Origin: Bacteroidota bacterium
GTDB taxonomy: Bacteria > Bacteroidota > Ignavibacteria > UBA10030 > BY39
Assembly: GCA_030017895.1 (NCBI GenBank)
Contig: JASEGV010000013.1
Location: 1-43,775 of the forward strand
Length of the DNA: 43,775 bases
Direction of reading: 5' to 3'
Shown here: one piece after another, positions 1 through 43,775 of the stretch
Numbering within the stretch: position 1 is the first letter of the stretch
Layout of the letters: every line of letters begins with the position of its first letter
Notes under the pieces: model-generated
Seen by the model: the letters and a program-made list of their open reading frames with translations, nothing else
Databases searched by the model: none
What the model was told of the DNA's origin: nothing
Position numbers and translations under genes: made by a program

Positions 1-1
1 A

Positions 2-478
2 AGTGTTTGGTGGTTCAGGACTTTAGGCACTCCACCGCCGCCCGACCCGTGTCAGCCGATAGATGCATTCTCCGTAATGGATCAGTTTACAGTATCAGAC
101 AATAATGGAAACAAACAGCAATTGTTTGCGCATAACGGTGGTCGCCGGCTCGCGTTAGGGTTAAGAGATTACGATATGCCTCCAGAGCCGATGGAAGGTG
201 TGTTTCATGCAAAGTTTCAGTCGGGAAAATTTGTGGAGGGCGTACCTCCTGGAAAAGGGATAAGCAAGATTCCTATCAAGATAAAAGATGCAAATTTCCC
301 AATAACAATCAATTGGAATATAAGACCTGAAAGTAACACAAAGTATTGGGTTTACAAAACAAAGAATCAGAAAATCGAACTAAGCGGAAAAGGTAGTACA
401 ACAATCAACAGTTTAGATGGCAATCTGCTTCTTATAGAAGCTCAAGCAATATCACCGGGCCCTTGCGAAGTTTATTAA
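2..478 (+). CDS. C-terminal part of a secreted protein of unknown function (5' end outside window)
   Basis: The frame is open from the left edge without a stop, so the ATG at 77 is probably internal and this is the last ~158 residues of a longer protein. The visible part has a proline run with a cysteine (PPPPDPC), a Gly/Arg stretch (NGGRRLALGLRDYDMPP) and a beta-rich tail. The 'LALGLRDYDMPPEP..GVFHAKF' arrangement resembles modules I associate with large extracellular proteins of Ignavibacteria that precede sorting domains, but I cannot name a function. It lies 16 bases before the next gene and probably shares its transcript. No sorting domain is present at its own C-terminus. Confidence 0.6.
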   Translation, partial: SVWWFRTLGTPPPPDPCQPIDAFSVMDQFTVSDNNGNKQQLFAHNGGRRLALGLRDYDMPPEPMEGVFHAKFQSGKFVEGVPPGKGISKIPIKIKDANFPITINWNIRPESNTKYWVYKTKNQKIELSGKGSTTINSLDGNLLLIEAQAISPGPCEVY

Positions 479-494
479 ATAGGAGAAAAGAAAT

Positions 495-1157
495 ATGAGA
501 TTATTTAAATTGCTTATTTTAATTCTTGTTTTGAATGTAATTTTGTATTCACAAGAAAATAAAGATGAAGGAAAGCAAATTCATCGAGTTTCTTTCTTAT
601 CCTCCGGTAATGTAATAGAATTATCGGTTCAAAATATATCGGAACTATCTTTATCAGGTATCAAGATAAACGTTAGCGATGCGCCATCGTGGATAAATTT
701 TAAATTTAAGGAGAAAATAATCGAGGCAATTGAATCGAATAGTGAAACTGCTTCCGAGTTTACTTTTTCAGTTGATAAGACAGCGATTGTAAATAAAGAA
801 CAGTCAATATCATTTACTATCTCAACACTTGCAGGAGAAGTATGGACGAAGCAAGTAAAAATCGTAGTAACTCCGCCGGAAAGGTTTGAGTTATATCAGA
901 ACTATCCGAACCCTTTTAACCCGTTAACAATTGTCAATTATAAATTGCCAATTGACAATTGGGTAATGTTAAAAGTTTACGATGTTTTGGGTCGTGAAGT
1001 GGCAACGCTTGTGGATGAGTTTAAAGAAGCCGGTTACCATGAGGTTGCCATTGATGGAACTAATTACTCGAGCGGTATATACTTTTATCAGATGACCGTT
1101 AATGATCAGAGCGGTAAAACAACTATCGCACGGAAGAGGATGATCATGATGAAGTAA
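495..1157 (+). CDS. Secreted protein with C-terminal T9SS sorting domain
   Basis: A 220-residue exported protein. Residues 1-19 form a signal peptide (MRLFKLLILILVLNVILYSQ). The middle is a beta-rich domain of unknown function. Residues ~132-220 are a type IX sorting domain: 'LYQNYPNPFNP', then 'LKVYDVLGREVATLVDE', 'GIYFYQM' and a basic end. In this family the domain directs export across the outer membrane and is removed or anchored at the surface. The start is supported by the purine-rich 'aggagaaaag' just upstream. A 34-base inverted repeat is embedded in frame in the sorting domain (see 928-961). A hairpin terminator follows the stop. Confidence 0.85.
   Translation: MRLFKLLILILVLNVILYSQENKDEGKQIHRVSFLSSGNVIELSVQNISELSLSGIKINVSDAPSWINFKFKEKIIEAIESNSETASEFTFSVDKTAIVNKEQSISFTISTLAGEVWTKQVKIVVTPPERFELYQNYPNPFNPLTIVNYKLPIDNWVMLKVYDVLGREVATLVDEFKEAGYHEVAIDGTNYSSGIYFYQMTVNDQSGKTTIARKRMIMMK
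928..961. repeat. Perfect 12-bp inverted repeat inside the sorting-domain coding region
   Basis: The left arm caattgtcaatt (928-939) and right arm aattgacaattg (950-961) are exact reverse complements around a 10-base spacer. The element encodes the stretch after 'NPLT' and before 'WVMLKVYD', so it stays in frame in a conserved part of the protein. Confidence 0.85.
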
Positions 1158-1186
1158 GAATTAAGATTTCAGATTTGATAATTAAC

Positions 1187-1238
1187 GAGCCGATTCAATC
1201 CGTTTCCGTCGAATGACGGATAACGGATGGGTCGGCTC
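1187..1238 (+). terminator. Large hairpin terminator after the T9SS gene
   Basis: The outer stem pairs gagccga (1187-1193) with tcggctc (1232-1238). The inner stem pairs atccgtttccgtc with gacggataacggat, with one bulge. A T-rich stretch (ttcaatttgttttt) follows. It separates the first two genes from the TPR gene. Confidence 0.75.
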
Positions 1239-1303
1239 TTCAATTTGTTTTTATCTCCGAAAAATCTAATATTTAGCAGGTTTAATAAATTTGGAATAAA
1301 AAA

Positions 1304-3259
1304 ATGACTAATCCATATTATAAAATAATAACTATAGCTTTTGTTCTAATATGTATGTTTTTCATACAAACGAATGCACAGGATAACGCCGACTCGCTTT
1401 ACAATGCTGCTATCGCTATCAAGGATCCGATACAAAAAATAAAAGCATTAGATGACTTACTGAATAAGTATCCCACAATCGACAACGCTGAGGGCATTCG
1501 AACTTCTATCTTCATAACATCATTGGAGACGCAAGACACTTTGTTAGTGATGCAAAAAGCTCAGGAGTTAATAAAAAATGCTGTCGATGTTGCCACAATT
1601 TATAATCGTGTTGCTTATTATTTTGCCGCAAACGGTTTTTGGTTAGATTCGGCATTGGCTTATTCGACAGTCGCAAATGAAGAATACGAGAAAGCTCAAG
1701 GTCGTAAACGTGTTCCCTTTATGGATACAAAAGCGCGGATATATTATAAGCGGGGTGAATACAATCAAGCTCTCGAAACTCAGCGCCAGGCACTCGCAAT
1801 TTATCCAAAAGAAAGAGAGTGGGACCCGAATTATGCAGAGTATTATTTTAATCTTGCATTATATATGTATAAAAACGATTTGACTCAAGATGGATTACGC
1901 CTGATGGCGCGGACTTCATTTTTCGGATTTGAGGAAGCTACGAAGCTGCTCGACGAAATATTCCAAAAAGAAAAATTACAGTTTACAAAGTACGATATTT
2001 ACAAAGCCGCTGCCGATGAGTATTTAAAAACAGCAACAGATATTAATGTTGCACGTTCTGTAGTTGCCCTCGGTTGGGCAAAACAAAATATTCTTCTCGA
2101 TGAAGCTTATGAGTTGGCAAACGCTTGTGTGGATGCAATCAATGAGAATACTTCTTTCGAGCAAGAGTCCAACCGCTATACAACACTAGGAGTTATCAAC
2201 GTTATTCGTGGAGATTACAAAGCAGGAATCGAAAATCTAAATCGGGCAATCAAATATAGCACACCATACGACACCGATTTGTATTTCTATTTGGGTAAGG
2301 CTTACGAGCAAGTTGGTGAAACTAAAAAAGCATTCGATTCCTATTTATCGGGTGTATTAGCTTTCTCACCGGAAAAAATTATCGAACGGTTGAAAACCTT
2401 ACACCCCATTTTGTATATTCATGGGCCTGAACTCGAAGAAATAATAAAAGCTGAAATTCAAAAAACTGAAAATTTCGAGGTTACTCATTTTAAAAAACCG
2501 GAAGAAAACAACAAAGTAGTTCTTGCCGAATTATTCACAGGCTCCGAATGTCGCCCCTGTCTTGCTGCCGATGTTGCTTACGATAAATTGATTGAGAGAT
2601 ACGAATCCAACACACTCGCAGTTTTAGAATACCACCTGCACATTCCCGCACCCGACCCGATGACAAACACCGACACTGAAGCTCGTGCAAAGTTCTACGG
2701 AGTTAACAGCACACCGGCTTCGATCATCGAAGGAATTGATAAAGCATCAGCAGGAGGTAACAAGGCAGTCGCAAAAAGCAGGTTCAATGTATTTACATCT
2801 ACAATAGAAAAATATTTATCGAATGTTCCGAAAGCAAATATCTCTTTAAAAAGTTCTATCAAAAAGAAAAACTTATCAATAATCTGTAATTCTTCTACAC
2901 CTGAAATAAATACAAACGATTTACGGTTACATATCGTTTTAGCTGAAGAAAAAGTGGACTATAAAGGATACAACACTGTTGCCGAACACAGGTTCGTTGT
3001 TCGGAAAATGTTCCCCTCACCCGAAGGACTCGCATTTGGAAATAAGAAAGAGCTTACTTATTCAACTAAAATAAATCTGAATCAAATTGAAGATTCCTTG
3101 AAAGTTTATTTGGATTCGATGGAGAAGCGGGCTAACCGGAAAGTATTTAAAGAAAAGAAACATCAAATAAATCATGATAATTTATTCATGGTAACGTTTG
3201 TGCAGAACAATGTTACAAAAGAAATATTTCAGGCAAGTGTTACTCAAGTAAAGAAATAA
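1304..3259 (+). CDS. Exported TPR protein with C-terminal thioredoxin-like domain
   Basis: A 651-residue protein. Residues ~1-25 are a signal peptide ending near 'FIQTNAQ'. Residues ~30-370 are helical with several TPR-like units, for example 'AKIYYKRGEYNQALETQRQALAIYP' read in pieces, and 'DLYFYLGKAYEQVGETKKAFDSYL'. Residues ~400-520 are a thioredoxin-like region: 'VVLAELFTGSECRPC' puts a CxxC at C416/C419, and 'VNSTPASIIEG' supplies the cis-proline loop. The final ~130 residues are beta-rich. The combination suggests a periplasmic or envelope redox/disulfide protein with a protein-binding scaffold. This is inferred from domains, and the substrate is unknown. It stands alone between a terminator and a sugar-nucleotidyltransferase. 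Confidence 0.75.
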   Translation: MTNPYYKIITIAFVLICMFFIQTNAQDNADSLYNAAIAIKDPIQKIKALDDLLNKYPTIDNAEGIRTSIFITSLETQDTLLVMQKAQELIKNAVDVATIYNRVAYYFAANGFWLDSALAYSTVANEEYEKAQGRKRVPFMDTKARIYYKRGEYNQALETQRQALAIYPKEREWDPNYAEYYFNLALYMYKNDLTQDGLRLMARTSFFGFEEATKLLDEIFQKEKLQFTKYDIYKAAADEYLKTATDINVARSVVALGWAKQNILLDEAYELANACVDAINENTSFEQESNRYTTLGVINVIRGDYKAGIENLNRAIKYSTPYDTDLYFYLGKAYEQVGETKKAFDSYLSGVLAFSPEKIIERLKTLHPILYIHGPELEEIIKAEIQKTENFEVTHFKKPEENNKVVLAELFTGSECRPCLAADVAYDKLIERYESNTLAVLEYHLHIPAPDPMTNTDTEARAKFYGVNSTPASIIEGIDKASAGGNKAVAKSRFNVFTSTIEKYLSNVPKANISLKSSIKKKNLSIICNSSTPEINTNDLRLHIVLAEEKVDYKGYNTVAEHRFVVRKMFPSPEGLAFGNKKELTYSTKINLNQIEDSLKVYLDSMEKRANRKVFKEKKHQINHDNLFMVTFVQNNVTKEIFQASVTQVKK

Positions 3260-3320
3260 TTTGAAATCTATCTGGGAATTGTATATATTATTGCCGTTTA
3301 ATTCACTAAATTAGAAAATA

Positions 3321-4295
3321 ATGCGAGCAATAATACCTGTTGCCGGAGAAGGAAGCCGGCTTCGACCACATACATATACTCTTCCCAAAGTTCTCCTCAA
3401 TGTTGCCGGGAAACCTATCATCGGGCACATCTTGGATAAAATAATCGAAGATGGGTTCGATGAAGCGACTATCGTCATTGGATATATGGGAGAAAAAATT
3501 ATCAACTATGTGAAATCAAACTACAAACTGAAAGTTGATTTCATCGAACAAGAAGAACGTTTGGGATTAGCACATTCGATTTACGTCTCGAGAGCTACCA
3601 TCCCTGACGAACCGGTTCTAATAATTTTGGGTGATACAATTTTTGATGTTGATCTCAAACCTGTTATTTCAGGAAAACATTCCTCGCTGGGTGTAAAATA
3701 TGTAGAAGACCCGCGCCGCTTCGGTGTAGCCATAACTCAAAACGGAATAATCTCAAAACTCATAGAGAAGCCCGAAGTTCCAACCAGTAATTTGGCTTTG
3801 GTAGGATTGTATTGGATAAAAAATCCAAAACTCTTATTGAAGTGCGTTTCAAATATTATTGAAAATAATATTAAGACACGCGGCGAGTTTCAACTAACCG
3901 ATGCACTCCAAAAAATGATAGACGATGGCGAGAAGATTACTGCATTCGATGTGGAGGGTTGGTACGACTGCGGCAAGCCCGAAACACTTCTTTCAACCAA
4001 CAAACATTTGTTGGATAAAAAATCGACAATCGAAAAAACCAACGGTATAGTAATAATACCACCGGTTTATATTTCGCCCAAAGCCAAAATCAGCGCCTCA
4101 ATTATCGGTCCTTACACCACTGTGGCTGATGACGCAGTTATTTATGATTCAATAGTACGAAACTCGATAGTCAGCGAAGAAGCAGAAATACAAAAATCGT
4201 TGTTGGACAATTCACTCATCGGTAATAAAGCAGTTGTTATTGGCGCCTTCCGGCGTATTAACATCGGCGATTCATCGGAAATAGATTTTTATTAA
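3321..4295 (+). CDS. Sugar-phosphate nucleotidyltransferase with left-handed beta-helix tail
   Basis: A 324-residue cytoplasmic enzyme of the NTP-transferase family (COG1208-like). It would join a sugar-1-phosphate to an NTP to give an NDP-sugar for polysaccharide or glycolipid synthesis. Residues 1-~225 are the GT-A-like catalytic domain, with the nucleotide loop 'VAGEGSRLRP', 'PKVLLNVAGKPI' and the metal/sugar segment 'ILGDTIFD'; 'EKPEVPTSNLALVGLYW' and 'GWYDCGKPETLL' are also family-like. Residues ~240-324 contain hexapeptide-type repeats (VYISPKAKISASIIGPY...), a trimerising beta-helix. Substrate (glucose or a relative) cannot be fixed from sequence. It sits 21 bases before metK, so co-transcription is likely although the functions differ. 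Confidence 0.85.
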   Translation: MRAIIPVAGEGSRLRPHTYTLPKVLLNVAGKPIIGHILDKIIEDGFDEATIVIGYMGEKIINYVKSNYKLKVDFIEQEERLGLAHSIYVSRATIPDEPVLIILGDTIFDVDLKPVISGKHSSLGVKYVEDPRRFGVAITQNGIISKLIEKPEVPTSNLALVGLYWIKNPKLLLKCVSNIIENNIKTRGEFQLTDALQKMIDDGEKITAFDVEGWYDCGKPETLLSTNKHLLDKKSTIEKTNGIVIIPPVYISPKAKISASIIGPYTTVADDAVIYDSIVRNSIVSEEAEIQKSLLDNSLIGNKAVVIGAFRRINIGDSSEIDFY

Positions 4296-4316
4296 TAATT
4301 AAAGGGATAATTTGTA

Positions 4317-5480
4317 ATGTCATATTTATTTACTTCGGAATCAGTCTCTGAAGGGCATCCTGATAAAATTGCAGACCAGATTTCGGATGCAGTTTTAGAT
4401 GCTTATTTAAGTAAAGATAAAAACGCACGTGTAGCATGCGAAACGTTTGTTACAACTAACTACGTATTAATCGGCGGGGAGGTTAAATCGAAATGTAAAA
4501 TTTCCGATGCAGAAATAATGGAAATAGCCCGCAAAACTATCCGCGAGATAGGTTATACAAAGCCGGAATATTTGTTCGAAGCAAACTTATGCCACATCGA
4601 AAATAAGATGCACAAACAATCGGGCGATATTGCAAAAGGTGTAGATAAAGGGGGCGCCGGCGACCAAGGTATGATGTTCGGTTATGCAACTTCCGAGACG
4701 CCTCAATTTATGCCGATGCCTCTGATGTTTGCCCACTCAATCGTGAAACGCTTGGCAGACATCCGGAAAAAAGAACCAGAATTAATTCCGTACTTGCGTC
4801 CCGATGCAAAATCGCAAGTAACCATCGAGTATAACGGAAAGATTCCAAAACGGGTCCACACGATTGTGGTATCCACACAACACGATCCAAAATATCGGAA
4901 AAAAATTATCACACAAAGTGTAATCAAGAAAGATATTCTCGAACATGTAACTAAAAAAGTTATTCCACCTGAATATCTTGATAGCAAAATTAATTATCAT
5001 ATAAATCCTACTGGGTCGTTCGAGATTGGCGGACCTCACGGCGACAGCGGTTTAACAGGTAGAAAAATTATTGTTGATACTTATGGTGGTAAAGCTCCTC
5101 ATGGAGGTGGTGCATTCTCAGGAAAAGACCCGACAAAGGTTGACCGCAGTGGCGCTTATGCTGCTCGCCATTTAGCCAAAAATATCGTTGCTGCCGAACT
5201 CGCCGATGAGTGTTTAATTCAAGTTGCTTACGCTATTGGTGTTGATCAACCTGTTTCAATTTATGTAAATACTTTTGGCACAGGCAAACTCCCCGATACG
5301 TTTATCGCTGAGTTTATTAAGAAAGAAATCGACCTTACACCGAAAGGAATTATCGATAGCTTAAAATTGAAACGTCCGATTTACAGGAAGACCGCTGCCT
5401 ATGGACACTTCGGACGGGATGAAGCAGAATTCAGTTGGGAAAAATTAGACTTAGTTAAACTTTTTAAAAAAGCTCATTAA
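4317..5480 (+). CDS. metK: S-adenosylmethionine synthetase
   Basis: A 387-residue cytoplasmic enzyme making S-adenosylmethionine from methionine and ATP; the length is normal. Family signatures are clear: N-terminal '[21 protein letters not shown]' in two parts, the ATP-binding '[12 protein letters not shown]', the P-loop-like '[19 protein letters not shown]' and the C-terminal 'GHFGR'. The next gene is ahcY, 24 bases downstream, which detoxifies the product of SAM-dependent methylation, so the pair forms a SAM-cycle unit. No SAM riboswitch can fit, since only 21 bases separate it from the preceding gene. It also supplies the methyl donor for the HsdM methylase further downstream. Confidence 0.97.
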
Positions 5481-5504
5481 ACAATTCAAATAGATTGGTA
5501 AATT

Positions 5505-6785
5505 ATGGATCATAAAGTTGGAAAATATAAAGTTAAAGATATAAAATTAGCAAAAGAAGGAAAGAAATTAATCGAATGGGCAGAATCGCGCATGCCTGTT
5601 TTGATGGCTTTGCAGGAAAAATACCGGAAAACAAAACCATTCAAAGGTTATAAAATAGCCGGCTGTTTGCACGTTACAAAAGAAACTGCAGTGCTTGTAA
5701 AAACTTTTGTAGAAGCAGGCGCCGAAGTAAGCTGGAGCGGATGCAATCCACTCTCGACAAATGATATGGTGGCGGCGGCGTTAGCTCAGGAGGGTATTTC
5801 AATTTTCGCATGGCACGGTATGTTGGTCAAAGATTTTTACTGGTGCATCGAGGAGACGTTAAAATTTCATCCCAACTTGACATTGGACGATGGTGCCGAT
5901 CTCATTTTTACAATTCATAATAAGCATCCCGAATTTGCAGAAAAATATGTTATCGGCGGGACTGAAGAAACTACTACGGGAGTTCACCGCTTGCGTTCAA
6001 TGGCTGACGACGGCGCTTTAAAATATCCCGTTATTGCCGTGAACGATGCTGAAACAAAATGGGACTTTGATAATGTTTATGGAACGGGCCAATCAACATT
6101 AGACGGAATTTTAAGAGCAACGAGCATTTTACTTGCGGGCAAAAATATTGTAGTCGCAGGTTACGGACACTGCGGTAAAGGTGTTGCAATGCGGGCAAAA
6201 GGTATGGGCGCTAATGTAATAATAACCGAAGTAAAACCTACAGCCGCACTAAAAGCTAATTTGGACGGCATGCGTGTTATGACGATGGATGAAGCCGCAA
6301 AAATTGGTGATGTCTTTATAACTGCAACAGGTGTGAAGGATGTAATTGTTGAACGGCATTTCAAGACAATGAAGGAAGGCGCCATAGTTTGTAATACAGG
6401 ACATTACGATTGTGAAATTAATTTGGTCGAATTGCAGAAAGTATCGGGCTCTAAAAAAGATGTTCGACCCAACAACGAAAAATACTCGCTTAAAAACGGC
6501 AAGGGCATTTATGTTTTAGCTCAAGGACGATTAGTAAACCTAGCAGCAGCCGAGGGACATCCTTCGGAAGTAATGGATATGTCGTTTGCAAATCAATTCC
6601 TCTCGCAACTTCGGCTTGTTGAACTTCATAAAAAAGGTCGGCGGCTCGAAAACAGAGTTCATGATATTCCCGTAGAGCAAGACCAACACATCGCTGATTT
6701 GAAATTAAAAACTATGGGAATAAAAATTGATAAACTTACTCCCGAACAAAAAAAGTATATGGATGATTACTCAGCTGGTACATGA
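5505..6785 (+). CDS. ahcY: Adenosylhomocysteinase
   Basis: A 426-residue cytoplasmic, NAD-dependent enzyme that reversibly splits S-adenosylhomocysteine into adenosine and homocysteine, relieving product inhibition of methyltransferases. Visible features are 'CLHVTKETAVLVKTF', 'WSGCNPLSTNDMVAAAL', 'EETTTGVHRL', the NAD-binding 'VVAGYGHCGKGVAMRAKGMGA' Rossmann loop, 'NTGHYDCEIN' and the C-terminal 'ILAQGRLVNLAAAEGHPSEVMD'-like stretch (here VLAQGRL). It is the shorter bacterial/archaeal-type form of the enzyme (about 425 rather than 470 residues). It forms an operon with metK and is followed by a strong terminator. Confidence 0.97.
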   Translation: MDHKVGKYKVKDIKLAKEGKKLIEWAESRMPVLMALQEKYRKTKPFKGYKIAGCLHVTKETAVLVKTFVEAGAEVSWSGCNPLSTNDMVAAALAQEGISIFAWHGMLVKDFYWCIEETLKFHPNLTLDDGADLIFTIHNKHPEFAEKYVIGGTEETTTGVHRLRSMADDGALKYPVIAVNDAETKWDFDNVYGTGQSTLDGILRATSILLAGKNIVVAGYGHCGKGVAMRAKGMGANVIITEVKPTAALKANLDGMRVMTMDEAAKIGDVFITATGVKDVIVERHFKTMKEGAIVCNTGHYDCEINLVELQKVSGSKKDVRPNNEKYSLKNGKGIYVLAQGRLVNLAAAEGHPSEVMDMSFANQFLSQLRLVELHKKGRRLENRVHDIPVEQDQHIADLKLKTMGIKIDKLTPEQKKYMDDYSAGT

Positions 6786-6822
6786 TTAGCAAAGAATAGA
6801 TTAATCAATAAACAAATTAAAG

Positions 6823-6848
6823 GGCAATTCGGCAGAATTGCCTTTTTT
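6823..6848 (+). terminator. Rho-independent terminator after ahcY
   Basis: A perfect stem ggcaattc (6823-6830) / gaattgcc (6835-6842) with a 4-base loop, directly followed by six T. It ends the metK-ahcY transcript before the restriction operon. Confidence 0.9.
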
Positions 6849-6958
6849 GTTTATCTCTAAAGTATTCGGGATAACGATAAAGGATGCCGATCTTAATTTA
6901 TGAAATTGCCATTCTCACCTATTTTTTGTAAGTTTCTACCAATGAAAACTAAGAACAT

Positions 6959-9751
6959 ATGCATAACCAAAACCCGGAACAAATAGCAAGAGATAACATA
7001 GACAAGCAGCTTGTTGCTTCGGACTGGATTATACAAACCAAGGATAAAATCAATCTTGGCGCGGGGGTTGGTGTTGCTGTTCGTGAATATCAAACCGATA
7101 TAGGTCTTGCAGATTACATTCTCTTTGTGAACAGAAAACCTGTGGGAGTTATAGAAGCAAAACGTAAAGAGGAAGGCATTCATTTAACTACACATGAATC
7201 TCAAACCGAAGAATACGCAGCCTCAAAACTGAAATACCTGAACAACGAACCTCTCGTGTTTCTGTATGAAAGCACCGGCGATGTTACTCGTTTTACTGAT
7301 TACACAGATCCTAAACCTCGCTCTCGTGAGGTCTTCTCCTTCCATCGTCCCGAATCATTCAGCGAACTAATACAAAGAGATTCATCGCTTCGGAAACGAT
7401 TATTGAGTTTACCTATTCTACCAACGGATGGTTTGCGTGAATGCCAGATAAGAGCAATTACCAAGCTTGATGTTTCGTTTAAGCAAAACCGTCCCCGCGC
7501 GTTGATACAGATGGCGACAGGTTCGGGAAAAACATTTACCGCTATCACCGCCGTGTATCGATTGCTCAAGTTTGCCGGAGCCAAGCGTATTCTTTTCTTA
7601 GTCGATACCAAAAACTTAGGCGAGCAAGCCGAACAGGAATTTCTTGCGTATCAGCCGAATGACGATAATCGCAGATTCACAGAGTTGTATAATGTTCAGC
7701 GGTTGAGAAGCAGTTTCGTTCCAGGCGACGCGCAGGTTTGTATCAGCACTATTCAACGGTTGTATTCGATTCTAAAAGAAACGGAATTAGACGAAAGCGC
7801 GGAAGAGGAAAATCCAAACGAACGCAAATTCCAACCGAAAGAACCTGTGCCAGTTGCTTACAACGAAAAAGTTCCGATAGAGTTTTTTGATTTTATCGTG
7901 ATCGATGAATGCCATCGCAGTATTTATAATTTATGGAAGCAGGTGCTTGATTATTTCGATAGCTTCCTCATCGGGCTTACGGCAACACCTGACAATAGAA
8001 CATTCGGGTTCTTTAACCAAAACATCGTCAGCGAGTACACACACGAAGAAGCCGTCACTGACGGTGTGAATGTAGGCAGCGATGTCTTCATAATTGAAAC
8101 CGATATTACGAAAAAGGGAAGCGTTGTCTGGAAAGGTCAATACGTTGACCACCGCGATAAGCTGACACGCAAGAAACGCTGGCAGCAAACTGATGAAGAT
8201 GTTGTTTACTCGGCGACTCAGTTAGATGAATCTGTAGTGAACATCAATCAAATTCGTCTCATTGTAAAGACGTTGAAAGAACATTTTCCGGAGATATTTC
8301 CTGAACGCTTTGATGCCGACGGTAAGTTTGAAGTTCCGAAAACGCTTATCTTTGCCAAGTCCGATTCGCATGCCGATGATATTATACAGATCGTGCGGGA
8401 GGAATTTGCGGAAGAGAATAAGTTTTGCAAAAAGATTACCTACACTGCCGATAATCCGAAAAGCACGCTCGCACAATTCCGCAACGACTATTATCCGCGT
8501 ATTGCCGTTACCGTGGATATGATTGCAACTGGAACCGATGTTAAACCGCTGGAATGTTTGTTCTTTATGCGCGATGTGAAAAGCCGCAACTATTTTGAGC
8601 AGATGAAAGGGCGCGGCACGCGGACAATTACATTAGACGAATTGAAAAAAGTAACTCCGAGCGCAAAATATACCAAAGACCATTTTGTGATTGTGGATGC
8701 TATTGGTGTTACTAAAAGTTTAAAGACGGATAGCCGTCCGTTAGAAAAGAAACCTTCCGTGCCGTTAAAAGATTTACTCGGTGCGGTTGCAGTAGGGGCG
8801 CGAGATGAAGATTTGTTCACTTCGCTGGCAAACCGTTTGATACGACTTGAACGGCAAATTAACGAACAGGAACGGGCAAAGGTTGTTGAAAAAACAAAAG
8901 GGAAATCACTTGCACAGATAGCAAAAGAATTGCTATATGCTTACAATCCTGATGTTATAGAAGAGCTGGGAGAACAGATCAAGAATAAAATGCCGGACGA
9001 ATCTCCGGCTGCAATTGAATCCGCAGTACAAAAATCGCATTCTGCAATTATTGAAGAAGCTGCAAAAGTATTTACCGGAGAATTGAATACCTATATCGAA
9101 AACGTTCGCAAAACACACGAGCAACTGATTGATACGATCAACCGCGATACGCTTGTTGGCGTCGGATGGGATGGACAGAATAAAGCAAAGGCAGATGAGC
9201 TGATAAAAGAGTTTACTGCGTGGATTGAAGCAAACAAGAATGAGATTATTGCGTTACAGATTTTCTATAACCAGCCGTATCGGAGGCGCGAGCTTACGTT
9301 TACGATGATTAAAGAATTGTTGGACAAGCTGAAAAGCGATAAACCAGCGTTAGCACCTTTGAGGTTGTGGGATGCGTACGAACAACAAGAAACTGCCTTA
9401 GTGGGTATAACACAACGCAGTTCACCAAAAACGGAATTGGTTGCACTCGTTTCGTTGCTTCGCAAAGTAACGGGCATTGATAAGGTTCTTTCTCCGTATG
9501 ATAAGACGGTTGATAAAAATTTTCAGGAATGGGTTTTCAAAAAACAGGCGGGCGCTCTCAAATTTACGGATGAGCAAATGCAGTGGCTGAGAATGATCAA
9601 AGACCATATTGCGATAAGTTTCCATATTGAGAAGGACGATTTTGCATTGTCTCCTTTTGGCGATAATGGCGGATTGGGGAAAATGTGGGAATTGTTTGGC
9701 GAAAAGACGGATGAGATTATTATTGAGTTGAATGAGGTATTAGTAGCGTAA
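6959..9751 (+). CDS. hsdR: Type I restriction enzyme, R (endonuclease/translocase) subunit
   Basis: A 930-residue motor-nuclease of a type I system. It translocates DNA using ATP and cuts when the complex meets unmethylated target sites. The N-terminal nuclease domain has the PD-(D/E)xK pattern D52 and E66-A67-K68 ('GLADYILF', 'VGVIEAKRK'). The SF2 helicase core has Walker A 'ATGSGKT' (186-192), DECH box (316-319), 'TATP' (341-344) and motif VI 'QMKGRGTRT'. The C-terminal ~300 residues are helical and probably contact HsdM/HsdS. All catalytic motifs look intact. It is the first gene of the operon; hsdS follows after a small gene, and hsdM lies ~7.7 kb away. Length matches EcoEI-like HsdR proteins. 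Confidence 0.95.
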   Translation: MHNQNPEQIARDNIDKQLVASDWIIQTKDKINLGAGVGVAVREYQTDIGLADYILFVNRKPVGVIEAKRKEEGIHLTTHESQTEEYAASKLKYLNNEPLVFLYESTGDVTRFTDYTDPKPRSREVFSFHRPESFSELIQRDSSLRKRLLSLPILPTDGLRECQIRAITKLDVSFKQNRPRALIQMATGSGKTFTAITAVYRLLKFAGAKRILFLVDTKNLGEQAEQEFLAYQPNDDNRRFTELYNVQRLRSSFVPGDAQVCISTIQRLYSILKETELDESAEEENPNERKFQPKEPVPVAYNEKVPIEFFDFIVIDECHRSIYNLWKQVLDYFDSFLIGLTATPDNRTFGFFNQNIVSEYTHEEAVTDGVNVGSDVFIIETDITKKGSVVWKGQYVDHRDKLTRKKRWQQTDEDVVYSATQLDESVVNINQIRLIVKTLKEHFPEIFPERFDADGKFEVPKTLIFAKSDSHADDIIQIVREEFAEENKFCKKITYTADNPKSTLAQFRNDYYPRIAVTVDMIATGTDVKPLECLFFMRDVKSRNYFEQMKGRGTRTITLDELKKVTPSAKYTKDHFVIVDAIGVTKSLKTDSRPLEKKPSVPLKDLLGAVAVGARDEDLFTSLANRLIRLERQINEQERAKVVEKTKGKSLAQIAKELLYAYNPDVIEELGEQIKNKMPDESPAAIESAVQKSHSAIIEEAAKVFTGELNTYIENVRKTHEQLIDTINRDTLVGVGWDGQNKAKADELIKEFTAWIEANKNEIIALQIFYNQPYRRRELTFTMIKELLDKLKSDKPALAPLRLWDAYEQQETALVGITQRSSPKTELVALVSLLRKVTGIDKVLSPYDKTVDKNFQEWVFKKQAGALKFTDEQMQWLRMIKDHIAISFHIEKDDFALSPFGDNGGLGKMWELFGEKTDEIIIELNEVLVA

Positions 9752-9754
9752 AGC

Positions 9755-9791
9755 AATGATGAATTATGAACGATTAATGATGAATTATGAA
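9755..9791. repeat. 16-bp direct repeat at the start of the four-helix-bundle gene
   Basis: aatgatgaattatgaa occurs at 9755-9770 and again at 9776-9791, separated by cgatt. The second copy includes the start codon at 9787, so the duplication created or reshaped the translation start region. Confidence 0.8.
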
Positions 9792-10155
9792 TGAACATAA
9801 GAAAAATATTGTCCGAGAAAAATCGTTTGCATTTGCTGTGCTGATTGTTGAATTGTGTAAAATGTTGAGTGAAGATAAAAGAGAATATGTTATCAGCAAG
9901 CAATTGCTCAAATCCGGAACAAGTGTTGGTGCAAATGTGCGGGAAGCGGATAATGCAGAAAGCAAACCGGACTTTATTCATAAAATGGGCATTGCGCAAA
10001 AAGAAGCAGATGAAACTATGTTTTGGCTAGAATTACTTGTTGCGACAAAATATATTCCCGAATCTCAATTTCTTAATCTTTCTGAAAAATGCAGTGAATT
10101 GATAAAAATTATCCGTTCCATAATTTTAACCGCTAAAGAGAATATTAAAAGATAA
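9787..10155 (+). CDS. Four-helix-bundle protein (23S rRNA intervening-sequence protein family)
   Basis: A 122-residue helical protein. It shows the family pattern: 'SFAFAVLIVELCKML' (helix 1), 'ISKQLLKSGTSVGANVREADNAESKPDFIHKM' (helix 2, read as adjacent parts), then 'EADETMFWLELLVATKYI', and a last helix. These four-helix proteins (TIGR02436 type) are found within rRNA intervening sequences and very often inside or beside type I restriction loci; the molecular role is unknown. It ends in a 1-base overlap with hsdS (...aaagataatgg), so the two are translationally coupled. It starts within a 16-bp direct repeat. Confidence 0.85.
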   Translation: MNEHKKNIVREKSFAFAVLIVELCKMLSEDKREYVISKQLLKSGTSVGANVREADNAESKPDFIHKMGIAQKEADETMFWLELLVATKYIPESQFLNLSEKCSELIKIIRSIILTAKENIKR

Positions 10156-11369
10156 TGGATATACTTGGTGAGCATATTGTAATTCAAAAAGGGAAGATGC
10201 CAAGAAACCTTTCTGATAATCAAAGTAAAAGATTCAAGTATCCGTATATTGATATTAAAGCGTTTGAAAAGGGAAGTCTTCGCCGATATACTGACGGAGA
10301 AAAATGTTTGTTGTGCGACAACAACGACATTCTTATTGTTTGGGATGGCGCCCGCTGCGGTTTAGTCGGTAAAGCCATTTCAGGTGCGGTCGGCTCAACG
10401 TTGGCAGTTATTAAACCCAAAGAAAGCGTACAACGGGAATACGTCTATTATTTCCTCAAATCCCAATTCCTTATATTCAATACACGTGTAAAAGGCGTTG
10501 GCATTCCGCACCTCGATCCATTCCTCGTTCATCATTCATCGCTTATCATTCCCTCTCTCCCCGAACAACACCGCATCGTAGCAAAGTTAGAAGAACTCTT
10601 AAGCGAATTGGAAAAAGGGAAAGAGCAACTGCACACGGCGCTCGACCAGCTCAAGGTATACCGCCAAGCCGTGCTGAAGTATGCGTTTGAAGGAAAGCTG
10701 ACAAACAATGAAAAATTAAAAAGTAAAAATGAAAAAATAGAGAATGGTGAATTGCCGAAGGGATGGAAGTGGGTGAAGTTGGGAGAAAAACTGGATTTTG
10801 TTGGAAGCGGCATAACGCCAAAAGGTGGCAGGGAAGTTTATCAATCGTCAGGTGTTATTTTTATTAGGAGTCAAAATGTTTATCCTAATAAATTAGAATT
10901 AGATGATGTTGCTTATATTTCTGATAAAATCGATGAAAGGATGAAGAGAACAAGAGTACAGCCAGATGACGTTTTACTAAATATTACGGGTGCATCAATT
11001 GGAAGGAGTGCCTTTGTCCCAAGTAAATTTCCACGTGCAAACGTAAATCAGCATGTGTGTATTCTTAGATCAAATCAAAATACACTATTTTCAAAATATC
11101 TTTCTTCTTATTTAAATTCTTCCAGAGCGCAAAGTGAAATAATGAATACACAATCAGGAGCTACACGGCAAGGATTAAATTTTGAACAAATTAGAAATCT
11201 CAATCTTCCAATCTGCCCAATCGAAGAACAGCATCGCATTGTTCAAGAAATCGAAAGCCGCCTGAGTGTCGCCGATAAATTAGAAGAAACAATCACCGCC
11301 AGTCTCCAGCAAAGCGAAACATTGCGCCAAAGCATTTTAAAGAAAGCGTTTGAAGGGAAGTTGGTGTAA
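10155..11369 (+). CDS. hsdS: Type I restriction-modification specificity subunit
   Basis: A 404-residue DNA-recognition subunit. It has two target-recognition domains (about residues 1-130 and 200-345), each followed by a conserved helical region that sets their spacing. The two helical regions match each other: 'LPEQHRIVAKLEELLSE' ending 'VLKYAFEGKLT', and 'IEEQHRIVQEIESRLS' ending 'ILKKAFEGKLV'. The linker before the second domain (residues ~183-198, lysine/asparagine/glutamate rich) is encoded by an A-rich, repetitive stretch around 10708-10745. It starts abruptly in the first recognition domain, but total length is normal. Its final 72 bases recur as a truncated copy at 15183-15254. Recognition sequence cannot be predicted. 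Confidence 0.93.
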   Translation: MDILGEHIVIQKGKMPRNLSDNQSKRFKYPYIDIKAFEKGSLRRYTDGEKCLLCDNNDILIVWDGARCGLVGKAISGAVGSTLAVIKPKESVQREYVYYFLKSQFLIFNTRVKGVGIPHLDPFLVHHSSLIIPSLPEQHRIVAKLEELLSELEKGKEQLHTALDQLKVYRQAVLKYAFEGKLTNNEKLKSKNEKIENGELPKGWKWVKLGEKLDFVGSGITPKGGREVYQSSGVIFIRSQNVYPNKLELDDVAYISDKIDERMKRTRVQPDDVLLNITGASIGRSAFVPSKFPRANVNQHVCILRSNQNTLFSKYLSSYLNSSRAQSEIMNTQSGATRQGLNFEQIRNLNLPICPIEEQHRIVQEIESRLSVADKLEETITASLQQSETLRQSILKKAFEGKLV

Positions 11370-11395
11370 AAGATGTATAGCACTAAAATAAATCC

Positions 11396-12004
11396 ATGAG
11401 TAAACAAAGAGCAAATAGGAAGAAAATTAGAATTTTGGTTGCCTCGACCATTTATGGTTTTGAAGATCAACTTGAACAAATATGCTCAACTTTGCAAGGT
11501 TATGGTTATGAGGTTTGGAATTCACACTTAAAAACTATTCCAGTTCATCCTGGTAAATCAAATAAACAGAATTGTCTAAAGGCAGTTAATTCTTGTGATA
11601 TCTTTTTCGGAATTATTCGCCCTCATTATGGATCGGGTGTGATTGGAAAATTAGCAATCACACACCAGGAAATGCGTCGTGCTATTAAACTGAAAAAACC
11701 AAGATGGTTTGTTGCTCACCACGATATTAGTGTAGCTCGTCAAATACTGAAACAATATATGTTTGATAAAAATGGTAATCCCCAAAAAGCGTTCAAATAT
11801 AAAGAAACCAATATTTTAGATGATATTAGGGTAATACATTTATACAATGAAGCAATTTTGAATGATATACCTCCTCAACAACGAGTCGGACACTGGGTTG
11901 ATGAATATTTTGAATTAAGTGATATATTGCAATGTATAAAAACACAGTTTGCAAGTATTGATCGTATTAGAAAAATTGTGAAAGAAATGAATAAAAAGCC
12001 ATGA
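11396..12004 (+). CDS. DUF4062 (TIR-like fold) protein in the restriction operon
   Basis: A 202-residue cytoplasmic protein. The N-terminal half has the DUF4062 look: 'KIRILVASTIYGFEDQLEQI' (beta strand, then 'ST..gf..' and helix), 'GYEVWNSHLKTIPVHPG', 'CLKAVNSCDIFFGIIRPHYGSG' and 'ITHQEMRRAIKLKKPRWFV'. DUF4062 has a flavodoxin/TIR-related fold and often forms the N-terminus of NTPase signalling or defence proteins; here it stands alone with a ~75-residue helical extension. It shares an ATGA overlap with the AlbA_2 gene behind it, so the two are probably made together. Family assignment is by motif reading. An enzymatic role such as NAD cleavage is not shown. Confidence 0.7.
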   Translation: MSKQRANRKKIRILVASTIYGFEDQLEQICSTLQGYGYEVWNSHLKTIPVHPGKSNKQNCLKAVNSCDIFFGIIRPHYGSGVIGKLAITHQEMRRAIKLKKPRWFVAHHDISVARQILKQYMFDKNGNPQKAFKYKETNILDDIRVIHLYNEAILNDIPPQQRVGHWVDEYFELSDILQCIKTQFASIDRIRKIVKEMNKKP

Positions 12005-13401
12005 ACAGTGAGAATCTTTTAAGAGAATTAATTAAGCAGGGAGAAAGCGAACTGCTTGAATTTAAAGTAGATGTGCGTAACGAGACGGTCGCCAAAACCA
12101 TTTGTGGTTTTTTAAATGGTGAAGGTGGTCAATTACTAATTGGTATTAGCGACAGAGGTAAAATAATTGGTCTGAACAATGCTCATAATTATATCAAAGA
12201 ATTACAGCAATATTTGATTGACAATATTATTCCTGAACCTGCTGTTACCGTTATCGTTGAACAATTGGAAGAGAAAAATATTCTTGCTATAAAAGTATGG
12301 GGTGGTTCTAAGAAACCTTATGTATTTAATGGTACAATTTTTTATCGCCGAGGAAGTTCAACCGTACAGGCATCTTCAAAAGAAATTTCTAACTTAATAC
12401 ACGATCGTCAACTTACTGAAATTCATTGGGAGCGTCAGCCTGTTCTTGGTGCAGAACTTGAAGATCTTGATGAAGTTGAAATTCAAAAAACAATTACTTA
12501 CATCAATAAATCAGACCGCGGTAAGCAACTTCCGTCCAACATAACAGAGTTTCTAAAGTATTACAGTCTATACCAAAACGGACAACTGACGAATGCAGCA
12601 ATATTATTATTTGGCAGAGAGCCTATACGTTTTATACCTCAATGTCGAATTCGTTTTTCTGTATTTAGCAATGGAAAAACAGGGTCAACTTTTATTGATG
12701 ATCGGTATCTAGAAGGAAATCTTTTTAAAAATATTGATGATATCCAAGATATTCTTAAGAAACATATTGCGTTAAGTAGTGAATTTAAAAAAACAAACTG
12801 GCAAAGAACTGATAATTTTATTTATCCAATGGATGCATTGCGGGAAGGAACATTGAATGCAATAATTCATAGTGATTATTCTAATATTTCTGGTGCCATA
12901 TCTATTCAGATATATCCGGATAAGTTAGAAATCACTAACTATGGTAAATTACCGAATGAAATAAAGTTATCTGATCTCAAAAAAAATCATCCTTCTTTCC
13001 CACATAATCCAGATATTGCCCATATTTGCTTTTTGCGAGGATATATTGAAAAGATAGGACGGGGTACTCTGAAAATAATTGAAGCTTGTAAGAGCATCGG
13101 TTTAAAAGAGCCCAAATGGGTGAGTAAACAAAATATCATGACCTTGAGGTTCTCTAGTTCTCAAAAAAAACAAAAAGAAATTTTCAAAAGTGATTTGAAT
13201 GAGCGACAAATTAGATTCCTAAACGAATTCAAGCATGGTACAAAATTTACCGTTTTAAAATACCTTGAATTTATCGGTGGAAAATTGACTGACCGTTCTG
13301 CTCGGAATGACCTTACATTGTTAATTGATGGAGGATGGTTGTTAAAACAGGGTAAAGGACGCAATACTGTTTATGTCCGAACCGAAGTAAAAGAACCATA
13401 G
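12001..13401 (+). CDS. Schlafen-type AlbA_2 protein with ATPase-like and winged-helix C-terminus
   Basis: A 466-residue protein of the COG2865 group ('ATP-dependent DNA helicase-related', a misleading name since no helicase core exists). Residues ~1-130 are the AlbA_2/Schlafen domain: 'QGESELLEFKVDVRN', 'FLNGEGGQLLIGISDRGKII', ending with 'IFYRRGSSTVQAS'. Residues ~270-370 are a HATPase_c_4-like region ('DALREGTLNAIIHSDYS', 'LEITNYGKLPNEI', 'GYIEKIGRGTLKIIEACKS'). The end looks like a winged helix. AlbA_2 domains bind or cut RNA/DNA in Schlafen relatives and occur in many defence loci. It is coupled to the DUF4062 gene by a 4-base overlap. Only modest resemblance to the second full AlbA_2 protein at 15957, so not a recent duplicate. 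Confidence 0.85.
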   Translation: MNSENLLRELIKQGESELLEFKVDVRNETVAKTICGFLNGEGGQLLIGISDRGKIIGLNNAHNYIKELQQYLIDNIIPEPAVTVIVEQLEEKNILAIKVWGGSKKPYVFNGTIFYRRGSSTVQASSKEISNLIHDRQLTEIHWERQPVLGAELEDLDEVEIQKTITYINKSDRGKQLPSNITEFLKYYSLYQNGQLTNAAILLFGREPIRFIPQCRIRFSVFSNGKTGSTFIDDRYLEGNLFKNIDDIQDILKKHIALSSEFKKTNWQRTDNFIYPMDALREGTLNAIIHSDYSNISGAISIQIYPDKLEITNYGKLPNEIKLSDLKKNHPSFPHNPDIAHICFLRGYIEKIGRGTLKIIEACKSIGLKEPKWVSKQNIMTLRFSSSQKKQKEIFKSDLNERQIRFLNEFKHGTKFTVLKYLEFIGGKLTDRSARNDLTLLIDGGWLLKQGKGRNTVYVRTEVKEP

Positions 13402-13509
13402 TTCATTTCCGGAAACTTCCAGATTTTTTCCGCATACTTCCGGAATTGTAACGAGATAATAACATAGTTTGTAAAAATGCTGTTTTTGAATAATTTTAAA
13501 TGAATATAA
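13402..13509. other. Short spacer with three ttccgga motifs
   Basis: A 108-base gap between an intact AlbA_2 gene and an AlbA_2 gene remnant. ttccgga occurs at about 13408 and 13437, and again just inside the remnant at about 13533. It could be degraded coding sequence of the lost 5' part of the remnant; I see no promoter or hairpin that stands out. Confidence 0.35.
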
Positions 13510-13941
13510 ATGAGAGCCAAATTCCAGATATTTCCGGATGGAATGTTTTTTCAGATGTTAACACAAGAAAAGAAACCCAAATTTATCAAAGACAATACAT
13601 TCAAGCTGCTTATTCCCATCAATGAAAAGATGATGGCAAAGATGGTTGGCGGCGGTGTAAGTGGCGGTGTAGTTGAGGGAATAAGTGATGGAATAAATGA
13701 TGGTGTAAGTGATGGTGTAAGTGATGGTGTAAAAAATGGTCTGATTTCTGTTGTTACAATAATCACTAAAAATCCAGGGATTAGAGTGGAAGGAATTGTT
13801 CCTTTGGTTAAAAAGGCAAAACCAACAATAGAGCGTTATATAAAAATTCTAAGGGAAATTAATCTAATTGAATATCAGGGTGCTCCAAAAACAGGTGGAT
13901 ATTATTTAACTGAAAATATGAAAAAGAAATTAAAACAATGA
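13510..13941 (+). pseudogene. C-terminal remnant of an AlbA_2/Schlafen-type gene
   Basis: The 143-residue frame lacks the AlbA_2 and ATPase-like domains. From about residue 23 onward it parallels the last ~130 residues of the full AlbA_2 protein at 15957-17420. 'FIKDNTFKLLIPINEKMMAK' corresponds to 'FIEGNTFKMVIPISEKMMAK'; both then have a Gly-rich 'GVSGG..EG' linker and end with 'KTGGY(Y/F)LTE', 'KKKLKQ'. It is therefore a gene that lost about 340 N-terminal residues. The remaining part encodes a repeat linker plus a winged helix and could still be translated. It ends with an ATGA overlap onto a truncated hsdM head, exactly as the full gene overlaps intact hsdM. Confidence 0.8.
13654..13740 (+). 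repeat. 12-base tandem repeat encoding a Gly-Val-Ser-Asp linker
   Basis: About seven degenerate 12-base units (consensus ggtgtaagtgat) give G-[VI]-[SN]-[DG] tetrapeptides at residues 49-77 of the AlbA_2 remnant. The full paralogue at 15957 has a shorter, more diverged version (GVSGGAVEGLIEGLTEG). Confidence 0.85.
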
Positions 13942-14042
13942 GCAACGGAAACACATCAAGCATAGTACAAAAAGTCTGGTCATTCTGTAACACACTCCGC
14001 GACGATAACATAAGATCACGAGAAGGCTTATATGAACATTGA
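13938..14042 (+). pseudogene. Truncated hsdM head, copy A (34-codon frame)
   Basis: The first 23 codons (MSNGNTSSIVQKVWSFCNTL + RDD) match the start of the intact HsdM at 17417 with one Val/Ile change. The frame then leaves hsdM and runs through 'NIRSREGLYEH' to a stop. Its start overlaps the AlbA_2 remnant by ATGA and its end overlaps the start of the DUF3883 gene by 11 bases, so if translated it could couple the two. It contains no methylase motif and is either an insertion scar or a coupling leader. Together with copy B at 15863 it defines a repeat that marks where accessory genes were inserted. Confidence 0.85.
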
Positions 14043-14053
14043 ACAAGTAAAGC
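13938..14053 (+). repeat. hsdM-head plus junction repeat, copy A
   Basis: 116 bases, about 90% identical to 15863-15978 (12 differences counted by eye). It comprises 69 bases of hsdM start, an invariant junction block (gataacataagatcacgag + aaggc) not found in intact hsdM, and the first ~22 bases of the following gene. Confidence 0.85.
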
Positions 14054-15147
14054 AATTATTAAATGGGAATACTATGAAGCAGCCTGATTTTTTTACTCAA
14101 GAAGATTTAGAACTACTGTCAAAGTGGAGGGATAGAGTTTATGATAAAAACAATCCTATGCACAAAAAAGTAAAAAAAGAATTAATGGATAATGTATGGA
14201 CTAAGACACAATATTGGGCAAAAGAGTTGGTAAAACGTGTTGAAGGATATGAAACGTATAATCCACGTATCTGGATGGAAAGAGGATGGGAAAATGAAAA
14301 ACGAGTATCAAAGTTCAAGAAATATACTTGGGCAAGAATATTTAAAAAAGGTGACATTAACAAAGCCATATTCTTTACCGTTGGTGCAAGTGCAAAAAGC
14401 AAAGCTCTTGTTTATAAGATAGACCATTACGGTGTAAAAGAGTCTCCTCTGAGCGCAGAACAGAAAATGTTATGCTCTCAATTAATTCCAGATAAAGTCC
14501 GATACATTCAAATACCTTATGAAGACATACCAACCTACAATTGGAAAAAATTACTCGACAAAACGGAACAATTCATTCGAGAAAATAAAATTCTCTATAA
14601 TCGAATCCTTGATGAAGTGTGGGAAAATACTGTCAATGTTCCTGGTCTTAAGAACCGTCTCATCAAGCGAGAATTACCGAAGAAAGGTCTTAATAAAATT
14701 CCCAAAAGAAAATTTAACTTTAAAGGGCATGATACAGATTGGGAAAAAAGACAGCATGATAATAGCGATCGCGGAAAACTTGGTGAAGCTCTAGTTGTCG
14801 AGCATGAAAAGGATATTCTCAGGATGAAAGATTTAGATAAGCTAGCAGAAAAAGTAAATAAAGTACAAGATGGAAAAGGATACGATATTCTTTCAAAACA
14901 TGAAGATGGGAGTGATAAATATATTGAAGTAAAGAGTACAACGGGAAATGAGAATACTCCTTTTGAGATAACACCAAATGAGGTTGAGTATTCTAAAAAA
15001 TATAGAAAGTCTTATTACCTTTATCGCGTATTTAATCTCAAAAAGAAAACTAGATTAGCCGAATATCATGAATTTCATGGGGATATTAAAAAATATTTCC
15101 TTTTAGAGGAAACACAGTTTAAAGCACACCGCAAGAATAGAAAATAA
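14032..15147 (+). CDS. DUF3883 protein, predicted PD-(D/E)xK nuclease
   Basis: A 371-residue protein. The C-terminal ~130 residues form a DUF3883 domain: 'DRGKLGEALVVEHEKD' (E252), 'GKGYDILS' (D285) and 'KYIEVKST' (E299-V300-K301), followed by 'ITPNEVEYSKKYRKSYYLYRVF'. This is the E...D...ExK layout of restriction-like nucleases, common in defence islands. The N-terminal ~230 residues are basic, helical and unassigned. The first nine codons (MNIEQVKQLL) match the start of the AlbA_2 protein at 15957 (MSIEQVKRLL) and lie within the duplicated junction. The native start may therefore be the Met at codon 16 (MKQPDFF). Its stop overlaps the next ATG (TAATG). Confidence 0.75.
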   Translation: MNIEQVKQLLNGNTMKQPDFFTQEDLELLSKWRDRVYDKNNPMHKKVKKELMDNVWTKTQYWAKELVKRVEGYETYNPRIWMERGWENEKRVSKFKKYTWARIFKKGDINKAIFFTVGASAKSKALVYKIDHYGVKESPLSAEQKMLCSQLIPDKVRYIQIPYEDIPTYNWKKLLDKTEQFIRENKILYNRILDEVWENTVNVPGLKNRLIKRELPKKGLNKIPKRKFNFKGHDTDWEKRQHDNSDRGKLGEALVVEHEKDILRMKDLDKLAEKVNKVQDGKGYDILSKHEDGSDKYIEVKSTTGNENTPFEITPNEVEYSKKYRKSYYLYRVFNLKKKTRLAEYHEFHGDIKKYFLLEETQFKAHRKNRK

Positions 15148-15254
15148 TGAAATATGATCCTAAATTAGCAGATAAGATCATTGCCAGTCTGCAACAAAGC
15201 AAATCAATCCGCCAACGCATTTTAAAGAAAGCGTTTGAAGGGAAGTTGGTGTGA
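15147..15254 (+). pseudogene. Truncated hsdS tail (last ~28 codons)
   Basis: A 35-codon frame, 'MKYDPKLADKIIASLQQSKS' then 'IRQRILKKAFEGKLV'. It matches the end of HsdS (ASLQQSETLRQSILKKAFEGKLV). Bases 15183-15254 align without gaps to 11298-11369, and the last ~35 coding bases are identical. No recognition domain is left. Its ATG overlaps the DUF3883 stop, so it could still be translated. It implies that the DUF3883-ORF6N segment came from, or passed through, another type I locus that had a different hsdS upstream. Confidence 0.85.
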
Positions 15255-15288
15255 AAACGGAAAAACAAAATATTATAGGAGATAGGGA

Positions 15289-15852
15289 ATGATATCCAAT
15301 GATTTGATAATTTCACAATCGCGAATTGAACGCACGATCCTTTTCTTGCGGGGGCAAAAAGTGATGCTCGATTCCGACCTTGCTGCACTGTATGGTATTC
15401 CTACGAAGGTGCTTAAGCAGGCTGTAAAGCGTAACCTCGATCGGTTTCCATCGGACTTTATGTTTGAATTGACTGCGGAAGAAAAAATCGAGGTGGTCAC
15501 AAATTGTGACCACCTCGCCAAGCTCAAATTCTCGCCGTACCTGCCGTATGCGTTTACAGAACATGGAGCGCTCATGCTCGCTAGTGTTTTAAATAGTCCC
15601 AAAGCAGTACAGGTCAGTGTCCAGATTGTTCGTACATTTATCCGGTTGCGTGAATTGCTCGCCACACATAAAGACCTTGCCCGCAAACTGGAAGACATGG
15701 AAAAGAAATACGATCATAATTTTAAAATTGTTTTTGATGCGATTCGTCAATTGTTGTCGCCTCCTGAAAAACCGAAAAGGCCTATCGGTTTCCGGGTCGA
15801 AGAGCCGTTGGTTCGCTACAGAACATCAAGTGGTAAGAAAAAAAGAAAGTAA
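15289..15852 (+). CDS. ORF6N domain DNA-binding protein
   Basis: A 187-residue protein. The N-terminal ~100 residues are the ORF6N domain: 'IERTILFLRGQKVMLDSDLA', 'ALYGIPTKVLKQAVKRN', 'RFPSDFMFELT', 'YAFTEHGALMLASVLNSPKA'. The rest is a coiled-coil-like helix (LRELLATHKDLARKLEDMEK) and a basic tail. ORF6N belongs to the KilA-N/Bro class of phage-derived DNA-binding domains and is frequent next to type I restriction genes; its role there is unknown. A 29-base palindrome lies inside the coding sequence. It is followed after 10 bases by hsdM-head copy B. Confidence 0.9.
   Translation: MISNDLIISQSRIERTILFLRGQKVMLDSDLAALYGIPTKVLKQAVKRNLDRFPSDFMFELTAEEKIEVVTNCDHLAKLKFSPYLPYAFTEHGALMLASVLNSPKAVQVSVQIVRTFIRLRELLATHKDLARKLEDMEKKYDHNFKIVFDAIRQLLSPPEKPKRPIGFRVEEPLVRYRTSSGKKKRK
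15489..15517. repeat. 29-base near-perfect palindrome inside the ORF6N gene
   Basis: The 14-base arms cgaggtggtcacaa (15489-15502) and ttgtgaccacctcg (15504-15517) are exact reverse complements around a single A. It codes for 'EVVTNCDHL' between the substrate-facing part of the ORF6N domain and 'KLKFSPYLPYAFTEHG'. It could be a binding site for the protein's own domain, an RNA hairpin, or a recombination site. Confidence 0.9.
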
Positions 15853-15862
15853 AACGAAATTT

Positions 15863-15967
15863 ATGAGCAACGGAAACACATCAAGTATAATCCAAAAAGT
15901 CTGGTCTTTCTGTAACACGCTTCGCGATGATAACATAAGATCACGAGAAGGCATATATGAGTATTGA
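15863..15967 (+). pseudogene. Truncated hsdM head, copy B (34-codon frame)
   Basis: The first 23 codons are identical in protein sequence to intact HsdM. The six base differences from the intact gene in the first 69 bases are all synonymous. The frame then continues with 'NIRSREGIYEY' and stops, the same non-hsdM ending as copy A apart from two residues. The stop overlaps the start of the downstream AlbA_2 gene by 11 bases, again as in copy A. It is either an insertion scar or a short leader whose translation feeds the next gene. Confidence 0.85.
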
Positions 15968-15978
15968 ACAAGTAAAGC
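15863..15978 (+). repeat. hsdM-head plus junction repeat, copy B
   Basis: Second copy of the 116-base repeat described at 13938, with the same 25-base invariant junction block and the same start of the following gene (attgaacaagtaaagc). Confidence 0.85.
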
Positions 15979-17420
15979 GATTGTTAAAACAAAAAGAAAA
16001 CATCCGTCTGGAGTTTAAGGAAGCTCAACATGCATTGCCAACAAATTTATTTGAGACAATATGTGCAATGCTCAACCGTGACGGAGGTGATATTTTACTG
16101 GGAGTTACAGACAATGCAGAACTACAAGGAGTTGAACCAACGGCGATTGAAAAAATTACAAGAGAAATTGTCACCTTATCCAACAATCCAAATAAACTCG
16201 ACCCGCCCCACATACTATTTCCGCTGGTTCATGCCGTCAATAAAAAAACAGTTATCCACATTCAAGTTCCGGCAAGCTCACAATTACATAAATCTGCAAG
16301 TGCAGTTTATGACCGCAGTGCGGATGGACATTTCGTCATAAAACAGCCGCATCAAATAGCAGAAATCTATAATCGTAAGCGAACGCATTACACAGAAGGA
16401 ATAATTTATCCCAAAATTCGATTTACAGATTTTAAGCAAGATCTCTTCCCCAAAGTCCGCAACCTAATAAAGAGTAACGTTGCAAATCATCCATGGCTTT
16501 CTTTAACTGATAAACAAATATTGGAAAGGGCAGGATTGTGGAAAAAAGATTATCAATCCGGTAAAGAAGGGTACACGCTTGCGGCAGTGTTATTATTTGG
16601 CAAAGATGAGGTGATACAACAAATACTTCCTCATTATAAAACCGATGCTCTTCTCCGCGTAAAGAACATACATCGTTACGACGACCGTGAATATATTCAA
16701 ACCAACCTGATAGAATCGTATGATAAGTTAATGGACTTTGTTGCCAAACATTTACCAGATAAATTCTATAAAGAAGGGAATCAACGTAAAAGTCTTCGAA
16801 CTGATATCTTTCATGAGGTTGTTGCGAACATTCTTGTTCACCGGGAATACACAAACGCACATCCAGCGACATTTGTTATCCATCCCGACCGTGTTGAAAC
16901 TGAAAATGCAAATAATCCAAACGGTCATGGTCCTATTATTCTTGGAAAATTTACACCGTTTTCTAAAAATCCTACTGTAGCAAAATTCTTTATTCAATTA
17001 GGTCTCGTAGAAGAATTGGGCTCAGGTTTCTTGAACGTCAATCGTTTTGTGAAAGAATATGGCGGTAAGAGATCGCCTGAATTTATTGAAGGAAATACTT
17101 TTAAGATGGTTATTCCCATCAGTGAAAAGATGATGGCAAAGAAGTTCGACGGAGCCGGTGTAAGTGGCGGTGCAGTTGAGGGATTAATTGAGGGATTAAC
17201 TGAGGGATTAAAACAAAAACTTATCAATTTAATTAAGACTATGGTAATTGAAGAAGGAAAGCGCATACCCTTCTATGCAAATAAAATTTCTGAACCCGAA
17301 AAAAATATTGAAAGGTATTTCAAATTGTTTAGAGATAAACAATTGATTGAATATAGAGGAAGTAAAAAAACAGGTGGCTATTTTTTAACCGAAGAAATTA
17401 AAAAGAAATTAAAACAATGA
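15957..17420 (+). CDS. Schlafen-type AlbA_2 protein, second full copy
   Basis: A 487-residue protein of the same general group as the gene at 12001. The AlbA_2 domain is at residues ~1-130: 'ENIRLEFKEAQ', 'CAMLNRDGGDILLGVTDNAE', 'VYDRSADGHFVI'. The ATPase-like region is at ~270-380 ('LRTDIFHEVVANILVHREYT', 'HPDRVETENANNPNGHG', 'FIQLGLVEELGSGF'). Then come a Gly-rich linker (GVSGGAVEGLIEGLTEG) and a winged helix ending 'KTGGYFLTEEIKKKLKQ'. It overlaps hsdM by ATGA, so it is coupled to methylase translation. Its head lies in the duplicated junction and its tail resembles the remnant at 13510. This suggests the original arrangement was AlbA_2 directly before hsdM. Likely a nucleic-acid-binding defence or regulatory partner; activity unproven. 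Confidence 0.87.
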   Translation: MSIEQVKRLLKQKENIRLEFKEAQHALPTNLFETICAMLNRDGGDILLGVTDNAELQGVEPTAIEKITREIVTLSNNPNKLDPPHILFPLVHAVNKKTVIHIQVPASSQLHKSASAVYDRSADGHFVIKQPHQIAEIYNRKRTHYTEGIIYPKIRFTDFKQDLFPKVRNLIKSNVANHPWLSLTDKQILERAGLWKKDYQSGKEGYTLAAVLLFGKDEVIQQILPHYKTDALLRVKNIHRYDDREYIQTNLIESYDKLMDFVAKHLPDKFYKEGNQRKSLRTDIFHEVVANILVHREYTNAHPATFVIHPDRVETENANNPNGHGPIILGKFTPFSKNPTVAKFFIQLGLVEELGSGFLNVNRFVKEYGGKRSPEFIEGNTFKMVIPISEKMMAKKFDGAGVSGGAVEGLIEGLTEGLKQKLINLIKTMVIEEGKRIPFYANKISEPEKNIERYFKLFRDKQLIEYRGSKKTGGYFLTEEIKKKLKQ

Positions 17421-18907
17421 GCAACGGCAACACATCAAGCATAATCCAAAAGGTCTGGTCGTTCTGTAACACACTCCGCGATGATGGAGTTGGGTACGGA
17501 GATTACCTCGAACAACTCACGTACCTGCTCTTTCTCAAAATGGCAGATGAGTATAGTAAACCTCCATACAACAGAAAACTGCCTATCCCAAAAGAATATA
17601 CGTGGGATAAATTAACAACGCCTAAAGGCGCGGCATTAGAAACACATTACAATAATTTGCTGCGCGATCTTGCCAAAGAAAAAAATATACTCGGTCAGAT
17701 ATTTACCAAGAGCCAGAATAAAATCCAGGATCCCGCGAAACTCTCCCGCCTCATTGATCTGATAGACAAAGAGCAATGGAGTACAATGGCGGCAGATGTA
17801 AAAGGAGAAATCTACGAAGGGCTGTTAGAGAAAAACGCGGAAGATACAAAAAGCGGTGCCGGACAATACTTTACACCGCGTGCGCTAATTAAAACAATGG
17901 TGCAATGTGTACGTCCCGAACCTAAAAAGACCATTGCCGATCCTGCGTGTGGTACAGGCGGATTTTTCCTTGCTGCGTACGACTTCCTCTCATCTCAGGA
18001 TTTAGATAAAGAGCAGAGAAAGTTTTTAAAGTATAACACCTTTTACGGCAATGAAATAGTAGCAAGCACCAGACGCCTTGCACTCATGAACCTGTTCCTG
18101 CATAACATCGGCGATATCGACAGCGAAAACTTTATCTCGTCTGCTGATGCGCTGGTATCTTCTCCATCTAAAACATTTGATTATGTACTTGCAAATCCTC
18201 CATTTGGCAAGAAAAGCAGTATGACCTTTACAAACGAAGAAGGAGAGCAGGAAAAAGAAGAGCTTACTTACAATCGTCAGGATTTTTGGGTAACGACAAG
18301 CAACAAGCAGTTAAACTTTGTCCAGCACATCCGCACTATGTTAAAGACTGACGGTAAAGCTGCAGTCGTTGTACCAGATAATGTTTTGTTTGAAGGAGGT
18401 GCAGGCGAAACAGTCCGAAAGCAATTATTAGATAAAACAGATCTGCACACGATTCTGCGTTTATCAACGGGAATATTTTATGCGAACGGTGTAAAAGCAA
18501 ATGTATTATTCTTCGATAACAAACCCGCATCAAAAGAACCGTGGACAAAAGATGTTTGGATCTTCGATTACCGAACTAATACACACCACACACTCAAAAA
18601 AAACCGGATGCAGTTTGAGGATTTAAAGGAATTTATCGATTGCTACAATCCAAAGAACCGGAACAAACGAAAAGCAACGTGGAGTGAATCGAATCCAGAC
18701 GGACGTTGGCGGAGATTTACCTACGAAGAAATTATCAATCGCGATAAAACAAGTCTCGACATTACATGGATAAAAGATAAGTCTTTAGCTGATCTTGATA
18801 ACCTTCCCGACCCGGATGTGCTTGCGATAGAGATAGTAGAGAATTTAGAAGCGGGACTTGAAAACTTCCGAGAGATTATAGATTCGATTAATGGGAAGAA
18901 GTCGTAA
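17417..18907 (+). CDS. hsdM: Type I restriction-modification methylase subunit
   Basis: A 496-residue N6-adenine DNA methyltransferase that modifies host sites with HsdS and is needed for restriction with HsdR. An HsdM N-terminal helical domain (~1-140) precedes 'GAGQYFTPRALIKTMV', then the SAM-binding motif I 'DPACGTGGF' (175-183) and catalytic motif IV 'NPPF' (260-263). Length and motifs are normal, so it looks functional. Its first 69 bases are the source or sibling of the two truncated heads upstream. It is separated from hsdS by about 6 kb of accessory genes, whereas hsdM and hsdS are usually adjacent. The start overlaps the AlbA_2 stop (ATGA) and the stop overlaps the next small gene (TAATG). 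Confidence 0.95.
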   Translation: MSNGNTSSIIQKVWSFCNTLRDDGVGYGDYLEQLTYLLFLKMADEYSKPPYNRKLPIPKEYTWDKLTTPKGAALETHYNNLLRDLAKEKNILGQIFTKSQNKIQDPAKLSRLIDLIDKEQWSTMAADVKGEIYEGLLEKNAEDTKSGAGQYFTPRALIKTMVQCVRPEPKKTIADPACGTGGFFLAAYDFLSSQDLDKEQRKFLKYNTFYGNEIVASTRRLALMNLFLHNIGDIDSENFISSADALVSSPSKTFDYVLANPPFGKKSSMTFTNEEGEQEKEELTYNRQDFWVTTSNKQLNFVQHIRTMLKTDGKAAVVVPDNVLFEGGAGETVRKQLLDKTDLHTILRLSTGIFYANGVKANVLFFDNKPASKEPWTKDVWIFDYRTNTHHTLKKNRMQFEDLKEFIDCYNPKNRNKRKATWSESNPDGRWRRFTYEEIINRDKTSLDITWIKDKSLADLDNLPDPDVLAIEIVENLEAGLENFREIIDSINGKKS

Positions 18908-19074
18908 TGGCAAATCCAAAAGAAGAAAAACCATTGGTTGTCCGATGCCCGAACTGCAAACAAGTACGCGAACCCGACTACAACGAAACCACGCGGCGCT
19001 ATGTATGTACCATTTGCGCGGCACCGTTGGATGCACAGGTTCTGATTGAAAAGAAGAAACGAGGATTGAAATAG
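18907..19074 (+). CDS. Small zinc-ribbon protein
   Basis: A 55-residue frame, MANPKEEKPLVVRCPNC..., starts on the last base of the hsdM stop codon (TAATG). Two CxxC knuckles (CPNC and CTIC, 17 residues apart) followed by a basic end (KKKRGLK) indicate a single zinc ribbon. It is the last gene of the operon and ends just before hairpins. Such mini zinc ribbons can bind nucleic acid or partner proteins; no specific function is recognisable. Confidence 0.75.
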   Translation: MANPKEEKPLVVRCPNCKQVREPDYNETTRRYVCTICAAPLDAQVLIEKKKRGLK

Positions 19075-19112
19075 CGTTCCTCACAATAGGATCACCAATC
19101 ACTGAATCAACA

Positions 19113-19128
19113 AACCGCTGAAGCGGTT
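19113..19128 (+). terminator. Hairpin closing the restriction operon
   Basis: Stem aaccgc/gcggtt with loop tgaa, followed by an AT-rich tract (agtatatttatttatttt). A second hairpin lies 26 bases further, facing the convergent gene. Confidence 0.55.
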
Positions 19129-19154
19129 AGTATATTTATTTATTTTATAATTCA

Positions 19155-19168
19155 CCGACTAAAGTCGG
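19155..19168 (-). terminator. Hairpin after the tyrosine phenol-lyase-like gene (minus strand)
   Basis: Stem ccgact/agtcgg with a 2-base loop. Read on the minus strand it lies 10 bases after the stop and is followed by a T/A-rich stretch. It pairs with the plus-strand hairpin as a convergent terminator region. Confidence 0.5.
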
Positions 19169-19177
19169 CGGCAATCA

Positions 19178-20623
19178 TTAATATCCCTCCCCAAAATCTT
19201 TTTTGAACGCATCGGCTAATATTCTTCCCCAATTTTCCAAAGCTGCTAATTTACCGAAGAAGAATCTAAGCACGGGCGGCTCTTCTACAAACTTTAATCC
19301 CTTAACCAAATCTCTATGCTTGTATAACCAAACCAAGCGGTCAACTGCGTAATCTATCTGGGACATTGTGTAAACACGGCGCGGCACTGCGAGCCGGGCA
19401 AGCTCAATATCGGCATAAACTTCGTTACCGTCTTTGTCTCTTTCCATCGAGACTGTGCCTCGCTCCATACTGCGAATACCGGAAGCGATATACACCGCCG
19501 CGGATAAAGCTCCTGCCGGGTACTGCGATTGAGGTATGTGAGGCAGAAAGCGCATCGCATCGAGATGGCATGCCAATCCGCCTGCCGGTGTAACAACGGG
19601 CAGCTTGCTTTCTACAAGTTTCTCAACAAAATATTTTACAAACTCAGCCGCGCTGCCTGCAACGTTAAGCTCGGTCATCTCACGCAAACCAACTGCCATA
19701 GCTTCAATTTCTTTTGTGGACATACCGCCGTAAGTCAGAAAACCTTCGTACACGGGAAGCCAGTTTTTTATATCCTCAAAATATTTTTTGTTGTTGGTTG
19801 CAATGAAACCGCCGCGGACGCAGGTACTTTTGCGACCTGAGAGATAAAATATATCTGCGTAACTCATCAGCTCCCAGATAATTTCCTGGATGGATTTATT
19901 CTCATATCCTTTCTCGCGCTTTTTAATAAAGTAAGCATTCTCAGAAAGTAAACTCCCGTCGAACACAAGCGGAATTTTATTTTCGGAAGCTATCTTTTTC
20001 ACCTCTCTCAAATTTTCCATAGAGAATGGTTGCCCGCCTATAAGATTTGTTGTCGCTTCCATTCTGATGAAAGGAACCTTATCAGCTCCATATTTCTTGA
20101 TGACATCTTTGAACTTTTGGATATCCAGGTCGCCTTTGAACTGGACGGAGCTTTCGGTTTTCAGAGCCTCGTCGGTGAAAATTTCAAGAACTGTTCCGCC
20201 GGCTAACTCGAAGTGAACTTTGGTTGTGGTGAAGTGGTAGTTCATTGGGACGACGTCGCCGGGTTTTACAAATACTTTGGCTAATAAATGTTCGGCGGCT
20301 CTGCCTTGGTGGACGGGCAGGAGGTATTCAAACCTCAGGACATCATTTACGGCGGCGAGAAGTTTGTAGTAGCTCTCGCAGCCAGCGTAGGCATCGTCGG
20401 ATACCATCATAGCGGCGAGCTGGTTATCGCTCATAGCGTTAGTGCCGCTATCGGTGAGCATGTCTAAAAAAATATCGCGAGTGCGTAGTGAGAATGTATT
20501 GTAGCCGCCTTCTTCAATGGCTTTTAGCCGCTGGTCGACAGGAATAAGGTTTGTTTTTTGCACAATCCTGACTTTGTGCATCTCAACGGGAATTTCTCTC
20601 CCGTTCGAAAGTTTTACTAACAT
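19178..20623 (-). CDS. tpl: Tyrosine phenol-lyase-like PLP enzyme (tryptophanase family)
   Basis: A 481-residue beta-eliminating lyase. Tyrosine phenol-lyase splits tyrosine into phenol, pyruvate and ammonia; tryptophanase does the same with tryptophan to give indole. Family signs are 'LPVHQGRAAEHLL' (R108), 'FDGSLLSENAYF' and the PLP lysine K265 in 'YLSGRKSTCVRGGF'. The substrate-discriminating sites favour the tyrosine enzyme. 'RSMERGTVS' has Arg388 where the tyrosine enzyme has its phenol-binding Arg and tryptophanase has Ile. 'VLRFFF' has Phe454 where tryptophanase has His. These family residues are recalled, not aligned. It is divergent from an MFS transporter 205 bases away that could carry substrate or product. 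Tryptophanase remains the alternative. Confidence 0.8.
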   Translation of the reverse strand: MLVKLSNGREIPVEMHKVRIVQKTNLIPVDQRLKAIEEGGYNTFSLRTRDIFLDMLTDSGTNAMSDNQLAAMMVSDDAYAGCESYYKLLAAVNDVLRFEYLLPVHQGRAAEHLLAKVFVKPGDVVPMNYHFTTTKVHFELAGGTVLEIFTDEALKTESSVQFKGDLDIQKFKDVIKKYGADKVPFIRMEATTNLIGGQPFSMENLREVKKIASENKIPLVFDGSLLSENAYFIKKREKGYENKSIQEIIWELMSYADIFYLSGRKSTCVRGGFIATNNKKYFEDIKNWLPVYEGFLTYGGMSTKEIEAMAVGLREMTELNVAGSAAEFVKYFVEKLVESKLPVVTPAGGLACHLDAMRFLPHIPQSQYPAGALSAAVYIASGIRSMERGTVSMERDKDGNEVYADIELARLAVPRRVYTMSQIDYAVDRLVWLYKHRDLVKGLKFVEEPPVLRFFFGKLAALENWGRILADAFKKDFGEGY

Positions 20624-20828
20624 AATATCCTCCAGATTAAGTTATTGAAAGTTTTGTGAATTTATAAAAGGGACATGACGCTAAATTGATAGTATATTAT
20701 AATCATCTTATCAAACAATTTCAATAAATTAATTATTCAATCTATCCTCGAATCTATACTTTGCATATTCCTCTTATTTTTACTATTTTAAGCAAGTTTA
20801 AATCAATAAAAATTAAGATTATCTTTAT
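20624..20828. promoter_or_regulatory. Divergent intergenic region, lyase / MFS transporter
   Basis: 205 AT-rich bases between two divergent starts must hold promoters for both directions. An AT-rich stretch (tagtatattataatc) lies near 20690-20705. I cannot define -35/-10 elements or an operator with confidence. Confidence 0.4.
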
Positions 20829-22205
20829 ATGGAAAACATTCTGCAACCAAATGTACAGAATTTAAAACCCGAACCGTCGGCGTTTTACCGGTGGGTAGTT
20901 TTAGTATTTATCAGTTTCGCGATGTTTGGTAACTACTATATCTACGATAGTATCAGTCCGCTTGCCGATTTACTTGCTACGCAATTAAATTTTACCAACT
21001 CGGATATCGGATTACTGCAAGCAATCTACAGTTTTCCAAACATCATAATGGTTCTGATTGGTGGATTAATTATTGATAGAATAGGAACCAGAAAATCTGT
21101 TTTTATTTTTACATCTCTCATCATGATTGGTGCATTAGTAACTGCGGTTCGTGGCGATTTGTACTTAATGGCAGCGGGTAGATTAATATTTGGTTTAGGC
21201 GCCGAGTCGATGATAGTTGCCATCACTACTATTATCGCGAGGTGGTTTAAAGGAAAGGAGCTGTCGTTCGCATTCGGTTTGAATTTGACCGTGGCAAGAT
21301 TCGGTTCCTTTATGGCGCTGAATTCTCCGAGCTGGGGAAAAAGTTTGTATAACTACTGGCAGTCGCCTTTGTGGATAACTGTAGCTGCCGGAGTATTTGC
21401 GATCTTCTGTATTCTCATTTATTATTTCATGGATGCGTATGCGTCTAAAAATTACAAATTAGCAAAGGAAGGGAATCAGGATAAAATTGTATTTAAAGAG
21501 ATATTTAAGTTTGGTACATCGTTCTGGTTTATAACGGCTTTATGCGTAACATTCTATTCGGCGATGTTCCCGTTTCAGACTTTCGCGATAAAGTTTTTTC
21601 AGGAAGCACACGGAACAACTCGTGAAGTGGGTGGCAATCTCTCGAGTCTGCTGACATTAGCTGCAATGTTTTTTACACCGCTCTTCGGTTTGTTGGCTGA
21701 TAAAATAGGTAAGCGTTCTTTATTGATGATGTTTGGCTCGCTTCTCATAATTCCGGTTTATTTAATTATGGCATACAAAGTTGACCTCGCTTCTTATATA
21801 GGTTTAAGCGGTGGTTTACCGGTTGACCTCGCCTTCTTCGGAATTGAACAAACCATCATTCCATATTATTTAATTGTTCCGATGTCGATGATGGGGATTG
21901 CATTCTCACTCATACCTGCTGTAATGTGGCCCTCCGTTGCTTTAGTCGTTGATGAATCCAGATTAGGTACAGCTTATGGTTTGATGACGATGATACAGAA
22001 TATCGGTTTGTTCGGATTTAATTTATTAATTGGATATGCGAATGATATTTCAGGTGCAAGCGCTGCTAATCCCGCTGGCTATAATGCCGGAATGTGGATA
22101 TTTTCAGCATTAGGATTTTTTGGACTTTTGTTTGCAACTTTGTTACGACGCTGTGAGATGGGTCCTAATGGACACGGTTTGGAGTTGGCGAAAGGGAAAA
22201 AATAA
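20829..22205 (+). CDS. MFS transporter (12 transmembrane segments)
   Basis: A 458-residue inner-membrane protein with about 12 hydrophobic helices in two halves. It carries the MFS loop motif after helix 2 ('GGLIIDRIGTRKS') and its counterpart in the second half ('FGLLADKIGKRSL'). The early helix 1 motif is 'MFGNYYIYDSISPLADLL'. Substrate is not predictable. It is divergent from the tyrosine phenol-lyase-like gene, so tyrosine, a dipeptide or an aromatic product are reasonable guesses. The M29-type aminopeptidase 55 bases downstream would fit peptide use, but this is inference from context only. Confidence 0.85.
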   Translation: MENILQPNVQNLKPEPSAFYRWVVLVFISFAMFGNYYIYDSISPLADLLATQLNFTNSDIGLLQAIYSFPNIIMVLIGGLIIDRIGTRKSVFIFTSLIMIGALVTAVRGDLYLMAAGRLIFGLGAESMIVAITTIIARWFKGKELSFAFGLNLTVARFGSFMALNSPSWGKSLYNYWQSPLWITVAAGVFAIFCILIYYFMDAYASKNYKLAKEGNQDKIVFKEIFKFGTSFWFITALCVTFYSAMFPFQTFAIKFFQEAHGTTREVGGNLSSLLTLAAMFFTPLFGLLADKIGKRSLLMMFGSLLIIPVYLIMAYKVDLASYIGLSGGLPVDLAFFGIEQTIIPYYLIVPMSMMGIAFSLIPAVMWPSVALVVDESRLGTAYGLMTMIQNIGLFGFNLLIGYANDISGASAANPAGYNAGMWIFSALGFFGLLFATLLRRCEMGPNGHGLELAKGKK

Positions 22206-22216
22206 AAAGAAAAAAT

Positions 22217-22264
22217 ATGAAAACACTTAAACTAAATACAAACAAAACCGTCAAACAACTATGA
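22217..22264 (+). CDS. Possible 15-codon leader frame before the aminopeptidase
   Basis: MKTLKLNTNKTVKQL ends in tga overlapping the peptidase start by the arrangement ctATGA. There is no clear ribosome site directly before the peptidase ATG, while 'aaaaagaaaaa' precedes this frame, so it may serve translational coupling. It could also be chance in AT-rich DNA. Confidence 0.3.
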   Translation: MKTLKLNTNKTVKQL

Positions 22265-23220
22265 AAAACGAATTAGATAACGCTTCTGAAATCGCTATAC
22301 GCGATTGTATGGGATTGCAAAACGGCGAAACTGTCCTTGTTGTAACCGATGAGCCACTCCGCAAAATCGGCTACTCGCTCTGGCAAGCAGCTAAAAACTT
22401 AGGCTCCTCTGAATCAGTCATCATCGAGATGCAGCCGCGCAAAACTAACGGTGAAGAACCACCAAAGCAAATCGCTGAATTAATGAAGCAATTCGTTATT
22501 GTTTTATGCCCGACTTCAAAATCGTTAACTCACACAGACTCACGGCGGCTTGCTACTGCGCTCGGTGTTCGTATCGCAACATTGCCTGGTGTAACTGAAG
22601 AAATTATGATTCGCTGTATGAACGCCGACTATCATAAAATTGCTGAACGAACTTTTAAACTCTGTGAGTTGATGGAGAAGACGAAAGTAATTCATGTAAC
22701 ATCGCCGGGCGGAACTGATATCACGATGCCGATTGAAGGGCGCTCGTCACACGCAAGTTCAGGACTGTTTCGTGAAAAAGGACAGTGGGGGAATTTACCG
22801 ACCGGTGAAGCTTACCTCGCACCCGTAGAAGGTAAATCGAACGGTGTTGTTGTAGTTGACGGCTCGATGGCTGGCGTTGGAATGATCAAAACTCATATAA
22901 AAATTGTTGTTAAAGATGGATATGCAGCTGATATTACCGGCGGTGAAGAAGCCGAAAAATTAGTAAAACTTTTGGAACCGCACGGGCTTGATGGGCGCAA
23001 TGTTGCAGAGTTTGGTATTGGCACAAACGATAAAGCAATTTTGACCGGCTTGATTTTGGAAGACGAAAAAGTGATGGGCACAATTCACATTGCTTTCGGC
23101 GACAACAAGTCGATGGGCGGTAGCGTCCGCGTTGCAAGTCATCTCGATGGTTTAGTGAAAAACCCGGATGTGTGGTTCGACGAGAAATTAATTATGAAAG
23201 ATGGCAAATTTATAGCGTAG
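22261..23220 (+). CDS. M29-type (AmpS/AmpT-like) metallo-aminopeptidase
   Basis: A 319-residue cytoplasmic protein resembling thermophilic M29 aminopeptidases, which remove N-terminal residues using two metal ions. Visible features are 'IRDCMGLQNGETVLVVTDE' at the start, 'VTSPGGTDITMPIEGR', 'GEAYLAPVEGKSNGVVVVDGS', and metal-site segments 'NVAEFGIGTND', 'GTIHIAFGDN' and 'VASHLDGLVKNPDVWFD'. It is shorter than the ~410-residue classical members. Related folds include 2,5-dihydroxypyridine dioxygenase (NicX), so a ring-opening dioxygenase cannot be fully excluded. It lies downstream of the MFS gene and probably shares its transcript. Confidence 0.75.
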   Translation: MKNELDNASEIAIRDCMGLQNGETVLVVTDEPLRKIGYSLWQAAKNLGSSESVIIEMQPRKTNGEEPPKQIAELMKQFVIVLCPTSKSLTHTDSRRLATALGVRIATLPGVTEEIMIRCMNADYHKIAERTFKLCELMEKTKVIHVTSPGGTDITMPIEGRSSHASSGLFREKGQWGNLPTGEAYLAPVEGKSNGVVVVDGSMAGVGMIKTHIKIVVKDGYAADITGGEEAEKLVKLLEPHGLDGRNVAEFGIGTNDKAILTGLILEDEKVMGTIHIAFGDNKSMGGSVRVASHLDGLVKNPDVWFDEKLIMKDGKFIA

Positions 23221-23321
23221 CGCGTTGAGCAAAGAGCCCTTCGACTACGCTCAGGGTAAACTTTAAGCAAAGAGCGAAGAGTATTTGTTTTAAACTAAAA
23301 ACTAAAATCCTTTATTCTACA
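23221..23321. other. Spacer with REP-like motif
   Basis: Contains cccttcgactacgctcaggg at about 23238-23257, with complementary ends (ccct/aggg). This motif recurs between genes in many environmental bacteria in my experience. Two 'gcaaagagc' copies flank it, at about 23228 and 23268. Confidence 0.45.
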
Positions 23322-24653
23322 ATGAAGAAAAAACTAATATACATATCAACCGCATTAATAGTAATTATTGTTGCTTTATACTTTTTTGTTTTCCGGGGTT
23401 CTTCTGAAGAAATCAAATACAGAACCGAAAAAATTAGCAAGGGCGATGTTGTCGTACAAGTCCGTGCTACAGGAACTGTAAATCCTGTTCAAACTGTTCA
23501 AGTCGGATCACAAGTCAGTGGCACTCTTGCCAAAATTTATGTCGATTTCAACAGTATTGTTAAAGCCGGTCAAATTATTGCACAGATCGATCCGACCTTC
23601 TTGGCTGCATCAGTGAAAGAATCCGAGGCAAACCTTGAGCGTGTGCAAGCGCAGGTAAATGAGGCAAAGCGCAACCTTAATCGCTTTATAGAGCTGTTCA
23701 GTAAAGCGCTTGTTTCCCAAGCCGAGATGGATGCTGCTCAAACAAATTACGAGACATCGCTTGCCCAGCTGAAGCAAGCCGAGGCATCTCTTGACAGGGC
23801 GCGGGTTAACTTGCGATATGCAACTATCAAAGCTCCAATAGACGGAGTCGTTATTTCGCGAGACATTGATGTCGGACAGACCGTAGCGGCAAGTTTGCAA
23901 GCGCCGAAATTGTTTGTAATTGCTAACGACTTGAAAAAAATGCAAGTGGAAGCAAACGTTGACGAAGCTGACATCGGAAATATTCAAATAGAACAGGATG
24001 TTACATTTACTGTCGATGCACATTCGGGTAAAGAGTTTAAAGGGACTGTAACACAAATCCGGTTAGCACCGCAAACTGTTCAAAATGTAGTTACATATAC
24101 TGTCATCATCGAAGTTCCGAATCCTGATTTGAAGCTGATGCCGGGTATGACTGCAACAGTTTCCATTTTAATCGATGAGAAGAATGATGTTTTAAGAGTT
24201 CCGGCGATTGCTCTCCGGTTTCAACCCCCTGCCGAAGTAGTAGAAAAAATTGAAAAAGAAGTAGCTGAAAAATTTAATGGGAATAAATCGTCCGACAGTG
24301 CAAGTCATAGCAACGGTGAACCACGTATGCGCTCTTTCGGTGGCGGTGGTGGCTCTATGCCCGGCTCAGGAATGTCCGGTGAGTTCCCTCGCGGCGAACG
24401 GCGGCGAGGCGGGATGCGACAAATACAAAGAGTTTGGTTAATTGATAGCACGGGTAACTTAAAGTCTGCACCCGTTAGAACGGGTCTTTCGGATAACCGA
24501 TATGTTGAAGTTAAAGGTGGCTTCCTTAAGGAGGGAGATGAAATTGTAATCGGAATGGAAATGCCCAGCGCCAGTGGACCACAAGCTCAACAAACGAATC
24601 CATTTGCGCCGCGTACTCAAACAGGACCCGGCACGCGTAGAATGGGTTTTTAA
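23322..24653 (+). CDS. MacA-like periplasmic adaptor (HlyD/membrane-fusion family)
   Basis: A 443-residue inner-membrane-anchored adaptor. A single N-terminal helix (residues ~5-24) is followed by the biotinyl-lipoyl half 'TGTVNPVQTVQVGSQVSGTL'. A long coiled-coil hairpin comes next (~90-160, 'VKESEANLERVQAQVNEAK', 'KQAEASLDRARVNLRYATIK'), then the second lipoyl half 'APIDGVVISRDIDVGQTV' and a beta-barrel. It would link the permease in the inner membrane to an outer-membrane channel for export of peptides, lipids or antibiotics. A Gly/Arg/Met-rich insertion (~330-375) sits before the last beta domain and is unusual. The permease starts 14 bases downstream. Confidence 0.9.
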   Translation: MKKKLIYISTALIVIIVALYFFVFRGSSEEIKYRTEKISKGDVVVQVRATGTVNPVQTVQVGSQVSGTLAKIYVDFNSIVKAGQIIAQIDPTFLAASVKESEANLERVQAQVNEAKRNLNRFIELFSKALVSQAEMDAAQTNYETSLAQLKQAEASLDRARVNLRYATIKAPIDGVVISRDIDVGQTVAASLQAPKLFVIANDLKKMQVEANVDEADIGNIQIEQDVTFTVDAHSGKEFKGTVTQIRLAPQTVQNVVTYTVIIEVPNPDLKLMPGMTATVSILIDEKNDVLRVPAIALRFQPPAEVVEKIEKEVAEKFNGNKSSDSASHSNGEPRMRSFGGGGGSMPGSGMSGEFPRGERRRGGMRQIQRVWLIDSTGNLKSAPVRTGLSDNRYVEVKGGFLKEGDEIVIGMEMPSASGPQAQQTNPFAPRTQTGPGTRRMGF

Positions 24654-24667
24654 AGTCAGGATAATTT

Positions 24668-25888
24668 ATGATGAGATGGTTTGAAATATTAACGATTGCT
24701 TTCGATGCATTGATAAGGAATAAAATGCGTTCGTTGTTAACGATGCTTGGAATAATAATTGGTGTCGGTGCAGTTATTGCTATGATTGCGATTGGGCAGG
24801 GAGCGTCATTTTCCGTGGAGTCACAAATTGCATCCTTAGGTCAAAATGTTTTAATGATTTATCCCGGTGCAACTGCTCGTGGCGGAGTAAGCGGCGGGGC
24901 AGGAAGTGTTAGCACATTAACAGTAGCCGATGCCGAAGCCATTGTCGAACAGTGTCCCTCTGTTGCATATATGAGTCCGATTCTAAGAGCGGGCTCGCAA
25001 GTGGTCGCCGGAAATTTGAATTGGAGTACAAGTGTGCAAGGAGGAACTGCAGATTTTTTTGCGATTCGTGATTGGAAACTCGACAACGGTGAATTGTTTT
25101 CTGATGCCGACGTAAAAGCAAGTGCAAAAGTATGCGTCATTGGAAAAACCGTCGCCGACAATTTGTTTCAAGGAGCCGATCCAGTTGGTCAGATGATTCG
25201 TATCAGAAATATACCATTCAAAATTGTGGGCACGATGAAATCAAAAGGGCAGAGTGTTTCTGGGCAGGATCAGGATGATATTATTGTGGCACCTTATACA
25301 ACGGTTCAAAAACGAATTTTAGGAATTAATTTTATCTGGGGTATTATGGTATCGGCAATCAGTAAGGATAAAATTTTCCAGGCACAACAAGAAATTACAG
25401 AAGTGCTTCGTGTCCGGCACCGGCTGCAGCTTTGGGACGACAACGATTTTACAGTCCGCAATCAAACTGATATTGCTGAAACGGCGACCGCAACATCCAA
25501 AATAATGACGATACTCTTGGGAAGTATAGCATCAGTTTCGTTGTTAGTAGGTGGAATTGGAATAATGAACATTATGTTAGTTTCTGTTACAGAGCGCACT
25601 CGCGAAATCGGAATACGGATGTCTATAGGTGCAAGACGGCGCGATATACTTTCACAATTTTTAATGGAAGCTATTGTATTAAGTCTTCTCGGTGGTTTTA
25701 TCGGGATTATATTCGGTGTTACTGGTTCGAATTTAATATCAAAATTTGCCGATTGGCCCACGTTTGTTTCTGAGGGTTCGATTGTACTTGCAGTATTTTT
25801 TTCGATGGCAGTTGGTGTGTTCTTCGGATTCTATCCTGCGCGCAAAGCTGCAAGTATGAATCCGATTGATGCGTTGAGATACGAGTAA
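24668..25888 (+). CDS. MacB-like ABC permease (FtsX family) without ATPase domain
   Basis: A 406-residue inner-membrane protein. It has one N-terminal helix ('LLTMLGIIIGVGAVIAMIAI'), a ~220-residue periplasmic MacB core and three C-terminal helices with the FtsX signature 'RTREIGIRMSIGARRRDIL' before helix 3. It is a stand-alone permease: the N-terminal ATPase found in E. coli-type MacB is absent and no ABC ATPase gene is present next to it. It must therefore use an ATPase encoded elsewhere. It pairs with the MacA-like gene just upstream. The ending 'YPARKAASMNPIDALRYE' is typical for the family. Confidence 0.9.
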   Translation: MMRWFEILTIAFDALIRNKMRSLLTMLGIIIGVGAVIAMIAIGQGASFSVESQIASLGQNVLMIYPGATARGGVSGGAGSVSTLTVADAEAIVEQCPSVAYMSPILRAGSQVVAGNLNWSTSVQGGTADFFAIRDWKLDNGELFSDADVKASAKVCVIGKTVADNLFQGADPVGQMIRIRNIPFKIVGTMKSKGQSVSGQDQDDIIVAPYTTVQKRILGINFIWGIMVSAISKDKIFQAQQEITEVLRVRHRLQLWDDNDFTVRNQTDIAETATATSKIMTILLGSIASVSLLVGGIGIMNIMLVSVTERTREIGIRMSIGARRRDILSQFLMEAIVLSLLGGFIGIIFGVTGSNLISKFADWPTFVSEGSIVLAVFFSMAVGVFFGFYPARKAASMNPIDALRYE

Positions 25889-26032
25889 GATGACCTCGTT
25901 TAAAATGAAAACGATATATTACTGCGTAAAATGTAGGGTAAACTCACAAATAGGTAACGCGGAATTCCAAATCTGTAATCCAATTTCAATCCAATCGGTG
26001 TTTAGCCCGAAGCAAAAAACAAAAAGATTATT

Positions 26033-26914
26033 ATGACGAAATTGTGGACTGAAGAAGAAATTAAAATATTGAGAGCGTCTTACTCAAAGCGCGGTTCAGT
26101 ATATGTGGGTAAAAAAATTAATCGTTCTCCGGATTCTGTCATCGCAAAAGCTATTCAATTAGGAATTCGTTCAAAACGAGTTAAAAAATGGGAGACGTGG
26201 GAAGATAATTATTTACTGAGGCACTATAACGACCGCTCTAATGCGGCGATTGCCAGGACATTAAAAAGAACTATCCCATCTGTCCTAATTCGTGCAAAAA
26301 AATTGCGACTGACTGAAAAAAGAGCCGCAAATTGGGCGGATGAAGAAATAAATCTGCTGAAGAGTTGTTATCACGACCGCAAGATTTCTTTGCACGAACT
26401 TTCTCAAAAAATAGGCCGCACACGATATAGTATTTTGCTAAAAGCACAAACTTTGGGTTTAAGCAGGCCATTACACGACCACGATTGGACAAAAGAAGAA
26501 CGCCAGTACGTTAAAAAACATTATCATAAAAAAACTTATAGAGAAATTGCTGATAAGCTTGGAGTTAGTATCAATGCAGTTTCTCATTACGTAAATCGGA
26601 TGGGTATTCTGAAAAGACAGCCAGGTAGAAAATGGACTGAGGAGGATAAAGAATTTTTAAGAAAGAACTACAAAATAATTCCAACAAAAGAAATCGCTTT
26701 GAAACTGAATAGGAGTTACGATTATGTCGTGAACTATGCGGGATTACTCGGTTTAAGTTCAGGTCCAAATAAACCCTGGACAGCTGAAGAAAAGGAGTTC
26801 CTGAAAGATAATTATAAAAAAATACCGATTGAGGATATAGCAAAAAATTTGGACAGGACAGTTAAAGCGATTTCCTCTTATATTTCAAAGTATAACTTCA
26901 CGAAAATAAAATAA
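26033..26914 (+). CDS. Protein of six tandem SANT/Myb-like DNA-binding repeats
   Basis: A 293-residue basic protein made of six ~47-49 residue repeats. Each begins W(T/E/A)xEE(D/E), continues with a hydrophobic helix and a tyrosine, then a helix-turn-helix of the type 'I(A/G)xKLxRSxxSVxxxAxxLG'. Repeats begin near 'LWTEEEIKIL', 'KWETWEDNYL', 'NWADEEINLL', 'DWTKEERQYV', 'KWTEEDKEFL' and 'PWTAEEKEFL'. There is no signal peptide, membrane segment or other domain, so it should be a DNA-binding protein able to cover a long site. It is not visibly in an operon with its neighbours. The pattern is eukaryote-like, but GcrA-type and phage HTH proteins also use such units. No target is known. Confidence 0.75.
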   Translation: MTKLWTEEEIKILRASYSKRGSVYVGKKINRSPDSVIAKAIQLGIRSKRVKKWETWEDNYLLRHYNDRSNAAIARTLKRTIPSVLIRAKKLRLTEKRAANWADEEINLLKSCYHDRKISLHELSQKIGRTRYSILLKAQTLGLSRPLHDHDWTKEERQYVKKHYHKKTYREIADKLGVSINAVSHYVNRMGILKRQPGRKWTEEDKEFLRKNYKIIPTKEIALKLNRSYDYVVNYAGLLGLSSGPNKPWTAEEKEFLKDNYKKIPIEDIAKNLDRTVKAISSYISKYNFTKIK

Positions 26915-26950
26915 TAGCATTTTATAACTTTTCGATGTGGATTTTTAACG

Positions 26951-28930
26951 ATGCTTAAAACTATCAAACTTAAATCTACGAAACTAATCCAACCGGGATA
27001 TATAATTGCCGTTGTAGTTGTGATAGCTGCCTCAATGATTATTTCTGCGATTTGGGAATTGACGCAAAGTCGAAAAGAACTTTACCATTTAATGACTGAA
27101 GAAGCAACGCTGCTGATTGAAACAATGACGTTGAGCAGTGCCAACACCGTTTTATCGAATGCCGAAATGGAAGATTTAATCGCAGATAGATTATTAAGCG
27201 TGGCATATATGGTCTCAGAATTAGATAGTATAACTGCTATAAGCAATAAATACTTAAAAAGGATTGCCGATGAGAATCAGGTTGATAGGATAAATATTTT
27301 TGACGTAAAGGGGAATAAGATCGCAAGCAGTTACACTCATGATACCACACACGAAAGTTTAAAAGCCAAACATTCGCCTTCCGATTTTATTCAACCGATA
27401 CTCAAGGGTGAAGTTACCGAACTGATTATCGGATTGAAAGAAGCGCGATACGAGAACGGGAAAAGATTTGCAGTTGCGGTTCGCCGTAAATCAAATGAAC
27501 GCGGTGCTGTTGTCGTAAATATCGATGCAGCTTATCTGTTGAGTTTTCGTGAAAAAATCGGTTTCGGAAGAATGCTTCAGGACATAGGCAACAATGCAGG
27601 TATCGAATACATAGTTTTACAAGACAGCGATGGAATACTTGCGGCGAGTAAATCAGTTTCCGAAATAAATTCGATTGAGGGTGATGAATTTTTGGAAAAT
27701 GCACTTCAAAGAAAATCAGTCCATACCCGCGTATCTTCCTTTAATGATATGGACGAAATACACGCACTTGAGGACAGGATGTCGCGTCGTACTGTAATTA
27801 TATCTCTCGTATTGTTTGTGCTTGCTTCACTCGTAATCGGAGTAATTATCGTCAACCAAAATCTTAAATTCGTTTCTCGGGAATACGAAAAAATCCAAAC
27901 CTACACCGGCAGCGTCATTCAAAATATGGCTGATGCACTGATCACTACTGATGCCGAAGGATTTATAACAATCTTCAATAAACAAGCGGAGAATCTTTGT
28001 GCGACAGATTCACACCATGTTATTGGGAAACATATATCAAAAATTTTTAACAATCAGTTGGTTGTTTTGGCTGAAAGTTTAAATACCCGCAACTCGTTAA
28101 AAAATATTGAGTTAACTGTCGTATGTCCCAATAAAGGCAGTCGAATTCTTGCTATCAATACTTCGTTTGTTTACAACGAGGGCGATGTCTTAAGTTCGTT
28201 TACCGCCGCTTTGAAGGATGTTACTGAGACACGTGCAATGGAGCGGCATATACAACAGCGCGAAAAATTGGTTGCAATGGGTGAGCTTGCATCGGGGGTC
28301 GCGCACGAAATTCGCAACCCGTTGAATTCAGTAAATATGATTGCTCAGAGATATGAGAAAGAATTCGTTCCACAAGCAAACCATGATGAATACTACGGAC
28401 TTACAAAAATACTTCGTTCCGAAGTTCAACGCGTAAACAACATAGTTCAACAATTCCTTCGCTTTGCCCGTCCTCCTAAATTAAACATCGCAAGCATTCC
28501 ATCTTTGGAGTTTTTAACTGATTTAAAAAATATATTCGAAGTCCAAATTTCCTCGAAAAATATTGAGCTTGAAATATCTTCGACGGAAAACTGCATACTC
28601 AACATCGACCGTGAACAGATGAAACAAGTATTTTTAAATCTCTTACAGAACAGTATCGGTTCGATGCCGCAAGGGGGCAAAATATCTTTAAAACTTTTCT
28701 GCAATGAAGATAAAAGAATATTTGAGTTCCAAGATACGGGAATAGGAATACCTGAGAAAAATTTAAGCAAAATATTCAACCTCTATTTTACTACACGGGC
28801 AGAAGGAACAGGATTGGGATTAAGTATCGTTCAACAAATAGTATCTCAGCACGATGGTCTTATTAATGTTAAAAGCGCGCAAGGTACAGGAACAAAGTTT
28901 ATAATCGAATTACCTCTGAAAGTGAGTTAA
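26951..28930 (+). CDS. Membrane sensor histidine kinase (NtrB/ZraS type)
   Basis: A 659-residue inner-membrane kinase. TM1 is ~17-35, followed by an extracytoplasmic sensor (~36-275), TM2 (~281-302), a PAS domain (~315-425, 'NMADALITTDAEGFITIFN'), HisKA with phospho-His H452 ('GVAHEIRNPLNS') and HATPase with 'NLLQNSIGSMPQGG', 'DTGIGIP' and 'GTGLGLSI'. It should phosphorylate the sigma-54 activator encoded 2 bases downstream. The sensor region ends abruptly ('NDMDEIHALEDRM' runs straight towards TM2), which may mark a small loss compared with relatives. The ligand is unknown. Confidence 0.93.
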   Translation: MLKTIKLKSTKLIQPGYIIAVVVVIAASMIISAIWELTQSRKELYHLMTEEATLLIETMTLSSANTVLSNAEMEDLIADRLLSVAYMVSELDSITAISNKYLKRIADENQVDRINIFDVKGNKIASSYTHDTTHESLKAKHSPSDFIQPILKGEVTELIIGLKEARYENGKRFAVAVRRKSNERGAVVVNIDAAYLLSFREKIGFGRMLQDIGNNAGIEYIVLQDSDGILAASKSVSEINSIEGDEFLENALQRKSVHTRVSSFNDMDEIHALEDRMSRRTVIISLVLFVLASLVIGVIIVNQNLKFVSREYEKIQTYTGSVIQNMADALITTDAEGFITIFNKQAENLCATDSHHVIGKHISKIFNNQLVVLAESLNTRNSLKNIELTVVCPNKGSRILAINTSFVYNEGDVLSSFTAALKDVTETRAMERHIQQREKLVAMGELASGVAHEIRNPLNSVNMIAQRYEKEFVPQANHDEYYGLTKILRSEVQRVNNIVQQFLRFARPPKLNIASIPSLEFLTDLKNIFEVQISSKNIELEISSTENCILNIDREQMKQVFLNLLQNSIGSMPQGGKISLKLFCNEDKRIFEFQDTGIGIPEKNLSKIFNLYFTTRAEGTGLGLSIVQQIVSQHDGLINVKSAQGTGTKFIIELPLKVS

Positions 28931-28932
28931 AA

Positions 28933-30300
28933 ATGTTTAAGCTAACAATTTTAATAGTAGATGATGAAGCGAATCAGCGGAAAATACTCGCCGGACATTT
29001 AAAGAAGAAAGATTACAATGTAATAGAAGCCAGTTCTGCTGAACAAGGAATTGAATTAGCGAATAAAAATATGGTTGATTTAATTCTAACAGATTTTAAG
29101 ATGCCCGGTAAAACAGGATTAGACCTGCTTAAAGAAGTTCGAGCAAATAACCCTGAAGCGGCAATTGTAATAATGACGGCATTCGGGACAATCGAAAATG
29201 CCGTCGACGCGATGCGTGCGGGTGCATACGATTACATTACAAAACCTATCGATTTCGATGAACTCGAATTGCTCATTCAACGGCTTGGTGAAAGGCAGAA
29301 GCTTATTTCGGAAAATATTTTACTTAGGGAACAGCTTGCTGAAAAATATAAGTTTACAGACATCATTGCGCATTCAACCAAGATGGAAGAAGTATTAAAT
29401 CTTACAGGAAGGGTGGCAAAGAGTCGAGCATCGGTGCTCATAAGGGGTGAAAGTGGAACTGGAAAAGAGTTGATTGCCCGAGCTATTCATTTTGCAAGTC
29501 AACGCTACGCTAAACCCTTTGTAGCGGTCAATTGTTCTGCATTAAACGAGAACTTGCTTGAAAGCGAATTATTCGGGCACGAGAAGGGCGCCTATACCAG
29601 CGCCGATAAACAGAGGAGAGGACGGTTTGAATTAGCCGACGGTGGAACTATATTTTTAGATGAAATCGGCGATATACCTCTTTCAACTCAAGTTAAACTG
29701 CTTCGCGTCTTACAGGAACAAAATTTCGAACGAGTCGGTGGCTCGCAAACAATTAGCGTAGATGTCCGTGTAATTGCAGCAACTAACAGAAACCTCGAAG
29801 AGTTAATGAAAGAGGGGAAGTTTCGTGAAGATTTATTTTATCGGCTCAATGTCGTTACCATCGAAATTCCTCCGCTGCATCAAAGAAAAGAAGATATTCT
29901 TCCGCTTGTAGAATATTTTACCGGGAAGTATTCAAAAGAAGTGAACAAGAAACAGGTAGAATTTTCGAAGGAAGCAATCGATATACTTATAAAATATCAT
30001 TATTCGGGAAACGTGCGTGAGCTGGAAAATATAATCCATCGCGCAGTAGTACTTGTTCGGGAAAATCTCATCACAACCAATGAACTGCCTATCAACTTAA
30101 GAAATTTACCAAGTGAACAGCCAATCTCCAAATCTACTCAATTACAAAATTTAGGTGAGCGGGTTGAAGAGTTAGAGAAAGAATTAATTTTTGAGGCGCT
30201 CCAAAAAACAGATGGCAACCAATCTAAAGCCGCTTTGTTGTTAGGAATTTCAGAGAGGAACTTGCGATACAAATTAGAAAAGTTGGGCTTGAAGAAATAA
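28933..30300 (+). CDS. NtrC-family sigma-54-dependent response regulator
   Basis: A 455-residue activator. The receiver domain is 1-~120 with phospho-Asp D54 ('LILTDFKMPGK'), T81 and K103. The AAA+ domain has Walker A 'GESGTGKE' (171-178), the sigma-54 contact loop 'GAYTSA' (218-223; usual GAFTGA) and Walker B 'GGTIFLDEIGD'. The C-terminal Fis-type HTH is 'GNQSKAALLLGISERNLRYK'. It works with the kinase just upstream. The obvious candidate target is the sigma-54-like promoter at 30438 in front of the secreted-protein cluster. All catalytic elements are present; the GAFTGA variant is worth noting. Confidence 0.95.
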   Translation: MFKLTILIVDDEANQRKILAGHLKKKDYNVIEASSAEQGIELANKNMVDLILTDFKMPGKTGLDLLKEVRANNPEAAIVIMTAFGTIENAVDAMRAGAYDYITKPIDFDELELLIQRLGERQKLISENILLREQLAEKYKFTDIIAHSTKMEEVLNLTGRVAKSRASVLIRGESGTGKELIARAIHFASQRYAKPFVAVNCSALNENLLESELFGHEKGAYTSADKQRRGRFELADGGTIFLDEIGDIPLSTQVKLLRVLQEQNFERVGGSQTISVDVRVIAATNRNLEELMKEGKFREDLFYRLNVVTIEIPPLHQRKEDILPLVEYFTGKYSKEVNKKQVEFSKEAIDILIKYHYSGNVRELENIIHRAVVLVRENLITTNELPINLRNLPSEQPISKSTQLQNLGERVEELEKELIFEALQKTDGNQSKAALLLGISERNLRYKLEKLGLKK

Positions 30301-30316
30301 TACTATCACTTTAAGT

Positions 30317-30336
30317 ATTCGGCACAATTGCCGAAT
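30317..30336 (+). terminator. Hairpin after the response-regulator gene
   Basis: Stem attcggca / tgccgaat with a caat loop, 17 bases after the stop codon. No T-run follows, so termination may be weak. Confidence 0.45.
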
Positions 30337-30437
30337 GCACTCGACCGTTCTGACGAGTAGTACAGCGCCTTCCTCAAACTTATTTTTAAAATCCTTTAAA
30401 ACATTAAATATTTGCAAGTTTTATTTGTTTTAGTCTT

Positions 30438-30453
30438 TGGCACGGTATTAGAA
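30438..30453 (+). promoter_or_regulatory. Candidate sigma-54 promoter
   Basis: TGGCACGGTATTAGAA matches the -24 half of the sigma-54 consensus (TGGCACG) exactly. Of the -12 half it keeps G and the flanking T and A at the right spacing; the normal GC is GA. It lies 63 bases before a gene start and just downstream of a sigma-54 activator gene. Confidence 0.6.
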
Positions 30454-30515
30454 CATATACTAATCGTAGCTAAAAAATTAAATAATAAACAAACAACAAA
30501 TAAAGGATTAAAAAA

Positions 30516-30917
30516 ATGAAAAACTTAAAATTCACAGCAGCAATAGTCGCATTGTTCGCACTATTCATTTTCGCAGCATCTTCAGATGCTAATTCACAAA
30601 CAACAGGTAAAGGCAACGGCGTAAAAGGATTTGTCGATCTCAACGGCGACGGAATCAACGACCACGCACTCGATGCCGACGGTGATGGAATTCCAAACGG
30701 AAAAGATCCTGACTTCGTAAAACCACAAGATGGAACCGGCCGAAAAATGATGAACGGTAAAACTGCAAAATCAGGTAAAGGCGGTTTCGGTCCTGGCGAC
30801 GGAACCGGAAAAAGTGGTGTAGGTCCAAAAGATGGCTCAGGTTATGGACCAGGCACAGGTACTGGTAACTGCGATGGAACAGGCGCAAAAGGTAACTTAG
30901 GTCGTAGAGGTAAATAA
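30516..30917 (+). CDS. Small secreted Asp/Gly-rich protein with calcium-binding-like repeats
   Basis: A 133-residue exported protein. Residues ~1-28 are a signal peptide. Residues ~35-70 hold two DxNxDGxxD-type loops ('DLNGDGINDHALDADGDG'), like thrombospondin type 3 or dockerin calcium sites. The C-terminal half is a Gly/Lys-rich low-complexity tail with repeated 'GDGTGKSG', 'KDGSGYG', 'GTGTGNCDG' units and one cysteine. It has a good ribosome site ('aaaggatt') and follows the candidate sigma-54 promoter. A terminator follows, so it may be abundantly made on its own. Function unknown; a related protein is encoded at 32348. Confidence 0.7.
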   Translation: MKNLKFTAAIVALFALFIFAASSDANSQTTGKGNGVKGFVDLNGDGINDHALDADGDGIPNGKDPDFVKPQDGTGRKMMNGKTAKSGKGGFGPGDGTGKSGVGPKDGSGYGPGTGTGNCDGTGAKGNLGRRGK

Positions 30918-30935
30918 TTTAACCCATAACTCCTG

Positions 30936-30965
30936 AAGGCGGTGGGCGAATGCTTGCCGCCTTTT
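30936..30965 (+). terminator. Terminator after the Asp/Gly-rich gene
   Basis: Stem aaggcgg (30936-30942) / ccgcctt (30957-30963), followed by ttatt; 19 bases after the stop. Confidence 0.7.
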
Positions 30966-30995
30966 ATTCATTTATAATCAACACGTTAAAAAAAT

Positions 30996-31832
30996 ATGAC
31001 TACATCAAATAGAAAAAAATTTAGCTTTCGCGCATTTATCAGTTTATACGTTGTTATATCTTTCATAGTAATTAGCATATCAGGAATAATTCTTTTTATT
31101 ACACCACCCGGAAGGATTGCCAACTGGAGTAACTGGACTTTACTTTTTCTTACTAAACACGAATGGAAAGGAGTGCATACAATATTTACATTTCTTTTTG
31201 TAACGGCTGCAGCATTCCATATATATTTCAACTGGAAACCAATCATCGCTTATCTGTCTTCAAAATTTACTTCGCGCATTAAAATTCGTAAAGAATTATT
31301 AGCATCCTTTATTCTCAGCATATTTATACTCGTAGCAACGATCGGCAATGTTCCACCATTCAGCACAGTAATGGATTTTGGCGATGACATTTCAAATTCG
31401 TGGGGGAAAAATCTTTCCGAACCTCCCATTCCGCACGCAGAATTATTAACATTGAAGGAATATTCCGAGAAAACAAATATCCCGTATGAAGAAATAATCT
31501 CGAATTTAAAAAATGCAAACATAAAGGTGAATGACAGCGAAACAACTTTGGAAACAATTGCATCACAGAACAATTTAACACCTGCTCAATTATCGAAAAA
31601 AATGTTGGCAGAGAAGAAGCCTAAGGTTGCGATCGGCGAAGGTGGCGGATATGGCCGGAAGACAGTACAAGACGTATGTGAACAGTTAGATATCCCATTG
31701 GAGATTGGTATTGAGAGATTACAAAAGAACGGAATCACCGCCGATAGTAACAGCAAGCTAAAGGATTTAGCGAACGAAAAAAATATTGCTCCTATTCAAA
31801 TAGTTAAACTAATTTCAGAAACAATAAATTAA
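30996..31832 (+). CDS. DUF4405 membrane protein with helical C-terminal repeats
   Basis: A 278-residue inner-membrane protein. Three transmembrane helices (~12-36, 59-79, 101-120) carry two histidines in the DUF4405 arrangement ('EWKGVHTIFTFLF', H61, and 'AAAFHIYFNWKP', H75), which resembles haem-binding cytochrome b helices. Haem binding is inferred, not shown. The C-terminal ~140 residues are soluble and contain two similar units ('TLKEYSEKTNIPYEEIISNL' and 'TVQDVCEQLDIPLEIGIERL'), SAP- or LysM-like in feel but unassigned. It sits in the presumed sigma-54-controlled cluster, 17 bases before the next gene. Confidence 0.75.
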   Translation: MTTSNRKKFSFRAFISLYVVISFIVISISGIILFITPPGRIANWSNWTLLFLTKHEWKGVHTIFTFLFVTAAAFHIYFNWKPIIAYLSSKFTSRIKIRKELLASFILSIFILVATIGNVPPFSTVMDFGDDISNSWGKNLSEPPIPHAELLTLKEYSEKTNIPYEEIISNLKNANIKVNDSETTLETIASQNNLTPAQLSKKMLAEKKPKVAIGEGGGYGRKTVQDVCEQLDIPLEIGIERLQKNGITADSNSKLKDLANEKNIAPIQIVKLISETIN

Positions 31833-31849
31833 CAACAAGAGGTGAAAAA

Positions 31850-32287
31850 ATGAAAACAAAAATAATTATGGTAGCATTGGTAATTTCACTTTTGCTGCCC
31901 AGTTTAGTATATGTACAAACCGAAGGCAGAGCCACACAAGCTTCTGAGAAAAGGGATGTTGATGATGTTAAAACATTAAAAGGCACAATCACAGAAGTAA
32001 AACATCCGTATGCTACATTCAAATCGGAAGACGGTAAAGAGTATCGCGTACACATGGGACCGCAGTGGTACTGGGAACGCGAAAAATATCAACTGAAGCA
32101 TAATGTAAAAGCCCAGATAAAAGGCGAAGTAAAACAAGTTGAAGGCAAGTTCGAATTTTATCCGTGGGAAATTGTGCAGGATGGAAAGGCGATGAATTTC
32201 GCCGATGAAACAGGAAAACCTAAATGGTCTTCCGAACGCGGTAAAGGTATGCGTGGTAAAAGTAAGTCCGCAAGCGGACGGCGTTAA
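31850..32287 (+). CDS. Secreted OB-fold-like protein
   Basis: A 145-residue exported protein with a signal peptide (~1-22). A beta-barrel-like core follows ('TLKGTITEVKHPYATFKSED', 'YRVHMGPQWYWE', 'VKAQIKGEVKQVEGKFEFYPWEIVQDG'), resembling small bacterial OB-fold (BOF/YdeI-type) periplasmic proteins. The tail is basic (RGKGMRGKSKSASGRR). It may bind metal, oxidised ligand or nucleotide-like molecules; no function is assigned. A good ribosome site (aagaggtg) precedes the start. Confidence 0.65.
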   Translation: MKTKIIMVALVISLLLPSLVYVQTEGRATQASEKRDVDDVKTLKGTITEVKHPYATFKSEDGKEYRVHMGPQWYWEREKYQLKHNVKAQIKGEVKQVEGKFEFYPWEIVQDGKAMNFADETGKPKWSSERGKGMRGKSKSASGRR

Positions 32288-32299
32288 AATAACTCCTCG

Positions 32300-32321
32300 G
32301 GCGGTACAAACATGTGCCGCC
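32300..32321 (+). terminator. Hairpin after the OB-fold gene
   Basis: Stem ggcggtac / gtgccgcc with one G-T wobble, then taatttta; 13 bases after the stop. The T-run is weak. Confidence 0.5.
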
Positions 32322-32347
32322 TAATTTTATTATATTTAAACAAAACT

Positions 32348-32653
32348 ATGAAAATATTTCTAACAATATTAACCATAACAATATTTTTACATATCCCGAT
32401 TTATTCTCAAACAGGTAGCGACTCAATTGCAAACCGGAATACACAAAAGGAAAATCGGCGCTCGCAGTTCGTTGATGAAAATGCTAACGGCATAGACGAT
32501 AGGACAGAAGCAAAAGTTCAGAAGGGGCGTCGGCAGGAAAAGTTCATCGACCGCGATGGCGACGGAGTTTGCGACAACCGTTCAAGCGGAATTGGCTTGC
32601 GGCTGCGTCATCAAGGAGATCAAACAACACCCGGTAAACGACATCGTAGATAG
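32348..32653 (+). CDS. Small secreted Asp-rich protein, second member
   Basis: The better start is the ATG at 32348, since it gives a signal peptide (MKIFLTILTITIFLHIPIYS); the earlier ATG at 32312 adds 12 residues across the hairpin. The mature ~80 residues hold two Asp loops ('FVDENANGIDDRTE', 'FIDRDGDGVCDNR') like those of the protein at 30516, and a basic Gly/Arg-rich end. Probably calcium-binding and extracytoplasmic; unknown function. It is 8 bases from the outer-membrane protein gene behind it. Confidence 0.65.
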   Translation: MKIFLTILTITIFLHIPIYSQTGSDSIANRNTQKENRRSQFVDENANGIDDRTEAKVQKGRRQEKFIDRDGDGVCDNRSSGIGLRLRHQGDQTTPGKRHRR

Positions 32654-32661
32654 GAAAAAAT

Positions 32662-33810
32662 ATGAAATCAACAATTTATATCTCCATGGGAGTAGTGTTC
32701 CTAATTTTACTTTTTATTCAACCTGTTTCTGCACAATTTCTACTAAGCACAAGTATCCACACATCATACGATGATAATATCAGTAATAATTATCTTAACA
32801 TAGACGATAAAGTTGCACAGTTTTCTTTATCGTCGGCTTACGATTTCACGAGCGAATCATCAAACACACAATTGTTTTACATGGGTTCGTTTAATTATTT
32901 TCAAAAAGCAATCGACCGCACATTTTATGCACATTCAGCGGGACTTGTATATACAAAACTTTTTGGTGAAGATTTAGAATCGGCTTTAAATATGGGTGGC
33001 ACTTATAACACGCGATCGAACCGCTCATCTTATTCACTTATTAATTATAATCAATACACCGCTTATATTAATGCGAAGCATTATTTAGGTGAAAGGGTTG
33101 TGGGCAAGTTAGGTTATCGCTTAAAATATTTGGGATACGATGAATTACAAGAATTAAGTAATTTAGAGAACTACGGTTTTGCACAAGTTACCACATTTTT
33201 ACCGAGTAAAACGACTTTAATATTTGAGACAGGTTTAGGTATAAAGAGTTACACGAATGCACCACCCGAAACATTATCGACGATAGGCAGTGGCAGGCCG
33301 CGGCAAACTCTTAATGAAACATCGCCAAGTGTAATGCAGTTTATCGGAACTGCCCGAGTCGCTCAATCAATTTTAGAGAATACAGGATTGAGTTTTGCGA
33401 TGCAATATCAAAAAAATCTTCAGGAAGAAACTCGCTATTTGTCTTCGGGGTATATGATTTCAGACGACGAGATTTTTGATGATAACTATGGATACGAGGG
33501 AACTTCGTTCGAACTTACTCTCACACAAATCCTCCCTTGGTCGATGATGTCCTCTCTTTCTGCTTCGTATGGGAATAAGAATTATGTGAATCGTCCCGCA
33601 TACGATTTAAACGATAACATAATTTCAAACCAACGAGTCGATAAACTATTTGTAACATCATTCATGCTCGAAAAAACCTTTTCGACTACAGGATTTATCA
33701 ACAGCTTCAGCATCAGCTTGTTGTACGATTACATCGACAACAATTCCAATGATCTATTTTACAAGCATAAAAATAATGTTGGGGCTATTAATTTTGAACT
33801 GGGGTTTTAA
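32662..33810 (+). CDS. Predicted outer-membrane beta-barrel protein
   Basis: A 382-residue protein with a signal peptide (~1-24, ending 'QPVSAQ'). Alternating hydrophobic/polar strands recur ('FSLSSAYDFTSESSNTQLFYMGSF', 'VGKLGYRLKYLGYDE', 'FELTLTQILPWSMMSSLSASYG') and it ends in phenylalanine ('INFELGF'), all typical of an outer-membrane barrel. There is no recognised family. It is next to a deacetylase-like gene, 5 bases apart, which would suit an envelope or polysaccharide export role, but this is inference. Confidence 0.65.
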   Translation: MKSTIYISMGVVFLILLFIQPVSAQFLLSTSIHTSYDDNISNNYLNIDDKVAQFSLSSAYDFTSESSNTQLFYMGSFNYFQKAIDRTFYAHSAGLVYTKLFGEDLESALNMGGTYNTRSNRSSYSLINYNQYTAYINAKHYLGERVVGKLGYRLKYLGYDELQELSNLENYGFAQVTTFLPSKTTLIFETGLGIKSYTNAPPETLSTIGSGRPRQTLNETSPSVMQFIGTARVAQSILENTGLSFAMQYQKNLQEETRYLSSGYMISDDEIFDDNYGYEGTSFELTLTQILPWSMMSSLSASYGNKNYVNRPAYDLNDNIISNQRVDKLFVTSFMLEKTFSTTGFINSFSISLLYDYIDNNSNDLFYKHKNNVGAINFELGF

Positions 33811-33815
33811 TTTAG

Positions 33816-35993
33816 ATGATTAAGCATATCAAAATTGTTTTTATCATCCTGTTATTTTTATTAAAATCGAGTTACGCATTTGCGGAGATTGAAAATACTA
33901 AAAAAGTTCTTATCCTTGTAGAAGGGACTTCGCTGATTAATAATATCGCAATGGGAGATGGGCGACAACTCGCAACGCTTCTTGGGCACTTTGATACAAA
34001 AACTGATATCAAAGGTATAGTTGATTATTCCGAGAGTGAAATAAATAATTATGATTTCACATTCTACATCGGTTTCCACAAAGATAATAATGTACCATCA
34101 AAATTCTTAAACGATGTAATTAAATCATCTAAAGCGATTATTTGGCTTAATACAGGATTTAAAGAATTTTCAAAAAATTATGATCTACATAAAATATTTG
34201 GTTTTGATGTTTCTCATTTAGATACAGCAACTCAATACGATTTAGTGAAATCCGGGAAAAAAGTATTTACTAAGGGCGAGCCAAATGCAAACATTATTAA
34301 TGTCAGCGATAATCGAATGGTCAGCGTTCTCGCACACGCAATTTCCTCAAAGTATGGAATCGAAATTCCATACATAGTCAAATCTAATAATTTTTATTAT
34401 ATTGCCGATTCTCCGTTCGCGTCGGCGAGCGAGTCCGACCGTTATCTCCTTTTTGCTGATATGCTTCACGATATTTTAAATGAACAACACGAAGCATCAC
34501 ACTCTGCGATATTAAGAATAGAAGACATAGGTCCGCTCGACAATCCAAATCAATTAAGAGATATTGCAGATTTTTTAGGCGACCGAGGTATTCCGTTTTT
34601 GTTCAGTATTTATCCCTTTTATGTAAATCCAGCCGAAGGTATTCGGGTCAGTTTATCAGATAAGCCAGAATTAGTTGATGCGTTAAAATATATGGTCCGA
34701 AACGGCGGGACTTTGGTTATGCACGGAGTAACCCACCAATACAAAGGAATGTCGGCAGCAGATTTTGAGTTCTGGGATGAAAGCACTAATGCACCGATTA
34801 AGGATGAATCGGCGGAAGCATTCTCAAAAAAGATAGAGATGGGGATTAACGAGTTTATGAAAAATGGATTGTATCCGCTTATTTGGGAAACTCCACATTA
34901 TACCGCCTCGCTTTTATTTTACAAAACAGTTTCAAATTATTTCAGTACGGGTATCGAACAGCGACTTTCTATCGAAAATTTCGACTACAGTCAGTTCTTC
35001 CCATACATTATAAAAAAAGATTTATTTGGACAAACAATTTATCCCGAAAATCTTGGATACGTACCACTTGACGAAACAAACAAGCAAGTAAGCCGGGATG
35101 CTGTTCAAAATATTATTAAGGGAGCTAAAACAAATCTATATGTTCGTGATGGTTTTGCTTCTTGTTTCTTCCATCCATTTCTTGATCTGGATTTGTTAGA
35201 AGAATTAGTTGATGGTATTCAAGGTTTGGGATACACATACATTGATTTAAAAGATGGAACAAACTGGGTAAAAACAAAGGATAAATTAATAATAAGTGGA
35301 AATCAATCGCACACACTTAATCTTGAGGATCAATATTTAGTAGAAGCGTACTTCAATTCATCGGGTGAAATAATTAAAAGGAAACAATCAGAAAAGAGAC
35401 TGAACGGGACTGTTATAGTAGGCGACAATTTAAAACCTGGGCAATTCTACAAAGCAGAGGTGCTGGAATTTCGGGAAAGACAAGTAAGTTTTTATGAGAA
35501 CACCTATTACAAATTAGAAAATTTTTACAATAAGATTATTCCCTCATCAGACAATATAGATGAAGCACGACCGGTAGTATTGTGGAATCATTATGCTAAA
35601 GGGGCTGCCTACAATGATCAGGCATCTTTCGTCTCGGTTTTTCAGAGTGTAAATATAAATGTTGATACTATATATGTCGGACAAAAAATTGATTTAAAGA
35701 ATTATAACCTTTTACTCGTTCCTTTCAGTTTTGTTGATTCATTAAAACCCTCCGACTTTGATATTGTAGTAAAATTTGTCGAGGATGGAGGGAATATAAT
35801 CACCGATTCTAAAAACTATTTAGTTGAAGAGTTAGGAATTAAATTTAGCGAAAACAGACTTAGCGTTAGAAAAGTCCGAGACCGTTATTTTCCCGAAGAA
35901 CAGATGAGCTGGAGATATACCGAGTTCGTGAATAAATTCGAATGCGATGATAACCTCTGTAAAAATTTTATCAATGAGCTGAGCAGCTTCTAA
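33816..35993 (+). CDS. DUF2334 polysaccharide-deacetylase-like protein, 3' end lost
   Basis: A 725-residue exported protein with a signal peptide (~1-23). Residues ~225-480 are a DUF2334/NodB-like domain: '[19 protein letters not shown]' (metal Asp region), '[14 protein letters not shown]' and '[17 protein letters not shown]' (H-x-x-x-H). These enzymes remove acetyl groups from surface polysaccharides. A region from ~590 ('[16 protein letters not shown]', '[11 protein letters not shown]') is Rossmann-like. From base 35943 the frame runs through the antisense of purH, so the last 16 residues are not native and the real C-terminus is missing. Probably partner of the outer-membrane gene upstream. 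Confidence 0.75.
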
Positions 35994-36944
35994 ATCGAGT
36001 GGTCGGTTTACGGCTACAATCCCGCCAAATGCCGATTTCGTATCTGTAGCAAATGCTTTTTCATACGCTTCTGCTAAAGTTTTTCCAGAGCTAACGCCGC
36101 AGGGATTTGTATGTTTTATAATGACCACCGTTGGTTCATCGAATTCTTCAACCAACTCAATCGCCGCCTGAATATCCACAAGATTGTTGTATGAAAGCTC
36201 CTTGCCTTGAAGTTTTTCAAAGAATTTATAGAAATCACCATATACTGCTGCCTTTTGATGTGGGTTTTCACCGTATCGCAACTCATCCGTCTTTGGATAC
36301 GAGATCGCGAATGTTTCTGGAAAAGAGGAAGGGGCGATATTCTCCTCCACCTTAGCAAGGTATCCCGAGATCGCTGTATCGTATTCTGCTGTGTGTTGAA
36401 ATACCTTTTTTGCTAAAGCGAAACGGGTTTCTTCTGAGATTGCACCGTTGTTCTTTTCAAACTCAGAGGCGATACTTCCATAGCTCGATGGGCTGCTTAC
36501 GACAACTTTATATTTATAATTCTTTGCTGCCGCTCTGAGCATTGATGGACCACCAATGTCAATTTGCTCGATTGCTTCATCAAGCAATACACTTTCTTTT
36601 TTAATTGTCTGCTCGAAGGGATAAAGATTAATAACCACCATATCAATCGGTGTGATATCCAACTCTTTCAATTGCTGCTGATGCTGTGGATTATCAACTA
36701 CCGCCAGAAGTCCGGCATGAATTTTTGGGTGAAGTGTTTTAACTCTTCCGTCCAATATTTCTGGAAATCCAGTAATGTCGGAAATAGACTTTGCATTTAT
36801 GCCGGCGTCTTGAAGCGTTTTCAGTGTTCCGCCTGTTGAAATAATCTCAACACCAAATCGCATGAGTTGTTTAGCAAACTCAACAATTCCGGTTTTATCT
36901 GAAACGCTTATTAATACTTTTTTAATAATGATTGGATTTTTCAT
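35832..36944 (-). pseudogene. purH: purH truncated at its 3' end
   Basis: Bifunctional IMP cyclohydrolase / AICAR formyltransferase, last two steps of purine synthesis. The MGS-like cyclohydrolase domain (1-~150) is complete: '[17 protein letters not shown]', '[10 protein letters not shown]', '[16 protein letters not shown]', '[10 protein letters not shown]', '[14 protein letters not shown]'. The formyltransferase domain starts normally ('[11 protein letters not shown]', '[11 protein letters not shown]') but native sequence stops at '[11 protein letters not shown]' (residue 334, base 35943). The remaining 36 residues are antisense of the DUF2334 gene. About 175 residues of the usual ~510 are lost, so formyltransferase activity is not expected. 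It follows purN directly. Confidence 0.9.
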
Positions 36945-37571
36945 TTAATTTGAAATATCAACCTTTCCTTCCGAAAACAAACGGATTGCTTCGGGATAAA
37001 TTTCATGTTCAATTTGTAACACTCGCGCAGCTAATGTTTCCGGTGTATCATTCTCTTCTACTGGTACAGTTTTCTGTAAAACAACCGATCCGTGATCGTA
37101 TTCTTCATCAACTATATGAACTGTTGCGCCCGAATATTTATCTTTGTTTGCTATTACTGCTTCGTGTACGTGCATTCCATACATCCCGCTCCCACCATAC
37201 TTTGGTAAAAGTGCGGGATGAATATTTATCATTCTATTTTGGAATGCTCGAACAATGCGTGCATCAATTTTTTTCATATAACCTGCAAGAGCGATAAAGT
37301 TGACATTGTATTCGCTCAACTTAGCGAGAAGCACATCATTAAAATCCTCATCTGAGGTGAACTGTTTTCGGCTAATATGCAAAGTTGGAATATTATTCTC
37401 ACGGGCAGTTGCTAATGCGCCTGCATCAGAATTATTACTGACCACCAAAACAATCTGAGCATTTTGAATTTTTCCCGCTTTAATTGCATCAAGAATTGCT
37501 CGGAAGTTTGACCCCTTCCCTGAGGCGAATACAGCAATATTCAGATACGTGTTTAACATTAAATTTTTCAT
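36945..37571 (-). CDS. purN: Phosphoribosylglycinamide formyltransferase
   Basis: A 208-residue cytoplasmic enzyme that formylates GAR with 10-formyl-tetrahydrofolate in purine synthesis. Motifs are 'IAVFASGKGSNFRAILDAI', the catalytic 'INIHPALLPKYGGSGMYG' (Asn and His), 'VIANKDKYSGATVHIVDEEYDHG' in two parts and 'QKTVPVEENDTPETLAARV'. Length is normal. It lies immediately before purH with no gap, so the two are one purine operon. The second Met (codon 5, MLNTYLN) is an alternative start close to the core. Confidence 0.95.
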   Translation of the reverse strand: MKNLMLNTYLNIAVFASGKGSNFRAILDAIKAGKIQNAQIVLVVSNNSDAGALATARENNIPTLHISRKQFTSDEDFNDVLLAKLSEYNVNFIALAGYMKKIDARIVRAFQNRMINIHPALLPKYGGSGMYGMHVHEAVIANKDKYSGATVHIVDEEYDHGSVVLQKTVPVEENDTPETLAARVLQIEHEIYPEAIRLFSEGKVDISN

Positions 37572-37810
37572 TCAAATTTACACATTATTTGAAGAATAAT
37601 CAATTCGAAGGTATATTAGAAATGCTCAATATAAAGAGGATGATGTTACAAGTAAGCTATAAATAAAAATCCACGCAGGGGATCTCAACAATTTTCCAAG
37701 AAAATTGAAGGAAACATATTAGGGAAAAAAGATTAATATTTTCGCTTAGTACTGATAACTATAATTATATGCTCCTCAAAGGGGCAGGTCAATGTCACGA
37801 TATGTGTTTT
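37572..37810. other. Intergenic region upstream of purN
   Basis: 239 AT-rich bases between a minus-strand envelope gene and purN. A small AT hairpin (caatttt/aaaattg, 37689-37707) and a weak GC stem near 37771-37787 (tgctcc/ggggca) are visible. The promoter of purN should lie here; no purine riboswitch-like conserved core is recognisable. Confidence 0.4.
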
Positions 37811-38797
37811 TCATCTATCCTCAAAATCATACAAGGCGGAGCCTGCAGAACTCATATTAGAGGGAGCTATCCAAGATGAAATTATATCTCCTACGATTAT
37901 CAAACAAAGCCCACTTAGAGCAGCAAGAGGATTAGGTATCATTAACGCTACTAAACCTGAGCCAATTACTATCAAACCCGCATCCCATCTTTTTTCAAAT
38001 TTCTTTAGTTTTATTCCACAGTTAGAAAAATAATTCTTTGCACGCGGATCATGTAAATCGTTGGAAAAACTCTCTATCTGTACACCTGCTTCTCCAACAT
38101 TATCAACAGCAATAATTTTAAAAACAAGACCAGCTAATGCCAAACCCCCTGCGGCATAAATTTGTCCACTCACATCCTCAATATCTTTATCATTATTCAA
38201 TTCATTTAACGAACTTTGTAACAAAATACTTGAAGCTAATCCTAATCCACTACTTATATAACTCAACGTTCGATAACTTTTTAGATTGTTACCTGCGTCT
38301 ACAAGTTTATACCCATACTCTGATGGAAGATTTTTTCCGATTATATATAGTCGCTCCCCTGCTCTTCCGGTATTGTAGATTGATACTAAAGACGAAACTG
38401 TTGACCCTATGCTTAGTGCATAACCTAATGGCGTTACTTTTATTTCGGTTTTTTCAGTTGAATAATAACCCGATCGTTCCGTTCGGGTTTCTGTTTTAAT
38501 GCCTAAATATGATAAATATCCTAAAATGTTGGAAGAATACTGCCAATAGGCGCTGCTTTGCAGATTTGTTCCAACATCCCTAATACCAGATAAAGAATTC
38601 AATGAGAACGGACTGGTATAATCTTGATAAAATGAACGTGAAAATTTTTCGCTCAGACTCAAGTTATTTGAATAATCAATCTTTTTAGTATTTCGAAATG
38701 TACTTAGATTGTTCATGGAATTATTGATACTCTTCATCTCTACTGTTTGAGCCATCAATAACAGTGGAAAAAAGAGGAGAAATAGGATAGCTCGCAT
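37811..38797 (-). CDS. Exported envelope protein of unknown function
   Basis: A 328-residue protein with a signal peptide (MRAILFLLFFPLLLMAQ). Several Gly/Ala/Ser-rich hydrophobic segments follow ('TPLGYALSIGSTVSSLVSIY', 'LSYISSGLGLASSILLQSSL', 'AGLIVIGSGLVALMIPNPLA', 'LSGLCLIIVGDIISSWIAP') and could be membrane helices with glycine-zipper spacing. No family is recognised. It heads a run of minus-strand surface genes and is the last of them in transcription order. Confidence 0.6.
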   Translation of the reverse strand: MRAILFLLFFPLLLMAQTVEMKSINNSMNNLSTFRNTKKIDYSNNLSLSEKFSRSFYQDYTSPFSLNSLSGIRDVGTNLQSSAYWQYSSNILGYLSYLGIKTETRTERSGYYSTEKTEIKVTPLGYALSIGSTVSSLVSIYNTGRAGERLYIIGKNLPSEYGYKLVDAGNNLKSYRTLSYISSGLGLASSILLQSSLNELNNDKDIEDVSGQIYAAGGLALAGLVFKIIAVDNVGEAGVQIESFSNDLHDPRAKNYFSNCGIKLKKFEKRWDAGLIVIGSGLVALMIPNPLAALSGLCLIIVGDIISSWIAPSNMSSAGSALYDFEDR

Positions 38798-38891
38798 ATT
38801 TATTACTCCTTGTTGTTTGTTTGATTGTTTAATAATTATTTATCTCATCAAAATTAAATTCTTCGCGGATGAATAATGCCAGCCATTGATA

Positions 38892-39437
38892 TTACCTATA
38901 AAAAAATCCTACAAAACCAGCACTCATTGAAAATGTTGTAACACCACTATTTTCTATACCCATATAGGTAATACTTAACTGAATAGGAATAGCAACATTT
39001 ATATTTAAGGTTTCAAGTATTCCAATGTATAAACTTATCAGTGAACCTGATTTATTATTTTTATTTACTTGGAGATTTAAATAATTTACATCGGCTCCAA
39101 AATATGGATATACTCTATTTTTCTCATCACCGAAAGCTAACATAAATCTAGGACCTATTGCCCTCTGGACAACCGAGCTTCCCTGAACAGATAATAATGT
39201 ATAATTTAAATTTAATCCAAGTCCAATTCCAGAAGAAAAAAAATGCACAATATTAGGTACTAACACAATGGTAGTTGCAGAATTATTAGATTTATTAATA
39301 CTTAGAGATGTGCTAACTGTACCACCAATTAGTAAACTTTTATCACATGTTGGATATTTGCTATCCACTACTTGACCATCTACATTTATTCTAAACAGAA
39401 CAAGTAGTATAACGATTCTTAAAGTAACGGAATTCAT
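38892..39437 (-). CDS. Small predicted outer-membrane beta-barrel protein
   Basis: A 181-residue protein with a signal peptide (~1-21, ending 'VDGQ'). It has alternating strands ('TTIVLVPNIVHFFSSGIGLGLNLNY' in parts, 'RVYPYFGADVNYLNLQV', 'VAIPIQLSITYMG') and a terminal aromatic stretch 'FVGFFYR'. This fits an 8-stranded OmpA/OmpX-like barrel. No specific family or role can be given. Confidence 0.65.
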   Translation of the reverse strand: MNSVTLRIVILLVLFRINVDGQVVDSKYPTCDKSLLIGGTVSTSLSINKSNNSATTIVLVPNIVHFFSSGIGLGLNLNYTLLSVQGSSVVQRAIGPRFMLAFGDEKNRVYPYFGADVNYLNLQVNKNNKSGSLISLYIGILETLNINVAIPIQLSITYMGIENSGVTTFSMSAGFVGFFYR

Positions 39438-39476
39438 TTTATCCCTTTCTAAATAATGGATATGCTTTTTTGATTT

Positions 39477-41339
39477 TTATCTCATCAAAATCAATTTCTT
39501 CACAGATGAAAAAGTTCCAGCAGTTAACTTATAATAATATACACCGCTAGGTAAATTAGCTGCATCGAATGATACAGATTTGTATCCTGCATCCTGCATC
39601 TCATCTACCAACGATGCTACTTCCTGTCCGAGCGTGTTATATACTTTCAAGCTCACGAACTCTCGTGTGGGAAGTGTATAATTTATTACTGTGTTTGGAT
39701 TGAAGGGATTCGGGTAATTCTGTTTAAGTTCAAAGTTTGTTGGAATAGCATTAACTTGTTCAACAAGTTGTCCGGGTGCCGAAGGTGGTAGTTCTCCATC
39801 GTCAACAATTTTAATACGACTTGCGGAGTAAATAGGCGTAGTAGTTGACAGTATTAGCTTTCCGTCCTGATTTACTTTTACCCAGTATCCTTTTCCAGGT
39901 TTAATAGTGTCTGAGATTATATAACTTCCTTCGTAACCATATAATATGCTTGTTACTATTCCTGGTGGATCGCTCGTAATTAGATACACTGGCATTGGTT
40001 CACTCAGCGAACCAATTATATTCCATCCTGTTGTAACGTTGATTGTGTCAGTAGTAAGATATTTCCCGGCAATGGTAACACTTTCGGCGGCGGGAAATTT
40101 TAGCCAGTAGCCTATTCCATTTATCATTGTGTCTTTTACCACGTAATTCCCCTCGTAAGCGAAAGCAGAGCTTATTGCGTTTATAAAGAGAGTTGATTTG
40201 AGTCCATTAGAAACAATAACTGGAATCGATACTATATTCCATTTGTCACTCACATTGACGTTGCGAATCGTGTCAATTACTTCATTCAAGAATAATTCCC
40301 ATGTTTCTTTATAAGTTACATAATTTGATAATCCACCACCAAACATAACTACGCGTTTCCTCTTGGGATCCCAAATTGAACTAACCCAATTTCTTTGGCT
40401 TGGGATACTTCCGGAAATCGATAGGGGTAGCCATTTATCTTCATTTGTAGAGAATACTGCTGCTTGACCGTGATCATAGAGACCATTACTAGCCACCAAT
40501 ATCATCCATCTACGTTGAGAATCAAAATTACTTCCATACGTTGCTACGGTATTTTCAAAATCACCGATTGAGGTCCATTGATAGGTATTCAAATCAAGAG
40601 CTAACGTTTCCTTAAATCCAGTAACACCATTACCTCCACCAAAAATTATCATCCGATCGTTGTAATTATCAAAAATAGCTTTTATATCTGTTCGTGGTGA
40701 GGGAGTATTCATGGTACTAAGCTGTTCCCATTGTAAAGTTGATAAATTTAATGCCCATGTGTCATTGTAAGGATGACCTCCAGCTGGTCCATAATAACCT
40801 CCGAATATAATAAGCCTGTCTCTGAAATAATCATATATACCACAATGAACCCACCGCTTTGGGGGCGGATCCCCAGAAGTAGATAATTGTGCCCAAGTAT
40901 TCGTTTGCAAGTCAAGCGCCCAAGTATCATTAAATACTGTCCCCCACCAGTTATTTCCTCCAAAAATGATCATTCTTTTTCTTATACTATCGAAGACTGC
41001 AATATGACCTGCGCGAGTTGGCGGTGGGCCACCTGTTGTAGACAACTGTGTCCATGTATTAGAAGCTAAATCAAAAGACCAACTATCGTTTAATGAATTG
41101 AACGGTACATGGGACCATCCACCAAATATTATCATTTTGTCGGTTGGGGGAAAATAGATTGCAGTGGGAAAAACTCGCGGGTAAGGCAAAGTACCAGAAA
41201 TTTGTAATTGATTCCATATCCCCCTAACGCTATCTTCTATAACAATATTGTTCACAATTTCGTGTAAACGGTTTTGTTGAGATAAGGCAATTTGTGTGAG
41301 GACTATAATCATGATAATTTTGAAAAAATTGTATTTCAT
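39477..41339 (-). CDS. Kelch-repeat surface protein with T9SS sorting domain
   Basis: A 620-residue exported protein. A signal peptide (~1-21) is followed by about six Kelch blades (~45-340), each with '(D/K)RM(I/V)IFGG' and '(N/E)TWALDL..NTWxQLS'. Two 'GWNIIG/KWNIVS'-type modules (~360-500) come next, then a sorting domain (~535-620: 'ELKQNYPNPFNPNTVINYTL', 'LKVYNTLGQEVASLVDE', 'LPSGVYYYKLTAG'). It is likely secreted by the type IX system and surface-attached, binding proteins or glycans through the propeller. The C-terminal ~260 residues are paralogous to the next gene, with a 131-base near-identical block. Confidence 0.85.
   Translation of the reverse strand: MKYNFFKIIMIIVLTQIALSQQNRLHEIVNNIVIEDSVRGIWNQLQISGTLPYPRVFPTAIYFPPTDKMIIFGGWSHVPFNSLNDSWSFDLASNTWTQLSTTGGPPPTRAGHIAVFDSIRKRMIIFGGNNWWGTVFNDTWALDLQTNTWAQLSTSGDPPPKRWVHCGIYDYFRDRLIIFGGYYGPAGGHPYNDTWALNLSTLQWEQLSTMNTPSPRTDIKAIFDNYNDRMIIFGGGNGVTGFKETLALDLNTYQWTSIGDFENTVATYGSNFDSQRRWMILVASNGLYDHGQAAVFSTNEDKWLPLSISGSIPSQRNWVSSIWDPKRKRVVMFGGGLSNYVTYKETWELFLNEVIDTIRNVNVSDKWNIVSIPVIVSNGLKSTLFINAISSAFAYEGNYVVKDTMINGIGYWLKFPAAESVTIAGKYLTTDTINVTTGWNIIGSLSEPMPVYLITSDPPGIVTSILYGYEGSYIISDTIKPGKGYWVKVNQDGKLILSTTTPIYSASRIKIVDDGELPPSAPGQLVEQVNAIPTNFELKQNYPNPFNPNTVINYTLPTREFVSLKVYNTLGQEVASLVDEMQDAGYKSVSFDAANLPSGVYYYKLTAGTFSSVKKLILMR
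39775..39905 (-). repeat. Near-identical block shared by the two T9SS paralogues, copy 1
   Basis: 131 bases aligning without gaps to 41707-41837, with only about ten differences. It covers the end of the 'GKGYWVKVNQ' module and the 'SASRIKIVDDGELPPSAP' linker; flanking sequence is much more diverged. Confidence 0.85.
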
Positions 41340-41399
41340 AACATCTCCATAATATTATTATTATTTGGTTTAATCGACAATATAAGACAAAATTATGTG

Positions 41400-43775
41400 T
41401 CACTTTACGAAAATTATTTTTTTTATTGATATATATGTTCCTGCGGTTAGCCGATAAAAATAAAGTCCGCTTGATAAACCAGTGTATGACAACATATTGA
41501 ACTTTACTGACTTATATCCTGCATCTTGAATTTCATTTACCAACACAGCAACTTCCTGACCGAGAGTATTATAAACTATCAGACTTACAAATTCACGTGT
41601 TGGTATTGAATAACTAATCACCGTACTCGGATTGAATGGGTTAGGAAAATTCTGGTTTAATTTAAACTCTGTTGGAGATACACAGATATCTTCCTTCAAT
41701 TGGTCAGGTGCAGAGGGCGGTAGTTCCCCATCGTCAACAATTTTAATACGACTTGCGGAGTAAATAGGTGAGGTAGTTGACAGTATTAGCTTTCCACCCT
41801 GATTTACTTTTACCCAGTACCCTTTTCCAGGTTTAATCGAATCGGCAACAATGTATCCATTTTTGTATCCGTAAAATGGCGAAGCAATGATAGGAGAAGG
41901 AGATGTAATTGAATTTACATTAACAGGAGATGAGATCGAACCTATCATATTCCATCCTATTGTAACCTCGATAGTATCAACATCAATTCGTCCTCCATAT
42001 AATTCAATAGATGTGTCTTTTGGGAATTTTAACCAGTAACCAACTCCATTTTTAAGCGTATCCGCGACAATATATCCTGCATTATATTTAAAAGCATTCG
42101 ACGTTGCAGAAGGAAATACATTTTCCTTTTTATAATTATCTAATGTAACCGGTACAGAAATTAAGTTCCAACCACTTGCAATCGAAACTGAACACGTTAC
42201 AGTTGATGAACCTGTAGTGAAATTCCAGGCACTCGACCAATCACTTACTCCATAATTATTCTTTGACCTTACCCGCCAATAGTATTTTTTTGAAGTATCG
42301 AGTGAACTAATTATATAAGACGATCCAGTTGTTGAATCGCTTTTAAGTACGGAAGAACCAAATGAGATACTTGTATCAACTTGCAGCAAGTATTTACTTG
42401 CACCACTTGCTGGATGCCAGCGGAGTGTAATTGTTGTTGGTTGATTGGTTGCTCCACTGTCGGGAGACATAAGTAATGGGGTTGGTGGCGGACCAATGAT
42501 AGTAGTAAAATTCCAAACAATTGACCAATCGCTCGAACCAAACTCATTTTTTGCTCTAACACGCCAATAGTATTTTGTGCCAACAGAAAATGTACTCACT
42601 AACTTTGAAGTATCTGTTAATAGCGAATCATTTATTATTGTTGTATTAAATAATTGACTCGTATCAATTTGTATGTGATAAGTACTCACACCGCACGATA
42701 CGTTCCATTTGAAAGTAAGAGAAGTGGGTTGCTCAACGGCATTATTATTGGGTGATAATAACAATGGGACCAAGGGCGGATTTGAAACAGTTGTAAATTT
42801 CCAAATATTCGACCACTCTCCTCTACCAAAATCATTCTTTGCTCTTACGCGCCAGTAATAAGATTTAAGTGGCTCAAGAGGTCCAACAACATGTGTGGTT
42901 TGAGTTAATGTTGAGTCACTAAAAATAGGATTTGGAAATGTATTTGCAGTATCCACCTGTAAATAGTATAAAGTTGCACCCGCAGAAGCAGACCATTTTA
43001 GTAGTGGATTGAGCGGAGCGCAAATGCTATTATTGGGTGGTGATACGGGATTGGGGGTCGGTGGTATCATACCAGTAATTAAAATATCGTCAATATACCA
43101 AGAACCGCCTGTATAGAGAAAAGCTATTTGTACAGTTGAGTCAGCGTAGGGTGTTAAATCGGCATAAGGTCTTGACCATACTCCACCTCCGCTTTGTGTG
43201 TATGAAAGGAGGTTTTGCCAAGTTCCTGTTTTAGTTCGAATCTGTACATATGCAGTACCCCCACCGAAACTATAACAATGCCAGAATCTTAAATTTGGAT
43301 TTGTACTGGCACTTGATACATTAAAAAATGGACTGATGAATCTTGAGTTTGTAGTTCCCGGACATGCTGTCCATAAACGATTTGGTCCGGATGGACCACC
43401 TGAACATTCACCTGTGGCCATACCAACTCGCCATGTTCCACTCTCAGCATACCAATCGCCCATACCTGATTCCCAATTCTCAAATGTGTTAAACACAACG
43501 GGACCGGTTATAAGTGCAATATCATCTATGTACCAACCAGCCAATTCATTACAGTTAGTGGAAGTGAAAAGAAAACCAATTTTTACAACGGAGTCAGCAT
43601 AGGATGTCAGATCGATGGATGTGTATGTCCAACAACCACTGTAACGGTAATATTGAGGTGAGATGGTTTGCCAATTACCTGTTCCAACTTTAATCTGAAC
43701 GGAACCAATATCCGCACCATTGCACCAGTAGTTCTCATCGGTATTGAACCAGTGCCAAAATCGAAGACGTGGATT
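41400..43775 (-). CDS. Large surface protein with MAM-like, FnIII and T9SS domains (5' end outside window)
   Basis: The frame is open to the right edge, giving at least 791 residues; the ATG at 43544 is internal. Two jelly-roll modules come first ('NPRLRFWHWFN...GWYIDDIALITG', then 'NPNLRFWHCYS...SWYIDDILITG'). Three FnIII-like repeats follow, each ~95 residues and ending '(Y/K)YWRVRAKNxxGxSDWSxxWxFTT', then two 'GWNLIS/GWNMIG' modules and a T9SS sorting domain (QNFPNPFNPSTVISYSI..., LIVYNTLGQEVAVLVNE). The jelly rolls resemble those of secreted peptidases and adhesins, so the missing N-terminus may be catalytic. Paralogous at its C-terminal third to the Kelch protein downstream. Confidence 0.85.
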   Translation of the reverse strand, partial: NPRLRFWHWFNTDENYWCNGADIGSVQIKVGTGNWQTISPQYYRYSGCWTYTSIDLTSYADSVVKIGFLFTSTNCNELAGWYIDDIALITGPVVFNTFENWESGMGDWYAESGTWRVGMATGECSGGPSGPNRLWTACPGTTNSRFISPFFNVSSASTNPNLRFWHCYSFGGGTAYVQIRTKTGTWQNLLSYTQSGGGVWSRPYADLTPYADSTVQIAFLYTGGSWYIDDILITGMIPPTPNPVSPPNNSICAPLNPLLKWSASAGATLYYLQVDTANTFPNPIFSDSTLTQTTHVVGPLEPLKSYYWRVRAKNDFGRGEWSNIWKFTTVSNPPLVPLLLSPNNNAVEQPTSLTFKWNVSCGVSTYHIQIDTSQLFNTTIINDSLLTDTSKLVSTFSVGTKYYWRVRAKNEFGSSDWSIVWNFTTIIGPPPTPLLMSPDSGATNQPTTITLRWHPASGASKYLLQVDTSISFGSSVLKSDSTTGSSYIISSLDTSKKYYWRVRSKNNYGVSDWSSAWNFTTGSSTVTCSVSIASGWNLISVPVTLDNYKKENVFPSATSNAFKYNAGYIVADTLKNGVGYWLKFPKDTSIELYGGRIDVDTIEVTIGWNMIGSISSPVNVNSITSPSPIIASPFYGYKNGYIVADSIKPGKGYWVKVNQGGKLILSTTSPIYSASRIKIVDDGELPPSAPDQLKEDICVSPTEFKLNQNFPNPFNPSTVISYSIPTREFVSLIVYNTLGQEVAVLVNEIQDAGYKSVKFNMLSYTGLSSGLYFYRLTAGTYISIKKIIFVK
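41707..41837 (-). repeat. Near-identical block shared by the two T9SS paralogues, copy 2
   Basis: Partner of 39775-39905. The runs tcgtcaacaattttaatacg and acttgcggagtaaatagg are unchanged between copies, including third codon positions, unlike the surrounding domains. Confidence 0.85.

Follow-up and report, generated by a model that had tools for sequence, protein, structure and literature searches.

What does a bacterial protein do that consists of six tandem helix-turn-helix units and little else? The question is raised by a gene in a 43,775-nucleotide stretch of contig JASEGV010000013.1 (assembly GCA_030017895.1; Bacteroidota, class Ignavibacteria), here called the window. An initial annotation, made from the nucleotide sequence alone, described the product as an array of six SANT/Myb-like repeats that could read a long DNA site, act as an architectural protein or be modular.

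Results

Six helix-turn-helix units make up almost the entire protein

The open reading frame at 26033-26914 on the forward strand starts with ATG, has a single stop and encodes 293 residues. The repeats were separated at their tryptophans, and each was scored with an HMM made from the other five. The held-out units scored 23.5-46.4 bits and 999 shuffles reached at most 12.7 bits; for each of the six units, 0/999 shuffles matched the real score. Unit starts and ends were placed by a 42-position unit HMM refined on relatives, giving helix-turn-helix units of 42-44 residues:

26033..26914, + strand, gene of the six-unit helix-turn-helix array protein (293 aa, pI 10.0, 34.5 kDa)
26045..26170, + strand, unit 1, residues 5-46 (unit HMM 53.6 bits; leave-one-out 33.8 vs shuffled maximum 12.6)
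26189..26314, + strand, unit 2, residues 53-94 (unit HMM 49.9 bits; leave-one-out 23.5 vs 12.7)
26333..26464, + strand, unit 3, residues 101-144 (unit HMM 47.3 bits; leave-one-out 30.6 vs 8.3)
26486..26611, + strand, unit 4, residues 152-193 (unit HMM 63.6 bits; leave-one-out 39.5 vs 7.5)
26633..26758, + strand, unit 5, residues 201-242 (unit HMM 58.7 bits; class-wide consensus)
26777..26902, + strand, unit 6, residues 249-290 (unit HMM 55.7 bits)

The six tandem repeats of the initial annotation are thus borne out. Its statement that nearly every residue belongs to a repeat, with no other domain, agrees with 254 of the 293 residues lying inside units, and its description of the repeats as well diverged fits pairwise identities of 20-38% among them. 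The W-xEE signature that it gave is fair, in that every one of the six units begins with W, but loose: unit 2 begins WETWED, and position 5 of units 1-6 reads E/E/E/E/D/E. The seven tryptophans of the protein are the one at each unit start and W56. Unit 3 is longer by two residues, inserted between helices 1 and 2, unit 5 is strongly conserved class-wide (consensus IPTxEIAxKLxRSxDxIIN), and unit 6 is the one lacking in 5-unit relatives. The protein is basic throughout.

The units are closer to GcrA and phage D5-like proteins than to Myb

An AlphaFold2 model of the array protein, built from a 7-sequence alignment, has helical units throughout and low-confidence linkers (mean pLDDT 80.6, pTM 0.28). 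Each of units 2-6 has three helices, and in unit 1 helices 1 and 2 are merged. Because of the pTM of 0.28 and the low-confidence linkers, the placement of the units relative to each other is undefined, and the whole-chain TM scores are accordingly low (about 0.2). In the fold search, the whole chain is best matched by Myb arrays bound to DNA (SNAPC4, 7xur, E=8e-4; Reb1-Ter, 5eyb, E=0.011). 2lvs, titled CRISPR repeat binding protein, comes seventh in the fold search and is the top PDB sequence match of the orthologue profile (E=0.0038), and the search of viral structures has a Vibrio phage "D5 protein" in eighth place. A single unit is fitted by the GcrA DBD-DNA structure 5yiv with a TM of 0.83 and an rmsd of 1.4. 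The PDB match 8vd6 ("CAP repeat") was rejected, as it covers weak short stretches only, in a protein whose regular repeats appear to be designed.

The GcrA profile PF07750 scores 43.0 bits (cut-off 26.9), with the match spanning positions 2-49 of 155, and the NCBIfam GcrA equivalog NF050816 scores 15.7 bits against a cut-off of 280. The Myb/SANT profile PF00249 stays at 21.7 bits, under its cut-off of 24.4; other unit profile matches are to generic HTH or sigma70 region 4. The best family match is the phage family phrog_323 ("transcriptional regulator, D5-like"; E=1.1e-57), limited to profile positions 4-191 of 319 with 192-319 unmatched. Several HNH endonuclease families also match the array protein, and its Pfam and PHROG profile matches include no nuclease domain. 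Thus, the label SANT/Myb-like is not supported as it stands, the units being closer to GcrA and phrog_323. The accompanying view that tandem Myb repeats are mainly eukaryotic is partly right, but prokaryotic and phage arrays exist, namely Listeria phage D5-like proteins, Cbp1 of Sulfolobales (PMC10883916) and viral arrays fused to endonucleases. As to whether the units fall into an already described family with known function, which the initial annotation had also raised, the answer is half yes: phrog_323 is a described family, with a function assigned by annotation. Altogether, the unit is of a known kind, while the fixed-array, array-only host family is little described; a literature search found no paper on it.

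Unit order and spacing are shared across the class

Of the 197 genomes of the class, 25 contain phrog_323 matches at a threshold of 1e-10; at the different threshold of 1e-15, so do 9 of the 296 genomes of a phylum sample. All nine lie within the class, and none of the matches in this 296-genome sample lies outside it. Counting repeats in homologues, proposed initially as a check, gave 2-7 units in 21 proteins from 20 matching class loci, most of them almost wholly units. The unit spacing 48-48-51-49-48 is identical in members of families f1, f2, f4, f14 and f24, the seven f17 proteins have five units spaced 48-48-51-49, and 7-unit proteins have one added N-terminal unit. Members of f8 have 35-107 additional N-terminal residues and different spacing, the spacing in BMS3Abin03 is off by one residue, and that in G032 is different. 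The units of G032 align one step later than those of other orthologues, a pattern consistent with the gain of an N-terminal unit and the loss of unit 6. In a tree of the core units, support is high for f17 (100), for f1 and f2 without G032 (100) and for the BMS3/G210b pair (99); the deep nodes are weak (41-63), and transfer between families is therefore possible.

Arrays were also seen in other settings. G080 by itself accounts for 15 phrog_323 matches, spread over at least six open frames, on contig L138 and others (C1, C2, C4, C20, C37, C66), which is an expansion of array proteins. The 7-unit array gene of G028 (L033:5769-6854) lies within a locus of relatives of the type I restriction island found in the window (6959-18907), adjoining an hsdS-like gene and preceding an hsdM-like gene. 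In a Bacilli MAG, two neighboring genes (L009:4245-8680) code for array proteins, one with 12 and the other with 14 units; both have a common C-terminal region, which is similar to parts of the viral relatives L042 and L046. A viral contig protein (L039:2995-4257) has four units before an endonuclease domain that, judged by eye, looks LAGLIDADG-type. Among 14 control genomes, Methanocaldococcus jannaschii has a phrog_323 match (E<=1e-10), and arrays of this kind may therefore occur in archaea.

Each unit keeps its own probable DNA-facing residues

The array gene is under purifying selection, with a dN/dS of 0.19 between the window and G001, where macB and ntrC have 0.05-0.08, and of 0.08 between G040 and G005. 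Units pair one for one with their counterparts in other families. In the exposed columns of the recognition helix, identity between same units is 0.30 versus 0.12 with permuted unit order (0/2000, z 7.2), at the start of helix 2 it is 0.53 versus 0.16 (z 8.9), and in the exposed columns of helix 1 it is 0.28 versus 0.19 (z 3.2), the exposed faces being assigned by reasoning from predicted helices and not from a DNA complex. A wider species set gave 0.26 versus 0.12 for the recognition helix and 0.33 versus 0.20 for exposed helix 1; because the latter is also unit-specific, the contrast for the DNA face is modest. Overall, the initial annotation is supported in its picture of an array-only protein of well-diverged units, each with probable DNA-facing residues of its own.

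The array gene is a host gene in housekeeping operons

The protein is conserved at seven orthologous loci, with 87-88% identity in the same genus and 36-55% in five others. Among 60 relatives, these are found in G001 (87%), G005 and G040 (54-55%), G017 (49%) and G032 (39%); BMS3Abin03 carries another (46-47%). The neighbors in the window are:

23322..24653, + strand, MacA-like membrane-fusion protein, upstream neighbor (HlyD_D23 7.9e-24; synteny)
24668..25888, + strand, MacB-like permease (MacB_PCD 1.1e-54, FtsX 4.4e-23; synteny)
26951..28930, + strand, NtrB-like PAS histidine kinase (HATPase_c, HisKA, PAS)
28933..30300, + strand, NtrC-like sigma54 response regulator (Sigma54_activat 7.6e-75, Response_reg)

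In the f1 and f2 orthologue loci, the array gene comes after macB, the usual neighborhood of which is MFS, M29 peptidase, macA, macB, uvrB, comFC and gapdh. In G005, G040 and G032 it sits between macB and uvrB, 16-22 bp past macB, and in G000 and G001 it follows macB and precedes ntrB-ntrC. The NtrB-like kinase gene begins 36 bp past the array gene, a linkage confined to the genus of the window. In G001, macB and the array gene are 679 bp apart (L023:9322-10000) versus 144 bp in the window, and the longer gap contains short repeats of 8 bp (TGGAGTAT-like). Two f24 genomes and BMS3Abin03 have the array gene behind proS, no more than about 30 bp away, and in G017 it stands after a hybrid histidine kinase gene and before valS. 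Array genes lie 16-31 bp past housekeeping genes. Paralogues with 5, 7 and 2 units are encoded elsewhere in the window genome, at host loci; that with 7 units lies among genes for menaquinone.

In nine related genomes (G002, G004, G010, G013, G015, G018, G028, G036 and G059), macB is directly followed by uvrB without the array gene, which is thus dispensable. Repeated loss is the simplest reading of this pattern; the alternative is more than one insertion at one spot. Phage genes adjoin the array gene in none of the orthologous loci, and the array gene does not look like a phage relic but like a host gene in housekeeping operons. A prophage relic was likewise rejected for the window, where no phage genes lie beside the array gene and an ORF6N-domain gene is 10 kb away in a type I restriction island.

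Two other features of the window were recorded. The restriction island (6959-18907) has hsdR, hsdS and hsdM, interspersed with genes for 23S-IVP, DUF4062, two Schlafen/AlbA_2 proteins, NOV_C and ORF6N. A purH-like open reading frame (35832-36944, - strand) looks truncated, as its AICARFT match stops at 200 of 311, and its end overlaps a convergent neighbor.

Candidate targets

An autoregulatory site was rejected: no conserved block was found upstream of the array gene between the two genus members, and the upstream regions of the seven f17 genes have only A/T tracts in common, which beat block-shuffled controls because of their low complexity. Degenerate heptamer GAGCNNN arrays lie in intergenic DNA before macA (window 23221-23321; L023:6446-6720), long in G001 (67 pattern matches) and decayed in the window. 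They were rejected as a target, being present in 14 of 60 genomes without fitting orthologue presence: G017 has the array gene and zero heptamer arrays, and G006 and G026 have about 30 each without the gene. CRISPR repeats were rejected because there is no correlation with Cas1. Membership in a defense system was rejected because the PADLOC matches cover only the HTH part (mad1, 3e-9; homing endonuclease, 4e-6).

Discussion

We cautiously favor a model in which the array protein is a sequence-specific DNA-binding regulator or architectural protein with its units aligned along one long composite site. In this model, the six GcrA-DBD-like units would line up one after another along double-stranded DNA, each contributing its own contacts, and would jointly read a single non-palindromic composite site of roughly 25-40 bp. 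Because there is no catalytic, ligand-binding or sigma-binding domain, the protein would act by occupancy at few loci, either as a repressor or road-block or as an architectural scaffold. The six units, the unit fold, the fixed order and spacing across families, purifying selection, the high pI and the host operons are established, and DNA binding, sequence specificity, site length, target and regulatory output are inferred. Probably, the arrangement along one long site parallels that of Cbp1, Reb1 and SNAPC4; Cbp1 has three HTH domains and is bound to its site in domain order (PMC10883916). Points against this model are that no upstream site was found, that a pTM of 0.28 leaves joint action of the units undecided, that the DNA face stands out only modestly from helix 1 in the wider species set, and that the gene is dispensable.

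A weakly specific protein that coats DNA cooperatively, as nucleoid-associated proteins do, and whose basic units provide avidity only, would fit the pI of 10 and the basic character throughout, the distant similarity to D5 of phage T5 and the lack of a specific upstream site in the genus pair and the seven f17 genes. We consider coating unlikely, however, because it would not need the unit-specific residues of the recognition helix and of the start of helix 2 that are kept in fixed order across families; the patchy presence and repeated absence of the gene also argue against it. The patchiness would equally suit a D5-like regulator or the targeting part of a homing endonuclease that was captured from a phage or mobile element and is now decaying or selfish. 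The top match to phrog_323, the matching HNH endonuclease families and viral relatives with 1-4 units, some fused to endonuclease-like domains, point the same way. Yet such a captured element would hardly be expected to have housekeeping neighbors with no adjoining phage genes at any orthologous locus, an architecture fixed class-wide and purifying selection, and we regard this explanation as rather improbable, although a distant phage origin of the array family is possible.

Only a slim chance is given to a modular DNA-reading array in which units of about 48 residues would each read a few bp, gain and loss at the ends would give 2-14 units, and the code could be deciphered as for TALE and zinc-finger arrays. 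It is suggested by the comparison of G032 with other orthologues at the same locus and by the 5-, 6- and 7-unit members with one core. That one unit recruits sigma factor or RNA polymerase, making the protein a GcrA-like transcription co-factor, seems very improbable: the units match the GcrA DBD in sequence and fold, but the sigma-interacting domain is absent, as seen from the partial PF07750 match and the NF050816 score, and GcrA requires its separate C-terminal domain for its role (PMC7403470). Least credible is a Cbp1-like protein that covers CRISPR arrays. Cbp1 is also HTH-only with the same general plan (PMC10883916), and 2lvs is the best PDB sequence match; however, of the six genomes with an orthologue that were tested, just three have Cas1 (G000, G001 and G017; not G005, G032 and G040), and many genomes without the array gene have it too.

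The sequence-specific regulator or architectural protein that we favor shares features with several known systems. As in PHROG 323 proteins, the same unit occurs in tandem (e.g. Listeria phage B054 gp65, with four unit matches), but here the units are more numerous, more regular and located in host operons. D5 of phage T5 (AY543070) is annotated as DNA-binding and needed for replication, late transcription and shut-off; the unit HMM finds three units in it, all below threshold, with a whole-sequence E of 1.4e-9 (1000-sequence space). Unlike the window protein, D5 has a pI of 6.3, a best unit of 13.6 bits and no regular array. Whereas GcrA of Alphaproteobacteria combines one HTH, similar to one unit in sequence (43.0 bits) and fold (TM 0.83), with a sigma-interacting domain in its separate C-terminal part through which it acts (PMC7403470), the window protein has six HTH units and no such domain. 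Cbp1 is likewise an HTH-only array with units bound in order along the site (PMC10883916), and 2lvs is a weak match in both sequence and fold; but Cbp1 has three units, is archaeal and is dedicated to CRISPR repeats, while the window protein has no CRISPR link. The viral homing-endonuclease arrays place the same units before an endonuclease-like domain, as in the four-unit protein L039; by contrast, the units of the window protein fill the chain and no nuclease domain follows.

Myb/SANT repeats have three regularly spaced tryptophans. The Myb arrays of SNAPC4 and Reb1 resemble the window protein as DNA-bound tandem tri-helical units and best whole-chain folds, but its units keep only the first of these tryptophans and remain under the PF00249 cut-off.

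If the six units read one long site, the array protein would be a bacterial regulator with specificity set by unit order, for which we found no characterized example in this lineage. The class-wide unit order and spacing make this idea testable: the sites of relatives with 5, 6 and 7 units should have a core in common and diverge at one end. If true, the family would also serve as a point of comparison, on the host side, for the many phage "D5-like" proteins that owe their function to annotation only.
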